Positions 1 to 56,126 of a stretch of DNA of 56,126 nucleotides are shown one piece after another. The stretch spans positions 1 through 56,126 of the IMG/VR virus record IMGVR_UViG_3300042988_000513; one strand, given 5' to 3'. Position numbers and translations under genes: made by a program. The stretch's first letter is position 1. Every line of letters starts with the position of its first letter. Under the pieces are notes generated by a model. The model saw only the letters and a list, made by a program, of their open reading frames with translations. It did not search any database and was not told the DNA's origin. Source of the DNA: a virus.

Positions 1-126
1 ACCAGCAATCTCCTCGACGTTGAGCGAGATGCCAAGCTTCTTGCCGGCGAACAGCAGAATCGGCGTCAGAACAACAAGCAAGAACGACTTGTCAGCATAG
101 AAAGGCGTGTTGGCCTTGGTCTCCAT
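1..126 (-). CDS. Small membrane protein, holin-like (3' end cut by window edge)
   Basis: Only the first 42 codons are present. They read METKANTPFYADKSF followed by a hydrophobic helix of about 15-20 residues (LLVVLTPILLFAGKK) and the start of an amphipathic stretch. One N-terminal TM segment right after a lysis cassette is typical of small phage holins or holin-like proteins. The ATG overlaps the stop of the upstream HNH gene as TAATG, so it is translationally coupled. The family is inferred from position and topology, not from a diagnostic motif, and the C-terminus cannot be judged. Confidence 0.6.
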   Translation of the reverse strand, partial: METKANTPFYADKSFLLVVLTPILLFAGKKLGISLNVEEIAG

Positions 127-620
127 TATTGCACTTCCTTCCAGTTCCTTCCGATGTCAATGTAATAAATCGCCTGATAGGTGACACCGAACGACCTTCC
201 AAGCGAAACAAGCGTTTCTCCGCTGGCCCTTCTCCTTCTGATCTCGCGAACCTGCTCGGCCGTCAGCTTTGCCGCATTGTTTCCCTCTCCACACTGAATT
301 AACCCGCGATGCTTCCTCGCCATGTCCCTCATGTTGTCAGCGTTCGTTCCAAGAAACAGATGGTCCGGCCTGACGCACAGCGGATTATCGCAATGGTGGC
401 ATACGAACATTCCGGCTGGAATTCCTCCGAATTTCATCTCCCACGAAACCCTATGGGCTTTCGTCGTTTTCCAGCGACCGCACCTTTTTACCCGCGTTGA
501 TCCGTACCCCTTGCTCTGCGCCCCAATCCACTCCCAGCACCCATCCCCTTCGCACACTCTCACCTTGCGCCAAAACAGCGGTTCATTGACTATCTGATCT
601 GATGGAAGTGGACGGCTCAC
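126..620 (-). CDS. HNH endonuclease (homing-type, HNH_3-like)
   Basis: A 164-residue protein with a GTG start that overlaps the endolysin stop as GTGA. The nuclease core is at residues about 55-100: an AHR motif, then CHHCDNPLCVRPDHLFLGT, which carries the HNH histidines and zinc-binding cysteines of the HNH_3 family. The C-terminal part (residues about 115-160, KLTAEQVREIRRRRASGE...LGRSFGVTYQAIYYI) looks like a helix-turn-helix DNA-binding module, as seen in free-standing homing endonucleases. It sits between endolysin and holin-like genes with overlaps on both sides. That suggests a mobile nuclease that has been fitted into the lysis operon. A packaging role, known for some phage HNH proteins, is less likely because the terminase genes are 36 kb away. 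Confidence 0.88.
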   Translation of the reverse strand: MSRPLPSDQIVNEPLFWRKVRVCEGDGCWEWIGAQSKGYGSTRVKRCGRWKTTKAHRVSWEMKFGGIPAGMFVCHHCDNPLCVRPDHLFLGTNADNMRDMARKHRGLIQCGEGNNAAKLTAEQVREIRRRRASGETLVSLGRSFGVTYQAIYYIDIGRNWKEVQ

Positions 621-1093
621 TTTTTGAACGCCTCCAGAATGTGCAGCACTCCGCTCACATAGTTGCGAGTGGTAATCGCATCCAGCTTTACAATCTTCTC
701 CTCTTCGCTTGTCTGCGAATTCAAGCCTAGCAACAATCTAGAAGCTTTTCGTGGCCCGCAGTTATAGGCAGCAATCATGGCCGGCAGATATCCGCCAAGC
801 ATTCGATTACTGGACGCAAATATCTCAGCGCCCTTGTCTATATTGATCGACGGTTCCCACCATGCGTGCGTCTTCAGCCAGTCGCCATGCCAGCGGTCGT
901 CAATGCACATCAGACCGTAGGCGTGGCCGCCGTCCCCTCTTCCGCTAGGCCCCGGCTTGTCTAGCAGCGGAGACGTTCCGCAAGCGGTTTCCCGCTCACA
1001 CAGGGAGGCCAAAACGTATGGGTCAAGCTTCCACTTTGTCCCAGACGCCTCAAAGCATGGCAGGTATTTAATAGCTCGCGATGGCAGCGGCAT
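617..1093 (-). CDS. Endolysin, goose-type lysozyme / GH23-like muramidase
   Basis: A 158-residue protein that should cut the glycan backbone of peptidoglycan. LCERETACG (residues 31-39) matches the catalytic-glutamate region of G-type lysozymes, with E35 the likely catalytic residue. It is followed by GHAYGLMCIDDRWH, which corresponds to the GFGLMQVD motif, and by MIAAYNCGP, the SLT/GH23 AYNxG motif. The length is close to a single catalytic domain, and there is no signal peptide, so release should depend on a holin. It is the middle gene of a lysis cassette with spanin-like genes upstream and the HNH and holin-like genes downstream. The ATG lies two bases after the preceding stop. Confidence 0.85.
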   Translation of the reverse strand: MPLPSRAIKYLPCFEASGTKWKLDPYVLASLCERETACGTSPLLDKPGPSGRGDGGHAYGLMCIDDRWHGDWLKTHAWWEPSINIDKGAEIFASSNRMLGGYLPAMIAAYNCGPRKASRLLLGLNSQTSEEEKIVKLDAITTRNYVSGVLHILEAFKK

Positions 1094-1095
1094 GG

Positions 1096-1320
1096 CTACT
1101 GCTCGACGGAGCCGCTACGATCCAGGGCCCTGGCAAACTCGGCCTCAGTCATGCACACTTCCTCGGTCATGCACGCCAGGCCCCTGGCGCTAGGCTTGCA
1201 CTGCGCATCCTCGACGCACATGACGCCCAACTCTTCGTTATGGCGGAACTCGATACGACGCGAGGAGGAAACCGAGGCGCAACTGGACAGCAAAACGAAC
1301 GCTACAGCGACAAACCGCAT
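1096..1320 (-). CDS. Small lipoprotein, candidate outer-membrane spanin subunit (Rz1-like)
   Basis: About 74 residues from the internal ATG, which is preceded by a GGAG ribosome site. The N-terminus is MRFVAVAFVLLSSC: a short basic start, a hydrophobic core and an LSSC lipobox, so Cys14 would be lipidated. The mature part has three further cysteines and is not proline-rich like classic Rz1. It directly follows a TM plus coiled-coil protein. In Gram-negative phages that pair forms the spanin complex that fuses inner and outer membranes after the endolysin acts. The assignment rests on topology and position. Confidence 0.6.
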   Translation of the reverse strand: MRFVAVAFVLLSSCASVSSSRRIEFRHNEELGVMCVEDAQCKPSARGLACMTEEVCMTEAEFARALDRSGSVEQ

Positions 1321-1335
1321 GACCACTCCAAGGCT

Positions 1336-1569
1336 CTAACGGCGCTTGACCAACTCTTTGATTTCCTGCAACTGATCTCTAATGTACCTGTGATCTGAGC
1401 GGTTTTCTGCGGCTCTCTCCTCCAGTTCCCTGACGCGCTCCTCCTGCTTATCGACAACGCTAGCAGTCGAGCGCCCCTGGGCAACCGAGACAGCGCCGGT
1501 ACACAGCGCGCCTACGATTGCCAGCATTACCGGCCAGCACTTTAGAAGGCTTTCAATCTCGCGGCTCAC
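1336..1569 (-). CDS. Inner-membrane spanin-like protein (Rz-like), TM plus coiled coil
   Basis: A 77-residue protein with a GTG start. Residues about 12-32 form one hydrophobic helix (WPVMLAIVGALCTGAVSVA). The rest is a charged, heptad-like coiled coil rich in E, R, K and Q (VVDKQEERVRELEERAAENR and onward). This is the architecture of an i-spanin, and the next gene encodes a lipoprotein, so the two could form a periplasm-spanning complex. A small accessory holin-like membrane protein is the alternative. It begins about 10 bases after the fibre gene ends. Confidence 0.55.
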   Translation of the reverse strand: MSREIESLLKCWPVMLAIVGALCTGAVSVAQGRSTASVVDKQEERVRELEERAAENRSDHRYIRDQLQEIKELVKRR

Positions 1570-1579
1570 TGGCTCACCT

Positions 1580-2848
1580 CTACGTGATGTCTGCCAAGAC
1601 GAAGGAAAAGGTCATCGCGTCCAAGTCGATTGGCGCCGCAGTGTTGTTCACAAGGATCAGATTGATCGCATCTGCAGAACATATGACCGAGAAAGACAGC
1701 CCGGCAGTAAGCGTTCCACCCGTCGCAACCAGTGCCGCGAAGTCTCCAGCCGCAACACCAGTAAGCGAGAAGGCTGTAGACGCCTGCTCTCCGGCAGCGA
1801 TAGATCCGATGTCCGTGGAAGCCGACGTCCAGGTCATGATGCCCTTGATGGTCGCCAGCGTGGCGCCAGAGATGGCGGCTCCGACCCGAGCCCCACTCGT
1901 AAGCGCAACCTCCCCGGTAACGGCGTTGGCCGTGGAGTTGGCTGACGGGGCAGCAGCGCCAGCGCCGTCGGCGGACGTGTCCGAGTACGTGGTTGCCGTA
2001 TTGTTGGCAATCGTTGCAATCAGCTTCCAGTCGCCAGCGTCGCCCGCATCGGTACGGTAGACCTTTCGAGCCGTGCAGCGAGCCGATCCAAGCGGAATTC
2101 CGGTAAGTCCAACCGTGCCGTTTTCTTCAGACGTTGTAACGACGTTGCTCTTTGCGCACGGTAGGCTCTCGCCTTCCGGCGAAACGAGCGTCACCTTGTA
2201 GCTGTGCGTTCCGGCCGTGATAGAACCGCCAGCGGAAGGCGCCCCGGCAACCGGCGTAACTGGCTGCGCCTCCGCCGGGTACAGACGAAACGCAGAGGTA
2301 GCAGCGATTCCGCCACTCAGCGAGGCCAGGCCGGCAACGGCAAGAGTGCTGGACAGGTCGACTTCCCCTGTAACGCCGAGGGTTCCGGCGATTGCCGTGT
2401 TCCCGGATCCGTCTCCGGAGACCGTAAATTTGTTTGTGTCAACGGTAATTCCGCCATTCAGCGCAGCGGTTCCGCCGACCGTAAGGCTCCCGGTCGTGCC
2501 AACGTTTCCGCTCGTGTCTGCAACGGTGAACGCCGTGCCGTCTACCGCGATGCCGCCATTAAGCGAAGCAGCGCCAGCAACCTGCAGCGTACCGGCAACA
2601 ACCGTATCGCCAGACCCGTCTCCGGCAACCGTGAACTTGTTGGTATCAACGGCGATACCCGCATCGGCGTTAACGACCCCGGTAAACGTCTTGGCGCCGG
2701 CAATCGTCTGCGCGCCGGTCGTCACCAAACCAGCCGCAGACCCGCTGGCAGACGGAAGCTTAGACGCGATATGGTCAACCGACTGTAGAGCGATCTTGCT
2801 AGTGTCGCTCGGGTTCTGCATGACTGGACCACTAAGCCTACCCGACAT
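1580..2848 (-). CDS. Tail fibre / shaft protein with imperfect ~34-residue repeats
   Basis: A 422-residue protein that is probably trimeric and part of the receptor-binding apparatus. Residues about 45-190 contain at least three imperfect repeats built on GGI(A/T)VDTNKFTVxGDGSGxT and (A)GTLxVxGxxxLN, rich in G, T, V and A. This is typical of beta-rich fibre shafts. The N-terminus (MSGRLSGPVMQNPSDTSK) resembles that of the second tailspike (GGPFLKNPTNPSEEG), which suggests a common attachment segment. A middle segment (VAGAPSAGGSITAGTHSYKVT...) looks like an Ig-like or FN3-like domain of phage fibres. It shares the phrase TTGAQTIAGAKTF with tailspike 1. No enzymatic motif was seen. Confidence 0.75.
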   Translation of the reverse strand: MSGRLSGPVMQNPSDTSKIALQSVDHIASKLPSASGSAAGLVTTGAQTIAGAKTFTGVVNADAGIAVDTNKFTVAGDGSGDTVVAGTLQVAGAASLNGGIAVDGTAFTVADTSGNVGTTGSLTVGGTAALNGGITVDTNKFTVSGDGSGNTAIAGTLGVTGEVDLSSTLAVAGLASLSGGIAATSAFRLYPAEAQPVTPVAGAPSAGGSITAGTHSYKVTLVSPEGESLPCAKSNVVTTSEENGTVGLTGIPLGSARCTARKVYRTDAGDAGDWKLIATIANNTATTYSDTSADGAGAAAPSANSTANAVTGEVALTSGARVGAAISGATLATIKGIMTWTSASTDIGSIAAGEQASTAFSLTGVAAGDFAALVATGGTLTAGLSFSVICSADAINLILVNNTAAPIDLDAMTFSFVLADIT

Positions 2849-2863
2849 GGTACTGCCCCTTTC

Positions 2864-5746
2864 TTACTTGCTAGTTTCGCTAGACGACCCGAAGCCGTCC
2901 TTCTGGTAGTGAAAGTCGATTGCGATTGCAGGAACGCGCTCGGCAATGTGCGCCTCAAGAACAGGCCTATAGAAGCGACACAGTAGGACGTTTGAAATCC
3001 CGATATCCGTTCCAGCTCGCGAACCGGCAATTGTCCCAAGGTCCGTAACGATATGCTTCCAGCGGCTATCGCTCCCCAGAACCTCGTTGGCCTCGATGTG
3101 GATCGTGTAGCCGTATACGACAACGCCAGTGTCTGCGGCCTCTGCGATATCCGCGTGGGTCACGGCATAGGAGATCGTGTACACGCCACCAGTGTCCACG
3201 ACGGCCGTGATTCGGTGGTTACCATCGTATGTGCCCTCGTCGGCGTCGCTAACCACGATATTCTGCCCGACCTTCAATCCGTGCGTCGCGCCGAACGTAA
3301 TTGTCGCGACGTTGCCGGATAGTGATGTTTTCGTAGACGCCGGCGCGGTAACTCGGAAGTTTCCGGCCGTGTTTGCCCACGCATACTCGAGTCCCCAGCG
3401 CACCGTCCCGGTCGTGGTCGTCGGCATCGTCCAATGCACGTGAGCCTTGATGTCCGAGCCAACCTTGTAAGAGTGCGGCATCTGCGCGTTGAAGACCAAG
3501 TCATCTTCGCGCGAGTCCAGGAACCCCCACCCAAAGACGCCGGCAGTCGAACCAGTTCCGGTAGCGTCCATGATCCGCTGCATGACAGGAGTTGTGCCAG
3601 CGCTTGCGGAAAGCCCCGTGAGCTGGAAGCTCAGGTCGTCCCAGCCGCCTGCCGTCTGAGTAAACAGCGGGCTGGTGACGCTAGTGGAGAACGTCTTGGC
3701 CCCGGCGAGAGTCTGTGTGCCCGTGCTGACCTTGCCCGCCGCCGATGCTCCAGCGTCGGGGCAGATGACGGACCACGTGCCGGCCCCGGAGGCGTTAGTG
3801 CAGACCCAGCCGATCTCGGCGCCAGAGGAGGGAGCGGAGTTGTAGACGATACTGCCAACGGTCCACGTTCCAGACGTCGGAGCCGCAGACGCCCACGTCA
3901 CGAGCTGGCCAGTGGTAGAGCCGTCGCCGCCAAAGCGCACCTTCTCGTTAAGCTGGGCCGGAATGGCCTGGATCTTTGCCGTCCTAGTGGACCCGGATGG
4001 CGTTGACACGTAGGGAATACTGAGCGGGTCAATTCCCTTTGGCGGGTTCTTGATCAGCATCAGGTCCGTAACCTTGATCCAGTCTCCAATCTGAGGCTGA
4101 GTAATAGATAGGAACAGGTACAGTCCTGACGTGAAGCTAGTAGTAACGCTGAAATATGCGCTAAATCGTCTCCACGAAGTATCGGCATACGGATACTGTG
4201 CGTTGTCTGGGTATCTTGTTCCGTTTCCCACTGACGCGGTAAGATCCACAGAGAAGCCTGGCTGGGCAAGAGTGCCGCGATACATCGCGGTAGACGCCTT
4301 AACCCATCCGGTAATCAAGAACACATCTCCAGCAACAGGCATGTCGGCCACGTAGAGCAACTTTCCGGCCGACGCCATGCTTGTGCTTAGAGCCGCAAGC
4401 TTCATGGACGTTCCGGTAGACACACCGTCTGCAGGCTCGTGAGTGATGTCGCTCTTGGCCGCGTCTACCTCGTAATACTCCAAGATGTCTGCCGCAGCAC
4501 TGAATGACGATCCTGGAAGCTGATTTGTCACCAGGCAGTCTGGCGCGTGTCTTCCAACAACACCACTTCCCAGTGGGGCGCGAGTGTTAATTCCGTTGTC
4601 TATAACATCAGAACAGGCAGACCCGCCCCACACGTCGCTAGCATCAACGCTAAACGAGGAGGGAGAATCTACCTTCAACATCGTTCTGGCGTTACCGCCG
4701 CTAGTTGGCTCGTAGTATCCGGAGAACGTGTTCTGAAGACCCGCCTCGTGCCAGATCCCGCCAAGCGCGTTGTTGCTAATGTCTCCTAGCCACTTGTTGG
4801 TAACTCCTCCAACTACATGAATACCCCAAGCCCGATTTCCGGCAGTCTGACAGTGCCTAAACGTGTTATAGTTTCCGTCAATCTTGATTCCGTCCCCTAC
4901 GGCATAGTACGCCTTGCACGATTCAAACTTGTTGATGTAGGCGTCTTCGATGTAGATGCCCTGGGATCCCTTGTACGTGTAGACGTTGTCGAACTCGTAC
5001 CTAGAACCGTTGTAAACGTGCAGGCACGGGCCAAGCCCAACGTCTCCCTCTTCAACTACATCGTCGTTTCCTAATATGTAAACGTTTCGCATAGCGAAAC
5101 CGCTGTCGCCACGGCTAGTTCCGTCGATCTTGACGCCAGCAGTACCGTCTCTGGCGGTGCAGTTTAGGCACGCAGGCTGTATGTTTAGACCGACGCCATA
5201 CGCTCCCTCAACAACAATAGGAGTCGTCGGAAACGTCAGCGTAGTTTTGCAGATGTACGCATTTCCGGGTAGCAACCTGAGCCGGCCCCCACCTCCTGCG
5301 TGCAGAGCGGCAAGAGCTTGGTCGATGTGTGGCTTGTCGTCGTTCCACCCGTCAACGTGCGCACCGAACTGGTTGGGCGTAACCGTCTTCTTTTCGGCGT
5401 AACCGGAAGGGCTGTCATACGCACCAAGCGTAAGACCAGAGTCCCATCCGCTGAATATCTGCGCGTCCTCTGGGGCGTCGAGCTGGCCGGCAATCGCCAG
5501 CGTTCCTCCGGACGCGTACAAGAACATCGCGCCGCGCTCCATGCGCAGAGCAACCGTCATCGGGAACGCTACTGCGCTGGCGATCTTGTAGGTCCCCGGA
5601 GGCATGAACACGGTAGCGCCGGCCGCAGCAGAGATTGCTGCGTTGATCGCAGCAGCATCGTCAGCGGAGCCAAGTCCCGTAGCGCCATAAGACTTGACAT
5701 TGAAGACGCCTGGAGGTGAGACCGTCGAGCCGAGTTTGATTGACAT
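2864..5746 (-). CDS. Tailspike 1, pectate-lyase-type beta-helix protein (probable polysaccharide depolymerase)
   Basis: A 960-residue protein. The start (VFNVKSYGATGLGSADDAAAINAAIS...FMPPGTYKI) is the classic N-terminal motif of Pectate_lyase_3 tailspikes. A second copy follows at about residues 125-190 (FGAHVDGWNDDKPHIDQALAAL...LLPGNAYIC), then short beta-helix turns to about residue 380. Residues about 415-585 look like a jelly-roll carbohydrate-binding domain (GDVFLITGWVKAS...DTSWRRFSAYF). At about 620-665 is a module shared with tailspike 2 (GTWTVGSIVYNSAPSSG...GWVC). It is followed by a TGTQTLAGAKTF linker and a distinct beta-rich C-terminal domain (MPHSYKVGSDIKAHVHW). It should bind and possibly cleave surface polysaccharide. 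Catalytic residues cannot be assigned by eye. Confidence 0.85.
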   Translation of the reverse strand: MSIKLGSTVSPPGVFNVKSYGATGLGSADDAAAINAAISAAAGATVFMPPGTYKIASAVAFPMTVALRMERGAMFLYASGGTLAIAGQLDAPEDAQIFSGWDSGLTLGAYDSPSGYAEKKTVTPNQFGAHVDGWNDDKPHIDQALAALHAGGGGRLRLLPGNAYICKTTLTFPTTPIVVEGAYGVGLNIQPACLNCTARDGTAGVKIDGTSRGDSGFAMRNVYILGNDDVVEEGDVGLGPCLHVYNGSRYEFDNVYTYKGSQGIYIEDAYINKFESCKAYYAVGDGIKIDGNYNTFRHCQTAGNRAWGIHVVGGVTNKWLGDISNNALGGIWHEAGLQNTFSGYYEPTSGGNARTMLKVDSPSSFSVDASDVWGGSACSDVIDNGINTRAPLGSGVVGRHAPDCLVTNQLPGSSFSAAADILEYYEVDAAKSDITHEPADGVSTGTSMKLAALSTSMASAGKLLYVADMPVAGDVFLITGWVKASTAMYRGTLAQPGFSVDLTASVGNGTRYPDNAQYPYADTSWRRFSAYFSVTTSFTSGLYLFLSITQPQIGDWIKVTDLMLIKNPPKGIDPLSIPYVSTPSGSTRTAKIQAIPAQLNEKVRFGGDGSTTGQLVTWASAAPTSGTWTVGSIVYNSAPSSGAEIGWVCTNASGAGTWSVICPDAGASAAGKVSTGTQTLAGAKTFSTSVTSPLFTQTAGGWDDLSFQLTGLSASAGTTPVMQRIMDATGTGSTAGVFGWGFLDSREDDLVFNAQMPHSYKVGSDIKAHVHWTMPTTTTGTVRWGLEYAWANTAGNFRVTAPASTKTSLSGNVATITFGATHGLKVGQNIVVSDADEGTYDGNHRITAVVDTGGVYTISYAVTHADIAEAADTGVVVYGYTIHIEANEVLGSDSRWKHIVTDLGTIAGSRAGTDIGISNVLLCRFYRPVLEAHIAERVPAIAIDFHYQKDGFGSSSETSK

Positions 5747-5755
5747 GGCTTATCC

Positions 5756-7885
5756 TTACAGGCTGATGGGCCCGAATTCTTTCCAGGTTCCTGAACCGGT
5801 TGCGTCTACGCAGACCCAGCCGACGCTTCCGCCTGCCGAGGGGGAGGAGTTGTAGACGATATCGCCGACAACCCAGGTTCCTGTCGTCGGGGCTGCGGCC
5901 GCTACATTTGGAGTGCTGGCCGGACGCCAGTTGTAACTTCCGTCAGCGTCCTTTAGACAGACATAAAGCCGATCTGGGACGCCTGTGCCTCCGGCGACAG
6001 CCGCCAGTGTGTCTCTATACGTTGCTCCTGCGGCCGGAAGTGCTCCGACATGAAGAACAGACACGCCGCCATCAAACGAGCCACGTCCTGAAGCGTAGAT
6101 TCTTGCAGCCTCTGACGATCGCCATCCGGCATAGAAGGCGTGAATCTTCGCAGTTGCGTTCGTTAGTGTTTCAGCGTTAGACGACCTGCACGCGACGGCC
6201 GATGCCCCATCGGTGGCTGTTCCAACCAGGCCAGTTGCCACGCTTGCGGACTGCCCGATTACTTCGTTTGCGTAGACTGTGCCATTTGACGTGAGCGCGT
6301 CGCCGAGGAGTAGTCCTCCGGCGAAGTATCCCTTCCCATCCTTGTTGATGTACGCCTTTTCAGTTGAGAGGTTGTCGTTGTACCACGAGACAATCTTGTC
6401 GCCAGTCGTGCTTAGCGACGTGGCATTGCCAACCTTGTTGGCGATTGCCGTCCCGCTGCTAGTCGCCGTTCCTACGATTCCGCCGGAGGCCTTGATCGGC
6501 CACTTGAACGATGCACTTGACGCTCCACCTGCGGCGTTATCATGCAGATAGACGACATCCGGAAGAAGCGTTGAGTCAATCGTACCGGCGGCGAGGAAGA
6601 GACCGTCAAACAGCACGGCCGGAATAGATGTAACGCCAGCGTCGGAGCTACCAAGGAACTCGTCGCCACCCGTCGCGTTTACATAGCACGAGCCCTTGAA
6701 GTTGATCGTGTGCGCAGATGTGCAGCAGTCAACATATGGGTAGTCTCCGGCCGCTGTATTACAGTTCTCCCAGTAGCAGCTATCGAACGTCACAGCATAC
6801 GCGTTCTGGATTCGAACTGCCTGGCGCGCAATGCTCTCGAACACGCAGAATCTGAACAGGAAGCCTTCTAGCGAGATGCTTTCTCCGTATAGCGAGCACG
6901 CCGGAAGCGCGGCCGTGATTCCAGACCAGCGGCACCGGTCGAAGCAGATCGTGTTGCTCGCCTCCGTTGACGATAAAGCAATAGGTGCGTTGTTAAACTG
7001 GACGGCCTCAAACTTACAGCCAGTCATCTCGACAGCTTTCCCGCTGCAGTCGAACACTTTGATGTTGTTGAACTCGACGTCGTCGAAGAGCGCCCCAAAC
7101 TCCATTTTCGTGATCGGAGCAGTAGGGGCCGGAACCGTGATTGCGAACTCGGCTGGCGTAGTGGCAGCCTGACCCTGAATCATCAGCCGCCGAAAGCGCA
7201 GTCCGTGTCGCCCAATCTGGCCGTCTCCGCCAGGTACCGCGAACGCCTTTACCGATGCATCCGCTTTAATGACCGACCCGCCGGACCCAACGCCTTCGAA
7301 CGTTGTATAGTGGTTTGTCAAGCTGAGCGACGATGCTACGCGGTAGGTGCCGACAGGGAAAAATACAGTTCCAGCGCCTGCTGCAGAGATTGCGGCCTGA
7401 ATTGCGCCAGCGTCATCTGCCAATCCATCCGCAGAGGCGCCCCACCATTGCGGAAAAACGCAATCAACGTGTCCACCGCCAATCGACACTCCAGACGTAA
7501 ACCCGGAGAACACTTGAATTAAAGGCGCTGTGAGTGGTCCGTTGATCGCGACAGTGCCGGAGCCGCTCTTGGTCAATACCGCCCCGACCTCGATAACAAG
7601 ATGGACGTTCGCCGGAACAGTGACCGCTGCGTCAATGGTCCACGTGCCCGGAATCAGGTGAAGCGTGGCCTTGGCGGAGGCAATAGCCGTTAGCTGCGTG
7701 TTGATTGCGGCGGCGGTAAACGCGGTAGGGAAGCAGTGGCTGAACACCAGGCCTGGCGCCGCCTTGCCGGACTCGTAGCCAGTAGCCAGGCTGGTAACGG
7801 CAGACGCAATCCCGCTACCAGACCAAACGCCCTCTTCGGACGGATTCGTTGGGTTCTTCAGAAATGGGCCGCCGAACCTTGCCAT
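5756..7885 (-). CDS. Tailspike 2, pectate-lyase-type beta-helix protein
   Basis: A 709-residue protein. After a short N-terminal segment (MARFGGPFLKNPTNPSEEG) and a first beta-helix entry (residues about 55-135), the motif VFPQWWGASADGLADDAGAIQAAIS...FFPVGTYRV (about 143-195) starts a Pectate_lyase_3-like right-handed beta-helix with DVEF/CKFE/CRWS-type turns to about residue 400. A later region carries two similar blocks (AYINKDGKGYFAGGL and ARIYASGRGSFDGGV), as in fibre shaft repeats. The C-terminal ~45 residues repeat the module of tailspike 1 (GTWVVGDIVYNSSPSAG...GWVC). Its role is host surface recognition. Two depolymerase-like spikes in one phage suggest a broad or switchable receptor range. 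Confidence 0.83.
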   Translation of the reverse strand: MARFGGPFLKNPTNPSEEGVWSGSGIASAVTSLATGYESGKAAPGLVFSHCFPTAFTAAAINTQLTAIASAKATLHLIPGTWTIDAAVTVPANVHLVIEVGAVLTKSGSGTVAINGPLTAPLIQVFSGFTSGVSIGGGHVDCVFPQWWGASADGLADDAGAIQAAISAAGAGTVFFPVGTYRVASSLSLTNHYTTFEGVGSGGSVIKADASVKAFAVPGGDGQIGRHGLRFRRLMIQGQAATTPAEFAITVPAPTAPITKMEFGALFDDVEFNNIKVFDCSGKAVEMTGCKFEAVQFNNAPIALSSTEASNTICFDRCRWSGITAALPACSLYGESISLEGFLFRFCVFESIARQAVRIQNAYAVTFDSCYWENCNTAAGDYPYVDCCTSAHTINFKGSCYVNATGGDEFLGSSDAGVTSIPAVLFDGLFLAAGTIDSTLLPDVVYLHDNAAGGASSASFKWPIKASGGIVGTATSSGTAIANKVGNATSLSTTGDKIVSWYNDNLSTEKAYINKDGKGYFAGGLLLGDALTSNGTVYANEVIGQSASVATGLVGTATDGASAVACRSSNAETLTNATAKIHAFYAGWRSSEAARIYASGRGSFDGGVSVLHVGALPAAGATYRDTLAAVAGGTGVPDRLYVCLKDADGSYNWRPASTPNVAAAAPTTGTWVVGDIVYNSSPSAGGSVGWVCVDATGSGTWKEFGPISL

Positions 7886-7894
7886 TGTCTACCT

Positions 7895-10516
7895 CTACTT
7901 GCAGGCCGAAGCCCTGGCGTTCTTGCACTCGAGAACCTTGGAGACGTGGCCACCAAACGCGCTAGCGCCGGCAGCGGAGCCGCTACCGATGTACATGGTT
8001 CCGACGCTGGCGGGGCCCGTGCCACTGCCGCTAACCGTTGACGCCTGGAGAGCGCCATCCACGTACAGGCTAGGCGAGCTTCCGTCCCAGCAGCACAGCA
8101 GCGCCTTAGACGAGTTTGCGGCAAACGCCTGGGCAACTATGGCCTTCTTCTGGGTCGCCCCCGCGTCGTAGCTATCACAGACGAGGTTGTTCGAGGCGTC
8201 GAGCCCTAACGATAGCGAGTTGGCGCCTTCCGCCGTTCCTTGCGACAACAGCCAGCGCTTTGCTGACGTGCTCCAGTTTGGCGACGAGAACGTGCCCCCG
8301 ATGCAGCCCGGACCGGCCGCGCGCTGACTGGAGACGCTTGCGACTGTTACGGGCCTAGTCGTAAGCGTTCCAGCCTGGTAGATCGGAGGAGTTGCGTAGG
8401 AGCCGCGCTCGTTCTGCGCTCGCCACAGGTATACGGTTCCAGCTCCGTCGCCGTTGTAGTTAATTGAGCCGTCAACCTTGGACAGTCCGACGGTAACATA
8501 CGTGTTAGACGTGTTAGGCATTGTCTTCGTAAGCCCAACGCGACACCAATCTCCGCCAATGTCTTCTGCGAACGGTGTATTTCCGGACCCGGTTGTTCCA
8601 GCAGAACACGAAGACAGATCAAACCAAGTCCAAGACGTACCGTAGTCAATCGACAGGGCTATGATTGAAATAGTTCCAGCCTTGGCGTACACGGAGTATG
8701 TCATCGGCTCGGCAAATGGCGTATACAGATACGCGAGATATCTGTCGTACGTACCGGCGTCGTCTGTAACAAGCGAAGCGGAGCCCCCGTTTGGAGCAAG
8801 AGTAGTAGCCTCCGTAATTGTAACGTGTGACTTTGCTAGCCCACCTCCACTCCATTCGTACGGCTCGCTATATGGAGCCTCGTTCCTTCGCGCCGGCCAA
8901 ACTCCCGCCCCATACTGGCCGATAGCCGGAGTACCAGCAGCAACCGTGTAGCACGCACCGTCAGACACGGGGCACACGGTCTCCGTCGCAGCGCGAGTCC
9001 ACACTACCTTGAGCCCCGGGTCCGTCTTCGCCAGAAGGTACGACCTATAGAAGGCCACCATTTCACTAAGCTCATCAGCAGAGGCCGCAACCCCCTTCCA
9101 GAACGTGGCGCGCGAGATTCCTCCAGTGAACTTGTTCTGTCCCCCAATCAACAGGGGCCCGTCAGCGTCTGCCACAATTGACTTTGCTGACGTCGCAGGA
9201 GACGGGACGGTTGAGTCAACCTGCATGCGCATGACGCCGGTATCTCCGGCTCCGTATAGGTAGCTGGCGCAAAGAACGTGCCAGGTATTTAGCGCTACCG
9301 TTGACGCGCCAGAGTCAAGACGAGTAAACGAAGATCCGTCAGCCGCTCCGTGAACATAGAAGTAGGCCTGGTCACTGTTGTACCAAAGAGTGAACTGCAT
9401 GTGACCCGGATTTATGAACTTGCTAATAATGTCGGAGGCGGCAGCGGTTGGGTAGAACACCGTGCAGAACGTAAACGACGTAAGCGGGTCAACCGTATCG
9501 CCGGCGCTCCAGTAATCCGTTGATCCGTTTGTTACGGCCGAATATCCAGGGTAGTAGCTTGAGGTTGACGTAGTCTGTGCTCCGCCCTCCTTGCTAACGG
9601 ATAGCCCTGAGCACGCCAGGTCTCCGCCAGAGCTGGCAGCGACGCAGTCAACGGTAGGCGTTCCGGCCCTTGGCCATGCCGTAGATGCGATAGTCGGCTT
9701 GCTCGCGATCAGCGACTGGTAGCCAGCGACCATCTGCGCGAGCTGCGAGGCGGAGGCAACGCCAAGGCCCAGCGTTACTCGCTGGATTTCTCCATCCCAC
9801 CCGTCTCCACCCCAGCCGTACTGACCAATAAGAAGGGGCGCATTGGACGACTGTGCAGGCGAAATTGCCGTTGTGCTTGGGGTACCTACGGTCGTATTCG
9901 CTTGCAGCCTAATAATTCCGGAGCCGTCTCCACCCGACCCGTCGAATGTTCCGCATACTACATTCCATGCGTTGATGGATCCTGCGGCTGTTACAGTGGT
10001 GTATTCGGCATCTGTCTTGAATACTCTGAATAGAAAGCTTGTTCCATCGTACCTGAGATAGTACGACCTGCTTGTTCCTGCGCTTGGAGCATTTGCGTCC
10101 TTGGCAAATATTACTCCTGCCGCTGTAGGTCTGGCGACGGCGCAAAACCATAGAGACGTTGTAACGTCGGCAACGTCCCCAAGGTCCCAATAGTTTGAGT
10201 TGTTGCTAACAGTGTTTGATGTGAGTTGGGCGCCGGAGAATCCGCTAGGGTAGTATGGGCTGGCCGAAGTTGTAGGAGATCCCTGTTTGCTTGCCGTTGC
10301 GCCAGAACACGTGAATGCCCCGTCTGTGGCTGCGGCCGAGCAATCAATCGTAGGAGTCGGCGCCCCGCTCCAGCTGGAAGCTCCGCTAGTCGTCCAGTCG
10401 ATTTTTCCGACCACGGGAGGAGGCTGTCCGGGCGTGAGCTGCATCGACGTGTCGATGCTGTAACCCATCCCAGACAGCAGGAAGACCGCCGTCGCCGCAA
10501 CGATTAGTCGGCGCAT
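7895..10516 (-). CDS. Signal-peptide-bearing protein with LamG / concanavalin-like domains
   Basis: About 873 residues from the ATG that lies two bases after the upstream stop (TAACCATG). The N-terminus MRRLIVAATAVFLLSGMGYS is a convincing Sec-type signal: basic start, hydrophobic core, small residues. It is followed by two similar LamG/concanavalin-like domains of about 220 residues. Each begins near (S/A)GxPTxDC and ends with PLLIGG/QY...GxIxRxTxxxGVAxSxxxLxxMV. After these come a jelly-roll segment (residues about 560-690) and a third LamG-like domain. Cysteines are frequent, compatible with disulphides outside the cytoplasm. An exported lectin-like protein in a virion gene cluster is unusual. 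It could be a virion adhesin whose N-terminus merely looks like a signal, or a cell-surface protein made by the infected host. Confidence 0.7.
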   Translation of the reverse strand: MRRLIVAATAVFLLSGMGYSIDTSMQLTPGQPPPVVGKIDWTTSGASSWSGAPTPTIDCSAAATDGAFTCSGATASKQGSPTTSASPYYPSGFSGAQLTSNTVSNNSNYWDLGDVADVTTSLWFCAVARPTAAGVIFAKDANAPSAGTSRSYYLRYDGTSFLFRVFKTDAEYTTVTAAGSINAWNVVCGTFDGSGGDGSGIIRLQANTTVGTPSTTAISPAQSSNAPLLIGQYGWGGDGWDGEIQRVTLGLGVASASQLAQMVAGYQSLIASKPTIASTAWPRAGTPTVDCVAASSGGDLACSGLSVSKEGGAQTTSTSSYYPGYSAVTNGSTDYWSAGDTVDPLTSFTFCTVFYPTAAASDIISKFINPGHMQFTLWYNSDQAYFYVHGAADGSSFTRLDSGASTVALNTWHVLCASYLYGAGDTGVMRMQVDSTVPSPATSAKSIVADADGPLLIGGQNKFTGGISRATFWKGVAASADELSEMVAFYRSYLLAKTDPGLKVVWTRAATETVCPVSDGACYTVAAGTPAIGQYGAGVWPARRNEAPYSEPYEWSGGGLAKSHVTITEATTLAPNGGSASLVTDDAGTYDRYLAYLYTPFAEPMTYSVYAKAGTISIIALSIDYGTSWTWFDLSSCSAGTTGSGNTPFAEDIGGDWCRVGLTKTMPNTSNTYVTVGLSKVDGSINYNGDGAGTVYLWRAQNERGSYATPPIYQAGTLTTRPVTVASVSSQRAAGPGCIGGTFSSPNWSTSAKRWLLSQGTAEGANSLSLGLDASNNLVCDSYDAGATQKKAIVAQAFAANSSKALLCCWDGSSPSLYVDGALQASTVSGSGTGPASVGTMYIGSGSAAGASAFGGHVSKVLECKNARASACK

Positions 10517-10518
10517 GG

Positions 10519-11748
10519 TTATTGGACCGGGCAGACGTTCCAGACGGCCGTGCCCGTATACGCGCAACACGAGAAGATCGGCACCCCACCGTCTGCGTAT
10601 GCCTGGGGCCGGAAGGGCTCGGTCGTGGCCTCGTTCTGGACCATGTTGCCGGCAGTTGTAAACGAGGTGCAGGCCCCGCCGTTATTGATAGCAATGGCGC
10701 TGGTGCTAGTAACGGCGCTGCGGTAGGTCGTGCCGGCCGCCAGCGTGACAACGCCACCGTCGCCAACGGTCGAGCAGGAGGTGGTAACGCAGCTGCCAGT
10801 AGTCGGGCTGTAGCCGCTGGAGTTGGCGCCGCTTATGCCGGTAATCACGCCGGAAGAAACAATCGGGTTGGACGACGTGCCAAGCGCGCCGCCATCAGGA
10901 GCCCCATCGGAGAGCTGAACAATGGAGTGCCCGAACTCGTTCGAGGCGGCCCAGACAGCCGTGGTACCGTCCACCCTGGAGATCAGCTTGACCTTGGCCG
11001 AGATGTCGTCCTGTATGTCGATGGGCATGCGCTCGACAACGCCGCCGTCCGGGGTGGCGATGTAGACTCGCTGCGGAGTGGCGAACGTAACAGCCCCAGA
11101 GACGGGGAACGGGCCTTCCACAACTCCACCGTCCGGAGTGGCGATAAAGAACGACTGGTTGGACACGCCAACCGTGCCAGATGCCGTAACGCTACCGCTG
11201 ACGGTAACGGAGCCGCTTACCGGGAACGGGCCCTCGACCACGCCGCCATCGGGGGTTGCCAGGAAGAACGACTGGTTACTGACGCTAACGCTCCAGGGAC
11301 CCTCTTGAACGCCACCGTCCGGCGTTGCAAGGAAGAAGCTTTGGTTGGACACCGCAACAGTGCCGGAGGCGGTAACACTTCCGCTGATGGGGAACGGCCC
11401 CTCGACGATGCCACCGTCCGGAGTCGCAAGCCAGACAGACTGGTGCGCCCCGATAGTCACTTCACCGGCGACGGGCAGCGGATATGGCATCGCTCCGCCA
11501 TCAGGAGCCAGGAGCTTGCTCGACACAAACCCGCTAATCGAGGTGGTAGCAGTGCCGCTGACCTCGACCTCGAGCTGACCCGCATCGTTCACGCGCATCG
11601 GCCTGGCGACGCTACCGCCAGTAAGGCCGTACTGCGGCACCTTCCCGGAACCAGGAAGGCTAGCAGCATCAACGACTTGCGGAATCGCTACATAGGCAAC
11701 AGCGCACAGCGTAAGACCAGCAAGAGCAAGGGCCCGGATTCGGGACAT
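10519..11748 (-). CDS. Signal-peptide-bearing protein with six PDGG repeats
   Basis: A 409-residue protein of unrecognised family. Residues 1-29 (MSRIRALALAGLTLCAVAYV...VVDA) look like a cleavable Sec signal. The middle (residues about 80-250) has six units with an (A/T)PDGG core, mostly SNQSFFxATPDGGVVEGPFP followed by VSGSVTxSG spacers. The remainder is G/S/T-rich with three cysteines in GACTSFTT and FSCCAYTG. A strong ribosome site (AGGAGG) and a promoter-like motif lie in the short gap after the giant gene, so it probably heads its own unit with the LamG protein and the tailspikes. The repeats suggest a fibrous, exported or virion-exposed stalk. No catalytic motif was seen. Confidence 0.65.
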   Translation of the reverse strand: MSRIRALALAGLTLCAVAYVAIPQVVDAASLPGSGKVPQYGLTGGSVARPMRVNDAGQLEVEVSGTATTSISGFVSSKLLAPDGGAMPYPLPVAGEVTIGAHQSVWLATPDGGIVEGPFPISGSVTASGTVAVSNQSFFLATPDGGVQEGPWSVSVSNQSFFLATPDGGVVEGPFPVSGSVTVSGSVTASGTVGVSNQSFFIATPDGGVVEGPFPVSGAVTFATPQRVYIATPDGGVVERMPIDIQDDISAKVKLISRVDGTTAVWAASNEFGHSIVQLSDGAPDGGALGTSSNPIVSSGVITGISGANSSGYSPTTGSCVTTSCSTVGDGGVVTLAAGTTYRSAVTSTSAIAINNGGACTSFTTAGNMVQNEATTEPFRPQAYADGGVPIFSCCAYTGTAVWNVCPVQ

Positions 11749-11785
11749 GGGGAGGCCTCCTTACAGGCTAGGCTCTCCCCGGATC

Positions 11786-11799
11786 GCCGCAAGCTATAC
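11786..11799 (-). promoter_or_regulatory. Promoter-like motif, copy A (GTATAGCTTGCGGC)
   Basis: This minus-strand 14-mer is identical to the copy before the scaffold gene (32738-32751) and differs by one base from the copy before TerS (38606-38619). It lies in the 54-base gap after the giant protein gene, 38 bases before the next start codon. No TTGACA-like -35 is seen at the normal distance, so it may be an activator-dependent or phage-specific late promoter. Confidence 0.6.
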
Positions 11800-11802
11800 T
11801 GG

Positions 11803-14800
11803 CTAGTCGCTCAGCGGCCTAAGCGGATTCAGAGGCTGGTTGTCGCGCTTGCCGTACAACAGGCCCTCAATGAACTCTACAGGCTCGTCAACGACCTCAA
11901 ACTCTCCTTCCATGAGGTAGTCGGCCATCCTGACGTTCTGCACGCCAAGCCCGAGCGACCCGGCAGCCCGGAGCCACGCCTTGGAGGCCCTATCTTGGTC
12001 GTCTCCGTTCTTGGACTCGTTGACGGCCTCCCAGAATGAATAAATAGCGGCAACGCCAGGGGATGCCCTTGGAGACATCTTTCTTGGGCTCAAGCCAGAC
12101 TCGGCAATTGGGCCAACGATTGGAACGGTAAGTAGCGGAGCCATGGCCGTTTTCCGCAGGAACCAGTTGCGGTAGCGCTCCCAGTCGTCGTCTCCGTCCT
12201 CCGGCTCCGGCCCTCGACCGCTCAACCACTCTGACAATGGACCGTAGATCATGGCCATGGCAATCCCCGTAGCGACGGCCTTGGCGACCTGCTTTGCGGC
12301 CTCCTTGCCCTTTATGTGGCCGGTCGAAGCCAGGTAGACAACGTGGGCCAACTCGGCGTTGCGCTGGAAGGCCCTATTGAAGAATCCTCCCATGAACACG
12401 ATCATGCCAACTGCACCCTTATCCCTGAGAAGGGCCGACTTCTCGTAGCCGTACTTGGGCGGAACCCACCTACTGGCCTTGTCCTCCGCGAAGTCAACTG
12501 CAATCCGATCCATGTCATCAACCGACAGGTCGGTGCGCCCGGCCAACTCCTTGAGCTTGATTCGATACGCCGCCAGCCACGCCGGCCGAAGGACAGCCTT
12601 CTCAATGGCTTCGGCGACTACATATCCGTATTTCTTCTGGAATGTCATGTACGGGTTGTTGGCAAACGACATTCCAGCAAAGGCGCGGTTGATCTCGTCG
12701 GACAGTTCGCGCGACCATCCCTCTTTGCGGCTACGCATCCATCCAGACTTCTGGTCGATGAAGTTCCCCCAGTAGCCCCAGCCGCCTGCAACATCCTTGA
12801 TTGCCATAGCGTAGTCGGTCTTGCTTAGGCCGAACGAGTTCAGGACGATGCCTGGCGTATCGCCGAAGAACGTCTTAAAGTTGAAGGCCATGATTTGAAG
12901 GCCAAGTCCGGCCTTGGCCATCCGAAGGGCCCTGGCGATAGTAAAGGCTCCATGCGTCATGACCTCCATATTCCTATCGTTGCCAATGTCCTTCAGCCAC
13001 GGCAGGAACTGACGCTGCCACTCGGTACCCAGGCGCTCCTTGAACTCGCGCTGCAGGTCGGAGTCTAGCAGCAGACGGCTGACGCTCATTAGCGGCTCGC
13101 GGAAGGCGATATCGTGAGCGGCCTGGGAGATGTGAGCCTGGAACACGGACGGATCCAGCGCAATCACATCGGCAAAGTTCTCGGCGCGTGACTTTGTGTT
13201 CGAGTGAGACGTGTGCGCAGTGCTATAGGACTGGTCAAGCACGTCTGCCGCATACTCGACGGCTTGGCGCTCGGCCACAGAAGAGTTTCCGCGACGGTCG
13301 TACACGGCCGGGATGTACCCGCCGCGATACGTTCCGTGCCTGGTAACAATCTGGCGGGCCTCGATCTCGTCCGGCCTGATGCCAGACACGCGCTCTTCAA
13401 CGTCAAAGGCGAGCGGCTTTAGCGCCTCGTTGGCGTCCCAAATTGACTGGACCCAGTCCCACTCTTCCTTGGTCAAAGCATACGGCCCGTCAAGCAACGC
13501 ATTCCACACCTCGGCCTCGGTAATGCCCCTACCCTTGGTCAGGCGATCCATGTTGCTTGAGTTTCCAGAGTTGGCAGCCATCATAAGAAGCTCAAAGCGC
13601 TTTGTCGGCGCCTTGATGTCGGCAGAGCCATCTGACCTAGCGCCACTTCTGTGCGTTGGGAACAGCTTATTCCCGTCGATGCTGTCGCCAAGATGCCGCT
13701 TAACCTTATCTGGCATCCTGTCCATCGCGTCCAGGATGCTCTTGCAGGCCCCGTTAATCAGGTCGTTCTCGCGGGCCTGGGCTTCCTTGAGCGGCTTGAA
13801 GATTGCCCGGTTAAGCCAGGACTCTGACCAGTTGTTTCCGGCCGCGAAGCCAAGCTTTGTCCGTGCCTCAAGCGCGTCCCCTGCCATCTTGCGGAGCGTC
13901 GGCTTCCTTCCCTCGGTTGGAGTCGAACTTGACAGCGTAGGGCGCATCGGCAGAGCGGCGCGGATCTCGTTTGTGATGCGCGCCTTGATCTCGTCCTTCT
14001 CGTACTTCTTGCCGTCAACGATGGTTGTCTCTGCGTTTCTGAACGCCTGCTGGAACTGCTTGAGGGCTGTAAGAGCGTTACGCATTTCTCCAACAGACAG
14101 CACGCGCATGTCTCTCGGCTTGTACAGAATCATCGCCAGAGCATCGGCGTCGAACTTGGCAACGATTCCCTCGTTCTGCTCCATGGCGCGAACGGCCTCA
14201 TGGATCGAGTGCGGCTGCTTGTCGCGCTCCTGGGGCTCGGCTAGATTCAGAGCCTCAAAGATCGTCTCGATTGCGTCGCGATACGCAACAGCGGCTTTGG
14301 CGGCGTTTGTTGGCTTTCCGTTCTCGTCCCTGGCGGCAGCAGCCTTTCCCATGCGCGACTGCCACCTGTCGCCAGCCATGTCCTCGGCAATTTTCAGAAC
14401 CCGGTCAAAGTCGTCCTTTGCATCCTCCAGCTCCCTCGCAAGGTAGAAGTTTAGCAGTTGCTGCTGCTTAGCGAAGACGGCCCGCTCCACGTCACCCTTG
14501 GCTGCCGCCTCCATGGCACGCTTGGCAGCCATCCGCTCCGCCTGACGAGCCCGGCCAACGTTGATGGCGCCAGCCTGGGCGTCGTTCGCCAGCTCTCGCG
14601 CCGCACGCTTGATGGACTCGAGCGGGACAGACGGCTTGCCTGGACGCGCCTTGCGCTCAAGAGCGCGCCACTCCGCGATAAGCCAATCAGCCGTATGGTC
14701 TCCGTGCAGGCCCTTGGAGACCTCGGCCGCCAGGGCGTCCCTGTCCGTCAGCATCGGCCCTAAGCGCTCCTCGAGAATCGCCTTGCTTCGCGCCGCAACA

Positions 14801-17800
14801 TAACTATCCCTATCGGGATGATTTTCCAGCGCGTCTGCCATCGCCTTCCCGTCAGGGAATCCCAGAACTCCGGCCATCTCGTCGAGCGAGGGGCCTTCCT
14901 CGCCGGGTCCGCGCCATAGCCCAGATGGCGGACGAATCTCGGCCCCTGACTGCGCCTTGCCCTTCTTGGCCGGCTCATCCTTTGGGGCCGGAGGCATACG
15001 CTCGACGCCATCGAATAGCACGTCCTCTGCGAACTCGAGCGTAGCAGGCTTCTCGAACATCGTGGCCTGACGCGGATCGACTGCGGCAACCGACGCCCAG
15101 CGCTTGAACGCCTCAGAAACCTTCTTCTGCGTGGCTCCGTCGAGAAGCGAAGCCATGGTCCTGGCATCGTCTCCGAATACGGTAGCTTCCCCGAACAGTC
15201 CGGGCTGACGAAGCAGATCCTGCAGCGACAGCTTGCGCCGCTTGGCGTCGGCCAGCAAGTCCATGGCCTGCTGTACCGTCTCAATCTCGTCAAGCGCACC
15301 ATTAATTCCGGCCACCCGGATCAGGTGTGGAACGGCCCGCTCAATCTTCTTTAGAAGCTCGGGAGCGGCAGCAGCAAGCCTATCTCCGGTTCCAACGACA
15401 CGCCCCAGGAACATGCCCTCAATTCGGTCCTTGGCCTCGTCGGTTAGATTTCCCCCGGCAAGCCACTGTGCCTGGTTCTGGTCGGTAACTATTCCGTCTC
15501 GTCGCAGAATCTTGGCGATGTCCTGCGGCCTGTCGCGCATTGCGTCGCGCAACGAGGAGTCATCCGACAGGAGCCCGGCAAGGTCCTGAACGCTATCCGA
15601 AGACAGCATGCGAGCCTCGGCAACAGCCTTGGCCCTTGGAGACAGTGCCTGCGTCATGCCCTCGTTAAAGCGCCGAACGGCGGCCTGTAGATCCGACTTA
15701 GGAGCATCGGAAGACACGCCGTCGATAACGCGCACCAGGACCGGAGCGTCCATCCTGGCGATTTCCTTGGCCGACATGCCGAAAGATGACGCCCGGTCAA
15801 TCAGCGCAGACCTGTAGGCCTCGAGCTGCTCCTTGTTGGAGAAGCCTCGCAGCATCATCATTGACCGGCCGTTTCCGCCAAGAACGAGATGTTTCTTGCC
15901 GGACGTGACGAGCGGCGGGCCATCCACGGCAGACGGAGTATTAGCGAGCAGGAGCGAGGGATTAAGCGCCTGGGCGCCAGAAACAACCTTGGCCTGCTCC
16001 TCGGGCTGGCGATGATACTCGCGTTCCTGGACTTCGGCGGGATAACCTTTGGTCGGCTGGAACGTAGTCGGGCTGTGGGACGGAAGCAGATCCTTGGCTT
16101 CGATGACCTTGTAGGTGGCCGCCTCTCCGGACTTGTTCTGTGGAGTAATGACGGAAGTCGAGCGCGAGCCGCGCTTTCCGCGTCTAGCCAGGCGCTTCTC
16201 GGCAATGGCGTCTCTAAGTTTCTCCTCTATCGCTGCGGCGGCCTCCTCTCCGACAGACTCAACAACGTCCTGACGGTCAAGCTTGCCGGCTTCAATTGCA
16301 GAGCCGTCTTCTCCGATAACGCGCCCGGTCTTGACATACTCGGCGGCGCGAGTCTCCGGAAGCGCATCAAACTCCTTCGCGGCCTCGGCCACCGCCGAAG
16401 CCTCGTGAGGCCTAAGATTCTCGTTGGCCTCTCGAAGCTCCGCCTTCAGCTCGCGCAACCGGGCAGCCAGCTCCGCCTTGGAGTGCGCGGCTTCCTGGGC
16501 TTCGAGATACGCCTGCCACTCGCCGGGCTGCATTCCGGCCTCTTCCGGCGAGCGGAACATGGGACGCATGCCGGCCTCGTCCTTGGCGGCCTCGATCTCC
16601 TCGTCTGTCGCAAGCATCCGGTCGAAGACGGCTCGGACCTCGTCGTTAAGACCGGCGTCTTTCAGCGACCCATAGATGCGCTTGAGCCAGTTGCTGAAGC
16701 GCTTGAATGCGCCCTTGAGAGACAGCGACGGAGCCTTCCCCTCTAACAGGTACGCCTCGAACAGCTTCGCGAACTTCTCGTGCTGCTCGGTCCCGACTTC
16801 CGCCCTTGACTGAACTCCGAACTCTCGGAGAATGGTCGCGTAGTCGTCCTTGATCTGCTGCGGAGCGTCGGCGCGCTCGCTCAGGTCTCCAAGCATCTCC
16901 AGGTAGATGTGGCCGCTTTCATGGAGGAACGTAGAGAGATCGCTGTTCTTCTTCAGGAAGACGTTGCTGATCAACTGCCCGGCCTTGCGCACGAACTGGA
17001 CGTAACCGCGAGAGTCAGACTCCTTGCCCTCGTAGTACGTCTTGATGTCGCGGATCTCGTTCTCGTCCCAGATGACGAAGTTGTAATTGCCCTCGCCGGA
17101 GCCTCGTGAGTTGCCGTCCAGGTAGCGCAGTCCGGGGATTCCAACTTTGTTCAGCGCCTCGGATGCAGCCTGCTCGTTTCCCCATCGCTCGGAAAGGGCC
17201 CGATAAACCATGGCCCCGGTCGCCTCTTCGGACTCGACTCGCTCACCGTTTGCCAGCCTAATTTTCTCCCGTCCAGATTCGTCGTCGATACGAACAGCGA
17301 GTCCTGCTTCTCGAAGCGCCTTGAGCACCGAAGGCGGCTGCTCAGCCATCGGCCTGTCGTAGTCCAGCAGCCGGTCGCTCTCTGGCACGTCAACGGAGTA
17401 GAGTTGGCCCTGCGCGTCTTGGATCTGGTCAACGGTCGTGCGGTCTGCTAGCGCCTTGGCATTGCCCCACAGTCTGACCATTGCCTCCGCGTCGGCAAGG
17501 TCTAACTCCGATCCGACCTTGGTTACCGAAACTGGGTTGTTCGCTACCTTATCGTATCGCTCCTTAGCCCTCTTGTACTCGCGATCAGCCTTGAGCCGAG
17601 CCTCAAGCAGGGCGTCACCCTTGCTGGCGCCACTGTTTAGCTGAGTGTGCAGCTCTTGCGTAAAGTAGTTGTGATTCGGACCATAGGTGCGCTCGCCATC
17701 ATTTATAACCGGTGCGCGATTCGCCAGTGTCTTTCGGTAGAACTCGCCGACGGCCTTATCGCCAGCGAAGTACATGCCCCAGCCGTAGGCCTGGGCGCCC

Positions 17801-20800
17801 TCTCCGGTCCCGATCTTCTGGAGGCTAAAACCCGTCTGCTCAATCCCGCGATGGGGAGAGCCGTGCCAGGCGGGCTGCTCGTAGATGTTGGGGGATGGCT
17901 GGAACAGCATGTGAGGGCGGCCGGGCCCTCGGGGGTCAACTTGGCCGACTTCTTCGTCGAGTCCAGACAGCTCGTGCGCTAGATAAGTCGCTCCCCGTCC
18001 CCCAGCGTCAAGCTCAGGATTCGGACGACCCTTCGCTGCTTCGGCGCGGAGCTGCTTTGCTCGCTCGCTGTCGGGGGCGTGGATTCGGGACTTGGCAGCG
18101 TAGTAGGCCTTTCCTCGGCCGGCTGCTTCCTCTCGCTGCTTGGCTGCTGGGAGTTCAACCCCATCGGCTTGGTGTTCGGCATCTGCTCCTCCGGCAAGTC
18201 CATAGGCATAGTGTAACCCTTCCTGCTCCAAAATGCTACTATCGTCCAACTCCATGACTTCGTGCGCGTTTCCGAGCAGGCTTCTGACTTCCTCAAAGAA
18301 TGCCTTTAGTTCCTGCTCGCTGTTTCCCTGCGCGCGAATCTCGTCACCACTAACGTGCGCCACGTCAAAGCGGTTGCCGCCTCTGCGAACCATGCTGCGG
18401 ACGACCTTGCGCACCATTTCATCTGTGATCTCGTGTCCAAACAGCACATCCATGGCCTTGACTGCGCGGATGTCTGCCGAGACAACGAAGTCCTTTGGAG
18501 CGCGGCGTCGAACCTCGTCCCAGCCGGCCTTGGTCAGCGCCCCGGTCTCCTTCTCAAAGTACGCCTCCTCGGCCGCCTTGCGAGCGTTGAACGTGCCGTG
18601 GCGCTCGACCAGCGGCACTTGTAGGGCTCGGCCCTTGGTTCCAAGTCTTGTCTTTGACGGCTGGACGTTGGCTGTTTCAGGGAGCCTGTCTTCGCGCTTG
18701 GGGAACTTGCCTTCGGATCGCTTGGTGTCCGTGTGGGCAGACAACGTGTCGCCGCCACGGTGCTTGGTTGCGGTCCAGTCCTCGCCCGCCTTGCGCTCCA
18801 TGACCGTGCCGACGAGCGGAATGTCCTTGAGGCCCTCGGGCAGCTTGGAGCGGAGTTGCTCAATGAGCGCATCCATCTCGGCCTGGTCACCGAAGGCAGG
18901 AAGCCACAAGTCCCCTCCGACCTTTCCGGCGTTCGGATCAATCTCGTGCAGCGCCTTGGCGATGTCCCTGAAGACGTCGTCTGCGAAGTCGTGCCCCTTT
19001 CCCTTAACGTCGTTCAGATCCTTTTTGTATCCGAAGCTAAGAACGCCGTAGTTCGGCCGCGCCTCGTCGGCGGGCATGTCCCTGATTCCGCGCTCGTGCA
19101 GTAGGTCTGTTGTGGCGTCCCGGTAATACAGGTTTCGCTTTCCCTCGTCGTCCATCTCGCGATAGGCCCGCTCCAGAATGCCGGACGCCTCGGTGCGATT
19201 AACTGGAGGCTGCTGCTGGGCCGCCTCGGCCTGCTGGGCGCCGTCCTGGTGCCGCTGGACCGTGACGACGTACTGACGCATCATGTCTTCTACTGGCACG
19301 CCGCTACGCTTCGCCATCGTGACGACTACCGAAGCCAGCTGCTCAACGCTGGCAGCGCTGTCCTCGACCTTCATGTGCTGCTTGCGAGTCTTGCCGTCCT
19401 TGCCGGTCTGCTCTCGCTCGTAGGACTTTAGCAGCTGCGACTGGACTACCTGCATGAACTCGCGCTCTGCGTCGGTAGCCTGCTCAGACTTGGCGCGCTC
19501 GACCAACGCCTTTGCCTCGGTCTGAATCGAGGCCTGCTTCTGCGCGGCCTGGGCCGGAGTGTCCATGAATGCATGGCCGATGACGTGCCCGCCGTTAACC
19601 AGAGCGTCGCCAAGCGGCTTCGTGGCAATCTTCGCGGCCCACTCGCCAACAGGGATCTCGAGCTTCGACCCGGTAACGATGGCGGCGTTGATTCTCTTGT
19701 ATCCGTCCGGCCCGAGCAGATCGGTGGCGGCCTGCTCGAGCGGCTGGCCGGCCTCTTGGAACAGCGTCAGCAACTGCTCGGCGTCGGCGTACATATGCGT
19801 TACTGGGGCGCCAGACTCGCCGGTGGCCTTCTCGACTACCTTGGCATAGCCAGCCGGGCTGGCCTTCGCGAGCTGCGTTTGCGTGCCCTTGTGGACTGCG
19901 GAGACTTGCTGCGCGGAGCTGGACTGCTGGGCGCGCTCGATGGACATACCGACAACATGGCTGCCATATCCGATTGGCCCAAGGCCTGCGGCGCCAATCC
20001 CGCCAGCGACAAAGGCTCCGCCCGCGTCACCAAGCATGGCTGCAACGTCAGGGCCGGACGTCTCGCCCATCTTGAGCTTTAGAGCGTAATCAATAACGTT
20101 CTGCAGCGTCTGCTGCTGGGCCTCCTCCTTGCCCTCCGCATACATGCCAGCCACAAGTCTGGAACTCCAACGCTTGCCAGCCTCCTTGAGCAGCGTCCTG
20201 AACTTGCCATCTGAGGCCAGCCAGCGCGCAACCTCCTTTTTCTCAAGCCCAACCAGCTTGTCGCCGATTGGCCCCAGCATCCTGAGTTCCGCCTCGTTGC
20301 CGCCAACCTCGATGGCGGAGGCGATTGCCGCATAGAAGATGGTCGCGCCAATCAGCGTAGGCTCGTCGAGTTCTCCGTCTGGCCCCTTGACCTTCTTGAA
20401 CTGTCGATAGGCGCTTCCGCCCTCCGCAACGAAAGAAGCCGTGTATCCAAGAGCCCTGCCTACAACCTTGGCAGCCTTTCTGCCAGCCATGGGCCCGAAC
20501 ATCCTACCAACGCCAAGTCCTGCGGCAGCGCCAAGGGCCTGCGCTCCAAGGCTTTCCGGGTTAGAGGCGAACGCCTGAACCGCATCAAGCCCAAGCTGCA
20601 TGGCCGGACCCTGGCCGTACCACGGAACGTCGCCAAGCTCTTGCTCCATAGCGACGAGCTTCTTTTCGTTCTCGAAAACATCCTGTCCACGGATCTTGCC
20701 AATCATTACCTTGAAAGCCGTAACGCTTGCATCGTGGTCCCTGCGATAATACTTGTATGCAGCAGGCAGAATCTTCAGGCGCTCGACGCCCTCAAGCTTC

Positions 20801-21573
20801 GCCTCGGGAGCCGTAACAGTCTGGATGATGTTTGGCTTCCTAGCCTCGGGAACAGACTCAAGGGTAGAGATGGCCTTATTGGCGCTCTCTTCGGAAGCGG
20901 CCTGCATCTTCTTGGCTTCGCCGGCCAACTTCTCGTCGCCGAACAGGGCGGCAGAGCCAGCCATCTTTCGGCCAACCTCGGCCTGAGACGACGCGGCAAA
21001 GCCAGACTCCATGGCGGATCCGAGCTTTCCGACTGCGTCAGCCGCGAAAGTGAGCCCCCGCTTGACGAAGCTACCAGGCTCAACCCGAGACGCAACTTCG
21101 CCAGTTCGCAGTTCTTCGGAAATATCCCTAAGCGCCGGATCCTTCAGAATCGGCCCGGCCAGGTGCTGATGCTCAAGTAGCGTCTCGACCAGGTCTGGAT
21201 AGTCACGCTCAAGCCTGTCCGTGTCGTACTCGGAGACCTCGGCGGCCTTGCTGAACTTGTCCAGGTTTGCGTCGATGACGTCCGGATGTAGGCCGGTCTT
21301 CTCGGCCATTCTGATGACGCGCTGTCCACGCTCTCCGATTCCGAATCGGTCGGCTTCGTACAGGGCCTTGATGCGATTGCTCCTAATGGACTTCTGCTCC
21401 CGGCGTTGCAGCGCATCAGCAATGTCCGGATCAACGGCGTCCTGCGGCTCTGTCTGCCCGGAGCTTCGCCTTGCTACTGCCTCAAGAATATCCGGATCGT
21501 TCTCAAGCGCAGAGGTGTCTTGCGCCGATTCCTGGTTGTTATCGGCGCCAGCGAGGTCGTTTTCCTGTGCCAT
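11803..21573 (-). CDS. Giant polyvalent virion/ejection protein (3256 aa) with GGDEF-like, ART-like, zincin and DdrB/ParB-like domains
   Basis: It occupies the slot of T7 gp16, after gp13-, gp14- and gp15-like genes, so it is probably carried in the capsid and injected with the DNA. Regions read from the sequence: N-terminal helical part with a hydrophobic segment near residues 345-385. A degenerate GGDEF-like domain at about 815-900 (YYRDATTDLLHERG ... GHDFADDVFRDIAKAL ... KVGGDLW). A second at about 1004-1085 (ETGALTKAGW ... SADIRAVKAMD..FGHE ... VSGDEI). An ADP-ribosyltransferase-like domain at about 1231-1505 (WHGSPHRGIEQTGFS ... YGWGMYFAG ... NYNFVIWDE). A zincin motif HESGH at 1551-1555. 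A DdrB-like ParB domain at about 1818-1990 (YKVIEAKDLLPSHSP ... VLGGNGRSMMM). A long helical part follows, and a C-terminal ~400 residues with hydrophobic helices (IVFMGGFFNRAFQ, GIAMAMIYGPLSEWL) like polyvalent-protein-associated domains. Its start overlaps the upstream stop as TAATG. Confidence 0.85.
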   Translation of the reverse strand: MAQENDLAGADNNQESAQDTSALENDPDILEAVARRSSGQTEPQDAVDPDIADALQRREQKSIRSNRIKALYEADRFGIGERGQRVIRMAEKTGLHPDVIDANLDKFSKAAEVSEYDTDRLERDYPDLVETLLEHQHLAGPILKDPALRDISEELRTGEVASRVEPGSFVKRGLTFAADAVGKLGSAMESGFAASSQAEVGRKMAGSAALFGDEKLAGEAKKMQAASEESANKAISTLESVPEARKPNIIQTVTAPEAKLEGVERLKILPAAYKYYRRDHDASVTAFKVMIGKIRGQDVFENEKKLVAMEQELGDVPWYGQGPAMQLGLDAVQAFASNPESLGAQALGAAAGLGVGRMFGPMAGRKAAKVVGRALGYTASFVAEGGSAYRQFKKVKGPDGELDEPTLIGATIFYAAIASAIEVGGNEAELRMLGPIGDKLVGLEKKEVARWLASDGKFRTLLKEAGKRWSSRLVAGMYAEGKEEAQQQTLQNVIDYALKLKMGETSGPDVAAMLGDAGGAFVAGGIGAAGLGPIGYGSHVVGMSIERAQQSSSAQQVSAVHKGTQTQLAKASPAGYAKVVEKATGESGAPVTHMYADAEQLLTLFQEAGQPLEQAATDLLGPDGYKRINAAIVTGSKLEIPVGEWAAKIATKPLGDALVNGGHVIGHAFMDTPAQAAQKQASIQTEAKALVERAKSEQATDAEREFMQVVQSQLLKSYEREQTGKDGKTRKQHMKVEDSAASVEQLASVVVTMAKRSGVPVEDMMRQYVVTVQRHQDGAQQAEAAQQQPPVNRTEASGILERAYREMDDEGKRNLYYRDATTDLLHERGIRDMPADEARPNYGVLSFGYKKDLNDVKGKGHDFADDVFRDIAKALHEIDPNAGKVGGDLWLPAFGDQAEMDALIEQLRSKLPEGLKDIPLVGTVMERKAGEDWTATKHRGGDTLSAHTDTKRSEGKFPKREDRLPETANVQPSKTRLGTKGRALQVPLVERHGTFNARKAAEEAYFEKETGALTKAGWDEVRRRAPKDFVVSADIRAVKAMDVLFGHEITDEMVRKVVRSMVRRGGNRFDVAHVSGDEIRAQGNSEQELKAFFEEVRSLLGNAHEVMELDDSSILEQEGLHYAYGLAGGADAEHQADGVELPAAKQREEAAGRGKAYYAAKSRIHAPDSERAKQLRAEAAKGRPNPELDAGGRGATYLAHELSGLDEEVGQVDPRGPGRPHMLFQPSPNIYEQPAWHGSPHRGIEQTGFSLQKIGTGEGAQAYGWGMYFAGDKAVGEFYRKTLANRAPVINDGERTYGPNHNYFTQELHTQLNSGASKGDALLEARLKADREYKRAKERYDKVANNPVSVTKVGSELDLADAEAMVRLWGNAKALADRTTVDQIQDAQGQLYSVDVPESDRLLDYDRPMAEQPPSVLKALREAGLAVRIDDESGREKIRLANGERVESEEATGAMVYRALSERWGNEQAASEALNKVGIPGLRYLDGNSRGSGEGNYNFVIWDENEIRDIKTYYEGKESDSRGYVQFVRKAGQLISNVFLKKNSDLSTFLHESGHIYLEMLGDLSERADAPQQIKDDYATILREFGVQSRAEVGTEQHEKFAKLFEAYLLEGKAPSLSLKGAFKRFSNWLKRIYGSLKDAGLNDEVRAVFDRMLATDEEIEAAKDEAGMRPMFRSPEEAGMQPGEWQAYLEAQEAAHSKAELAARLRELKAELREANENLRPHEASAVAEAAKEFDALPETRAAEYVKTGRVIGEDGSAIEAGKLDRQDVVESVGEEAAAAIEEKLRDAIAEKRLARRGKRGSRSTSVITPQNKSGEAATYKVIEAKDLLPSHSPTTFQPTKGYPAEVQEREYHRQPEEQAKVVSGAQALNPSLLLANTPSAVDGPPLVTSGKKHLVLGGNGRSMMMLRGFSNKEQLEAYRSALIDRASSFGMSAKEIARMDAPVLVRVIDGVSSDAPKSDLQAAVRRFNEGMTQALSPRAKAVAEARMLSSDSVQDLAGLLSDDSSLRDAMRDRPQDIAKILRRDGIVTDQNQAQWLAGGNLTDEAKDRIEGMFLGRVVGTGDRLAAAAPELLKKIERAVPHLIRVAGINGALDEIETVQQAMDLLADAKRRKLSLQDLLRQPGLFGEATVFGDDARTMASLLDGATQKKVSEAFKRWASVAAVDPRQATMFEKPATLEFAEDVLFDGVERMPPAPKDEPAKKGKAQSGAEIRPPSGLWRGPGEEGPSLDEMAGVLGFPDGKAMADALENHPDRDSYVAARSKAILEERLGPMLTDRDALAAEVSKGLHGDHTADWLIAEWRALERKARPGKPSVPLESIKRAARELANDAQAGAINVGRARQAERMAAKRAMEAAAKGDVERAVFAKQQQLLNFYLARELEDAKDDFDRVLKIAEDMAGDRWQSRMGKAAAARDENGKPTNAAKAAVAYRDAIETIFEALNLAEPQERDKQPHSIHEAVRAMEQNEGIVAKFDADALAMILYKPRDMRVLSVGEMRNALTALKQFQQAFRNAETTIVDGKKYEKDEIKARITNEIRAALPMRPTLSSSTPTEGRKPTLRKMAGDALEARTKLGFAAGNNWSESWLNRAIFKPLKEAQARENDLINGACKSILDAMDRMPDKVKRHLGDSIDGNKLFPTHRSGARSDGSADIKAPTKRFELLMMAANSGNSSNMDRLTKGRGITEAEVWNALLDGPYALTKEEWDWVQSIWDANEALKPLAFDVEERVSGIRPDEIEARQIVTRHGTYRGGYIPAVYDRRGNSSVAERQAVEYAADVLDQSYSTAHTSHSNTKSRAENFADVIALDPSVFQAHISQAAHDIAFREPLMSVSRLLLDSDLQREFKERLGTEWQRQFLPWLKDIGNDRNMEVMTHGAFTIARALRMAKAGLGLQIMAFNFKTFFGDTPGIVLNSFGLSKTDYAMAIKDVAGGWGYWGNFIDQKSGWMRSRKEGWSRELSDEINRAFAGMSFANNPYMTFQKKYGYVVAEAIEKAVLRPAWLAAYRIKLKELAGRTDLSVDDMDRIAVDFAEDKASRWVPPKYGYEKSALLRDKGAVGMIVFMGGFFNRAFQRNAELAHVVYLASTGHIKGKEAAKQVAKAVATGIAMAMIYGPLSEWLSGRGPEPEDGDDDWERYRNWFLRKTAMAPLLTVPIVGPIAESGLSPRKMSPRASPGVAAIYSFWEAVNESKNGDDQDRASKAWLRAAGSLGLGVQNVRMADYLMEGEFEVVDEPVEFIEGLLYGKRDNQPLNPLRPLSD

Positions 21574-23531
21574 TAGAAGCCCCTGCGTTTCATTTCAACG
21601 AAGAACTCTTTAGACAGCTTTCCGTCTTTATCCTTATACTCTGGATGCTCGTCTAGAATAGCATTTACTGCCGCCTCTTTCTCGGCCTTGCGCGCATTAT
21701 TCTTGGCCCCGGAAGACACCTTCTTGCGCAGGCTATTAAGCGCCTTGGCTGAGTCTTCCTTGCTCGGCGCCGGTTCGTCTCCAAGCTTCATGTCCCGAGG
21801 CATTGGCTCGGCGGAAGGCCTGTCCTCATTCGAAAGCCTGCTCTTCTGCTTTTCCTTCGCATACGGAACGAACTTGTCGCCCGGCTTGGTCTCAAACTTG
21901 TACTTAGCAGACCCGCCAAACCACTCGTCTCCGTTTTCGTCACCAAGGACAAGGCCTGACGCAACAGCTTCTCGAACCTCGTCGCGCGTAGGATTGCGCT
22001 TGTTCTTTGTCCTGAACGAGTCGTAATAGTCGCGTACCCATCCCTGGAAGGACTCAAGACGCTTCTTGTTGGCAGACCCCTTGACGGTAAATCCGAGTCT
22101 GCCGGCCTCTTCTTCGGCGATTGACTTCGTATCCGAGTAGCCAACCCGGCCGCCGCCGCTAACGTTGTTCTTGTCCTTCTGCTGTGCGGCCCTGATGCGC
22201 TGGGCCATCTTCGGAGATGCAGACGGGAACTCCTCTTCAACGTTGGCCTCGGAAGCCTCGGCCTCGTTTTTTGAAGACATCTCCTGATAGCGATACCAGG
22301 CCTCCTGGTCCTGCTCCTCCTGCCAGCGCCTATCCTCTGCCGAGCCGCGAATTCGCCTGTTGGCGCGCTCGTCTGCAGCCTGCGCCTTGCGCTCGATTGC
22401 CTCCCACCTGTCGGGGGCATGCTCGACGAGCCACGTTCTGGTCTCGGGAGGAATCGCACGAAGCCCGGCCGCGCCCCTGGTAGGGCTTCTAAGGTAGTCC
22501 GTCATGGCAGACTCATAAACGGCCTGCTGCTGCTTCGACCACTGACCCTCGGTTGCCGTGGCAATGCTACGAGCCAGGGTTCTAAGGCGCTCCTTCTCCT
22601 TCTCTGGCAACTTCAGCTGCTCGGCGGCATCAACGATTGCAGGACCGTCAACCTTGGCAATCAGATTCCCATTTGGTAGCCGAACGCCTTCGGAGTGCTT
22701 TCCGAGAAGCCCGGAGACGTGCTCCTCAACGCGCTGGCGGAATCCGATCTCGCGAACGACCTCGCCAAGCTGCTCGGCATCCTTGGGATCCAGGTCCTTC
22801 TTGTGGGCCTCAAAGAACGCCTGCACGCGGTCTGGCCTGGGCTCCTTCCCGTCGGGGGGACGAATCATGGCCCGGAGGGCCTCTCCGTATGCCTTGGCCT
22901 TCCACTCGGCCTCGACCAACGGCCTGGCCTCATAGGACAGTCCACGCCTCTCGTGAGACGCTCCAAGCTCGTTCTGAGCAAACTCTCCAATAGCGTCCTG
23001 GACGGCCGAGATATCATCGTTCGCACTGAGCCTAATCGAATCCAGAACGGATGCCTCGCGCGCCTTGAACTTCTGATCTTCAAGCGCACCAATCTGCTCG
23101 GACTGGTGTAGAACCATGGAGCGGTCAACGCGGTTGGCCTCGAGGCCAGCCCTTCGGTTGAACAGAGCACGCTGCCTATCGTTGCCAAGGCGCTGGGAGA
23201 TGGCCTGCTTGTGGCTCTCCATCGCCGTCAGCGTGTCGTCATAGTGCTTGAGAGCGTTCTCGCCCTGCAGGCTCTTATACGACGCGAGGGCCTGGTTGAG
23301 ACCGTTTCCGTACTCGGCAAGGGCTCCCTCTACGGCCGAGTTGTCGGCCCGGTCCTGGTGGGCCTGGTACTGCTGGAGGCCGTGGCTCAGGTTGCTGAGG
23401 CCAGCGCCGGCGTTCATGAGGCCTTTGGCGGCAGCCTCCCCGAACGCTCCGGCAGGGGCGTCAGCCGCGCCGGCCATGCGCGGCCCCTCTGAAACCTGCT
23501 GTGGGGCCTCGGGAACCGGAATCCTAGGCAT
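21573..23531 (-). CDS. Internal virion / ejection protein (T7 gp15-like position)
   Basis: A 652-residue protein, mostly predicted helical and rich in A, E, K, R and Q, with long coiled-coil-like stretches (residues about 60-450). The N-terminus is proline- and glycine-rich (MPRIPVPEAPQQVSEGPRMA), as in many podovirus internal core proteins. It lies between a gp14-like protein and the giant protein, the order used by T7-type ejection machines, and overlaps the giant gene by one base. It probably forms part of the trans-envelope DNA channel. The identification rests on order, size and composition. Confidence 0.72.
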   Translation of the reverse strand: MPRIPVPEAPQQVSEGPRMAGAADAPAGAFGEAAAKGLMNAGAGLSNLSHGLQQYQAHQDRADNSAVEGALAEYGNGLNQALASYKSLQGENALKHYDDTLTAMESHKQAISQRLGNDRQRALFNRRAGLEANRVDRSMVLHQSEQIGALEDQKFKAREASVLDSIRLSANDDISAVQDAIGEFAQNELGASHERRGLSYEARPLVEAEWKAKAYGEALRAMIRPPDGKEPRPDRVQAFFEAHKKDLDPKDAEQLGEVVREIGFRQRVEEHVSGLLGKHSEGVRLPNGNLIAKVDGPAIVDAAEQLKLPEKEKERLRTLARSIATATEGQWSKQQQAVYESAMTDYLRSPTRGAAGLRAIPPETRTWLVEHAPDRWEAIERKAQAADERANRRIRGSAEDRRWQEEQDQEAWYRYQEMSSKNEAEASEANVEEEFPSASPKMAQRIRAAQQKDKNNVSGGGRVGYSDTKSIAEEEAGRLGFTVKGSANKKRLESFQGWVRDYYDSFRTKNKRNPTRDEVREAVASGLVLGDENGDEWFGGSAKYKFETKPGDKFVPYAKEKQKSRLSNEDRPSAEPMPRDMKLGDEPAPSKEDSAKALNSLRKKVSSGAKNNARKAEKEAAVNAILDEHPEYKDKDGKLSKEFFVEMKRRGF

Positions 23532-23533
23532 GG

Positions 23534-24055
23534 CTACTCCTTCTTAGACTGCATGGCGCCGATCTGGCCGATGATGTCTCCGCCAGTATTGGCGCTTGCC
23601 CCAAAGATGTTGGCGATTCCGCCGACCCACAGGGCCTCTCGACCGGCCTCCAGCATCTGCTTGCGCTGAAGAGCCTGGGTGCGCTGCGAGCGATACCCCA
23701 GGGCCTCGCGGTAGGCGTTGTTCTTGATGACTGCCGCGTCGTACTCGCCAAGGGCCCGCGTCTGGGCAATCGCAGCAGCGGCCGAGCCAGAGTTTGCAAC
23801 CACTCCAGACGCACCGTAGGCGGTCTTCTGCTGGCCTACCAGCGAGCCGTACTTTTGCTGCGACTGAAACTCCTGCTGGCGGCCCTTCTGGAGCGCGACC
23901 TTGGCGGCAATGCTGGCAATGTCCGCATTGTGCTGGGCCTGGTTCTGCTCGTAGTCGTTATTCTTCAGGGACGCTTCGCCCTGTGCTCGCGTGCCAACGG
24001 CATTTGAAATGCCACCGACGGCGGAAGTAATGATTGAACCAATGGCCGAGCCCAT
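23534..24055 (-). CDS. Internal virion protein (T7 gp14-like)
   Basis: A 173-residue protein. The N-terminus MGSAIGSIITSAVGGISNAVG is a glycine-rich hydrophobic segment, followed by a long Q/A-rich helix (NDYEQNQAQHNADIASIAAK...), then GASGVVANSGSAAAAI. This pattern is common to short internal virion proteins of podoviruses that enter the host membrane during ejection. It starts three bases after the next gene region on the same strand and is followed two bases later by the gp15-like gene. Confidence 0.72.
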   Translation of the reverse strand: MGSAIGSIITSAVGGISNAVGTRAQGEASLKNNDYEQNQAQHNADIASIAAKVALQKGRQQEFQSQQKYGSLVGQQKTAYGASGVVANSGSAAAAIAQTRALGEYDAAVIKNNAYREALGYRSQRTQALQRKQMLEAGREALWVGGIANIFGASANTGGDIIGQIGAMQSKKE

Positions 24056-24057
24056 GA

Positions 24058-24519
24058 CTACCTCTCAATCTCGATCTTGCAGAACAGCATATTTAGAGGC
24101 CCGAACTCAGAAGGCGGGTGGACACGAAATCCGAGCCTGGCGGCCCACTTGAGGCTAACCTCGTAGCGGACATCTACCCAGTTAATCAGGCGGCCCCAGC
24201 TATACAGGAAGCGGCCCAGCTCGCTGTAGCACAGCTCTAGAAACTCGTACTTATTGGCGCGAATAAGCGGAGTCCCAAGAAGCCACGGAATACCGAGCAA
24301 GCGCCCGTCCAGAGACTGGATGCCCCACATCATTGCCGGCTCGCCGTCCACGGTCCAACACAGGGCCGGCTCCCCGTCGCTCATGGAGATGGAGACCTGG
24401 AGGGCCTCTAGCGGACGCTGGCCAATCGCGTGGACCTCGGCTACGTCCTCGGCGCGCATGTTCGGCGCCATGCGTTCGGCAAGCTCCATCGTAGCAGGAA
24501 TGATATCGTAGGCTGGCAT
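24058..24519 (-). CDS. Internal virion protein, GNAT-like (T7 gp13 / DUF2833-like)
   Basis: A 153-residue protein. The start is the ATG that overlaps the stop of the tail nozzle gene as TAATG. The sequence (MPAYDIIPATMELAERMAPNMRAEDVAEVHAIG ... PALCWTVDGEPAMMWGIQSL ... PPSEFGPLNMLFCKIEI) has the layout of the acetyltransferase-like phage gp13 family: an N-terminal helix, a 'DGEP..MWG' strand and a C-terminal GP.N.LF. motif. In T7 this protein is needed for correct assembly of the internal core. Whether it has acyltransferase activity cannot be told. Confidence 0.72.
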   Translation of the reverse strand: MPAYDIIPATMELAERMAPNMRAEDVAEVHAIGQRPLEALQVSISMSDGEPALCWTVDGEPAMMWGIQSLDGRLLGIPWLLGTPLIRANKYEFLELCYSELGRFLYSWGRLINWVDVRYEVSLKWAARLGFRVHPPSEFGPLNMLFCKIEIER

Positions 24520-27500
24520 TACGGATTCCTGAACTCTATCTCTCGGATAACGGACAGAATCGTCAGAGGATAGGGAAGCGTCTGCCGCACGATGCCAACT
24601 GCGCCCTTGGTCCAGCGATTCGCCGGCCTGCACTCAACCAGCTCCTCCACCATCTCGAGCGGGTCCGTGGAGTCAGCAGTCATAGAGACCGACTGCATGT
24701 TGTCTTCGTCCTGGCCCACCTGGAGGCCGCCGTATCCAATGGCCTCGACGAACATCCTGGTCAGCGTGCAGAACAGCGGGCGAACTTCCTTGGACGAGGA
24801 GGCAGGCGGCAAGAACGAGACTTCTTGGACGTAGTCGTTCCCGAGTAAAGCCGAGACAATCTTTGTCCCGGTTACGGTCGCGTATACCTGGATGGCCTCT
24901 GGGGAGATGCTACTGATTGTTACCGTCCCTCCGTTATCAATTACGATGCTGTTGTCTTCGGACTGTGTTCCAGAAATATCGGCCTGAGTCCGAGTGCGCG
25001 ACCACGACGAAAGTGCCTGCCCGCTGGTAAGCGTCCCAGTCTTGGACGTAACGCGGAACAGCATTGCCGTTGAGCTAGAGCGACCAGTTGAGCTGTCTCC
25101 GGTATCCAGGACGGCCGTTCCAGTAGACGTTGCAATCGACAGCGTCACGCGCCTTGCGGCAGCAGCAACGGACGTCCATACGCTTGGATGGGTTGACGGA
25201 GCCTCGTTAGTTGAGCTTGCAACGATGCATTTGTATATGGTGGGCGTAGAGCCACTAAGCGTGAAGACATACGCTCCCAAGCTGTAGGTTACGCCAGAAG
25301 ACCACTCGTAAAACCTAGTCCACCCGACGTGGGGCTCTCCGGGAGAATCGGAGTCCGCCCTGTAATATCTCGTTCCGTATCGAACCCAGTCCAAAGCCTT
25401 GTATAGAATATCGTTTCGCCAGTCGATGGAGCGCGCGGCCTCGCACGCCTCCCAGCAGTCGGTTGCGGCAGTCAGCGTCACCAGGGATCCGGCCGAGATT
25501 GCCCCACCGCTAGTCAGCGTCAGAGCCGGATACTCGTAGTTTGTCAGGCTGTGGCCGTCCAGCAGCGGCAGGCTGTCCAGCCTGGTCTCGATTCCGAACG
25601 ACGCCATGCGCTCTAGCCTAGTCGTAGAGTCCCGCTCAACGAGCAGATACAGCGCGTCCTCGCTTCCCTCGGGGATGCTGCACACGTCCAGGACATCTCC
25701 GTCCGTATCGTGCAGCGCCCAGGCGTTGACCTCCTGCTCCTTCTGGTAAGTCATGCTTACCAGCTTGCCGTCCGATCGGACCATCCAGACGCACCGGTGC
25801 GGCTTGTGCGTAAACGTCCAGGCTACGATTGAGTAACCGTCCAAGAAGTGGTCGGCGAAGATGTTGAGCCCGGTCGCGTCATAGTTGGCCGTAGTGTCTA
25901 GGTAGGAGACGGACAGAACGTTGGGGCCGCGCTCCTGGACGAACAGAGCCTCGTTGCCAACCTGGAGAGGCATCAAGTGCGCCGAGCCGTTGTTGCCCTG
26001 GACCTTGGCGTCAATGCTATCGAACGCCAGCGCACCGCCAGACCCGCTAACCGCCCACTCATTTTCCGAGGTGAAGACCATCAGCCGGGAGACCGGCAAC
26101 AGCCCTCGGATCTCCTCAAAGCGCATGCTGGCAAGCTCGAACTCGCAGGCATCGTCGCTCGTCTGGATTAGCTTTCGGTCGAAATTGCTATAGTCTCCCG
26201 TCTTTGAGGCGAACAGCCAGCCTGGACGCCCGCCAGTCGTATCGCTGTGGGGAGCGCCAAAGATTCTGCGCTGCTCGTAGTACGACACTACGGCCGGATT
26301 CTCGGTCGCGGTCAGCGTACCGGACAGGTCGTAGACCGCAAACGGATTCTCGCCGCTTGGCGGAGTAATCGTGTAGTCCGGCGTCTGGTTTGTGTCGTAG
26401 AAATACTGTAGTGGGTAATAGTGGAACGGGCGCCAGTATGGCTCAACCCCGGCTCCAGCCCCGTAGTTCTCAACCGGAGTCACACCAGTTGCGGCCCTGC
26501 AGCATATCCACTCCGATCCCCCATATACGCACAGATCTCCTCGCTCGTATGCAAACGACGCAGAATAGTCGGCAGGGGGATCCCCCTCTGCCTCTGAGTC
26601 TCCAATCCATCCCCAGGAGTCATACCCTACCGGGTTTGTAGAGTCGTCGCCTGACCCGCCATTCCCGGCAGCAGCCCTTCGGTACATTCTATAGTACAGA
26701 ATCGAGTAGTCAGAAGACGTAGACGCCTGTGGGAAGACGAAGCGAAGGCCCGGCGACTGACCGAGACTGATTGACGTCTGTAAGTCGCTATCGTAGGCAA
26801 CATCTCCATCCGTGTGAACCGACCAGTATCCGGTACTAAATTCAGGATCCTGTCCAGGGGCCCCATGATTCTGTGTGCAGTACCAGAATGTCCCGCTAAT
26901 GTTGTCCTTTCGGACCGCGTCGTCTACCCCGTATGTTGCAGTTGGGTCCCAAACAGTGCAACCATCGACGCATACAATCTGCCGGATATGCTCGATCTCC
27001 TTCGGGGCAGTCTCGAAAATGACGCCGTCTGCGCGCTTTACGACTGCGGTAACGCACCACTTCCACTGGTAGGCCGGATAGTCTGTGGTCTCGGTAGGGT
27101 AGTTGGCATCCATCGTCCATTGCATCAGGACGGGGTCGGAGTCATAGGACCAGTCATCAAAAGCGCTGGCGTCAAACGAGAGATTGGCAATAGTCCAGTC
27201 TGTGTCGCTGTTGCGGGTCAGCTCCTGGGGGACGTAGTCCGGATGGCAGAGGGTCATTACGTTGCCAAGCTGGGCGTACTTCAGCCTAGCCAGGTCGTCC
27301 TTGTCCCAGGGCGTTACGACTGTATCTTGTAGTACGCCATCCTTGTATACGCCAAGAGTCTCGTCTCCCAGGACAAGAACGAAGCTGTCGCCCTGGCTGT
27401 AGACGAACGGGATGATGCGATACGTTCCGCTACCGGCAGACACGATATGCTCGAGACCTGGCCGGCTAGTGACCGGTCCCTGCTTGAGCGGAATCATGTT

Positions 27501-27608
27501 TCGGCACGTCAGCAGCGAGGAATGGTACTTGCCGACGTCGGACCGCCCCTTGAGTGTAGGGGAAATCTCGCCACCGCTAAAGCTGTTCTGCCTGAAATGG
27601 GCTGGCAA
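24519..27608 (-). CDS. Tail tubular protein B / tail nozzle protein (gp12-like)
   Basis: A 1029-residue protein. The N-terminus (MPAHFRQNSFSGGEISPTLKGRSDVGKYHSSLLTCRNMIPLKQGPVTSRPG) is the hallmark start of the podovirus nozzle family: 'F.GGE.SP...GR.D...Y......NF.....G....RPG'. The rest is a large beta-rich protein (for example VNAWALHDTDGDVLDVCSIP, a typical segment of this family). It forms the distal tube to which fibres and spikes attach. It follows tail tubular protein A by nine bases and precedes the internal core genes, matching the T7-type order gp11-gp12-gp13-gp14. Confidence 0.87.
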   Translation of the reverse strand: MPAHFRQNSFSGGEISPTLKGRSDVGKYHSSLLTCRNMIPLKQGPVTSRPGLEHIVSAGSGTYRIIPFVYSQGDSFVLVLGDETLGVYKDGVLQDTVVTPWDKDDLARLKYAQLGNVMTLCHPDYVPQELTRNSDTDWTIANLSFDASAFDDWSYDSDPVLMQWTMDANYPTETTDYPAYQWKWCVTAVVKRADGVIFETAPKEIEHIRQIVCVDGCTVWDPTATYGVDDAVRKDNISGTFWYCTQNHGAPGQDPEFSTGYWSVHTDGDVAYDSDLQTSISLGQSPGLRFVFPQASTSSDYSILYYRMYRRAAAGNGGSGDDSTNPVGYDSWGWIGDSEAEGDPPADYSASFAYERGDLCVYGGSEWICCRAATGVTPVENYGAGAGVEPYWRPFHYYPLQYFYDTNQTPDYTITPPSGENPFAVYDLSGTLTATENPAVVSYYEQRRIFGAPHSDTTGGRPGWLFASKTGDYSNFDRKLIQTSDDACEFELASMRFEEIRGLLPVSRLMVFTSENEWAVSGSGGALAFDSIDAKVQGNNGSAHLMPLQVGNEALFVQERGPNVLSVSYLDTTANYDATGLNIFADHFLDGYSIVAWTFTHKPHRCVWMVRSDGKLVSMTYQKEQEVNAWALHDTDGDVLDVCSIPEGSEDALYLLVERDSTTRLERMASFGIETRLDSLPLLDGHSLTNYEYPALTLTSGGAISAGSLVTLTAATDCWEACEAARSIDWRNDILYKALDWVRYGTRYYRADSDSPGEPHVGWTRFYEWSSGVTYSLGAYVFTLSGSTPTIYKCIVASSTNEAPSTHPSVWTSVAAAARRVTLSIATSTGTAVLDTGDSSTGRSSSTAMLFRVTSKTGTLTSGQALSSWSRTRTQADISGTQSEDNSIVIDNGGTVTISSISPEAIQVYATVTGTKIVSALLGNDYVQEVSFLPPASSSKEVRPLFCTLTRMFVEAIGYGGLQVGQDEDNMQSVSMTADSTDPLEMVEELVECRPANRWTKGAVGIVRQTLPYPLTILSVIREIEFRNP

Positions 27609-27617
27609 GGGGGCCTC

Positions 27618-28637
27618 CTAGAGGGGCAGCCAGCCCCAGCCGAGCGGATACGTTGAGCCCTGGTAGGGATTCCAGGCGTCTCCGCGCGCAGCAACAACCT
27701 CGGAGTCGGGAGGCATATCCTCCTGAAACTCGATGAAATCGACAGAGCGGGCCTCGTTGACTGCCAATAAGTACGCCTGCATCAGCGCCTGCGGGGCGGG
27801 CTCGGCCTTGAGCGGGCCGCTAATCTCGTAGGCCAGCTTCCATGCCAGCGCATCCGCGAAGCCGGCAGGGAAGCGCGAGGCGTCCGTCACGTCTTCGACG
27901 TAGATAATCTTGGGCGTGTCGGACGGGTCGATATCGGTCCACAGCACGTTCAGGCTGCCAAAGTTTCCACGCTTGAACGGGATGCGCTGGTCCGGACGAA
28001 TCGAGCGGGCGCCGGACCAAATGTACCGCCCAATCAGCATGTCGGCCGGCAAAAGAAAACCGTAGTTATATTCGAAGCTCAGGCCATCCGTAGCCGTAAA
28101 CCTGTATATGTCGCCGGCAACCAGCGTTTGCCCACTAGCCAGAGTGACCTCGATTGTCCCGGTCATCTCGAGGCCGGAGCCGCAAGCCAACTCAACGCCG
28201 GTTCCGCCGCTGTTTCCGATGGTCTGCGCTCCGGACGAATAGACGACGGGAGAGCCAAACGAGATGCCGCCGTCAACGCTCCACTTGATGTAGCCCGTAG
28301 ACGTTCCGCCAGCCGCAGTCACCTGGCCGACCACGTTATAGCTGCCCTCGAGGTCGCTAGAGGCAGCCAGCGCCGTAATCATCGTGGAGCCGGCAGGCCC
28401 CGTCCCGATGCGTTCAACGGCCGAGCATGCCGGAGCGAACTCCTCGAGAGGGGCCTGGCGAATCGCAAACTTCCAGGGGAACGCCCCAAGAAGCTGCTGC
28501 CGGACCTGGTCCCAGAACATCATGCTAACGATGGCCTCCTGGGACGTGTCCGTTGTCGCGGTAATAAACTGCTTGATGCCGCAGCGAGCCAGCGCGCGGT
28601 TGATGATTCCCACCTGTGTCTGTGCGCTCGTGTACAC
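27618..28637 (-). CDS. Tail tubular protein A / adaptor (gp11-like) with an inserted domain
   Basis: A 339-residue protein. It begins MYTSAQTQVGIINRALARCG and ...VRQQLLGAFPWKFAIRQAPL, the conserved 'IcN.AL...G......D.....A......y......LL....W.FA..R..L' signature of tail tubular protein A. Residues about 78-185 (GSYNVVGQVTAAGGTSTGYIKWSVDGG...YRFTATDG) are a beta-rich, Ig-like insertion, found in related BPP-1-type proteins but absent from T7 gp11. The family fold then resumes (LPADMLIGRYIW ... KIIYVEDVTDASRFPAGFADALAWKLAYEI). It connects the portal to the nozzle. Confidence 0.85.
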   Translation of the reverse strand: MYTSAQTQVGIINRALARCGIKQFITATTDTSQEAIVSMMFWDQVRQQLLGAFPWKFAIRQAPLEEFAPACSAVERIGTGPAGSTMITALAASSDLEGSYNVVGQVTAAGGTSTGYIKWSVDGGISFGSPVVYSSGAQTIGNSGGTGVELACGSGLEMTGTIEVTLASGQTLVAGDIYRFTATDGLSFEYNYGFLLPADMLIGRYIWSGARSIRPDQRIPFKRGNFGSLNVLWTDIDPSDTPKIIYVEDVTDASRFPAGFADALAWKLAYEISGPLKAEPAPQALMQAYLLAVNEARSVDFIEFQEDMPPDSEVVAARGDAWNPYQGSTYPLGWGWLPL

Positions 28638-28667
28638 GCTGGCTCCTGTCTACGCTTCGCTGCTACG

Positions 28668-29081
28668 CTACTGGCGGCGGCCCTGCTGTCGGCCCTGGCT
28701 CTGCGGCTGCGGCTCCGGCTCCTCGGGCCTCGTAAACGCGGCCGGCTCCGGCTGGGGTCCGGCTCGAGAAGAGATGCGCAATCCGGCAAGGCGGCTCTTC
28801 ATCGCCCCGATTCGGCCGTTCAGCGCAGCAAGCGATCTAAGGCCAGCCGGGTCGCCCGGAATGAACTTACGTGTTTCCTCGGAGTTGGCGATCCTCTTCT
28901 CAATGAGGGCCCTCATGGCGTCAACGGCCTCCTGATTAAGGGGCTCCCATCGCGTAGAAGGCTCGCCAGCGTACGCAATCTCCTTGCCAGGGGCGTGGTA
29001 CTCATGGCTCGGCTGCCCATCGCCCATCATCGGACCGGTCGGAAGAAACGCAGAGTGATTAATCCAGTATCGCGCAACCAT
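28668..29081 (-). CDS. Unknown virion-region protein with Pro/Glu/Gln/Arg-rich tail
   Basis: A 137-residue protein. The first ~100 residues are mixed alpha/beta (VARYWINHSAFLPTGPMMGDGQPSHEYHAPGKE..., then a long helix ALIEKRIANSEETRKFI). The last 35 residues are low complexity (EEPEPQPQSQGRQQGRRQ). It lies between the decoration-like genes and tail tubular protein A, a position often held by a small head-completion or conserved podoviral protein. I do not recognise the family. Confidence 0.6.
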   Translation of the reverse strand: MVARYWINHSAFLPTGPMMGDGQPSHEYHAPGKEIAYAGEPSTRWEPLNQEAVDAMRALIEKRIANSEETRKFIPGDPAGLRSLAALNGRIGAMKSRLAGLRISSRAGPQPEPAAFTRPEEPEPQPQSQGRQQGRRQ

Positions 29082-29102
29082 CGTAGTTCGTTCCTCGGAT
29101 AT

Positions 29103-29124
29103 GGCCCCCGCGTTAACGGGGGCC
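29103..29124 (-). terminator. GC-rich hairpin between decoration genes and tail genes
   Basis: A perfect 8-bp inverted repeat (GGCCCCCG ... CGGGGGCC) with a 6-base loop lies in the 60-base gap between two minus-strand genes. It lacks a strong U tract on either strand, so it may be a weak terminator, an RNA-processing or stability element, or a pause site that sets the ratio of head to tail proteins. Confidence 0.45.
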
Positions 29125-29141
29125 GGTTAACTGCACTGCTG

Positions 29142-29699
29142 CTAATACGTCATCGGGATAACGTGGAAGAACGTTCGGACATACAGCACGCTTGTTGCAG
29201 CTGCGCCAGACGGATCCGTTGAGGCGACGTTCAGCACAAGCGCCGCAGCGGAAACAGGAACAATCGCAGCCGTGCTGGCCGGGTACACATACCGAAGCTG
29301 GTCAGACGTGGCAGTCAGGAAGCCGCTGGACGCCACCGTAGCAACCAACTGCCCGGCCTCGTTTGTATACTTGACGAGCGCATTTCCAGACGTGAAGGCG
29401 CCGCCGCTGTAGTCCAGGAACAGCAGCGCGCCGTCAAACACGTTGGCATAGCCGGCTGCGGGAGCTGCAACCAGCGTGTACGGGGTCGTGTGAAGAGCCT
29501 TTACCTGGGCAGCAGTAAGCGATACGTCTGCATAGTTGCCGTACAGTTCGGAAGACAGGTTGGCTTCCGCAAGCGTAATTGCAGACGGAAGAGCGCCAGT
29601 CGCCAGCTTAGACGTAGCAATCGAGGCGCTGGCGTGGAAGTCGGCGTTAACGTATCCGGTCTTCTTTTGAGTTCCAGCCGGGCTAGGTAGATTCGCCAT
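29142..29699 (-). CDS. Decoration-like head protein, paralogue 2
   Basis: A 185-residue beta-rich protein. It is clearly related to the next upstream gene. Both have a segment (V)HxSAxIAxSKLATGALxxxITxAEANLxxxLxGNYADV, a middle VAxPAAGYANxxDxxxxFxDYSxxAF and end in V(Y/H)VRTFFHV(I/V)P. The start here, MANLPSPAGTQKKTGYVNADFHASASIATSKLA, differs from its neighbour. The location just after cement and capsid genes suggests a capsid-surface or fibre-like accessory protein. This is inferred from location and duplication, because no family motif was recognised. Confidence 0.6.
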   Translation of the reverse strand: MANLPSPAGTQKKTGYVNADFHASASIATSKLATGALPSAITLAEANLSSELYGNYADVSLTAAQVKALHTTPYTLVAAPAAGYANVFDGALLFLDYSGGAFTSGNALVKYTNEAGQLVATVASSGFLTATSDQLRYVYPASTAAIVPVSAAALVLNVASTDPSGAAATSVLYVRTFFHVIPMTY

Positions 29700-29708
29700 G
29701 GTCGCCCC

Positions 29709-30272
29709 TTAGAACGAGGTAGGAACGACGTGGAAGAACGTTCGAACGTGGAAGTGCCCGCCGCCTGTAATCGGATCCGCCGAAGCGCAAGTCAGCCACA
29801 GCGCGCCATTGGTTCCGGACGCACCGCCAGCAATCGGGGTGATTGCAGCCGTGCTAGTCGGATACGCAACCCGAACGCCATCGGCAGACTCGCTGTCGCC
29901 GAAGAACGACGTTTTGGCGATGGTCGCGATTGCCGCAGAGTCGATTGCGGAGCCTGTGTGGTAGTTGACGGTAATATTTCCGTTCGAGGCAAAAGCGGCA
30001 GACGAGTAGTCGTAGAAGATTTCGACACTGTCCAAGATGTTGGCGTAGCCGGCGCCAGGATTCGCAACCAGCTGCTTGCCAACGCTGTTCAGCGTCAGCA
30101 GATCGGAGTTGGCAACCGTGACGTCGGCATAGTTGCCAATCAGTGCAACCGTAAGATTCGCCTCGGCAATCGTGATATCAGTATCGAGCGCGCCAGTGGC
30201 AAGCTTGGAAAGCGCAATCGCCGCGCTGTCGTGAACGTCGCCGTTAATCAGCTTTCGAAAGATTCGCAGCAT
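29709..30272 (-). CDS. Decoration-like head protein, paralogue 1
   Basis: A 187-residue beta-rich protein and the duplicate of the gene that follows nine bases later. Shared landmarks are KLATGALDTDITIAEANL, IGNYADVTV, GAGYANILDSVEIFYDYSS and the C-terminal HVRTFFHVVP. Similarity is strongest at the N-terminal third and the last ten residues, with divergence in the middle. That pattern suits proteins with conserved assembly contacts and a variable exposed part. It is preceded by an intrinsic terminator-like hairpin, so its expression may be reduced relative to capsid. Confidence 0.6.
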   Translation of the reverse strand: MLRIFRKLINGDVHDSAAIALSKLATGALDTDITIAEANLTVALIGNYADVTVANSDLLTLNSVGKQLVANPGAGYANILDSVEIFYDYSSAAFASNGNITVNYHTGSAIDSAAIATIAKTSFFGDSESADGVRVAYPTSTAAITPIAGGASGTNGALWLTCASADPITGGGHFHVRTFFHVVPTSF

Positions 30273-30286
30273 TGCGTCTCCTTTGC

Positions 30287-30317
30287 AAAAGGCGGCCCAG
30301 CCGAAGCCAGGCCGCCA
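30287..30317 (-). terminator. Intrinsic terminator after the cement protein gene
   Basis: On the minus strand a 7-bp stem GGCGGCC/GGCCGCC encloses an inner GC-TTCG-GC hairpin and is followed at once by TTTTGC. It lies just downstream of the cement gene stop, so it should end or attenuate transcripts that carry scaffold, capsid and cement genes and keep those highly expressed relative to downstream genes. Confidence 0.75.
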
Positions 30318-30332
30318 TTGCTATCGCTTCAA

Positions 30333-30800
30333 TTAGGCCAGATACGAGGGCTGCGTATAGAACAGCGGGCTCGGGGCGCAATCGGCCAGGAAGCTACGCA
30401 CAACATAGCTATTGTCCGCGTTGCCAAGGTGATACTCAACCCGCCAGTACCGGTATCCGATGCTCGGAGGAACCGGCAACACGATGATCTGGTTATCAGC
30501 GAGAAGCGCGTTGGCGATGTCGCCAGTTTGGGCAATGATACGCGAAGACGTGAACGCCGTATCAGTGGCAGCAACAAGCTTGATGTTCAGCGTCGGAGTG
30601 GTGTGGCCGGTGTCCTTGGTCACAACCTGAGTGATCAGGTACATCGGGGCGCCGTTGCCAAGCTGGCGTGTCGGAGTAGAAGCAGCGGCCCCCTGGCCAA
30701 GGTCAAGCTGGTTGTAGGAGACGTTATCGGCGTCCGCGATGGTCTGCGAGTCATCCGTAGCGCTGGTGTAGGTGAAGGTCAGTTCCTTATCGAGCAGCAT
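30333..30800 (-). CDS. Capsid cement protein, Bbp16-like
   Basis: A 155-residue protein. The start MLLDKELTFTYTSATDDSQTIADADNVSYNQLDLGQG and the following GNGAPMYLITQVVT closely match the pattern of the Bbp16 cement family of BPP-1-like podoviruses (MxLDxxLxFS...Q.It....ST..iDLG......G.G..ly.v..V). The end YRYWRVEYHLGNADNSYVVRSFLADCAP is also typical. Cement proteins trimerise on the capsid exterior and stabilise it after expansion. It directly follows the major capsid gene, and the adjacent order capsid then cement is as in BPP-1. Confidence 0.85.
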   Translation of the reverse strand: MLLDKELTFTYTSATDDSQTIADADNVSYNQLDLGQGAAASTPTRQLGNGAPMYLITQVVTKDTGHTTPTLNIKLVAATDTAFTSSRIIAQTGDIANALLADNQIIVLPVPPSIGYRYWRVEYHLGNADNSYVVRSFLADCAPSPLFYTQPSYLA

Positions 30801-30857
30801 TTGATTTTTCTCTTTCTGGGCCTAGGCCCTGATTTGTTAGTTAGTACGGCGCCAGAA

Positions 30858-31898
30858 TTAGCTGACAACAGCCTCGGTGGTGGTGAGGGCATCGCAGAAG
30901 CGAATCGGAATCCCGAACATATGGGGAACGCGCGATCCGCCGCGATCCACGTACTCGAGATAGTTCGCTTGGCGGGCCATCATCTGCTGGCCAACCATGT
31001 TGAACGTGTTGCGCGCCATGTAGAACACGGGCTTGCAGTTGTTCAGATCGTAGATAGCGGTCATCGCGTCCTGCATACGGGCCACAAGATCGGCGCCCGT
31101 GCTCAGGTCGTTGGTCCAGCCGCCAGTCCCGGTGTCAATGTTGCAAACGCGGGCAACATAGCGGTAATCCTTCACGCAGAGACCAACCTGCCAGGTCCAC
31201 TCAGAGACGTAAGCGCGGAACTGGTTGGTTCCACCGCTGTCGGGAACCAGCTGCTCTCCCATGTCAACGTGCTGCAGGCCGCCGACGCTCCCCTTCGGGA
31301 AGATCCCAAACACGGTCTCAGGGCCCCAGCCAATAAGCCAGATGGAGGTCTGATCGCCGCCAGACGCTCCGGAGTCGGCCTTGATGATCTGGCCGGTGCC
31401 GGTAGGACCGCCAGACGCGGCTGGGTTGCCAGACGTCGCAGACAGTCGAGGACTAAGACCCTGGAACTTCTCAGGGTTGCTCGAGTACGAGTGATAGAAG
31501 ATGCCGGTCGCCAGCTCGTTGTTGAACGCGCTAACAAACGCCAGATCCTCGGACGCACGGAAGGCGGCCTCATTGCCGTTCAGCTTGGCAAGGGCGCAAT
31601 CCACCTTCGAATAACCAACGCACTGGCCAATGGGCTCGTCGTGCTGGTCGGTCGTGCTCTTTGCAGGAGCAACGCCCTGGTTGAACTTCCGCCAGGTCAG
31701 GGCAGGAAGCGCCGATCGGCTGGTGAAGCGGTGGGCGCTCGGCATGTTCGCCTCAACCCAGCTCATGTCCTGGAGAAGAGGATTCTTTTGCTCGAGAACC
31801 TCAGCGATATTGGCGATCGATCCGTTAGGGTCAAGTCGCTTGGTAACATCGGCCAACGTCGGGAAGGTGTTCCCGATCTGTGCGGTAGAGGCAGTCAT
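30858..31898 (-). CDS. Major capsid protein (BPP-1 / Bbp17-like, HK97 fold expected)
   Basis: A 346-residue protein. The N-terminal region (LADVTKRLDPNGSIANIAEVLEQKNPLLQDMSWVEAN...HRFTSRSALPALTWRKFNQGV) is the conserved start of a podovirus coat family. Later segments are TSIWLIGWGPETVFGIFPKG, GLQHVDMGEQ and a C-terminal ...YVDRGGSRVPHMFGIPIRFCDAL. It lies between scaffold and cement genes, as expected. Length and domain order suit an HK97-fold coat without a fused protease, and assembly is guided by the separate scaffold protein. Confidence 0.88.
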   Translation of the reverse strand: MTASTAQIGNTFPTLADVTKRLDPNGSIANIAEVLEQKNPLLQDMSWVEANMPSAHRFTSRSALPALTWRKFNQGVAPAKSTTDQHDEPIGQCVGYSKVDCALAKLNGNEAAFRASEDLAFVSAFNNELATGIFYHSYSSNPEKFQGLSPRLSATSGNPAASGGPTGTGQIIKADSGASGGDQTSIWLIGWGPETVFGIFPKGSVGGLQHVDMGEQLVPDSGGTNQFRAYVSEWTWQVGLCVKDYRYVARVCNIDTGTGGWTNDLSTGADLVARMQDAMTAIYDLNNCKPVFYMARNTFNMVGQQMMARQANYLEYVDRGGSRVPHMFGIPIRFCDALTTTEAVVS

Positions 31899-31938
31899 TC
31901 TAATTGCTCCATGTGCCTAGAAGGCGGTAAGTAGTTAG

Positions 31939-32715
31939 TTAGTCGGATTGCTTGTTCATGGACGGGTACAGCGAGCCGGCCAGGTTATCTACAAGCGCGT
32001 TGCCGGTAATTCCTCGCTGATGGTCAACGGCCGGAGCGCTCTTGGCGTTAGCGACGCTAGCAAGAGAATCCTCGCCAAACGCCTTGCCAATAGCGGCAAA
32101 GAACTGCATCGCGGCCGGGTGGTTTTCAAGGCCACCAAGAGCCTCAAGAAGACCAGGAGGCGCGAAACGGTCGATAGCGCGTTGCGCGTGCGCAACGTTC
32201 TGCTCGAACGCCCCGGCCCACTCCTTCTTCAGGCTGGCAATGCTGTCCTGTTTCCACTGCGAAAACGCCCTGGCCTGTTCGGCCTCGCGCGCCTGCGCAG
32301 CCTTCATCTCGAGGTCAAAGAACTTCTGAGCGTTCTTGGAGTCCAGACCCGCCTCCTTGGCGATGGCCTTGAACTCAGACAGCACTTCGTCATTGACCTT
32401 GAGCCCCTCGGGGATAGCGATCTCGACATCCGCCTTAACGGATTTCTCCTCGGCAGCTTTGTCTGCTTCGCCCTTCTGTGCGTCGGACTTCTCGGGAGCC
32501 TTGAGAAGTGACGCCACCTCGGCGGGCTTCTCGGCATCCTTGGCCGGCTCTGGAGCCTTGTCCGCCGTCGCGGGCCTGGCTGCTGGAGCTGGAGTTGCGA
32601 CTGGCGCAGCGGCCGGGGTTGAGGCGGCAGCGGCAACAGGTTCAGCGGCCGGAGCGGTCACAGCCGCAGCGGCAGCACTGGATACTTCGGGAGTCGTTTG
32701 GGCTGTGTCGGACAT
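31939..32715 (-). CDS. Capsid scaffolding protein
   Basis: A 258-residue acidic, helical protein. Residues 1-65 are very rich in Ala/Pro/Val (low complexity), 65-100 are charged, and 100-200 are helical with coiled-coil character (KVNDEVLSEFKAIAKEAGLDSKNAQKFFDLEMKAAQAREAEQARAF). This composition and the location immediately before the major capsid gene are typical of podovirus scaffolds that template procapsid assembly and are then lost. A promoter-like motif ends 23 bases upstream of its start. Confidence 0.82.
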   Translation of the reverse strand: MSDTAQTTPEVSSAAAAAVTAPAAEPVAAAASTPAAAPVATPAPAARPATADKAPEPAKDAEKPAEVASLLKAPEKSDAQKGEADKAAEEKSVKADVEIAIPEGLKVNDEVLSEFKAIAKEAGLDSKNAQKFFDLEMKAAQAREAEQARAFSQWKQDSIASLKKEWAGAFEQNVAHAQRAIDRFAPPGLLEALGGLENHPAAMQFFAAIGKAFGEDSLASVANAKSAPAVDHQRGITGNALVDNLAGSLYPSMNKQSD

Positions 32716-32737
32716 GGCCCAAGAATGGGCCCGACCT

Positions 32738-32751
32738 GCCGCAAGCTATAC
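32738..32751 (-). promoter_or_regulatory. Promoter-like motif, copy B (GTATAGCTTGCGGC)
   Basis: Identical over 14 bases to copy A and placed 23 bases before the scaffold start. It lies between the 3' end of the tRNA-like gene and the scaffold gene. Its upstream flank contains GGCC four bases before the motif, also seen at copy C. It is probably the promoter of the capsid transcription unit. Confidence 0.65.
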
Positions 32752-32777
32752 AAAAGGCCCCGGCGATTGCCAGGGCC

Positions 32778-32849
32778 TGCCACTAGCGAGGTTCGAACTC
32801 GCATCTCGCGCTTACGATAACGCGATCCTACCCTTTAGACGATAGTGGT
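32778..32849 (-). tRNA. tRNA-like gene with non-standard anticodon loop (identity uncertain; CGU/Thr possible)
   Basis: A 72-base cloverleaf. Acceptor ACCACTA/TAGTGGC (6 pairs, first pair A-C mismatched), D arm GTCT...GGAT with GG in the loop, and a perfect T arm GCGAG-TTCGAAC-CTCGC. The anticodon arm CGCGTTATCGTAAGCGCG folds as 5-6 pairs with a loop of 6 or 8 bases instead of 7, so the anticodon cannot be fixed. If T33 precedes CGT, it would read ACG (Thr). CCA is not encoded. It may be a decayed, frameshift-suppressing or processing-signal tRNA. Confidence 0.7.
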
Positions 32850-32869
32850 CCTACTAAACGAGCTTCGCT

Positions 32870-33055
32870 CTACGCTTCATGTCCATCGCAGTATCGGCGC
32901 ATGATTGTTTCGTCGAGAACTACCGTAGCCAGGAAGCGGTTTCTGAGGCGCCTTGGGACCGGATACCCCAGGTCAAACTCGATACCGCGCCAGGACTCCG
33001 AGTCCATGCACAGCCCAAGATGGTCGTAGCATTCCCAGCCCGTGCGCCTTGGCAT
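32870..33055 (-). CDS. Small unknown protein (61 aa)
   Basis: A 61-residue protein (MPRRTGWECYDHLGLCMDSE...DLGYPVPRRLRNRFLATVVLDETIMRRYCDGHEA) with three cysteines and a basic centre. It starts two bases after the preceding stop and ends just before the tRNA-like gene. The family is not recognised. The position inside a run of five small genes between portal and scaffold suggests a moron or small accessory protein. Confidence 0.5.
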   Translation of the reverse strand: MPRRTGWECYDHLGLCMDSESWRGIEFDLGYPVPRRLRNRFLATVVLDETIMRRYCDGHEA

Positions 33056-33057
33056 GT

Positions 33058-33381
33058 CTACCGTCCGGGGATAATCAGGCTAGACTGCTGTGGGGCAACG
33101 ATTCGAGGGGCCTCGGTCTGGACGGCTTTGGCAGCCTCGCCCTTGAGAACGCGCAGCGTCAGCGTGTCGGGCCCCCTGGTTCCGTCTTCCTTGGCTTCGC
33201 CTGGCTTCACTCCCATTGTGAATACCGCGCCATCGTCGGCCATGGACTTCAGGTCGGCGTCAGCAACAGACTGCTCGCCGCCGAGCCGGTCAACCAGGAG
33301 CCCAACGATTCCCCTGTATTGCGCAACCTGCGCATACAAGAACTGGTTCTCGGCCTTCAGGCGCTCGTTAACCGTGCTCAT
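33058..33381 (-). CDS. Unknown protein with N-terminal coiled coil (107 aa)
   Basis: The chosen ATG overlaps the previous stop as TAATG; a start two codons earlier is also possible. The N-terminal third is heptad-like (TVNERLKAENQFLYAQVAQYRGIVGLLVDRL) and the middle is acidic (DGAVFTMGVKPGEAKEDGTRGPD). No known domain was seen. It lies in the small-gene cluster between portal and scaffold. Confidence 0.55.
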   Translation of the reverse strand: MSTVNERLKAENQFLYAQVAQYRGIVGLLVDRLGGEQSVADADLKSMADDGAVFTMGVKPGEAKEDGTRGPDTLTLRVLKGEAAKAVQTEAPRIVAPQQSSLIIPGR

Positions 33382-33542
33382 TACCATCCCCTATCTGCCA
33401 GCAAAGACTCGGCGCACTCGATCATGTCTCTACGGTCCCACGTCTGGTGCAGCAGCCTCTGGTCTCGCATGCTGAGACCATCCTCGAAGCAGATGCCGAA
33501 CCAGGGAGGGTTGTCGCGGATTTCCAGGTAGGCTCGTGTCAC
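33381..33542 (-). CDS. Small unknown protein (53 aa)
   Basis: The start is taken as the GTG that overlaps the preceding stop as GTGA, giving VTRAYLEIRDNPPWFGICFEDGLSMRDQRLLHQTWDRRDMIECAESLLADRGW read with Met first. An aromatic-rich segment is followed by a helix. Both ends overlap neighbours (GTGA and TAATG), which supports a real, coupled gene. Function unknown. Confidence 0.55.
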   Translation of the reverse strand: MTRAYLEIRDNPPWFGICFEDGLSMRDQRLLHQTWDRRDMIECAESLLADRGW

Positions 33543-33751
33543 TTGGACTCCAGCGCATCCAACAGGGCGTCGGCCCATTTAACGGCCACATTGCAAGCGG
33601 ACTCAACTGTTGGCTTGCCGCTCCACTCTGTGTGCCACGAAGCCAGAACGTCCCGAGCAATCTCGTATCGGCGCCGCTCTCGCTCGGCCTTCTCGATAAG
33701 CTCCAGGTCAGCCTTGGACAGCTCGCATCCGCACTCGTCGCTACAGGCCAT
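33539..33751 (-). CDS. Small unknown protein with N-terminal cysteines (70 aa)
   Basis: From the ATG within the end of the upstream gene: MACSDECGCELSKADLELIEKAERERRRYEIARDVL, then a second helix with SACNVAVKWADALLDALESK. A CxxxCxC cluster is followed by a charged helix. It overlaps both neighbours. Not recognised; helical throughout. Confidence 0.55.
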   Translation of the reverse strand: MACSDECGCELSKADLELIEKAERERRRYEIARDVLASWHTEWSGKPTVESACNVAVKWADALLDALESK

Positions 33752-34121
33752 CGTCGTCCTCCTGTTCGTCCATCTCGTTAGCCGCACGCTGCCCAGCCGC
33801 GTCTCGCAGCTCCTTGAGACGCTTCCTGGCCTCAAAGAATTCGGTCAGCATTTCAACGTATTGCTCAGTCGCAACGCGCTCGCAGTCGGTTCTGAGATCC
33901 ACGCCAACGGAACGCTGTCCGGCGTTGTGGTACATCTCCGAGCCGGACCAGGACAGCCCGGTTCCGTGGGCGTTGCAGCGACGGTCGATGATGTCCATGA
34001 CGAATCGGCGTCCCTGCTGAGTAGCCATGATGGCGCGCAAGTCGTCGTCGCGTTGGCGCTGGGCCAGCTTCTCCTGCGCCCGTAACTCTTGCTGGGCCTT
34101 GCTGTTTGGCTTGCGAGACAC
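33741..34121 (-). CDS. Unknown helical protein (126 aa), possible head accessory
   Basis: The start is the GTG preceded by an AGGAGG ribosome site six bases away. This choice drops an upstream in-frame extension that covers a terminator-like hairpin. The protein is helical and charged (SRKPNSKAQQELRAQEKLAQRQRDDDLRAIMATQQGRRFVMDIIDRRCNAHG...), with the phrase MATQQGRRFVMDIID resembling a small conserved phage head-region protein found next to portal genes. The role is not proven. Confidence 0.6.
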   Translation of the reverse strand: MSRKPNSKAQQELRAQEKLAQRQRDDDLRAIMATQQGRRFVMDIIDRRCNAHGTGLSWSGSEMYHNAGQRSVGVDLRTDCERVATEQYVEMLTEFFEARKRLKELRDAAGQRAANEMDEQEDDDGL

Positions 34122-34137
34122 AATGCCTCCTGTTACA

Positions 34138-34163
34138 AAACGTCGGCCGGCAGCAATGCCGAC
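34138..34163 (-). terminator. Hairpin with T-rich tail after the portal gene
   Basis: On the minus strand GTCGGC-(10 bases)-GCCGAC is followed by GTTTTG. It lies between the portal stop and the strong ribosome site of the next gene, in the otherwise untranslated ~80-base gap. It would act as a partial terminator or attenuator between packaging genes and the small-gene cluster. Confidence 0.5.
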
Positions 34164-34202
34164 CGACACAATGCTAGCAACAATGTCTGAGCGTTTCGCG
34201 GG

Positions 34203-36305
34203 CTAGACGCCCGAGTTAGCCGCAGCGGCAGCCTCGGGCCCGAGGTACCCAAGCAGCTGGTCCAAGGCGCTAGAGCCACCCTCTCCGCCGACCTGGGCCT
34301 GGCTCAGATTGCGAGCCGCGCTACCGGCCTGATTGGCGGCCTGAGCCTGCTGCATGGCCATCTGCGCTTGGGCGGCCTGGGCTTCCTGCTGGGCGCGCTG
34401 CTCTCGAATCGCGGCAACCTCATCCTCAGAGCGAAGCATTTCCGGGTCGGTCCCCAGCATCTGGGCGTAGCCGCGAATGGTCTTGTCGATATCAACCAGG
34501 TCGATGGCCTCGGGGCGCTGAGTGGCCTGAGAGACGTTGGCAACAAAGGCGACCTGACGGTCAATGGCGGCCGTGCCAACGAGCTTCTGGGCCTGGGCCA
34601 GGATGCTGATGTACTCGACCCTTAGCTCGTTTTCGCCCTGCTCGGCCGACCTGATTAGCTCCTGCGGCGGAGGAGGAAGCAAGCCGCGCTTTAGCATGAT
34701 GTTGAAGGTTCGGTCAATGAGAGGGTCCAGTAGCTCGTCGTGTAGGCGCTCAAGAACTGGGCCAATCTGAAGCATCTTCTCGTCTTGCCTGGCGCGAACC
34801 TCCTCAGCGGTGGCGCGCTGGGCCCTCTCGTCCTGCGACATCATGAGCCACAGGTCGGCAAAGAATGCGCGGTTGATGCGCATCTCGTGCTCACGGATTG
34901 TTGCTTCCTCGATCTGGATGGCGACGGGGGGAATCTGGATCGCCGGCCGGAACTCGGAGCCGGCCGGCGTCGCGGAGTCAAGGTAGGTCACGTCACCAGA
35001 CAGCAACGAGACTCGCTGGTTGCGCAGCGATGCGGGCGCCACCATGGGAGGGTTAACGATCTTGTCGGCCGTGGCCAGCTTGCGCCGCTCTAGCGTCTGG
35101 AGCGCCTCGGAGTCCCCCAGGGCGTCCATGCCGGGGCTGTAGCCGTAGATGTCCTCTCCGTTCACGTTCCATCGCGGGCAGCAACACGGGAACTCGTCAT
35201 AGCCGCTGAGACGCAAGAACTGGTGCGGGTCCAGCCCGGCCTCCAGCTCGAACCAGACGTTCGACCACGCCTTGTCCTTCTGCAACCCACTCTTGGGATT
35301 CTTTCGCCTGTTGGGCTCGCACGCCTGCCCAAGCAAGATCCACTGGTCCAGGTGGCCACGGTCGTACAGGTCGCGCACCTTCGGGCTGCAGTTCTCATAG
35401 CCAAACGAATCGACGACGGCGCCAACTGGCTGGCTGACGCGGCGGTAGACCGTGTCCACCGTCTGGTCGGCCCCGATGCCCAAGCTATACGAGCCGATAG
35501 GGAAAACATACCCTCTGATAATCTGCGTAGGATGCTCGTCCAGCCACAGGCACGCAGTACCGAAACCGCCCAAATCCCCGTAAACCTGCGGAAGCACATT
35601 ATAAATGTTTGAGCGTGCGTGCACAAGACGCATGCGCTGCTCGACGTCGTGCAGCCAGGAACGAACGGACGGGTTGTCGTTCAGTTCGGGACTGGGAGCG
35701 GTCAGCCTGTACCACGGGCGGGCCGGGCTAGTCAGGCCCGAGTGCATACCAGAACTGAGAGTGCGCAAGGCAAGTGGGGCAGTATTGTTGATGATTTTGC
35801 TGTTGCGCTTAACTCCCTTGTTTCGGTCTGCCCAGTAGCGCCGCTGCCGGCGGGGGGCCATGTAGTCCGCAATCTCGCCCCAGTGAGTAATCCAGCTCGA
35901 GCGCTCCAACTCCAGCGACGCCAGGCGCCGGATGTAGTATTGCCGCGTGCCGTACTCGGCGTCCTTGACTGCCTTGCGCGGCTCCCGCTTGCTGATGCCA
36001 TCGTCCATCTGCGGAGGCTGGTGAAGCAGGGACGCGGGCTCCGAGGCCTCTGGTGCCTTGGCCCGCTTCGCCTTCTTCTGCGCCTTGTCCTTGGGCTGGT
36101 ACTGGGTGGCCCGGTGTGGCGACTTTGGGGCGGCCTCGCGCAACACCCGCTCGGGCGGCGTCGATTCGTGAGCCGACATCGGCCCTGTCTCTACGCGAGG
36201 TCCGCTTCTCTCTGCCGGGTCGCTACCGTTGGCGGACATGGGCCCAACGTCGGGTCTATTGCCCTGCTTGCGGGGCGGCTTGCTCTCATTATGCTGGCTA
36301 GACAT
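34203..36305 (-). CDS. Portal protein (head-to-tail connector)
   Basis: A 700-residue protein. After a disordered basic N-terminus of about 130 residues, the core matches the podovirus head-tail connector family: YYIRRLASLELERSSWITHWGEIADYMAPRRQRRYW, ...NNTAPLALRTLSSGMHSGLTSPARPWYRLTAP, ...YGDLGGFGTACLWLDE, and YSPGMDALGDSEALQTLERRKLATADKIVNPPMVAP. The C-terminal ~70 residues are Q/A-rich. The 12-mer forms the DNA entry ring and docks TerL. It follows TerL with one small gene between. The long N-terminal extension rich in repeated 'RPDVGPMSANGS / ETGPMSAHEST' segments is unusual for the family. Confidence 0.92.
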   Translation of the reverse strand: MSSQHNESKPPRKQGNRPDVGPMSANGSDPAERSGPRVETGPMSAHESTPPERVLREAAPKSPHRATQYQPKDKAQKKAKRAKAPEASEPASLLHQPPQMDDGISKREPRKAVKDAEYGTRQYYIRRLASLELERSSWITHWGEIADYMAPRRQRRYWADRNKGVKRNSKIINNTAPLALRTLSSGMHSGLTSPARPWYRLTAPSPELNDNPSVRSWLHDVEQRMRLVHARSNIYNVLPQVYGDLGGFGTACLWLDEHPTQIIRGYVFPIGSYSLGIGADQTVDTVYRRVSQPVGAVVDSFGYENCSPKVRDLYDRGHLDQWILLGQACEPNRRKNPKSGLQKDKAWSNVWFELEAGLDPHQFLRLSGYDEFPCCCPRWNVNGEDIYGYSPGMDALGDSEALQTLERRKLATADKIVNPPMVAPASLRNQRVSLLSGDVTYLDSATPAGSEFRPAIQIPPVAIQIEEATIREHEMRINRAFFADLWLMMSQDERAQRATAEEVRARQDEKMLQIGPVLERLHDELLDPLIDRTFNIMLKRGLLPPPPQELIRSAEQGENELRVEYISILAQAQKLVGTAAIDRQVAFVANVSQATQRPEAIDLVDIDKTIRGYAQMLGTDPEMLRSEDEVAAIREQRAQQEAQAAQAQMAMQQAQAANQAGSAARNLSQAQVGGEGGSSALDQLLGYLGPEAAAAANSGV

Positions 36306-36313
36306 TATGGCTC

Positions 36314-36691
36314 CTACTGGCCGAGCAGGCCCTTTGTTGAGGCAGAAATGGCCAATGGAGTATCTTGGCTGGCCGGAGACGACGAAGGCGGCTTGACGAG
36401 AGCGGGCTTTGGCGCAAAGAACTGCTGGCGACCCTGGCGAGCGGACTTGGCCATTACTGCAGCAATGCGCGCCTTTCTGAGAATCTCGGAAGGATCGTTG
36501 CGATTAAGCGCAAGATCTCTCTCCGCCTCGGACACCTCTCCTTGCTTCTGGTACGGAGTCCTGTCTGGACCGCTGATAATCTTGTTGTCCTTGATAAACT
36601 TGTCTGCATGCGGAGACCACGGAGAAATACCGTGGCTGCTGAGCAGTAGCGATCCGGCGTGTTCCTTCGTCCAGTCCCATGCAGATCCCAT
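36314..36691 (-). CDS. Unknown protein between terminase and portal (125 aa)
   Basis: A 125-residue protein (MGSAWDWTKEHAGSLLLSSHGISPWSPHADKFIKDNKII...). The middle has a charged helix (EVSEAERDLALNRNDPSEILRKARIAAVMAKSARQGRQQFF) and the C-terminus is Pro/Ser-rich. It starts three bases after TerL ends and stops eight bases before the portal. Not recognised; the position suggests a small packaging or head-assembly accessory. Confidence 0.55.
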   Translation of the reverse strand: MGSAWDWTKEHAGSLLLSSHGISPWSPHADKFIKDNKIISGPDRTPYQKQGEVSEAERDLALNRNDPSEILRKARIAAVMAKSARQGRQQFFAPKPALVKPPSSSPASQDTPLAISASTKGLLGQ

Positions 36692-36694
36692 TGT

Positions 36695-38176
36695 CTAGTA
36701 CCTCTCTCGCGAAACGTCGTCTTCGGTAATGCAGCGTCCGCCTGCCGCTCCCTGCGGCTGGTAGGCTGTAATGGAGATTCTCGGAGCGACAGGAGCAGCG
36801 AAGGTCAACGCAAGAGCGTCGGAGATGTCAGGAGAGCATCCAATCGCTTTCTTAATCTCATCCTTGTCTGGAATCTGAACCCTCTGCCGACCGTCGAAGA
36901 AGTACGGAATATGAGTCAGCTCGCGCGCCATGTCTGGCTCATTCGGCAGGCATCCAGACGTCTTGATCCACTCGGCCATTGTCCAGTACATCTCGGCTCG
37001 TTTGTTCTTGAAGCGCTCTGGCTCAAAGGCCTTTCCGCCGAAGAAAACCCCGCGAACGCTAAAGTTGTGGCGCCTGCAGTGGTCGATAACTCCGCCGCCG
37101 TAGCCTCCGCTTTCATCAATGAATATGGCATCTACCGGTCGCTTCTCGGGGTCCTGCTGCACCCAGCGATCTGCGACGCGCAAGACCATGTCGCCAAGCT
37201 CATCGCTACGAAGCTCTCGAAAAATCTCGGGGCGCATTACCATGCGGCCCTGGCGGCAGACGATTACGCTTCGGTCGTCTCCAGTCCGCGCAACGTCGCA
37301 GGATATGATGCGCGGCGCGTTATACAATTCACCAGGAGCGCAATAGCGAGCCATTGCTGACTGCACGTCGTCCGGCCCAAGCATCTTGTCGGACTGTGTC
37401 TTCGGAAACTTTCCGAAGACGTTGACCAGAGCAACGTTGCTATCTGCGCCCCATCGATCAATGACGGAGCGCGCCCACTTGACGTCAACGCGGGGGGCCC
37501 GGTCTGGCGCGTCGGGGTCTCCGGTAATCTCTTTTACATACCAGCTTGAGCGCTCCCTTGTGCAGGCGTCCCACAAAGGGCCATCGGTCCTGGTTGGATT
37601 GCCAGCCATCCAAAGCAGGTTTCGAGTACCTCCTGATAGCGAAGCGTCAGCTGATGCGACAACGCCTGCTGGAATGTCGCCAACCTCGTCAACAATTGCC
37701 AGGGTGTATTCGCCGTGCAATCCGGCAAGCGTGTTGGCTTGCTGGCTAGAGTCAGCATCGCGCGACCAAGAGCGAGCCGACATCCACCACGTTTCAGGAC
37801 GCTCCTTCAGGAAGATTCGGCTGCTCGTCCACTGAAACGCAGCCTGCAGCATCTGAGACCTGTTTTGCCACTTGGCCATTTCCTTCCATAGGCCGTCGTG
37901 CAAATTGTCTCCAGTAATCGAAATTGCCAAGCAGTTTGGCTCTGGATGGCACGTTAGAAACCACCACGCGCCCCACGCCATTAGGCAGGTTTTTCCCGGC
38001 CCCTTGCAGGCCTTCAGGGCAATCTTCTGGTTCCTTGCCATCGCCTCCAGAACTTCGTCCTGCCACACGTCTGGAGCCGCCCCTAGAACTTCGCGGGCAA
38101 ACGCGATTGGCTGCTCTCGCCAACGCCTAATGTTGGCCTGCGCCTTTTCGCGCTTGAGCTGATTGACCGGCGCCAT
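36695..38176 (-). CDS. Terminase large subunit (packaging ATPase/nuclease)
   Basis: A 493-residue protein. It has a Walker A-type motif CKGPGKT at residues 57-63, Walker B LAIVDEVGD near 158-166, and the C-terminal RNase H-like nuclease with IISCDVARTGDD (first catalytic Asp) and IFIDESGGYGGG (second acidic site). It translocates DNA into the procapsid and cuts concatemers. The ATG overlaps the TerS stop as TAATG. The length is normal for the family. It resembles the BPP-1/BcepC6B type, but the cutting mode (cos or pac) cannot be read here. Confidence 0.95.
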   Translation of the reverse strand: MAPVNQLKREKAQANIRRWREQPIAFAREVLGAAPDVWQDEVLEAMARNQKIALKACKGPGKTCLMAWGAWWFLTCHPEPNCLAISITGDNLHDGLWKEMAKWQNRSQMLQAAFQWTSSRIFLKERPETWWMSARSWSRDADSSQQANTLAGLHGEYTLAIVDEVGDIPAGVVASADASLSGGTRNLLWMAGNPTRTDGPLWDACTRERSSWYVKEITGDPDAPDRAPRVDVKWARSVIDRWGADSNVALVNVFGKFPKTQSDKMLGPDDVQSAMARYCAPGELYNAPRIISCDVARTGDDRSVIVCRQGRMVMRPEIFRELRSDELGDMVLRVADRWVQQDPEKRPVDAIFIDESGGYGGGVIDHCRRHNFSVRGVFFGGKAFEPERFKNKRAEMYWTMAEWIKTSGCLPNEPDMARELTHIPYFFDGRQRVQIPDKDEIKKAIGCSPDISDALALTFAAPVAPRISITAYQPQGAAGGRCITEDDVSRERY

Positions 38177-38583
38177 TACTCGGCGACCTCAGAAGGCTCC
38201 GGCTCGGGCTCGGGCTCGTCTTCCTTGACGCTTCCGGCAACCAGGTCAAGAAGGCCAATCTGTCCGCTGTGCTCAACCTTGTCAGCAACACGGTGCTGGT
38301 ACTTGACCAGCTTCTCGGCGGCGGCAATTCGGTCCCTGGGATCGCCGTGGAGGGCCACGTCGGAGAAGACAGCGAAGCATTCCTCTAGCGATAATCCGGC
38401 CTTGCGGATAACCCTGGCCTTGCCCTCTTCGACGGCATCCGCAATCTTGGGATCCTTTAGCAGCTTGCATCCGGTAACATGGGCGCTCTTCTCGCTATAG
38501 CCGACCTCTTTGGCTGCACGAGTGGCGTTGAAATCCCGTAGGTATTCCTGGACAAATCGCAGATGTCGGGGAGACAGACCCAT
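38176..38583 (-). CDS. Terminase small subunit
   Basis: About 135 residues from the internal ATG (MGLSPRHLRFVQEYLRDFNATRAAKEVGYSEKSAHVTGCKLL). This is the Terminase_2 signature: a 'F..eYl.d.Na..Aa..aGYs...A...g..Ll..p.v' helix-turn-helix that recognises the packaging site. A start six codons earlier (38601) is possible but would leave only five bases after the promoter-like motif. The internal start gives 23 bases, exactly as at the scaffold gene. The C-terminus is acidic with an EPEPEPEP run. Confidence 0.9.
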   Translation of the reverse strand: MGLSPRHLRFVQEYLRDFNATRAAKEVGYSEKSAHVTGCKLLKDPKIADAVEEGKARVIRKAGLSLEECFAVFSDVALHGDPRDRIAAAEKLVKYQHRVADKVEHSGQIGLLDLVAGSVKEDEPEPEPEPSEVAE

Positions 38584-38605
38584 GCCGTTAGCATGTGGCA
38601 CGGCT

Positions 38606-38619
38606 GCCGCAAGATATAC
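38606..38619 (-). promoter_or_regulatory. Promoter-like motif, copy C (GTATATCTTGCGGC)
   Basis: It differs by one base from copies A and B. It lies 23 bases before the preferred TerS start, with GGCC a few bases upstream as at copy B. It is probably the promoter of the packaging genes. No sigma70 -35 is visible at 16-18 bases. Confidence 0.6.
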
Positions 38620-38625
38620 TCTGGC

Positions 38626-38859
38626 CTACTCGATGCCCACCGCTCGCATTATGGCCAGCTCCCACTCCGTAAGAGCCTTGAGATACTCCTCGTCATTCTC
38701 GGAGTCTGCGCCGGCCAGAGCCAAGCCGGCCTCCAGCAGCCTGGACCCGCCCATGGCGCGCAGCTCCCTGTTGGCTGCTCGCCTAATGCGCCATTCGTGA
38801 ACCAGGCATCTGTCTCCAGCATCACGACAGTTGTGGCATCCGTCTACGCAGCATCGCAC
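38626..38859 (-). CDS. Small protein with N-terminal zinc-knuckle-like cysteines (77 aa)
   Basis: The start is a GTG with GGGAGG seven bases upstream. The N-terminus MRCCVDGCHNCRDAGDRCLVHEW has a C-x3-C-x2-C-x6-C-x2-H pattern, compatible with one zinc site, followed by basic and acidic helices. It has the same plan as the gene immediately upstream, suggesting duplication. Function unknown; nucleic-acid binding is plausible. Confidence 0.55.
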   Translation of the reverse strand: MRCCVDGCHNCRDAGDRCLVHEWRIRRAANRELRAMGGSRLLEAGLALAGADSENDEEYLKALTEWELAIMRAVGIE

Positions 38860-39116
38860 GAGTACGCCTCCCGGAGTCGAAGCACGGCCATATTCCAGCG
38901 CCAGACTGCACGCAACAGGGCGAAATCAGACCTATACAGAGCATCGGCCACGCCATGAGCAGAGCGCATTAGCGCGATCTCTGGAGACAGCCGCTCGCGG
39001 ATTGGCGCGGCGATTGGCGTACCGCGCTCCAGCCTGGACATATGGGTCCGGCAAAACTGTCTCCCAGGCTGGCGCAGTCGGTAGCAGTCGGCGACATCGC
39101 AGTACGAGTTACTCAC
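38844..39116 (-). CDS. Small protein with N-terminal zinc-knuckle-like cysteines (90 aa)
   Basis: GTG start overlapping the previous stop. MSNSYCDVADCYRLRQPGRQFCRTHMSRLERG has C-x4-C-x10-C-x2-H, similar to the small basic 'C..H' domains of phage proteins with an HNH-like or zinc-ribbon fold but without the catalytic histidines. The rest is helical (MRSAHGVADALYRSDFALLRAVWRWNMAVLRLREA), similar in style to the C-terminus of the next gene. Probably paralogous small DNA- or RNA-binding proteins. Confidence 0.55.
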   Translation of the reverse strand: MSNSYCDVADCYRLRQPGRQFCRTHMSRLERGTPIAAPIRERLSPEIALMRSAHGVADALYRSDFALLRAVWRWNMAVLRLREAYSCDAA

Positions 39117-39453
39117 AGCGGCGCTCCCAGGGCTTGGCGTTCTCGTCTCGGATGACGTCCAGGCCCCTGAAGGCTACGACCACGTTGTCCAGGTCCAGGT
39201 CAAACCACCGGAAGGCGCCGTGAGCCTTGCTGGCGCGCTGGATGGCCTCAAACATATCGGGGCCGACGATGATCCTGGACGGGGTTCCGTGAGCAGTTGC
39301 CAGCGCAGACAGCTCCTCGACAACGTCCTGGTCTCGGACCTTTGGCGGCCCGAAGATGCGCTCGTGTTCTGCCGCATACGGGTCAGACGGGCCACTGGAG
39401 CCCACTCCGATGCGCGTCGATGGGAAAGTCCCAGGCTTAATGCGTGGTCCCAT
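39109..39453 (-). CDS. Unknown protein (114 aa)
   Basis: From the ATG just after the SSB stop: MGPRIKPGTFPSTRIGVGSSG, then a helix (DVVEELSALATAHGTP), RIIVGPDMFEAIQRASKAHG and FRWFDLDLDNVVVAFRGLDVIRDENAKPWERRCE. It reads like a compact alpha/beta fold. No family was recognised. It lies between SSB and the small zinc-knuckle genes, with an 8-base overlap downstream. Confidence 0.55.
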   Translation of the reverse strand: MGPRIKPGTFPSTRIGVGSSGPSDPYAAEHERIFGPPKVRDQDVVEELSALATAHGTPSRIIVGPDMFEAIQRASKAHGAFRWFDLDLDNVVVAFRGLDVIRDENAKPWERRCE

Positions 39454-39463
39454 GGATTCCTCG

Positions 39464-39868
39464 CTAGAAAGGCAAGTCCTCGTCATCAACAACCGGCTTG
39501 CTGGGCGGGCCGCGATACGCGCCGGGGTCCTTGGACTCGCTCTTGCCGCCGACAAACCGAACGTCGCTGGCCACGATCTCTGTGCTGTACCGCTTCTGTC
39601 CGTCCTTCTCGTACTCTCGCGTCTCGATCCTGCCCTCGACATAGACGCCGGAGCCCTTCTTGAGATACTTGCCGCAGTTCTCGGCCTGCTTACCGAAGAC
39701 CGAGATTCGGTGCCACTCGGTCTTCTCCTGCATCTGCCCGGACTTGTCCTTCCACTTCTCGGTGGTGGCCACGCTGAGACGGCAGACCGCGTTGCCATTC
39801 TGTCCGAACTTGGTCTCCGGGTCCTTGCCGAGATTGCCCAGGATAATCGCCTTGTTAACGCTTGCCAT
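39464..39868 (-). CDS. ssb: Single-stranded DNA-binding protein
   Basis: A 134-residue OB-fold SSB of bacterial type. [25 protein letters not shown]...[36 protein letters not shown] is the standard N-terminal domain (residues 1-105). It is followed by a short linker and the acidic tip DDEDLPF that recruits replication and repair partners. The ATG is chosen by homology; the extension upstream overlaps another gene. It coats ssDNA during phage replication and recombination. Placement at the junction of replication and packaging genes is consistent with leftward transcription from the replication block. Confidence 0.96.
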
Positions 39869-40049
39869 TTTCGATCCTTTCGCAACCGAGCATCTTGGCC
39901 ACTTCGCTCGGATCGTCCTTGTCGCCAACCACCAGATTCCCGCCAGCCTGATATCGGACTACCCGTACAATTCCCGCGTCCGACTGCATCCAACAGGGCC
40001 CATTATTGCAGCTAAGAGCCAAGAATGCTCCGGCAAGGGCGGCCCTCAT
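39855..40049 (-). CDS. Small protein with lipobox-like N-terminus (64 aa)
   Basis: [24 protein letters not shown] has a short hydrophobic start and an LALSC motif that would fit a lipoprotein signal, then a short beta-rich part ([30 protein letters not shown]). It overlaps SSB by 14 bases and the upstream gene by ATGA. If lipidated it could be a superinfection-exclusion lipoprotein, but the hydrophobic core is short, so this is only a suggestion. Confidence 0.45.
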
Positions 40050-40414
40050 CGTCCCATTGCCTCGTCCAGCGCGGCATTCAGCCTGCCGTGGTGCGAGGCC
40101 GCCTCCTCGAGTTGGGCCTTGAGTTTGCGGACCTCAACGCCAAGGGACTCGGCACGGCTGCGCGCGTCCTCGTACAGGGACTGTAAATCAAGGTAGTCCT
40201 CCAGTAGGTCGGCCCGGTCGCGCTCCATTGTCTCGGCTCGGGCCTCGGCTACCCACAGCTTGTAGCGAAGCGAGGCCTCGGTATCTGGAGTTACCTCGAA
40301 CGTGTCGCTCCTGCGTCCGCCAAATGTTTGCTCCCATCGGCGGTCCATCTCGTCGGATGATACCGACCCGCTGGACGTGGCTACCATGAAAGACGGCTCG
40401 CTATACCTGGTCAT
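40046..40414 (-). CDS. Coiled-coil protein (122 aa)
   Basis: A charged N-terminus (SSDEMDRRWEQTFGGRRSDTFEV) is followed by a long heptad-repeat helix from about residue 45 to the end (YKLWVAEARAETMERDRADLLEDYLDLQSLYEDARSRAE...). No catalytic motif. It overlaps the next gene by ATGA and the previous by 14 bases. Function unknown. Confidence 0.55.
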   Translation of the reverse strand: MTRYSEPSFMVATSSGSVSSDEMDRRWEQTFGGRRSDTFEVTPDTEASLRYKLWVAEARAETMERDRADLLEDYLDLQSLYEDARSRAESLGVEVRKLKAQLEEAASHHGRLNAALDEAMGR

Positions 40415-40562
40415 TGGCGTCCCTCATTTCCTTCAGCAGACTCTGGATAGACTCCTTGCGCCGGCAGAACGCGCAGAGGTATCCGATGGGGGAAACATAC
40501 TCAACAGGGTCTTCTGCCCCGCAAGCATCGCAGCCCATTGTCCACACGGATTCATTAGGCAT
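40401..40562 (-). CDS. Small zinc-ribbon protein (53 aa)
   Basis: MPNESVWTMGCDACGAEDPVEYVSPIGYLCAFCRRKESIQSLLKEMRDANDQV has two CxxC pairs (CDAC and CAFC) 18 residues apart, a classic zinc ribbon. The chosen ATG has GAGG nine bases upstream; an ATG three codons earlier is also possible. It overlaps the dNTP-hydrolase-like gene. Probably a small nucleic-acid- or protein-binding factor. Confidence 0.6.
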   Translation of the reverse strand: MPNESVWTMGCDACGAEDPVEYVSPIGYLCAFCRRKESIQSLLKEMRDANDQV

Positions 40563-41010
40563 CTTGGTCATCCTCGTTGCGCATTCCGCCGCCATGCTTG
40601 GCGCGCCACATGCAGTCGAGCGCCAACAAGAACAGCGCGTTAGTCGCGACGTGCGCTAAGATTGGCAAGCCGGAATCATTGTCCGTCGTTGCACCAAGGC
40701 GCCACTCTGCGAAATGCCTAGTCAGGGCTCCAGCATACCGTTGAATATCCTGGCATTTCCTCCAGTTATCGGGCTGCGGGTACTTCTTGGCGCCATACGT
40801 CAACACTCGCCCAACCTCCCAAAGCGCATCCCACGGCAACAGCTCCAGCCTGTTCTTGTCGGAGTCGTGCTTTACGAACCCATCGGAGTTCAAAACCTTC
40901 AGGCACGCCGGGCAGTTGACGCGTCCACGATTGACGGAGAACTCGTCATTTGCCCCGAGCGGAAATCCGCACACGGTCCCGCTGGACTCCTTCCCATTTG
41001 CATGGATCAC
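40555..41010 (-). CDS. dATP/dGTP diphosphohydrolase-like protein (DUF5664 / MazZ-related)
   Basis: A 151-residue protein with a GTG start overlapping the previous stop as GTGA. Residues about 50-140 hold the family signature: DKNRLELLPWDALWEVGRVLTYGAKKYPQPDNW, ...IQRYAGALTRHFAEWRLG, DNDSGLPILAHVATNALFLLAL. This all-helical family is found in phages and includes enzymes that hydrolyse dATP/dGTP in phages with modified purines. The N-terminal 40 residues carry CGFP and CPAC cysteines, perhaps a zinc ribbon. No PurZ homologue is visible in the window, so here it may simply adjust the dNTP pool. Confidence 0.75.
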   Translation of the reverse strand: MIHANGKESSGTVCGFPLGANDEFSVNRGRVNCPACLKVLNSDGFVKHDSDKNRLELLPWDALWEVGRVLTYGAKKYPQPDNWRKCQDIQRYAGALTRHFAEWRLGATTDNDSGLPILAHVATNALFLLALDCMWRAKHGGGMRNEDDQDA

Positions 41011-41171
41011 TTTGCGGCCCTCCTGGACAATCTCCTGGCCCTGCTAGAATTCGGATTGGCGCGCTGGCGCTGGCGCTTCTCTGCCTTGGTCCGGGCCAGG
41101 TCCGCCTTGCGCTGCTGCCTGTTCCTAAGCCGCTTACGACGTCCACCCGTTCCAACAAGCTTGCCGCTCAT
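41007..41171 (-). CDS. Tiny basic protein (54 aa)
   Basis: Starts at an ATG that overlaps the previous stop (ATGA) and ends with GTGA overlap into the dNTP-hydrolase-like gene. MSGKLVGTGGRRKRLRNRQQ continues with many Arg/Lys (ARTKAEKRQRQRANPN, RARRLSRRAAK). Roughly four residues in ten are K or R, typical of a nucleic-acid-binding or disordered protein. Double overlap and uniform phasing argue that it is translated. Confidence 0.55.
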   Translation of the reverse strand: MSGKLVGTGGRRKRLRNRQQRKADLARTKAEKRQRQRANPNSSRARRLSRRAAK

Positions 41172-41281
41172 TGCATCATCCCCTTTGCCTCTAGCGCAGC
41201 AATGTCGTGTGACATCGCCAGGCTATTAAACCCAAGTCGGTACAGGAACCTAGCCATGGCAACGTGGTAGTAGTAGCTCAT
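41168..41281 (-). CDS. Tiny unknown protein (37 aa)
   Basis: MSYYYHVAMARFLYRLGFNSLAMSHDIAALEAKGMMQ: a helical micro-protein with an aromatic N-terminus and Met-rich end. It ends in an ATGA overlap with the next gene. The coupled position is the main support. Function unknown. Confidence 0.4.
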   Translation of the reverse strand: MSYYYHVAMARFLYRLGFNSLAMSHDIAALEAKGMMQ

Positions 41282-41290
41282 TTGTGGCCC

Positions 41291-41389
41291 TTACATGCCG
41301 CCGAACGCCACGATAATGGCGATGATATAGATCCCAGCCATGCCCAAGAGACAGACAGATGCCATCCACACCTCATCGTATCGATTCAT
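41291..41389 (-). CDS. Tiny single-TM membrane protein (32 aa)
   Basis: MNRYDEVWMASVCLLGMAGI continues with YIIAIIVAFGGM: nearly all residues from 8 on form one hydrophobic helix. The ATG overlaps the previous stop (ATGA). Such phage micro-proteins often bind host membrane enzymes, but nothing specific can be said. Confidence 0.5.
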   Translation of the reverse strand: MNRYDEVWMASVCLLGMAGIYIIAIIVAFGGM

Positions 41390-41661
41390 TTCTTCTCCCT
41401 GGCTGCGGCAAGGCGCTTGGACAGGGCCTCCCTCTGGACGTCGCTCATGACTCGCTTGCCGCGCCGGACGCCCCACTTGAACTTTGACGACTCAATCTGG
41501 CAGTACCAGGAAACAACGGTTCCATCCTGAGCCCTGTCATCCGCAGGCTTGCATCCGAGCTTCTTTAGTCGATTTGCAATGGATTTGTGAGCAGTCCAAA
41601 CGTGGACGACGTCTGACCCGGCATCCCATCGAATGATCGTTTCTTGCTCACATTTTGTCAT
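41386..41661 (-). CDS. Unknown protein (91 aa), possible small DNA-binding or modification-related protein
   Basis: MTKCEQETIIRWDAGSDVVHVWTAHKSIANRLKKLGCKP, then VVSWYCQIESSKFKWGVRRGKRVMSDVQREALSKRLAAAREKK. A beta-rich N-terminal half with the phrase 'E.t.i.w......v.v.t.....n.L.k.g' and a basic C-terminal helix. I have seen similar small proteins in phage nucleotide-metabolism clusters, but no function is established. Confidence 0.55.
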   Translation of the reverse strand: MTKCEQETIIRWDAGSDVVHVWTAHKSIANRLKKLGCKPADDRAQDGTVVSWYCQIESSKFKWGVRRGKRVMSDVQREALSKRLAAAREKK

Positions 41662-41689
41662 GAAATCTCACCTCAGAATTGATGTTTGC

Positions 41690-42196
41690 CTACTTGCTGC
41701 CAGTCGATCCAAACCCTCCGTCGCCACGTTCCGTGTCTTCCAGCGCCTCGACGGGCTCCAGCTCGACGCGGGTAACGGGCGCAAAGACCAACTGGGCAAT
41801 ACGTTCCCCACGCTCAGCCTTGAAGACGTTTGGACTGGCGTTGAACAGTACGACCTTGATCTCCCCTCTGTAGTCGCTGTCCACCGTGCCGGGTGCGTTA
41901 AGCACAAACACGCCGTACTTCGCGGCTAGCCCGCTGCGGCTGCGGACCTGTCCCTCAAAACCGTTCGGAATTGATACACAAATGCCAGTCGGGACGACGC
42001 GCCATGTCCCTGGGCCAATAAGAGCGTACTCGTTGGCTCTCAGGTCCATTCCGGAGCTGCCGGCCGTGGCGTAGTCCGGAAGCGCCAGGGGCTCCTTTCC
42101 ATCAACGGCAACCTGCTGGACCTGGACTGACAGGGTCGGCGCCCTTGGCTCAAGCTTGTAGCATCCGTAGCATTCGCCATTGCACTTACACGTCAT
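41690..42196 (-). CDS. dut: dUTPase (dUTP diphosphatase)
   Basis: A 168-residue trimeric-type dUTPase with all five motifs: I AGSSGMDLRA, II RSRSGLA, III APGTVDSDYRGE, IV ERGERIAQLVF and V ERGDGGFGSTG. It hydrolyses dUTP to dUMP, lowering uracil incorporation and feeding dTMP synthesis. The N-terminus carries an extra CKCNGECYGCYK segment with four cysteines, perhaps a small metal site, not usual in the family. The ATG lies inside the end of the upstream gene. Confidence 0.95.
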   Translation of the reverse strand: MTCKCNGECYGCYKLEPRAPTLSVQVQQVAVDGKEPLALPDYATAGSSGMDLRANEYALIGPGTWRVVPTGICVSIPNGFEGQVRSRSGLAAKYGVFVLNAPGTVDSDYRGEIKVVLFNASPNVFKAERGERIAQLVFAPVTRVELEPVEALEDTERGDGGFGSTGSK

Positions 42197-42356
42197 TCTT
42201 AGCCTCCTCCCGGATTGCCTTAGCAGCGTCGCCGAGAGCCTTGCGCAACCCCTTGGCAATGTGCGCAAGCTCAAAGCCGTAAGGTTCCAGCACCTTCAGT
42301 TCCCGCGCCCACTCCCTGGCCAGGTTAATCGCCTCAAGTGCCTTCTTGTTTGGCAT
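42186..42356 (-). CDS. Small helical protein (56 aa)
   Basis: MPNKKALEAINLAREWARELKVLEPYGFELAHIAKGLRKALGDAAKAIREEAKNDV. Almost entirely amphipathic helix. It overlaps both neighbours (about 23 bases upstream, 11 downstream). Function unknown. Confidence 0.5.
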   Translation of the reverse strand: MPNKKALEAINLAREWARELKVLEPYGFELAHIAKGLRKALGDAAKAIREEAKNDV

Positions 42357-42567
42357 CACAACCACATGTCCTTTCCAGCTCCCTCTCGGCAAGCTCCTTT
42401 GCCTCGGCCAGCGTTCTTGCTGGACCGGCAACGCGCTGCGTTCCGCTGTATTGAGTAACGGACCACACCCATCCGCCGTCAGCCGTTACAGCCCTCATGA
42501 AGGCCTCGGTCGAATCGGACTCGTAGAACCCGTTCGCTAACCGACGCCATCTGCGCCATCTAGCCAT
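42334..42567 (-). CDS. Small unknown protein (77 aa)
   Basis: MARWRRWRRLANGFYESDSTEAFMRAVTADGGWVWSVTQYSGTQRVAGPARTLAEAKELAERELERTCGCDAKQEGT. A basic/aromatic start, a short beta sheet (GWVWSVTQYSGTQ) and a helix (TLAEAKELAERELE), a layout like the small 'DUF1508/AP2-like' alpha/beta folds, though no match is certain. It overlaps RusA by 8 bases. Confidence 0.5.
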   Translation of the reverse strand: MARWRRWRRLANGFYESDSTEAFMRAVTADGGWVWSVTQYSGTQRVAGPARTLAEAKELAERELERTCGCDAKQEGT

Positions 42568-42913
42568 CTAGCTCCTCCACTCGCACAACCGCCCTGGGAT
42601 GCTGCCGGTCTACCGACTTGGTTGCGTGAATCTCTACAACCTGGCTGTCGTCAATCCATGCCACGCCATTAAGCCCGTCCGATATCGCCTTGAGCACGTT
42701 GTCAAGGTCCCTGCGCCGGCTGTCACCCATGTAGAAGCTGCACGTCAGCCGAACCGGCCCGGCGCATGGATACGCGCCGGCTACGCCAGCCAGAATGCCA
42801 ACCGTCTTTTCGTACTCGCGGGTACGCTTCGGAGTTACGGCATGGCCGTTGAACATGCGCGGCCTGGCCTTTGGGACGGGCGTTCCAGGAATGCAGAACT
42901 CAACGCAGCGCAT
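42560..42913 (-). CDS. rusA: RusA-family Holliday junction resolvase
   Basis: About 117 residues from the ATG; an upstream TTG would add five. MRCVEFCIPGTPVPKARPRM is the RusA N-terminal motif (f.ipG.P..K.R.R). RRRDLDNVLKAISDGLNGVAWIDDSQVVEI contains the catalytic DxDN..K and the DD pair. The enzyme cleaves four-way junctions at replication or recombination intermediates before packaging. It lies directly downstream of the helicase, a common phage order. Confidence 0.93.
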   Translation of the reverse strand: MRCVEFCIPGTPVPKARPRMFNGHAVTPKRTREYEKTVGILAGVAGAYPCAGPVRLTCSFYMGDSRRRDLDNVLKAISDGLNGVAWIDDSQVVEIHATKSVDRQHPRAVVRVEELDG

Positions 42914-42938
42914 TCCCAATGGTCGCAACTATTGGCGG

Positions 42939-44282
42939 CTATGTCTCGGGCTCGGCGTCTTTGTAGTAGTCCGCGACATTCCCTTCGCAGTCCTTGACCA
43001 TCGCTGCGGCCCCAGCAAACCTAAGCTCAACCGTTTTCCCTGCTACTCCGTTCGTGTTTTTGAGCACGCTTACACGAATCGTGTCGCTGTTTCCTTCTCG
43101 CGCCAAGCCAATTGCGACGCGGGCCTTTCGTCCAATCTCTGAGCTGTTGGCGAAGTCGTTGATCGTCGGGTCGTCGCCCGGACCAAGCCCTTGCCTATTC
43201 TTTAGCTGGCTGGCCACGATAACGGGAATCGAGTGTCTCTTTGCGATGTCTCGCAGGTCGGCCAGCGCGTCAGCGATCTCAAGGTCATGCCGGTCCTTGT
43301 GCTTTGTACCAAGCCTAAGTTCTCCAAGGTGATCAAGCACGATAGCCCTACATCCACGATTGACGATCATGTCGCGAGCAGTAAGCGTTACCTCGGACGG
43401 AGACAGTCCTCCACGGTCATCAACCAGCACGTTGTTGGCGTACTTGGAGATCCTAGAGACTCCTCGGCTTGCCGATTCTTGCTGTCCCTGTGTTAGCAGC
43501 CTATTTCGTAGAACGAACTGGTTTACGCCAGCCTCGTCAGACCAAAGTCGGTATGCAAGCCACTTTGCGTCATCCTCGAGAGAGAACAGTCCGACCTTGA
43601 CGTTTGACTTTGCTAGTCCCTGGCAAATTGCCGCCAGAAGCGCAGACTTCCCCGTTCCAGGGAGCGCCCCAACAACAGTCAGAACGCTTCGCTGAAGTCC
43701 TCCTATGACGGCATCAAGTCCAGCAATTCCGGTTGGTATCGGCCCGGATTCCTTGCCTGCCATTCGCTCTTCTAGCTCTTGGAGCGCCTCGTCAAGAACC
43801 TCGGAGAGGCTTTTGATGGATCGCTTCGACAGGCTGATAGACGCCATGGCACCAGAGGCCTTGGAAAGCGCCTCGGCTGGAGCAACTCCAGGATCGCGCG
43901 CGGCCCTAGATGCCTCTGCAGCAATTTCAATAATCTTGCGTCTAAGGGCGGCCTCCCTGATGGCGTCGGCATAGTGCGAAAGATTTGCCGTAGTCGGAAC
44001 GGATCCCTCAAGCTCGGCCAGCCAAGTCGCTCCTCCTGCGCTTTCAAAGGCTGGTGTTTTCGCCAGACTTCTTCGAAGAGTGACCGGATCAACAGGAGAT
44101 CCAGCTCCGGTTAGCTCGTAAATGGAAGCCAGTAGCGCCTGGTGCGCTGGATGCGTAAGGCGGTCTGGCTGAACAAGAGAAGACTCTAGGGCGGATCGCT
44201 GGGCGACGGGGTCATATCCAAGGGCCAGGAGCCCTCCAAGGAACGCGCGCTCTGCTTCTAGGTCTTGGAGCGGATCACGCAT
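42939..44282 (-). CDS. Replicative DNA helicase, DnaB-like
   Basis: A 447-residue protein, close to the normal DnaB size. The N-terminal domain (MRDPLQDLEAERAFLGGLLAL...LTHPAHQALLASIYELTGAGSPVDPVTL) and the RecA-type motor are both present: Walker A GALPGTGKS near residues 204-212, Walker B RAIVLDHLGEL near 311-321, and sensor IPVIVASQLKNRQG. It unwinds the phage origin after loading by the upstream initiator. The ATG sits within the last codons of the initiator gene, suggesting coupled translation. Translations extending further upstream lack homology. Confidence 0.93.
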   Translation of the reverse strand: MRDPLQDLEAERAFLGGLLALGYDPVAQRSALESSLVQPDRLTHPAHQALLASIYELTGAGSPVDPVTLRRSLAKTPAFESAGGATWLAELEGSVPTTANLSHYADAIREAALRRKIIEIAAEASRAARDPGVAPAEALSKASGAMASISLSKRSIKSLSEVLDEALQELEERMAGKESGPIPTGIAGLDAVIGGLQRSVLTVVGALPGTGKSALLAAICQGLAKSNVKVGLFSLEDDAKWLAYRLWSDEAGVNQFVLRNRLLTQGQQESASRGVSRISKYANNVLVDDRGGLSPSEVTLTARDMIVNRGCRAIVLDHLGELRLGTKHKDRHDLEIADALADLRDIAKRHSIPVIVASQLKNRQGLGPGDDPTINDFANSSEIGRKARVAIGLAREGNSDTIRVSVLKNTNGVAGKTVELRFAGAAAMVKDCEGNVADYYKDAEPET

Positions 44283-45120
44283 CGGTGTCCCTCGGTTCGT
44301 CTGGATACAGCTCTTCGGATGGATCGAATAGTTGTAGTCTCGTTGGCCGAGTAGAGGCGTATGCGTTGAAATTGCTACAGAAGTAAGCGAGTGACGCGCT
44401 CTTGTCCCTGAAGAACGAATCACCGAATGCGGCCTCAATGCGCCTGCCGAACTCCGCTACGCTTACGTCAGTTGCCCTCAACAGTCTCTTTAATCCGGAT
44501 CCATCCTTTGGCTGGAAGATGTACTTGTTGCCCTTTGCCTTCTCGTAGGCGTCAAAGAACAGCCTTGTTACTTGGCTGTGCCTTGGATCCGCCATTTCCT
44601 TGGACTTGGCCTTTTCTTCGGAAGCCAGCGGCGCGTCAGCCGCCGCACTAGATCCATTCTCCATTCTCCATTCTCCATTATCCACCGGGCTCGTACTGTC
44701 CTTTTCCCGGCTAGTACTGTCCTTTCCTGGGCTTTCCGCGAAAGGGACAGTACTAGCAATGTCCTTTTCCCGGCTCGTACTGTCCTTTTCCCGGCTCGAC
44801 GGGGGTGGAATCTCTGACGGAGACTCCTTCCTGTGTGGTTTCTGGTGCTTAGAGAATGACGGGATAGCGATGTATCGCTCGCCGTCGGACTCGTATCGGA
44901 CAATGAATCCCGCATCGGCAAGCCTTCCGATGGCTGAGTCAATGTCAACCTCATCGTAAGGGAACAGGGCGGCCTTGATGCGCTTTGGCCTGTCATCCAT
45001 GCGACCGTCTCTGTCTGCAACGGTCCAGAGGCCGATGAACAGCAGGCGGTCGAAGTGCCCAAGCTCCGCCAGGCCCTCGTGGAGGAAGAACTCGTGCTTG
45101 ATGGTTCGCATCCTAGGCAT
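44275..45120 (-). CDS. Replication initiator, lambda O-like / DnaD-like winged-helix protein
   Basis: A 281-residue protein. The N-terminal part (residues 1-95: FLHEGLAELGHFDRLLFIGLWTVADRDGRMDDRPKRIKAALFP...SAIGRLADAGFIVRY) is the winged helix typical of phage replication initiators that sit before DnaB. The linker (95-165) is S/E/K-rich and is encoded by direct DNA repeats that look like iterons. The C-terminal domain (about 175-265: VTRLFFDAYEKAKGNKYIFQPKDGSGLKRLL...AFGDSFFRDKSASLAYFCSNFNAY) probably contacts the helicase. It should bind the origin within its own gene and load DnaB. Confidence 0.85.
   Translation of the reverse strand: MPRMRTIKHEFFLHEGLAELGHFDRLLFIGLWTVADRDGRMDDRPKRIKAALFPYDEVDIDSAIGRLADAGFIVRYESDGERYIAIPSFSKHQKPHRKESPSEIPPPSSREKDSTSREKDIASTVPFAESPGKDSTSREKDSTSPVDNGEWRMENGSSAAADAPLASEEKAKSKEMADPRHSQVTRLFFDAYEKAKGNKYIFQPKDGSGLKRLLRATDVSVAEFGRRIEAAFGDSFFRDKSASLAYFCSNFNAYASTRPTRLQLFDPSEELYPDEPRDTDA
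44656..44682. repeat. CCATTCTC tandem repeats next to iterons
   Basis: Three to four copies of an 8-base unit (CCATTCTC) run in tandem, the last one altered to CCATTATC. They lie directly beside the 21-base iterons inside the initiator gene. By analogy with lambda and oriC they could be a helicase-entry or unwinding element, although they are not strongly AT-rich. Confidence 0.45.
44689..44792. promoter_or_regulatory. Putative replication origin: iterons of about 21 bases inside the initiator gene
   Basis: The unit GCTCGTACTGTCCTTTTCCC occurs perfectly at 44689-44708 and 44773-44792. It occurs with changes at 44710-44729, weakly at 44752-44771, and as an inverted core (GGGACAGTACTAGC) at 44744-44757. 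Starts 44689/44710 and 44752/44773 are 21 bases apart, two helical turns. In lambdoid phages the O protein binds iterons within its own gene, so this is the likely origin. Confidence 0.65.
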
Positions 45121-45685
45121 TGGTGGGCCCCTTCCACTGGACGATGTTTCCGGCCTCGGTCCACCGAAGCGTCCAGATGTGACCTTCTGGAATTGCCCAC
45201 ATCTTTGAGTCTTGCACTCCGTTTAGATAGCTATTCGGAGTACACAGGATGTCGCATCTTTCATCTCCGCAGGTTTCAAGTGCAAGAGGTGCCATGCACC
45301 AGCCGGCTCTTGGTATGCACATAATGCCAATACAAGCCAGTTGTCCGATGTGCTTTCCAAGCCCATCGTTTCCGCAGAGGGTCGACCCGACAATAACTGC
45401 AGCTGTCTTCTTCTCCAGAAGAAGAAGGGCGCGCTCGATTTTTGGCATCGTAATATCGAGCGTCGTGTTGGCATTGTATTTCCAGTCAATTGGCTTTACT
45501 TCAATAAATAGTCGCCTCTTCTGGCCGTACAGAACGAAGTCGGGAATCCATCCGTCTAAGTCCAGCGGCTCGTAATCCCATCGCCATCCTGCCAAATCGA
45601 AGAACGCCGCCCACCTTGCCTCAAGCCGTGAACGGAACTGCACTCCTTTGTACTTCGTCGGAATTGCCGGGATTCGCCGCTCCAT
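45113..45685 (-). CDS. Restriction-endonuclease-like (PD-(D/E)XK) nuclease
   Basis: A 190-residue protein. KYKGVQFRSRLEARWAAFFD (conserved Glu in a helix), WIPDFVLYG (catalytic Asp) and LFIEVKP (E-x-K) make a PD-(D/E)XK core of the small phage type often found near replication genes. The rest (VIVGSTLCGNDGLG...ALETCGDERCDILCTPNSY) has several cysteines that might bind metal. The ATG follows GGAG eight bases upstream. Its role is probably DNA repair or recombination processing, or host DNA degradation. Confidence 0.8.
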   Translation of the reverse strand: MERRIPAIPTKYKGVQFRSRLEARWAAFFDLAGWRWDYEPLDLDGWIPDFVLYGQKRRLFIEVKPIDWKYNANTTLDITMPKIERALLLLEKKTAAVIVGSTLCGNDGLGKHIGQLACIGIMCIPRAGWCMAPLALETCGDERCDILCTPNSYLNGVQDSKMWAIPEGHIWTLRWTEAGNIVQWKGPTNA

Positions 45686-45694
45686 GTTTTCTCC

Positions 45695-45746
45695 GAAAAT
45701 AAAGGCGCCTCACCGGTCCTGTGGCAGCAGGAACACGGGAGACGCC
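45695..45746 (-). terminator. Intrinsic terminator upstream of the nuclease gene
   Basis: On the minus strand GGCGTCTC pairs with GAGGCGCC (8 pairs, one G-T) around an inner TCCTG/CAGGA hairpin, followed by TTTATTTT. It lies in the 119-base gap between the small-gene operon behind the repressor and the replication block. It would separate lysogenic repressor transcripts from replication genes unless antiterminated. Confidence 0.7.
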
Positions 45747-45804
45747 CGGTGCAGCTAAGTGGAAGTTACCGCCGAAGTCTGCCAACCTCGACGCGCCGAC
45801 ACGT

Positions 45805-46029
45805 CTATGGCTTTGAGGAGCCCCACCACAGCAGCCTCCGAATCTCGCTCGAAACGGAACTGGCGGTTTCCTCTCGTGTCTTGCCTTGGTCGGCGTAGCC
45901 TGCTGACTCGGAGCCGTGGGCGCGCACGACAACCAGAACCTTGCCGGCCGGGGCCTCGGAGCACATAACGAACGGGCGGCACTCGGAGTCTCCGCAAGAG
46001 CACTGCATCCCAAAGTAGAAGTGCCTCAT
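45805..46029 (-). CDS. Small protein with clustered cysteines (74 aa)
   Basis: MRHFYFGMQCSCGDSECRPFVMCSEAPAGKVLVVVRAHGSESAGYADQGKTREETASSVSSEIRRLLWWGSSKP. C-x-C-x4-C-x5-C early in the protein suggests metal binding. It starts in an ATGA overlap with the previous gene. Function unknown. Confidence 0.5.
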   Translation of the reverse strand: MRHFYFGMQCSCGDSECRPFVMCSEAPAGKVLVVVRAHGSESAGYADQGKTREETASSVSSEIRRLLWWGSSKP

Positions 46030-46229
46030 GTTTCCTCCGTTTTAACGTGCTCGTACCATTCGCCAACATATGACTCGAATGTCAGTGTTGCGCCCAGCGT
46101 TCGGCCCACGAATCTGCTAGGAGACTCCTCGATAATCTCCAACCAAAACATGCGCTTGATGTCAGCCAGCGTGGTCAGCGGCTTACCTCGATACGGAGGA
46201 CTATTTGTAGAATTCGAACGCCTCGTCAT
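46026..46229 (-). CDS. Small unknown protein (67 aa)
   Basis: MTRRSNSTNSPPYRGKPLTTLADIKRMFWLEIIEESPSRFVGRTLGATLTFESYVGEWYEHVKTEET. A basic disordered start and an alpha/beta remainder. It overlaps the upstream gene by 29 bases and the next by ATGA. Not recognised. Confidence 0.45.
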   Translation of the reverse strand: MTRRSNSTNSPPYRGKPLTTLADIKRMFWLEIIEESPSRFVGRTLGATLTFESYVGEWYEHVKTEET

Positions 46230-46365
46230 CGGGAAGTGGTTCCTCGTCTGGGCGCAGAGTGATCACGCATGTATTCTTTCCGAACTTGCGCCAGACAAGT
46301 CTATGGGGCTTTGGCTCAGGAATCGCGGCCTCCAGGAGCTTCTCCAAGTCGGTCAGGTCAATCAC
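46201..46365 (-). CDS. Small unknown protein (54 aa)
   Basis: The start is the GTG overlapping the previous stop (GTGA): IDLTDLEKLLEAAIPEPKPHRLVWRKFGKNTCVITLRPDEEPLPDDEAFEFYK after Met. A helix, a proline turn and a short beta hairpin with an acidic tail. Function unknown. Confidence 0.5.
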   Translation of the reverse strand: MIDLTDLEKLLEAAIPEPKPHRLVWRKFGKNTCVITLRPDEEPLPDDEAFEFYK

Positions 46366-46703
46366 CGGAAGCGCTCCTCTCGCTTTGCGTGGCAGGAGTC
46401 GCAGAGGGTGGCCATCCAGCCCCGAGAATTGGCGTCGAGCCTGCCCGCCGATCCGCAATCCTCGCAGATGGTCGCCGAGCGTTCCTCGGCCTCGTCAATC
46501 AGGTCCAGATGCTCAATCGTTGGGTTGTGGATGTAGAACCGAAGCTCGCCAAACTTCTCCTTTATTTGCGCGATGTTGTTGACGTCGAAGTCCTTCAGGA
46601 CCAGGTTGGCAATCAGCTCGTCAACAAGCGGAACCCAGCCGGCGCCAATCGACACGCCGCACGGCGCGCGAAAGCCCCACTTCTGCTCCAGGTCGATAGT
46701 CAT
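46362..46703 (-). CDS. Unknown protein with C-terminal zinc ribbon (113 aa)
   Basis: MTIDLEQKWGFRAPCGVSIGAGWVPLVDELIANLVLKDFDVNNIAQIKEKFGELRFYI...ATICEDCGSAGRLDANSRGWMATLCDSCHAKREERFR. The C-terminal CEDCG/CDSCH pairs form a zinc ribbon. The segment QIKEKFGELRFY matches a small phage protein type in which 'eKfG.LR.Y' precedes C..CG. It is often annotated hypothetical in temperate phages. Overlaps ATGA upstream and GTGA downstream. Confidence 0.6.
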   Translation of the reverse strand: MTIDLEQKWGFRAPCGVSIGAGWVPLVDELIANLVLKDFDVNNIAQIKEKFGELRFYIHNPTIEHLDLIDEAEERSATICEDCGSAGRLDANSRGWMATLCDSCHAKREERFR

Positions 46704-46975
46704 CGCGCCCACCTCACGTAAAGCTCGCAGTCCTGTCCGATTGAGCATGACATTCCCTCAAGCTGGAGCCTCTCGGCGAGGGCGGCCGCGCGCGACATGG
46801 TGCCTGCGCTACCAAGGGAGATTGCCTGGCCTCCGTCTTCGGCGGCCTCGCGGATGATCTCGAGCGCGTACGGGAGCATTGCGTCGGACCATGCGCGGTC
46901 AGCTGCGCGCAACGTTTCGATTGCCTGGCGCTGAGACTGCAGTCTGGTCTGCTGCATTGCTGTCGCTGCGAGCAT
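46700..46975 (-). CDS. Small helical protein (91 aa)
   Basis: The ATG has GAGGAG six to seven bases upstream. MLAATAMQQTRLQSQRQAIETLRAADRAWSDAMLPYALEIIREAAEDGGQAISLGSAGTMSRAAALAERLQLEGMSCSIGQDCELYVRWAR. N-terminal helices, then an alpha/beta part. First gene after the tRNA-Thr. Function unknown. Confidence 0.5.
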   Translation of the reverse strand: MLAATAMQQTRLQSQRQAIETLRAADRAWSDAMLPYALEIIREAAEDGGQAISLGSAGTMSRAAALAERLQLEGMSCSIGQDCELYVRWAR

Positions 46976-47003
46976 TTGCTCCTCCTGGCGAATTCCCCTC
47001 AAC

Positions 47004-47077
47004 CAAGCCGGCGACGGGAATCGGACCCGCGACCTTCCGCTTACAAGGCGGATGCTCTGCCAACTGAGCTACGCCGG
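47004..47077 (-). tRNA. tRNA-Thr (anticodon UGU)
   Basis: A standard cloverleaf. Acceptor GCCGGCG/CGCCGGC (7 pairs), D arm GCTC...GAGC, anticodon stem TCCGC/GCGGA with loop CTTGTAA (anticodon TGT, reads ACA), T arm GCGGG-TCCGATT-CCCGT (one G-T wobble). CCA is not encoded. It sits among small leftward genes and may be read together with them. Confidence 0.92.
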
Positions 47078-47084
47078 CGCTCTG

Positions 47085-47327
47085 CTACGGCTCCCTGGTG
47101 CGCTTGCACCCCTCATCTACTCGAGACAGGTCGAAGCCCATACGAACGGAGGCGGCGCCCTGCGTAAACGCGTAGGTGGACAGGCGGTACAGACCCGAGC
47201 TGCGCGCAATTACCGTCTCTCCGTCGTACAGGGCGAACATTGCCTCTGCCGCAGTCTCGTCTCGAATTTCAAGGGTCTTGCCAACGACGTGGGGCTTGGA
47301 GATGACATCGACCGTGGCGATACGCAT
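47085..47327 (-). CDS. Small unknown protein (80 aa)
   Basis: MRIATVDVISKPHVVGKTLEIRDETAAEAMFALYDGETVIARSSGLYRLSTYAFTQGAASVRMGFDLSRVDEGCKRTREP. It reads as a compact beta-rich fold with a Gly/Asp turn pattern. It stops eight bases before the tRNA. Not recognised. Confidence 0.5.
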   Translation of the reverse strand: MRIATVDVISKPHVVGKTLEIRDETAAEAMFALYDGETVIARSSGLYRLSTYAFTQGAASVRMGFDLSRVDEGCKRTREP

Positions 47328-47382
47328 GGCTCCTCCTATGCGGCAGGATTGCCGCCGTGTGCTTCGCTTTGATGTCTGGCTG

Positions 47383-47913
47383 TTACGGCTTGTGGTACTT
47401 GCGCGCCTCTATCTGGTCTCCGTACTCGGGCGTAGACGGACCAGGCGGCGACGCGGAGCGGATCCGCTTGGCGGCCTGCTCGGCGATATACTGACGCTGC
47501 CACTCTCGAGTTACGGTGGGCTCGTAGTGGTCATGGCGATGGTCGTACTTAATTGTAGCGTCGATGCCGCCAGCCTCGGCCCCGTAGCACCCGAGTGCTC
47601 GCCTGAGCGCTACAGGCTCAGGCCATCCCTCGGCGACAAGCTGGTCCCTAAACTCAATGATGCGCTTCGAGAAATGCGCAACAGAATCTGAGTGCCGATA
47701 CGGGTCGTCGACCGGAGAGACGTTCTTGGTCCGGCCGCGCTCTGCGCACGCCTTCTCTCGCCAGCGAGCCTCGATATCAAGAATCTCGGTATGGCCAAAC
47801 GATGCACGGCCCTGACGCTGGCGACCACCAATTCCGTTATCGACGAATCCGAAGCCGAGCTGCAGCCCAAACTGGACCTTCTTGTGCGTGAGACCATCTC
47901 GACGGATTCCCAT
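47383..47913 (-). CDS. Unknown protein (176 aa)
   Basis: From the ATG at MGIRRDGLTHKKVQFGLQLGFGFVDNGIGGRQRQG. It has a glycine-rich N-terminus, then HTEILDIEARWREKACAERGRTKNV and a histidine-rich segment (IKYDHRHDHYEPTVTREW), which could bind a metal. The C-terminus is Pro/Ser-rich. Located in the operon behind the repressor, where genes expressed in the lysogen (morons, exclusion factors) are common. No family recognised. Confidence 0.5.
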   Translation of the reverse strand: MGIRRDGLTHKKVQFGLQLGFGFVDNGIGGRQRQGRASFGHTEILDIEARWREKACAERGRTKNVSPVDDPYRHSDSVAHFSKRIIEFRDQLVAEGWPEPVALRRALGCYGAEAGGIDATIKYDHRHDHYEPTVTREWQRQYIAEQAAKRIRSASPPGPSTPEYGDQIEARKYHKP

Positions 47914-47929
47914 GACTCCTCCAACCGCA

Positions 47930-48106
47930 TTACTGCGGCATGTCTGGACCACGCTGCACGAACGGACGATCGCCGATTCCAACGATGACGACAGGAGAAG
48001 ATGAGACGCTTTCCAGTGCCCGCCGAACCTGGCGCAACGCGATTGCTCGGCCGAGCAGATACCCAACGATGCCTGCCAGCGGCAGGCCGCACGCGAAGAA
48101 GATCAT
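47930..48106 (-). CDS. Small membrane protein (58 aa)
   Basis: The ATG is chosen because it overlaps the previous stop as ATGA. MIFFACGLPLAGIVGYLLGRAIALRQVRRALESVSSSPVVIVGIGDRPFVQRGPDMPQ: one TM helix at residues 2-19, then a basic amphipathic segment and a short cytoplasmic or periplasmic tail. In a lysogen such a protein could act in superinfection exclusion, but there is no direct evidence. Confidence 0.5.
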   Translation of the reverse strand: MIFFACGLPLAGIVGYLLGRAIALRQVRRALESVSSSPVVIVGIGDRPFVQRGPDMPQ

Positions 48107-48309
48107 GATGTATGCACCCCGCACTTTTGGGCCTGACCCCCATCACGCCCGGTGCGCAGCATATCCACCGACTGGGGGTGGAACGCTACTGCTCCAGTGT
48201 GCGGGTGGGTGACTGTACGCTCGCTTGCCTCTAGGCCAGATGGCCGAGTCCAGCGTGCGCCTTCTTGTCTCAGTTGCGTTGACCTCATGTCAAGAACTTT
48301 ATCAGACAC
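48103..48309 (-). CDS. Unknown protein encoded next to the repressor (68 aa)
   Basis: GTG-type start about 35 bases after the repressor stop, and ATGA overlap with the small membrane protein gene. SDKVLDMRSTQLRQEGARWTRPSGLEASERTVTHPHTGAVAFHPQSVDMLRTGRDGGQAQKCGVHTS after Met. No fold recognised. Support is mainly the overlap and position. It begins just beyond a palindrome that could be an operator. Confidence 0.4.
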   Translation of the reverse strand: MSDKVLDMRSTQLRQEGARWTRPSGLEASERTVTHPHTGAVAFHPQSVDMLRTGRDGGQAQKCGVHTS

Positions 48310-48322
48310 GAGGCGCCGGAGT

Positions 48323-48334
48323 CAAGCCGGCTTG
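48323..48334. promoter_or_regulatory. Palindrome CAAGCCGGCTTG (candidate distal operator)
   Basis: A perfect 12-base palindrome directly after the repressor stop. It differs by one base from CAAGTCGGCTTG at 48792-48803 in the divergent promoter region, and the 11-mer CCGGCTTGTCC is found at both ends of the repressor gene (48327 and 48774). This is a candidate second binding site for the repressor. Confidence 0.5.
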
Positions 48335-48344
48335 TCCTTGTCGG

Positions 48345-48743
48345 CTATCCCTCCGAGATTTTCTTAGCAATTGCCAGCCAGTCGCTAGCAGCGAGCTTCG
48401 CCTCTGGAGCGCTCTTTCCGATGGACTCTAGAATGTCCTTGATCCTGCCTGGGCGCTCTCCGCTGGCCACCTGTGCCGCAGTAAGACCACCAGACTGAGG
48501 TGGTCCTGGCGTCAAGACGAACACGCCGCTCGCGTCTCTATATAGAAGCTTTCCGTGCTCGCCGAGCGCCTTTTCGGCCTTCTTGGCAAAGTCTAGGCTT
48601 GGACGCCTGGTCGCTCCGGTCTCAACCAGGGACACGGACTGCTTGGTGTAGCCCATCCTCTCGGCAAGCTGCTCCTGGGTTATGCCTAGCTTCTCCCTGG
48701 CTTCCTTCAGCCTCTTGCCAAACCAGCTTTCGCTTTCGTCCAT
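48345..48743 (-). CDS. XRE/CI-type transcriptional repressor
   Basis: A 132-residue protein. Residues about 5-60 form a lambda-repressor-like helix-turn-helix (FGKRLKEAREKLGITQEQLAERMGYTKQSVSLVETGATRRPSLDFAKKAEKAL). The C-terminal half has no LexA/CI peptidase motif (no Ser-Lys pair seen), so RecA-driven self-cleavage is not expected and induction must work otherwise. The ATG has GGAGG seven bases upstream. It is divergent from the early rightward genes and flanked by palindromic operators, and likely controls lysogeny. Confidence 0.85.
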   Translation of the reverse strand: MDESESWFGKRLKEAREKLGITQEQLAERMGYTKQSVSLVETGATRRPSLDFAKKAEKALGEHGKLLYRDASGVFVLTPGPPQSGGLTAAQVASGERPGRIKDILESIGKSAPEAKLAASDWLAIAKKISEG

Positions 48744-48763
48744 GGCCACCCTCCATGTAGCAC

Positions 48764-48792
48764 GTTATACCACCCGGCTTGTCCGCGCAAGC
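48764..48792 (-). promoter_or_regulatory. Leftward promoter of the repressor
   Basis: On the minus strand TATAAC makes a good -10 at 48764-48769, with TTGCGC 15 bases upstream as a weak -35. The inverted repeat GCTTG-TCCGCG-CAAGC (48777-48792) overlaps the -35 region, suggesting autoregulation. The -10 context GTATAACGTGC loosely resembles the late promoter motif. Confidence 0.5.
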
Positions 48793-48839
48793 AAGTCGGC
48801 TTGACTCTGACAAGAGCGCTATGGTACGCTTCTCTTGTC
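48792..48839 (+). promoter_or_regulatory. Rightward early promoter with overlapping operators
   Basis: TTGACT at 48801-48806 is a good -35, with TACGCT 18 bases on as a possible -10. The palindrome CAAGTCGGCTTG (48792-48803) overlaps the -35. A longer interrupted palindrome (GACAAGAGCG...CGCT.CTCTTGTC, 48809-48839) covers the spacer and -10. Repressor bound here would shut off the recombination/integrase operon. Confidence 0.55.
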
Positions 48840-48985
48840 GTTGGGCACCGGGCGGGCAGCAAGGGCGTCGGCGGGAAGCACGTCAGGCTCCAGCAGGAGC
48901 GACATGACGGCGGGCCAGGCGACGAGGCGAGAGGCGAAGTTTCCTGGCTGTTAGTCCAACACTTAACACTACCTGGGGTGCTGGA

Positions 48986-49288
48986 ATGTATACCGGCTGC
49001 CTGTTCGCGTCCGAATTTGAGCTGACGGCTGCGCTCGGGCGGCCAAGGCCTGATGAGAATCGAAAAGCGGGCGACCCGTCGGGGTCATTGGATGGCCTCG
49101 ACGGGGCGCTTTCCAGGGTCTTCCAGTTGCTCGGTGAGGCGCGCGAAGCGTCGAAGCGTGCCGACGAGGCTTGCCGGCGCCTGCGCAGGGCGCTCGGCGG
49201 CACGTCGCCACAGACCCCAGATCCTGACGATTTGCCCCCGCTCATCCCTGGCGAACCAATCCCCGACTGGCTCAAGGAGACCGAATGA
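48986..49288 (+). CDS. Unknown early protein, helical with proline-rich end (100 aa)
   Basis: First clear gene of the rightward operon, after a leader of about 150 bases. MYTGCLFASEFELTAALGRPRPDENRKAGDPSGSLDGLDGALSRVFQLLGEAREASKRADEACRRLRRALGGTSPQTPDPDDLPPLIPGEPIPDWLKETE. A helical, heptad-like middle (residues about 45-75) and an acidic/proline C-terminus. First early genes often antagonise host functions; nothing specific is seen here. Overlaps the next gene by ATGA. Confidence 0.55.
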   Translation: MYTGCLFASEFELTAALGRPRPDENRKAGDPSGSLDGLDGALSRVFQLLGEAREASKRADEACRRLRRALGGTSPQTPDPDDLPPLIPGEPIPDWLKETE

Positions 49289-49473
49289 TGATCGCCGCCG
49301 CGTTTGTGAGTGGTTCGCTCCTCGGGGTCATCTTCGGCGCCCTTGCCGCTCGCGAGGTCCACTTTCAGAACATTAAGGAGTCGCTGGACGAGTCTTGGCG
49401 GCACGGCTTTGACAGCGCGCTTATCCGCTTCCGGCGCTCCGGAATCCGCGAATGGCTCGACGAGGAGGTGTGA
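49285..49473 (+). CDS. Small membrane protein (62 aa)
   Basis: MMIAAAFVSGSLLGVIFGALAAREVHFQNIKESLDESWRHGFDSALIRFRRSGIREWLDEEV. One N-terminal TM helix (residues 2-22), then an amphipathic cytoplasmic helix. Overlaps the previous stop as ATGA. It could anchor or modify a membrane target such as a host transporter; function unknown. Confidence 0.6.
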   Translation: MMIAAAFVSGSLLGVIFGALAAREVHFQNIKESLDESWRHGFDSALIRFRRSGIREWLDEEV

Positions 49474-49474
49474 A

Positions 49475-50188
49475 ATGGACGCCACTACCCTAAACGCAAT
49501 ACTCGCCGACCACGCCAAATGGCTAAGTGGCGACCCGACCGGTAATCGCGCGGACCTGAGACGCGCGGACCTGAGCGGCGCGGACCTGAGCGGCGCGAAC
49601 CTGAGCGGCGCGGACCTGAGCGGCGCGGACCTGAGCGGCGCGGACCTGAGACGCGCGGACCTGAGCGGCGCGAACCTGGGCGACGCGGACCTGAGCGGCG
49701 CGGACCTGAGCGGCGCGAACCTGGGCGACGCGAACCTGCACGGCGCGAACCTGGGCGACGCGGACCTGAGACGCGCGGACCTGAGCGGCGCGGACCTGAG
49801 CGGCGCGGACCTGGGCGACGCGGACCTGAGACGCGCGGACCTGAGCGGCGCGGACCTGAGCGGCGCGAACCTATCTCATTTCCAAATATGTCCAGAGGAA
49901 GGCTCGTTTACTGCCTTCAAAAAGGTGACCGGAGCCATACTGACTCTCGAAATTCCGGCCGACGCACAGAGGACGTCCTCCCCTGTTGGGCGCAAGTGCC
50001 GCGCGTCCAAGGCCCGCGTGGTCTCTGCTAGCGCCGAAGGTACGGAGTTCCGATCCGAACACAACTCTAATTTTGTCTACCGCATCGGAGAAACGGTCGT
50101 TCCAGATCCCTACGATCCAGATATCCGCGTGGAGTGTACTCACGGCATTCATTTTTTCATGACGCGCAAAGAGGCGGAGGAATACTGA
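49475..50188 (+). CDS. Pentapeptide-repeat protein with C-terminal DUF5758-like domain
   Basis: A 237-residue protein. Residues 26-135 are 22 consecutive A(D/N)Lxx pentapeptides, which should fold as a right-handed quadrilateral beta-helix that can mimic DNA (as in gyrase-binding Qnr/MfpA proteins). The remaining ~100 residues end in VECTHGIHFFMTRKEAEEY, a domain often fused to phage pentapeptide repeats. Ribosome site GAGGAGG precedes the ATG. Early expression suggests a host-takeover role such as gyrase or nuclease interference; that is inference. Confidence 0.88.
   Translation: MDATTLNAILADHAKWLSGDPTGNRADLRRADLSGADLSGANLSGADLSGADLSGADLRRADLSGANLGDADLSGADLSGANLGDANLHGANLGDADLRRADLSGADLSGADLGDADLRRADLSGADLSGANLSHFQICPEEGSFTAFKKVTGAILTLEIPADAQRTSSPVGRKCRASKARVVSASAEGTEFRSEHNSNFVYRIGETVVPDPYDPDIRVECTHGIHFFMTRKEAEEY
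49550..49879 (+). repeat. 22 tandem 15-base repeats (GCG GAC CTG AGC GGC type)
   Basis: Units follow GCG(G/A)ACCTGxxxxxx with almost no silent variation, using only four or five codon variants at positions 4-5 (AGCGGC, AGACGC, GGCGAC, CACGGC). Such DNA-level identity means recent expansion or repeated unequal exchange, so copy number may differ between relatives. Confidence 0.9.
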
Positions 50189-50189
50189 C

Positions 50190-50393
50190 ATGGCCCCGCG
50201 AATCATCGCCCAGTGTCGCAACTGCGGATACGCGCACACCGTCAAGAGCTGGCTCCGGCTCGAGCACATTTCGGCAGACAAGCAGGAGTCCCGGCGACGA
50301 TGCGAATGCGGGCACGACCTCGGAGTTACCATCGTTGAGTTCATGGCGGCGGCATCATACGAACAGCGGCGCGCATTCCTGGAGGGTCGATGA
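50190..50393 (+). CDS. Small zinc-ribbon protein (67 aa)
   Basis: MAPRIIAQCRNCGYAHTVKSWLRLEHISADKQESRRRCECGHDLGVTIVEFMAAASYEQRRAFLEGR. CRNC and CECG pairs separated by about 25 residues form a zinc ribbon. It starts right after the pentapeptide gene and overlaps the next gene (ATGA). Probably a small regulatory or nucleic-acid-binding factor. Confidence 0.6.
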   Translation: MAPRIIAQCRNCGYAHTVKSWLRLEHISADKQESRRRCECGHDLGVTIVEFMAAASYEQRRAFLEGR

Positions 50394-50644
50394 CAAGGAT
50401 TCCTCGCAGCGAATTCGACCCGGATCAAACCTGGTATGTCTTGAGCGTGGACGAGGACGGAGAGCCAGACTTTGAGCGTCAGGACGGCCCGATGACGCGC
50501 GAAGAGGCCGTTGCTTGGAGGAATCGCTGGATTGGCGAGCGGCTGGAAATCGTGAAGGACGATAAGCTCGCAGAGGAGCACCAGTTTCGCGAGCCATGGG
50601 CGGTTGCTGAGGCGCAGCGTCGGAAGGTGTGTGGAGAGCGGTAA
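50390..50644 (+). CDS. Unknown early protein (84 aa)
   Basis: MTRIPRSEFDPDQTWYVLSVDEDGEPDFERQDGPMTREEAVAWRNRWIGERLEIVKDDKLAEEHQFREPWAVAEAQRRKVCGER. Acidic N-terminal half, then a helical end. The 'GPMTREEAVAWRNRW' segment resembles a small alpha/beta host-interaction fold, but no family is certain. It ends 19 bases before the recT-like gene. Confidence 0.5.
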   Translation: MTRIPRSEFDPDQTWYVLSVDEDGEPDFERQDGPMTREEAVAWRNRWIGERLEIVKDDKLAEEHQFREPWAVAEAQRRKVCGER

Positions 50645-50663
50645 CTTATCAAAGGAGCTAGTT

Positions 50664-51494
50664 ATGGCTAACGACATTATCCCTTTCGCGCCGAAGAGCC
50701 TTGACGAGGCGCTTACCGTCTCCAAGCAGATCGCCACGTCGGCGCTGATTCCAGGCGACTTGCGCCAGAAGCCGCAGGACGTTTTGGTCACGATCCTCGC
50801 TGGCCAGGAATTGGGCCTCGGGCCCATGCAGAGCATCAGGGGCTTGTATGTCGTCAACGGCAAGCCGGTCATGTCTTCCGATATGATGGTTGCGCTCTGT
50901 CTCAGAAGCTCCGCTTGTGAGTATTTCCAATTGGTTGAGAGTACGCCAGGGAGGGCCACTTACGAGGCCAAGCGTCGAGGGGCCCCGAAGCCGGTTCAGA
51001 TGAGCTTCACAATCGAGCAGGCGCGAGCGGCCGGCCTGACCGGAAAGGGAACCTGGAAGAGCTATCCCGACGCCATGCTCAGGGCCCGCGCGGCTTCGTC
51101 GCTGGCTAGGGCGGTTTTTCCGGATTTGGTTGCCGGCGTCTACGAGCCCGGCGAGGCCGAGGAGTTCAGGCGATCCGATAGGGCTCGGGACGTGACGCCG
51201 ATTCCTGCGGCCCCGGTTGCTCCTACAGTCGTGCCGCCGGAGCCTCCTCCGATTGAAGACGCAGAGGTCGTTGAGTCTGTTGCGCAGCCCGCGCCGGATC
51301 CATCTGTGGAGTCCAGCGTTGCGGACGAGCTAATGGCGATGATCGGCTCGACGGACTCCAGGGATACGCTCAAGGCCGTCGCCCCGAAGATCCAGCAGGC
51401 GAAGGACGGCGGTTTCATTTCGGATGACGAGTTGCAGATCCTGCGTCAGGCATACGGTGAGCGGCAGGCTGCGCTCAAGGCCGGTGGAAAGTGA
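50664..51494 (+). CDS. RecT-like single-strand annealing protein
   Basis: A 276-residue protein from the ATG that follows AAAGGAG. The segment LAGQELGLGPMQSIRGLYVVNGKPVMSSDMMVALCLRS, then ...KRRGAPKPVQMSFTIEQARAAGLTGKGTWKSYPDAMLRARAASSLARAVFPDLVAGVY, is the conserved core of a RecT-type annealase family of phages. The C-terminal ~80 residues are a Pro/acidic linker and a helical tail. It pairs homologous ssDNA and works with the nuclease encoded next, whose GTG overlaps the stop as GTGA, as a RecE/RecT-type recombination pair. Confidence 0.87.
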   Translation: MANDIIPFAPKSLDEALTVSKQIATSALIPGDLRQKPQDVLVTILAGQELGLGPMQSIRGLYVVNGKPVMSSDMMVALCLRSSACEYFQLVESTPGRATYEAKRRGAPKPVQMSFTIEQARAAGLTGKGTWKSYPDAMLRARAASSLARAVFPDLVAGVYEPGEAEEFRRSDRARDVTPIPAAPVAPTVVPPEPPPIEDAEVVESVAQPAPDPSVESSVADELMAMIGSTDSRDTLKAVAPKIQQAKDGGFISDDELQILRQAYGERQAALKAGGK

Positions 51495-52588
51495 CCACAT
51501 TCAGCAAGTTGGAGCGTCTCAGCGCATGCCTTGGAGAGGCTGTCTTTCCGGGCTGCTCGTCAACGGGAGAGGCCGCTACCAAGGGCAACGCGTATCACGA
51601 TGCCATGGCGACGGCCATCAACACCGCAGATGCCTCCAAGGCTCCGACTGGCTCTGAGGCGATTGCTCATCGGCTAATCGAGGCCAAGGCGACGGCCGAA
51701 GTTGCGTATGCGTATGACCCGGCCAAGGATTCCGCGCGCGTATTGGGCGTGAACATCGGGCGAAATTACCAGCTGAAGCCAGGAGAGATTGCCGGCACGG
51801 CAGACGTCGTTATGGTCAATGGCGACTGCGTTACGGTTTACGACTGGAAAACTGGTCACAAGGCTCTTCCGCATCCAAGCGAGTCCTGGCAACTCAGGGC
51901 GCTGGCGCTAGCAGCATGCAGGACGACTGGAGCCGGCAACGCCATCATCGGATACGGCCGAGTTGCCGACGAAGAGGCTCCGGTTCTTGTGACCGACACC
52001 ATGGACTGCTTCGACCTGGACTGGTTCGCCGGGGAGCTGTTTGGGCTGCTGGCGGCCGCCGACCGAGCACTCAAGGACTACACTGAGCACAATATGCTGC
52101 CGCGTCTGGCCGAGGGTCCCCAGTGCGACTATTGCGAGGCCTTCGCATTTTGCCCAGCCAAGCATGCGCTGGCGCGCTCGATGGCTGCTGACCTGGCTGG
52201 ACTGGAAGCCGGAATTGAGGCTCTGACGCTGGAGCAGGCCGGGTCCGTTTTGGAGAAGGTCCAGGCGGCCGAGGCTGTGCTTGAACGCATCAAGTCTTCT
52301 CTAAAGGAGAGGGCGCAGCGAACGCCGATTCCGCTGCCATCGGGCGGGCGATGGGCGGCAGTCGAGACCAGGCGCGAAAGCGTGGACGGCCGCGTTGCCC
52401 TGGCTGCTCTGGCCGAACATATCGGCTGGGCCGAGGCGTCCAAGGCTGTCAAAACACTAACGAAGGAAGCGATTAAGTCTGCTGCCGGAGAAAAGGCTAC
52501 GGAAATCCTGCAGACTATCCGCAATCGGGGCGGTATCAGGCAGAGCGTTTTTGCTCAGATGCGCACACTGAACGGGGCAAAGGAATGA
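51491..52588 (+). CDS. RecB/Cas4-like PD-(D/E)XK exonuclease with Cys cluster
   Basis: A 365-residue protein with a GTG start. GTADVVMVNGDCVTVYDWKTGHK holds the catalytic Asp and the D-x-K of the RecB family, and the helix SWQLRALALAA is the Q motif. Cysteines C13 and C22 near the start and C212-x2-C215-x5-C221 (CDYCEAFAFC) match the layout of Cas4/AddB iron-sulphur nucleases. The C-terminal ~130 residues are helical. It likely resects dsDNA ends to feed the adjacent RecT-like protein. Confidence 0.85.
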   Translation: MTTFSKLERLSACLGEAVFPGCSSTGEAATKGNAYHDAMATAINTADASKAPTGSEAIAHRLIEAKATAEVAYAYDPAKDSARVLGVNIGRNYQLKPGEIAGTADVVMVNGDCVTVYDWKTGHKALPHPSESWQLRALALAACRTTGAGNAIIGYGRVADEEAPVLVTDTMDCFDLDWFAGELFGLLAAADRALKDYTEHNMLPRLAEGPQCDYCEAFAFCPAKHALARSMAADLAGLEAGIEALTLEQAGSVLEKVQAAEAVLERIKSSLKERAQRTPIPLPSGGRWAAVETRRESVDGRVALAALAEHIGWAEASKAVKTLTKEAIKSAAGEKATEILQTIRNRGGIRQSVFAQMRTLNGAKE

Positions 52589-52767
52589 TCTCACTGGCCG
52601 AAACCAGGCGGCTTCTGCGCATTGCGTTCGAGCTGAGCGACTTGCGCGAATCGGGCGACGAGAATGGCGCGGACGCAATTTGTCTGCGCCAGGAGCGCGA
52701 CGACATTCTGGATGGGACGTATGCAGCCAAGGCGGAAGACGCTCGGGAGGCCAGGAATGACCTGTGA
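52585..52767 (+). CDS. Small helical protein (60 aa)
   Basis: MISLAETRRLLRIAFELSDLRESGDENGADAICLRQERDDILDGTYAAKAEDAREARNDL. Two acidic amphipathic helices. It starts in an ATGA overlap with the nuclease gene and overlaps the next gene by 11 bases. Function unknown. Confidence 0.55.
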   Translation: MISLAETRRLLRIAFELSDLRESGDENGADAICLRQERDDILDGTYAAKAEDAREARNDL

Positions 52768-53461
52768 AACCGGAGGCTGCAAGTATTGGTTCCGCAAGTA
52801 CGAGGAGGCCGAGCGGACACTCGAGACCGAGAAGAACAAGCGCGAGGTTGCCGAGCAGGACAGAGACCGCCTAGCCTCAGAGTGCATGGAGGTGTCAAAT
52901 TGCCGCGACGAGCTGAGCAAAGAGATCAGGGTCCGCACCGAGGAGCGCAACGCGGCGCGAAAGGATGTCGGTCTGCTGCTGGCGGCCCTGGGCTGTACGG
53001 ACGAGTTTGACGTCGCGGCTACCGGAATCGCGGAGGCAGAGCGGCTTCGCTCCAATCGCGGCATCGGCGATGGCGACATCGTAGCGGCACTTGAGGAGCG
53101 CGACGCGCTAAAGAAGCGGCTCGCGGAAGCCGAGAAGGCGACCGAGGACTACCGGCGCGACGCAGAATACTGGATCGAGAGATACGACACGACCAACGCC
53201 CGGCTCGCGGAGTCTGAGCAGAAGGGAATCGAGATGGCGCTAGCCGCGAAGGGCACAGCCGAGAAGCTCGCCGCGTCCGAGGCCCAGGCTGCGGCGATGC
53301 TCGCCGAGCTGCAAGCCGCGCGGAAGGTGGTCGAGGCGGCGGACGCCACGGTGCGGCGTATGGACTCGCCACCGTTCTGGCCGGAGCCGGGAGAGATAGA
53401 CGACCAGCGCGCCGCCCTCTTTGATTACCGCGCCGCGACCGGGAAGGAGAAAAGCGAATGA
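52757..53461 (+). CDS. Long coiled-coil protein (234 aa)
   Basis: MTCETGGCKYWFRKYEEAERTLETEKNKREVAEQDRDRLASECMEVSNC... then a short break near a predicted turn (VGLLLAALGCTDEFDV) and a second coiled coil (AALEERDALKKRLAEAEKATEDYRRDAEYWIERYDTTNARLAESE...). Strong heptad character over most of its length. In phages such proteins are early scaffolds or membrane-tethered modulators, but no domain is recognisable. Both ends overlap neighbours. Confidence 0.6.
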   Translation: MTCETGGCKYWFRKYEEAERTLETEKNKREVAEQDRDRLASECMEVSNCRDELSKEIRVRTEERNAARKDVGLLLAALGCTDEFDVAATGIAEAERLRSNRGIGDGDIVAALEERDALKKRLAEAEKATEDYRRDAEYWIERYDTTNARLAESEQKGIEMALAAKGTAEKLAASEAQAAAMLAELQAARKVVEAADATVRRMDSPPFWPEPGEIDDQRAALFDYRAATGKEKSE

Positions 53462-53664
53462 GACGAACGCTGATAGCCGAGATTCCGATCCAGGTAACCG
53501 CAGACGGATGGGACGAGAAGGGCATGCGATTGTTGCTGGCACAGGTGCTGCGCGACATCCATTTAGACGTATGTGGAGCCGGGTATTTCACGCCTAGTAG
53601 GTGTATTGGCTACTCGTATAGGGCCCTTGTAGGTGGTCGGAGCTGGAAGGAGCCGAGCGAATGA
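53458..53664 (+). CDS. Small unknown protein (68 aa)
   Basis: MRRTLIAEIPIQVTADGWDEKGMRLLLAQVLRDIHLDVCGAGYFTPSRCIGYSYRALVGGRSWKEPSE. A short alpha/beta fold with aromatic turns. ATGA overlap on both sides. Confidence 0.5.
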   Translation: MRRTLIAEIPIQVTADGWDEKGMRLLLAQVLRDIHLDVCGAGYFTPSRCIGYSYRALVGGRSWKEPSE

Positions 53665-53828
53665 CCCTCTCCGAGTTCGAAGGCCGAGTAGCGCGCCGCC
53701 GACGCATTACGGGAGAGACGCATAGCGCCGCCTCAAAGGCGCTACTCGAGCAGCTCCGGCAGACCAGAGCGATTACCGAGGCGGAGCACGCTGAGTTTGA
53801 GCGGCACGGGAAAGGACGAGCGGCATGA
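53661..53828 (+). CDS. Tiny helical protein (55 aa)
   Basis: MTLSEFEGRVARRRRITGET then HSAASKALLEQLRQTRAITEAEHAEFERHGKGRAA. A basic N-terminus and a charged helix. It is linked to both neighbours by ATGA overlaps, which is the main support. Confidence 0.5.
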   Translation: MTLSEFEGRVARRRRITGETHSAASKALLEQLRQTRAITEAEHAEFERHGKGRAA

Positions 53829-53980
53829 GCTTCGTTGTCTACGACGCCGCGCTACAGCACATGTCGCTGGTGCTGCGGCACGGCGGGAAGCTAGTGCTAA
53901 TACACAAAGCTACCGGCGAGATAATGGCGGACGTGAAGCCAAGACCGGCGAAGAAGAATAGGAAGACGGGGGCGCGATGA
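53825..53980 (+). CDS. Tiny basic protein (51 aa)
   Basis: MSFVVYDAALQHMSLVLRHG then GKLVLIHKATGEIMADVKPRPAKKNRKTGAR. A short beta-rich core and a lysine/arginine-rich tail. It overlaps both neighbours (ATGA). Function unknown; the tail suggests nucleic-acid contact. Confidence 0.45.
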   Translation: MSFVVYDAALQHMSLVLRHGGKLVLIHKATGEIMADVKPRPAKKNRKTGAR

Positions 53981-54210
53981 GCTACGGAAAGCGAGACGCG
54001 GAGATTCACAGCAAGATCATGAAGCGCGCCGAAGGAAAGATTAAGACGGGGTACGTCGTGCTATGGCGAGGCAGGGTCCGTAAGGGGTTTGCTTCCATGG
54101 AGGTAGACGTTGAGTTTTTCTCGTCAAAGGAGGACGCCGAGCAGCATGTCTTGGACTGGGACTCGGAACTAACACGTGGCGTCGTCTGCAAGGTCGAGTG
54201 GGAGGAGTAA
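53977..54210 (+). CDS. Small unknown protein (77 aa)
   Basis: MSYGKRDAEIHSKIMKRAEGKIKTGYVVLWRGRVRKGFASMEVDVEFFSSKEDAEQHVLDWDSELTRGVVCKVEWEE. A compact alpha/beta pattern (helix, two strands, helix, strand). Its stop overlaps the next start as TAATG. Not recognised. Confidence 0.5.
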   Translation: MSYGKRDAEIHSKIMKRAEGKIKTGYVVLWRGRVRKGFASMEVDVEFFSSKEDAEQHVLDWDSELTRGVVCKVEWEE

Positions 54211-54437
54211 TGGATAAGGCGCTTAACTTCGCGGCCATCGCTCTTGTTTGGATGACCAGATCGATACTAGCGGCTACTGTGGTTGTTTGGTTATGGCTGC
54301 TTACGTTCGGGACGTTTTCCAGGCAGGCAGGGTGGGTCCAGGTTCCGGTTACTGTCGCGTGGCTTGTGTTCGCCTTGGTTATGTTCCTGGCGATGCTCTG
54401 GGCGCACGACAGGGTAAACCGTATGCGAGACAGATAG
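54210..54437 (+). CDS. Two-TM membrane protein (75 aa)
   Basis: Starts at the ATG in the TAATG overlap; an earlier ATG inside the previous gene lacks support. Residues about 4-33 (LNFAAIALVWMTRSILAATVVV) and 45-66 (PVTVAWLVFALVMFLAMLW) are hydrophobic helices, and the end is basic (HDRVNRMRDR). It may be a superinfection-exclusion or host-membrane protein; no family match. Last gene before the integrase. Confidence 0.55.
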   Translation: MDKALNFAAIALVWMTRSILAATVVVWLWLLTFGTFSRQAGWVQVPVTVAWLVFALVMFLAMLWAHDRVNRMRDR

Positions 54438-54576
54438 TGTTGCGCGCGACGTGCAACGCGCGGTGTTCGGACAACGAGGAAAGGAGCGAGCTTGACGGTC
54501 CGGATCACATGGCGACGAGTTGCTTCCCCAAGGCCAAACCGGCTGATAAGCTGGCTGGCTGACCTGGAGGAACGAC
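54438..54576. other. Untranslated gap before the integrase, with GC-rich inverted repeats
   Basis: It contains overlapping inverted repeats (CGCGC...GCGCG and TTGC...GCAA within TTGCGCGCGACGTGCAACGCGCG, near 54440-54465). A possible TTG or ATG short frame follows AAAGGAG, and the integrase ribosome site GGAGG is at 54566-54570. No T-rich terminator is seen. A regulatory or attachment role is possible. Confidence 0.4.
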
Positions 54577-56100
54577 GTGGCGCGCTTTGTGGAGCTAATC
54601 CGAGTCTCGACGGTCAAGCAGGCTCAGAAGGACACGCCGGAGAACCAGAGGCAGGCGCTAGACCGCTTGCGCCAGTTCCGGCCAGGAACACTGGTTGAGA
54701 GGATAGAGGCCCCCGGAATATCGGGGGCTTTGTCTTTGCGGGATAGACAAGACCTAACCAGGCTGGCCGAGCTGGCAAAGGCCAAGGCGTTTGATGAGAT
54801 CCGCGTGTTCGCGGTTGACAGACTGACCCGCGCAGAGGACCCGAGGGAGCGCGTGGCGGTCCTTGGGATCGCGCTCGATGCCGGAGCCATCATCGTTGAC
54901 GCCAGCGGTCACACGATCAATCCGGCCGACGACGTCGGGGAGCTGGACTGGTACCTACAGAGCCTGTTCGCCGCCAGGGAGCGCAAGAAGATCCTGGAGA
55001 GGTCTCGGGCCGGGTGCCGACGCGCAGCGCTGGAGGGAAGGCACCCACAGGGCCGACTCCCCTACGGGCTAAGGTACGACAAGGCGGCCAAGCGCTTTAG
55101 CTGGGACGACGCTGAGTCCACGACGGTTCGGCGCATGTACGAGCTGATGTCAGCAGGACATAGCCTTGAGGCTATAGCCAAGGCCTTCGACGTTGACGGA
55201 CTGTCTACCAGGGGCGGATGCCGGTGGACCGCGTCCAGGGTTCTGGAGATTGTTCGCAGCGGTCACGCTCTTGGCGTCTGGCTGCATAGCGGCATCTCGA
55301 TACCTGTCCCAAGGCTCATAGACGACGCCCTGGCGTCCAGGGCTGAGGCCTCCAGAGCCAAGAACAAGAAGCGATCTGGCGGAAGGATACCGCGACACAA
55401 GGCGATACTGCGCGGCATCTTGACGTGTGCCGAGTGCGGATCGGCCGTCCGGGTCATTGTCAGGCCCACTAGGCGCCGTGGAACTACGCTGTACTACGCA
55501 TGCGGGGCCTGGGTGTCTGGCCGGAAGGAGGGTCACGTACGGATATCCTACAGGCGAGTCTCCGATATTGACTCCGAGGTCGTCTCCAGCATCAAGGAGG
55601 CCCTGGCGGACCCTGGAGAGATAGAGGCGACGCTGCGGGCAAGAACGAGACAGGCGCCTACTAGGGCGAAGGCGTCCGAGGCAGACGACTCCAAGCTGGC
55701 GTCAGAGGAAGACAGGGTTCTGCGGCTTCTGGAGCGCGGAGTGCTGAGCGAGGATCGCGCAGCGGCGAAGCTTCGGGAGCTGAAGGAGCGACGCTCAAAG
55801 GTCAAGGCGGAGTTGGCCGAGGCCAAGCTACAGGCAGCCTCAAGGCCACGCCCGAGCGACGTGGCGCCAAGCGCCGAGCGTATCCTGTCGGCCATCCGGG
55901 AGGCCACTCCAGAGGCCCTGGCAGAGCACGTATCAGGCCTGTTCCCAGGAGGTCTCAGGCTGACGGCAAGCGGAGACGTAGAGGGAGACGGTGTGCTGGA
56001 ACTCGTGTCTACGGCATCCGAATCTGGTTGCAACTCCGCATCCCGTGGACATGCGCCGCTAAGGCTGGTATCGTGTGGTACGCGAACGCAGCTTCACTAA
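54577..56100 (+). CDS. int: Large serine recombinase (phage integrase)
   Basis: A 507-residue protein with a GTG start and GGAGG six bases upstream. Residues 1-145 form the catalytic resolvase domain: ELIRVSTVKQAQKDTPENQ with S11 the nucleophile, then VFAVDRLTRAEDPRERV. The Recombinase domain follows at about 165-240 (GRLPYGLRYDKAAKRFSWDD...ESTTVRRMYELMSAGHSLEAIAK...RVLEIVRSGHALGVW). A zinc-ribbon region at about 285-325 (LTCAECGSAVRV...YYACGAWVSGRKEGH) has three Cys and perhaps a His. A long coiled coil follows at about 365-435, then a C-terminal tail. It catalyses integration and excision. A recombination directionality factor was not identified. Confidence 0.96.
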   Translation: MARFVELIRVSTVKQAQKDTPENQRQALDRLRQFRPGTLVERIEAPGISGALSLRDRQDLTRLAELAKAKAFDEIRVFAVDRLTRAEDPRERVAVLGIALDAGAIIVDASGHTINPADDVGELDWYLQSLFAARERKKILERSRAGCRRAALEGRHPQGRLPYGLRYDKAAKRFSWDDAESTTVRRMYELMSAGHSLEAIAKAFDVDGLSTRGGCRWTASRVLEIVRSGHALGVWLHSGISIPVPRLIDDALASRAEASRAKNKKRSGGRIPRHKAILRGILTCAECGSAVRVIVRPTRRRGTTLYYACGAWVSGRKEGHVRISYRRVSDIDSEVVSSIKEALADPGEIEATLRARTRQAPTRAKASEADDSKLASEEDRVLRLLERGVLSEDRAAAKLRELKERRSKVKAELAEAKLQAASRPRPSDVAPSAERILSAIREATPEALAEHVSGLFPGGLRLTASGDVEGDGVLELVSTASESGCNSASRGHAPLRLVSCGTRTQLH

Positions 56101-56126
56101 CCACAGAAGATCCGCACAGACCGAAG
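56101..56126. other. Window end after the integrase
   Basis: 26 bases with no gene. Joining this end to position 1 would extend the truncated holin-like gene by nine codons and then a stop, so the ends may or may not be a circular junction. Confidence 0.5.

Follow-up and report, generated by a model that had tools for sequence, protein, structure and literature searches.

Tailed phages are taken to assemble wholly in the cytoplasm, and we know of no tailed phage that uses Sec export for its virion fibres. Why, then, does a podovirus-type genome place two genes with apparent secretion signals among its virion genes? The question is raised by the window analysed here, the whole of a 56.1-kb virus record with a podovirus late block on its minus strand (Table 1). 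In this block an adjacent gene pair with a 2 bp gap, p1 (gene A) and p2 (gene B), is flanked by a giant ejection-type gene on one side and by three tailspikes on the other, and the placement given for both genes in an earlier, sequence-only reading is thereby confirmed. Another IMG/VR record, IMGVR_UViG_3300047552_000539, has an identical terminase and is probably the same virus from a different sample. Elsewhere in the window, positions 49523-49741 hold an ORF of near-perfect short repeats (VRAAQVRAAQ...).

Table 1. Coordinates of the features discussed, in the window unless another locus (L number) is named
Feature	Position	Strand	Remarks
Large terminase	36695-38176	minus
Head-tail adaptor/portal	34203-36305	minus
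Nozzle-type tail protein	24519-27608	minus
Internal virion protein	23534-24055	minus
Lysozyme-position protein	between internal virion protein and giant gene	minus	in late block
Giant gene	11803-21573	minus	3256 aa; ddrB-ParB domain; ejection-type; defines the slot
p1 (gene A)	10519-11748	minus	409 aa; Sec-type signal peptide; PDGG repeats; Cys-bearing C-terminal domain
p2 (gene B)	7895-10516	minus	873 aa; Sec-type signal peptide; three LamG_3; Rcc01080-like module
Tailspike 1	5756-7885	minus	pectate-lyase-like; no signal peptide
Tailspike 2	2864-5746	minus	no signal peptide
Third fibre/spike-type gene	1580-2848	minus	no signal peptide
Serine integrase	54577-56100
Candidate late-promoter motif GTATAGCTTGCGGC, exact	11786-11799	minus	14 bp; 37 nt before p1 start codon
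Motif, second exact copy	32738-32751	minus	precedes scaffold-like gene 31939-32715
Motif, third copy, one mismatch	38606-38619	minus	directly before gene 38176-38601 (small-terminase position)
Signal-bearing genes behind capsid/nozzle-position genes	L113 11413-11853, 15581-16114; L114 867-1463
Cassette third gene	L086 13400-14050; L090 7297-7882; L114 10152-10945; L084 10019-10573		too dissimilar for BLAST
AF_025, AH02_17	L005 18446-19468; L063 9001-10098		PHROG 31472

Signals, modules and expression of p1 and p2

Signal peptides were called with our own rule-based script rather than SignalP, the rule being a basic n-region, an uncharged hydrophobic core and small residues at -3/-1. When all genes of the window were scanned, only p1 and p2 scored, besides one doubtful short ORF, so this prediction supports the Sec-type signals proposed earlier for both genes. 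Shuffled N-termini passed the rule in 0.5% of cases when taken from window genes and in 2.5% when taken from the signal-bearing proteins. The ATG of p1 is preceded by a strong AGGAGG Shine-Dalgarno sequence, and its N-terminus, MSRIRALALAGLTLCAVAYVAIPQVVDA followed by A, has all the Sec/SPase I features, with a predicted cut between VDA and A after residue 28. The mechanical ORF of p2 starts at GTG 10570; the likelier start is ATG 10516, 2 nt past the p1 stop, from which the protein begins MRRLIVAATAVFLLSGMGYS and has the same features with a weaker cleavage site (GYS before I). Reading by eye revealed no lipobox in the N-terminus of p1 or p2. The export signals are supported and, because their position is kept in related phages, look functional as judged from sequence. 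Cysteines also make up a median of 2.1% of the signal-bearing proteins, against 0.5% of the remaining proteins from the virion region of these phages (P 5e-5). As a marker of export, high cysteine content is weakened by tailspike 1, which equals p2 in Cys-richness yet has no signal.

The first protein, p1, contains seven PDGG motifs, nine DGG motifs and 7 cysteines; the repeats had been recognised before but counted as six. No p1 homologue was found in phages, in viral contigs of IMG/VR or in 195 Myxococcota genomes, and the search of GenBank phages gave zero matches even at E 10. A weak match to designed 'Bagel' proteins was rejected as repeat-driven, with no individual stretch significant. 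For p2, the LamG/concanavalin-like domains and many cysteines of the sequence-only reading are borne out by three Laminin_G_3 (PF13385, ConA-like) domains, with E 1.7e-27 and over the curated cut-off, and 18 cysteines. Its residues 521-730 are similar to the head fibre Rcc01080 of the gene transfer agent RcGTA (PDB 6tb9; E 7e-10), as is the profile of the family of B proteins described below (E 3e-15), and its residues 543-861 are similar to PHROG 5939, a tail protein. Close relatives were found neither for p1, p2 and the C-terminus of the giant protein in IMG/VR nor for p2 in GTDB genomes. The AlphaFold models of p1 (pLDDT 32) and p2 (pLDDT 31) were too poor for a fold search.

The candidate late-promoter motif before p1 recurs before the scaffold-like gene and before the gene in the small-terminase position, and p1 is for this reason probably expressed late; the same late expression is probable for the p1/p2 pair as read from the sequence. 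A promoter-like motif had been credited to both genes. It is present for p1, and p2 has no separate copy. A tRNA-like match (32778-32849) sits just upstream of the second copy. Two other candidates were discarded: sigma70-type promoters on the minus strand do not exceed chance, and AGCCTGTAAGGA occurs in only two copies, which is the chance level.

Genes that follow the giant gene in related phages

Relatives of the window terminase, 50% identical, occur in an Anaeromyxobacteraceae MAG and in other Myxococcota genomes, and from the related prophages we infer a Myxococcota host. A profile of the giant protein found eight loci among 147 genomes of that Myxococcota class, picked without reference to signals. 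Signal-bearing genes follow the giant gene, immediately or at a short distance, in three of the five profile loci with readable downstream sequence (prophages G154, G162 and G067), compared with 0 of 11 other loci (Fisher P 0.018, on a small sample); the relatives are few, and the prophages are MAG-derived. Distant relatives of the giant protein occur in the Pseudomonas phages HU1, AF and UFJF_PfDIW6 and in Vibrio, Cobetia and Caulobacter phages, and in these and several IMG/VR relatives the readable gene behind the giant gene is a T7-type fibre, a spike or another tail/lysis gene, signal-free in each case.

The B protein of G154 led to ctUh1700 (MW202637), whose own B protein then matched cto1L10 (MW202477); these two environmental genomes are of podovirus type, and each has the module behind its giant gene. 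In at least five genomes, those of the three prophages from Myxococcota and of the two environmental podoviruses, a signal-bearing gene adjoins a fibre-type gene in this slot. The cassette of G154 comprises A (123 aa; MRKLLLLIGVAALAAAALG), B (646 aa), C, which encodes a hydrophobic segment, and D (402 aa; MKRVLLAVLVLAVPASSWA), which has a 60-aa shaft segment in common with the signal-free tailspike 1 of the window. That of G162 comprises A (151 aa), which overlaps the stop codon of the giant gene, B (619 aa; MRYLVFLALLPGMALA) and C. In G067 the genes run from a T7-type fibre that bears no signal, through a lipoprotein on the opposite strand, to A (113 aa; MRQTLHLLLAAVLVFASPALA), B (636 aa) and E (184 aa), and an element unrelated to the window motif, GGAAAGCGTCCC, stands in exact copies before the scaffold, fibre F and gene A. 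In cto1L10, A (MKNLNLNTILICAVLFFVSLHLGVSFA) and B are followed by a hydrophobic-plus-Cys-rich C and a fibre-like D.

By BLAST, the B proteins are connected through ctUh1700, which matches G154 (7e-22), G067 (7e-26) and cto1L10 (2e-48). The window joins them by a match between p2 and the B protein of G154 (E 2e-6), and the B protein of G162 resembles p2 solely via the LamG domain and its position. In G154, G067 and cto1L10 the N-terminus of B lacks any basic residue and makes a weak signal. The A genes have position, signal and usually small size in common, with no significant sequence similarity. The third gene of the cassette encodes, in four genomes, an N-terminal hydrophobic segment and a Cys-rich, mostly DGG-bearing C-terminus.

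In ctUh1700 the B protein has a possible lipoprotein signal (MLKRASLAVLLLGAMGC) and adjoins a HELFH lipoprotein, and further signals occur in genes directly behind the capsid gene and the nozzle-position gene, and in genes after the giant gene. At the place behind the nozzle, ctUh1700 and cto1L10 have homologous signal-bearing genes, and the signal itself is kept. The HELFH lipoproteins beside the cassettes of G067 (L084 ~12882-13340, plus strand) and ctUh1700 (L113 24964-25476) are 35% identical (E 3e-20) and, from their sequences, are possible secreted metallopeptidases.

A fibre-type gene between terminase and giant gene was not found in G154 or G162, and a signal-free fibre or spike gene was not recognised in ctUh1700, which leaves three of the five slot genomes without a recognised signal-free fibre gene.

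Possible roles of the signal-bearing proteins

The N-terminal signals, their recurrence in the same slot of other phages, the fibre and lectin modules of p2 and its relatives and the motif in common with late genes are seen in the sequence. We tentatively propose that p1 and p2 are glycan-binding proteins of fibre type which are expressed late, exported via Sec and then dress the progeny at lysis. Transcription would go along with that of the virion genes; after export and cleavage by signal peptidase, the proteins would fold in the periplasm and form disulphides there. Once lysis opens the membranes, they would meet the progeny and attach as accessory receptor-binding fibres. In other phages, fibres or spikes can join finished particles last. 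Since no signal-free fibre was recognised in G154, G162 and ctUh1700, the signal-bearing genes of these phages are candidates for receptor binding, and this candidacy favours exported fibres that join virions after membrane opening. The same three genomes blur the contrast on which the sequence-only reading had relied, that virion proteins normally lack signals, and they are the reason why its second alternative, in which the virion contains proteins that have passed through the periplasm to mature, is now slightly favoured. Against exported fibres, a protein that leaves by Sec is cut off from the cytoplasm, where the particles assemble, and the three signal-free spike-type genes of the window mean that p1 and p2 are not needed as fibres. 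In addition, several ordinary phage tail proteins that bear no signal are homologous to the p2 module; most of the known relatives of this module have no signal, the signal-free carriers including Azospirillum phage Cd, Rhodobacter phage RcWaterboi, Nonlabens phage P12024S, a Synechococcus phage and others.

The separate signal-free spikes of the window agree with an unlikely but serious alternative, in which p1 and p2 are receptor-masking or decoy proteins, made late and exported to occupy surface glycans, thereby saving progeny from debris or blocking superinfection. Directed to the envelope or released at lysis, they would act like T5 Llp but with lectin/fibre modules. Signals combined with modules of a capsule-binding type, late expression, and the possible lipoprotein signal and lipoprotein neighbour of the ctUh1700 B protein are all in keeping with such masking, but it leaves G154, G162 and ctUh1700 without a recognised signal-free receptor-binding gene, and the window proteins, having no lipobox, would need an extra crossing of the outer membrane.

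An improbable but still serious rival is that the hydrophobic N-termini are not signals at all but docking plugs, A and B forming a base and a fibre that stay cytoplasmic until assembled. The model for this is RcGTA, in which Rcc01080 attaches particles to the host capsule and has its N-terminus (I-A-L-G-L-G-L-G-L) inserted into a pentameric base, whose protein is encoded by the gene immediately upstream (PMC7296036). The matches of p2 and the B profile to this fibre agree with a docking role, and the order of a small gene A followed by fibre gene B mirrors that of the small Rcc01079 followed by Rcc01080 (PMC7296036). The B N-termini of G154 (MIHLALALALAAA) and cto1L10 (MLTIALALALAAP) do resemble the plug, but they are the only ones that do: p2, which begins MRRLIVAATAVFLLSG, is not an uncharged Leu/Gly plug, and basic n-regions are found in p1, p2, A and B of G162, A of G067, A and D of G154, A of cto1L10 and the AF/AH02 proteins discussed below, most of them with small-residue cleavage sites. 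Moreover, the A proteins, the would-be base, themselves bear signals, and although A lies upstream in the relatives, no A protein matched the RcGTA base protein or any other solved structure by sequence.

That p1 and p2 are lysogenic-conversion adhesins, expressed from a prophage and coating the host cell as the sequence-only reading first suggested, is very unlikely: the window has a serine integrase, its relatives are prophages and the G067 cassette lies behind an opposite-strand lipoprotein gene, but the late motif in common, the 2-bp spacing, the G162 overlap and the location in the virion block group the cassette with the late virion genes, and export during lysogeny is not supported, since motif copies and overlaps tie the genes to late genes in the window, G067 and G162.

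It is possible, though doubtful, that a podovirus lineage, at least part of which infects Myxococcota, sends accessory fibres and perhaps all receptor-binding proteins via Sec, so that they mature outside the cytoplasm, and adds them to finished virions during lysis. Conserved export signals on fibre-type proteins that sit in the fibre slot and come under the late motif would imply either that assembly is split and runs partly through the periplasm, or else that there is a large class of exported phage lectins, which would protect progeny or exclude rivals. For phage annotation, a signal peptide is no ground for ruling out a fibre-type function.

Comparison with known systems

RcGTA Rcc01080 (PDB 6tb9, 6tba, 6tsu, 6tui) shares with p2 a homologous glycan-binding module (p2 residues 521-730) and its encoding behind a small partner gene. 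It has a Leu/Gly docking plug and no Sec signal, whereas p2 also contains LamG domains and has an N-terminus that is charged and of signal type. The PHROG 5939 tail proteins (such as Azospirillum phage Cd gp49) and the related proteins of RcapMu, RcWaterboi and P12024S have the same C-terminal module but, unlike p2, no signal peptides.

Phage-encoded exported envelope proteins are known in T5 Llp, lambda Lom and Bor, and phi80 Cor, with Lom encoded within the tail gene region. They differ in being small lipoproteins or membrane proteins that contain no fibre or lectin module. No report of signal-bearing fibres in tailed phages was found in the open-access literature. An independent parallel comes from Pseudomonas phages AF and AH02, whose proteins AF_025 and AH02_17 (46-47% identical) combine a conserved classical signal peptide with the tail-fibre modules that follow it and are encoded at the end of the tail/lysis region. 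In contrast to p2, they have no LamG or RcGTA-type module and lie outside the slot behind the giant gene. Since these proteins carry signals, signal-bearing fibre-like proteins extend beyond the lineage of the window.
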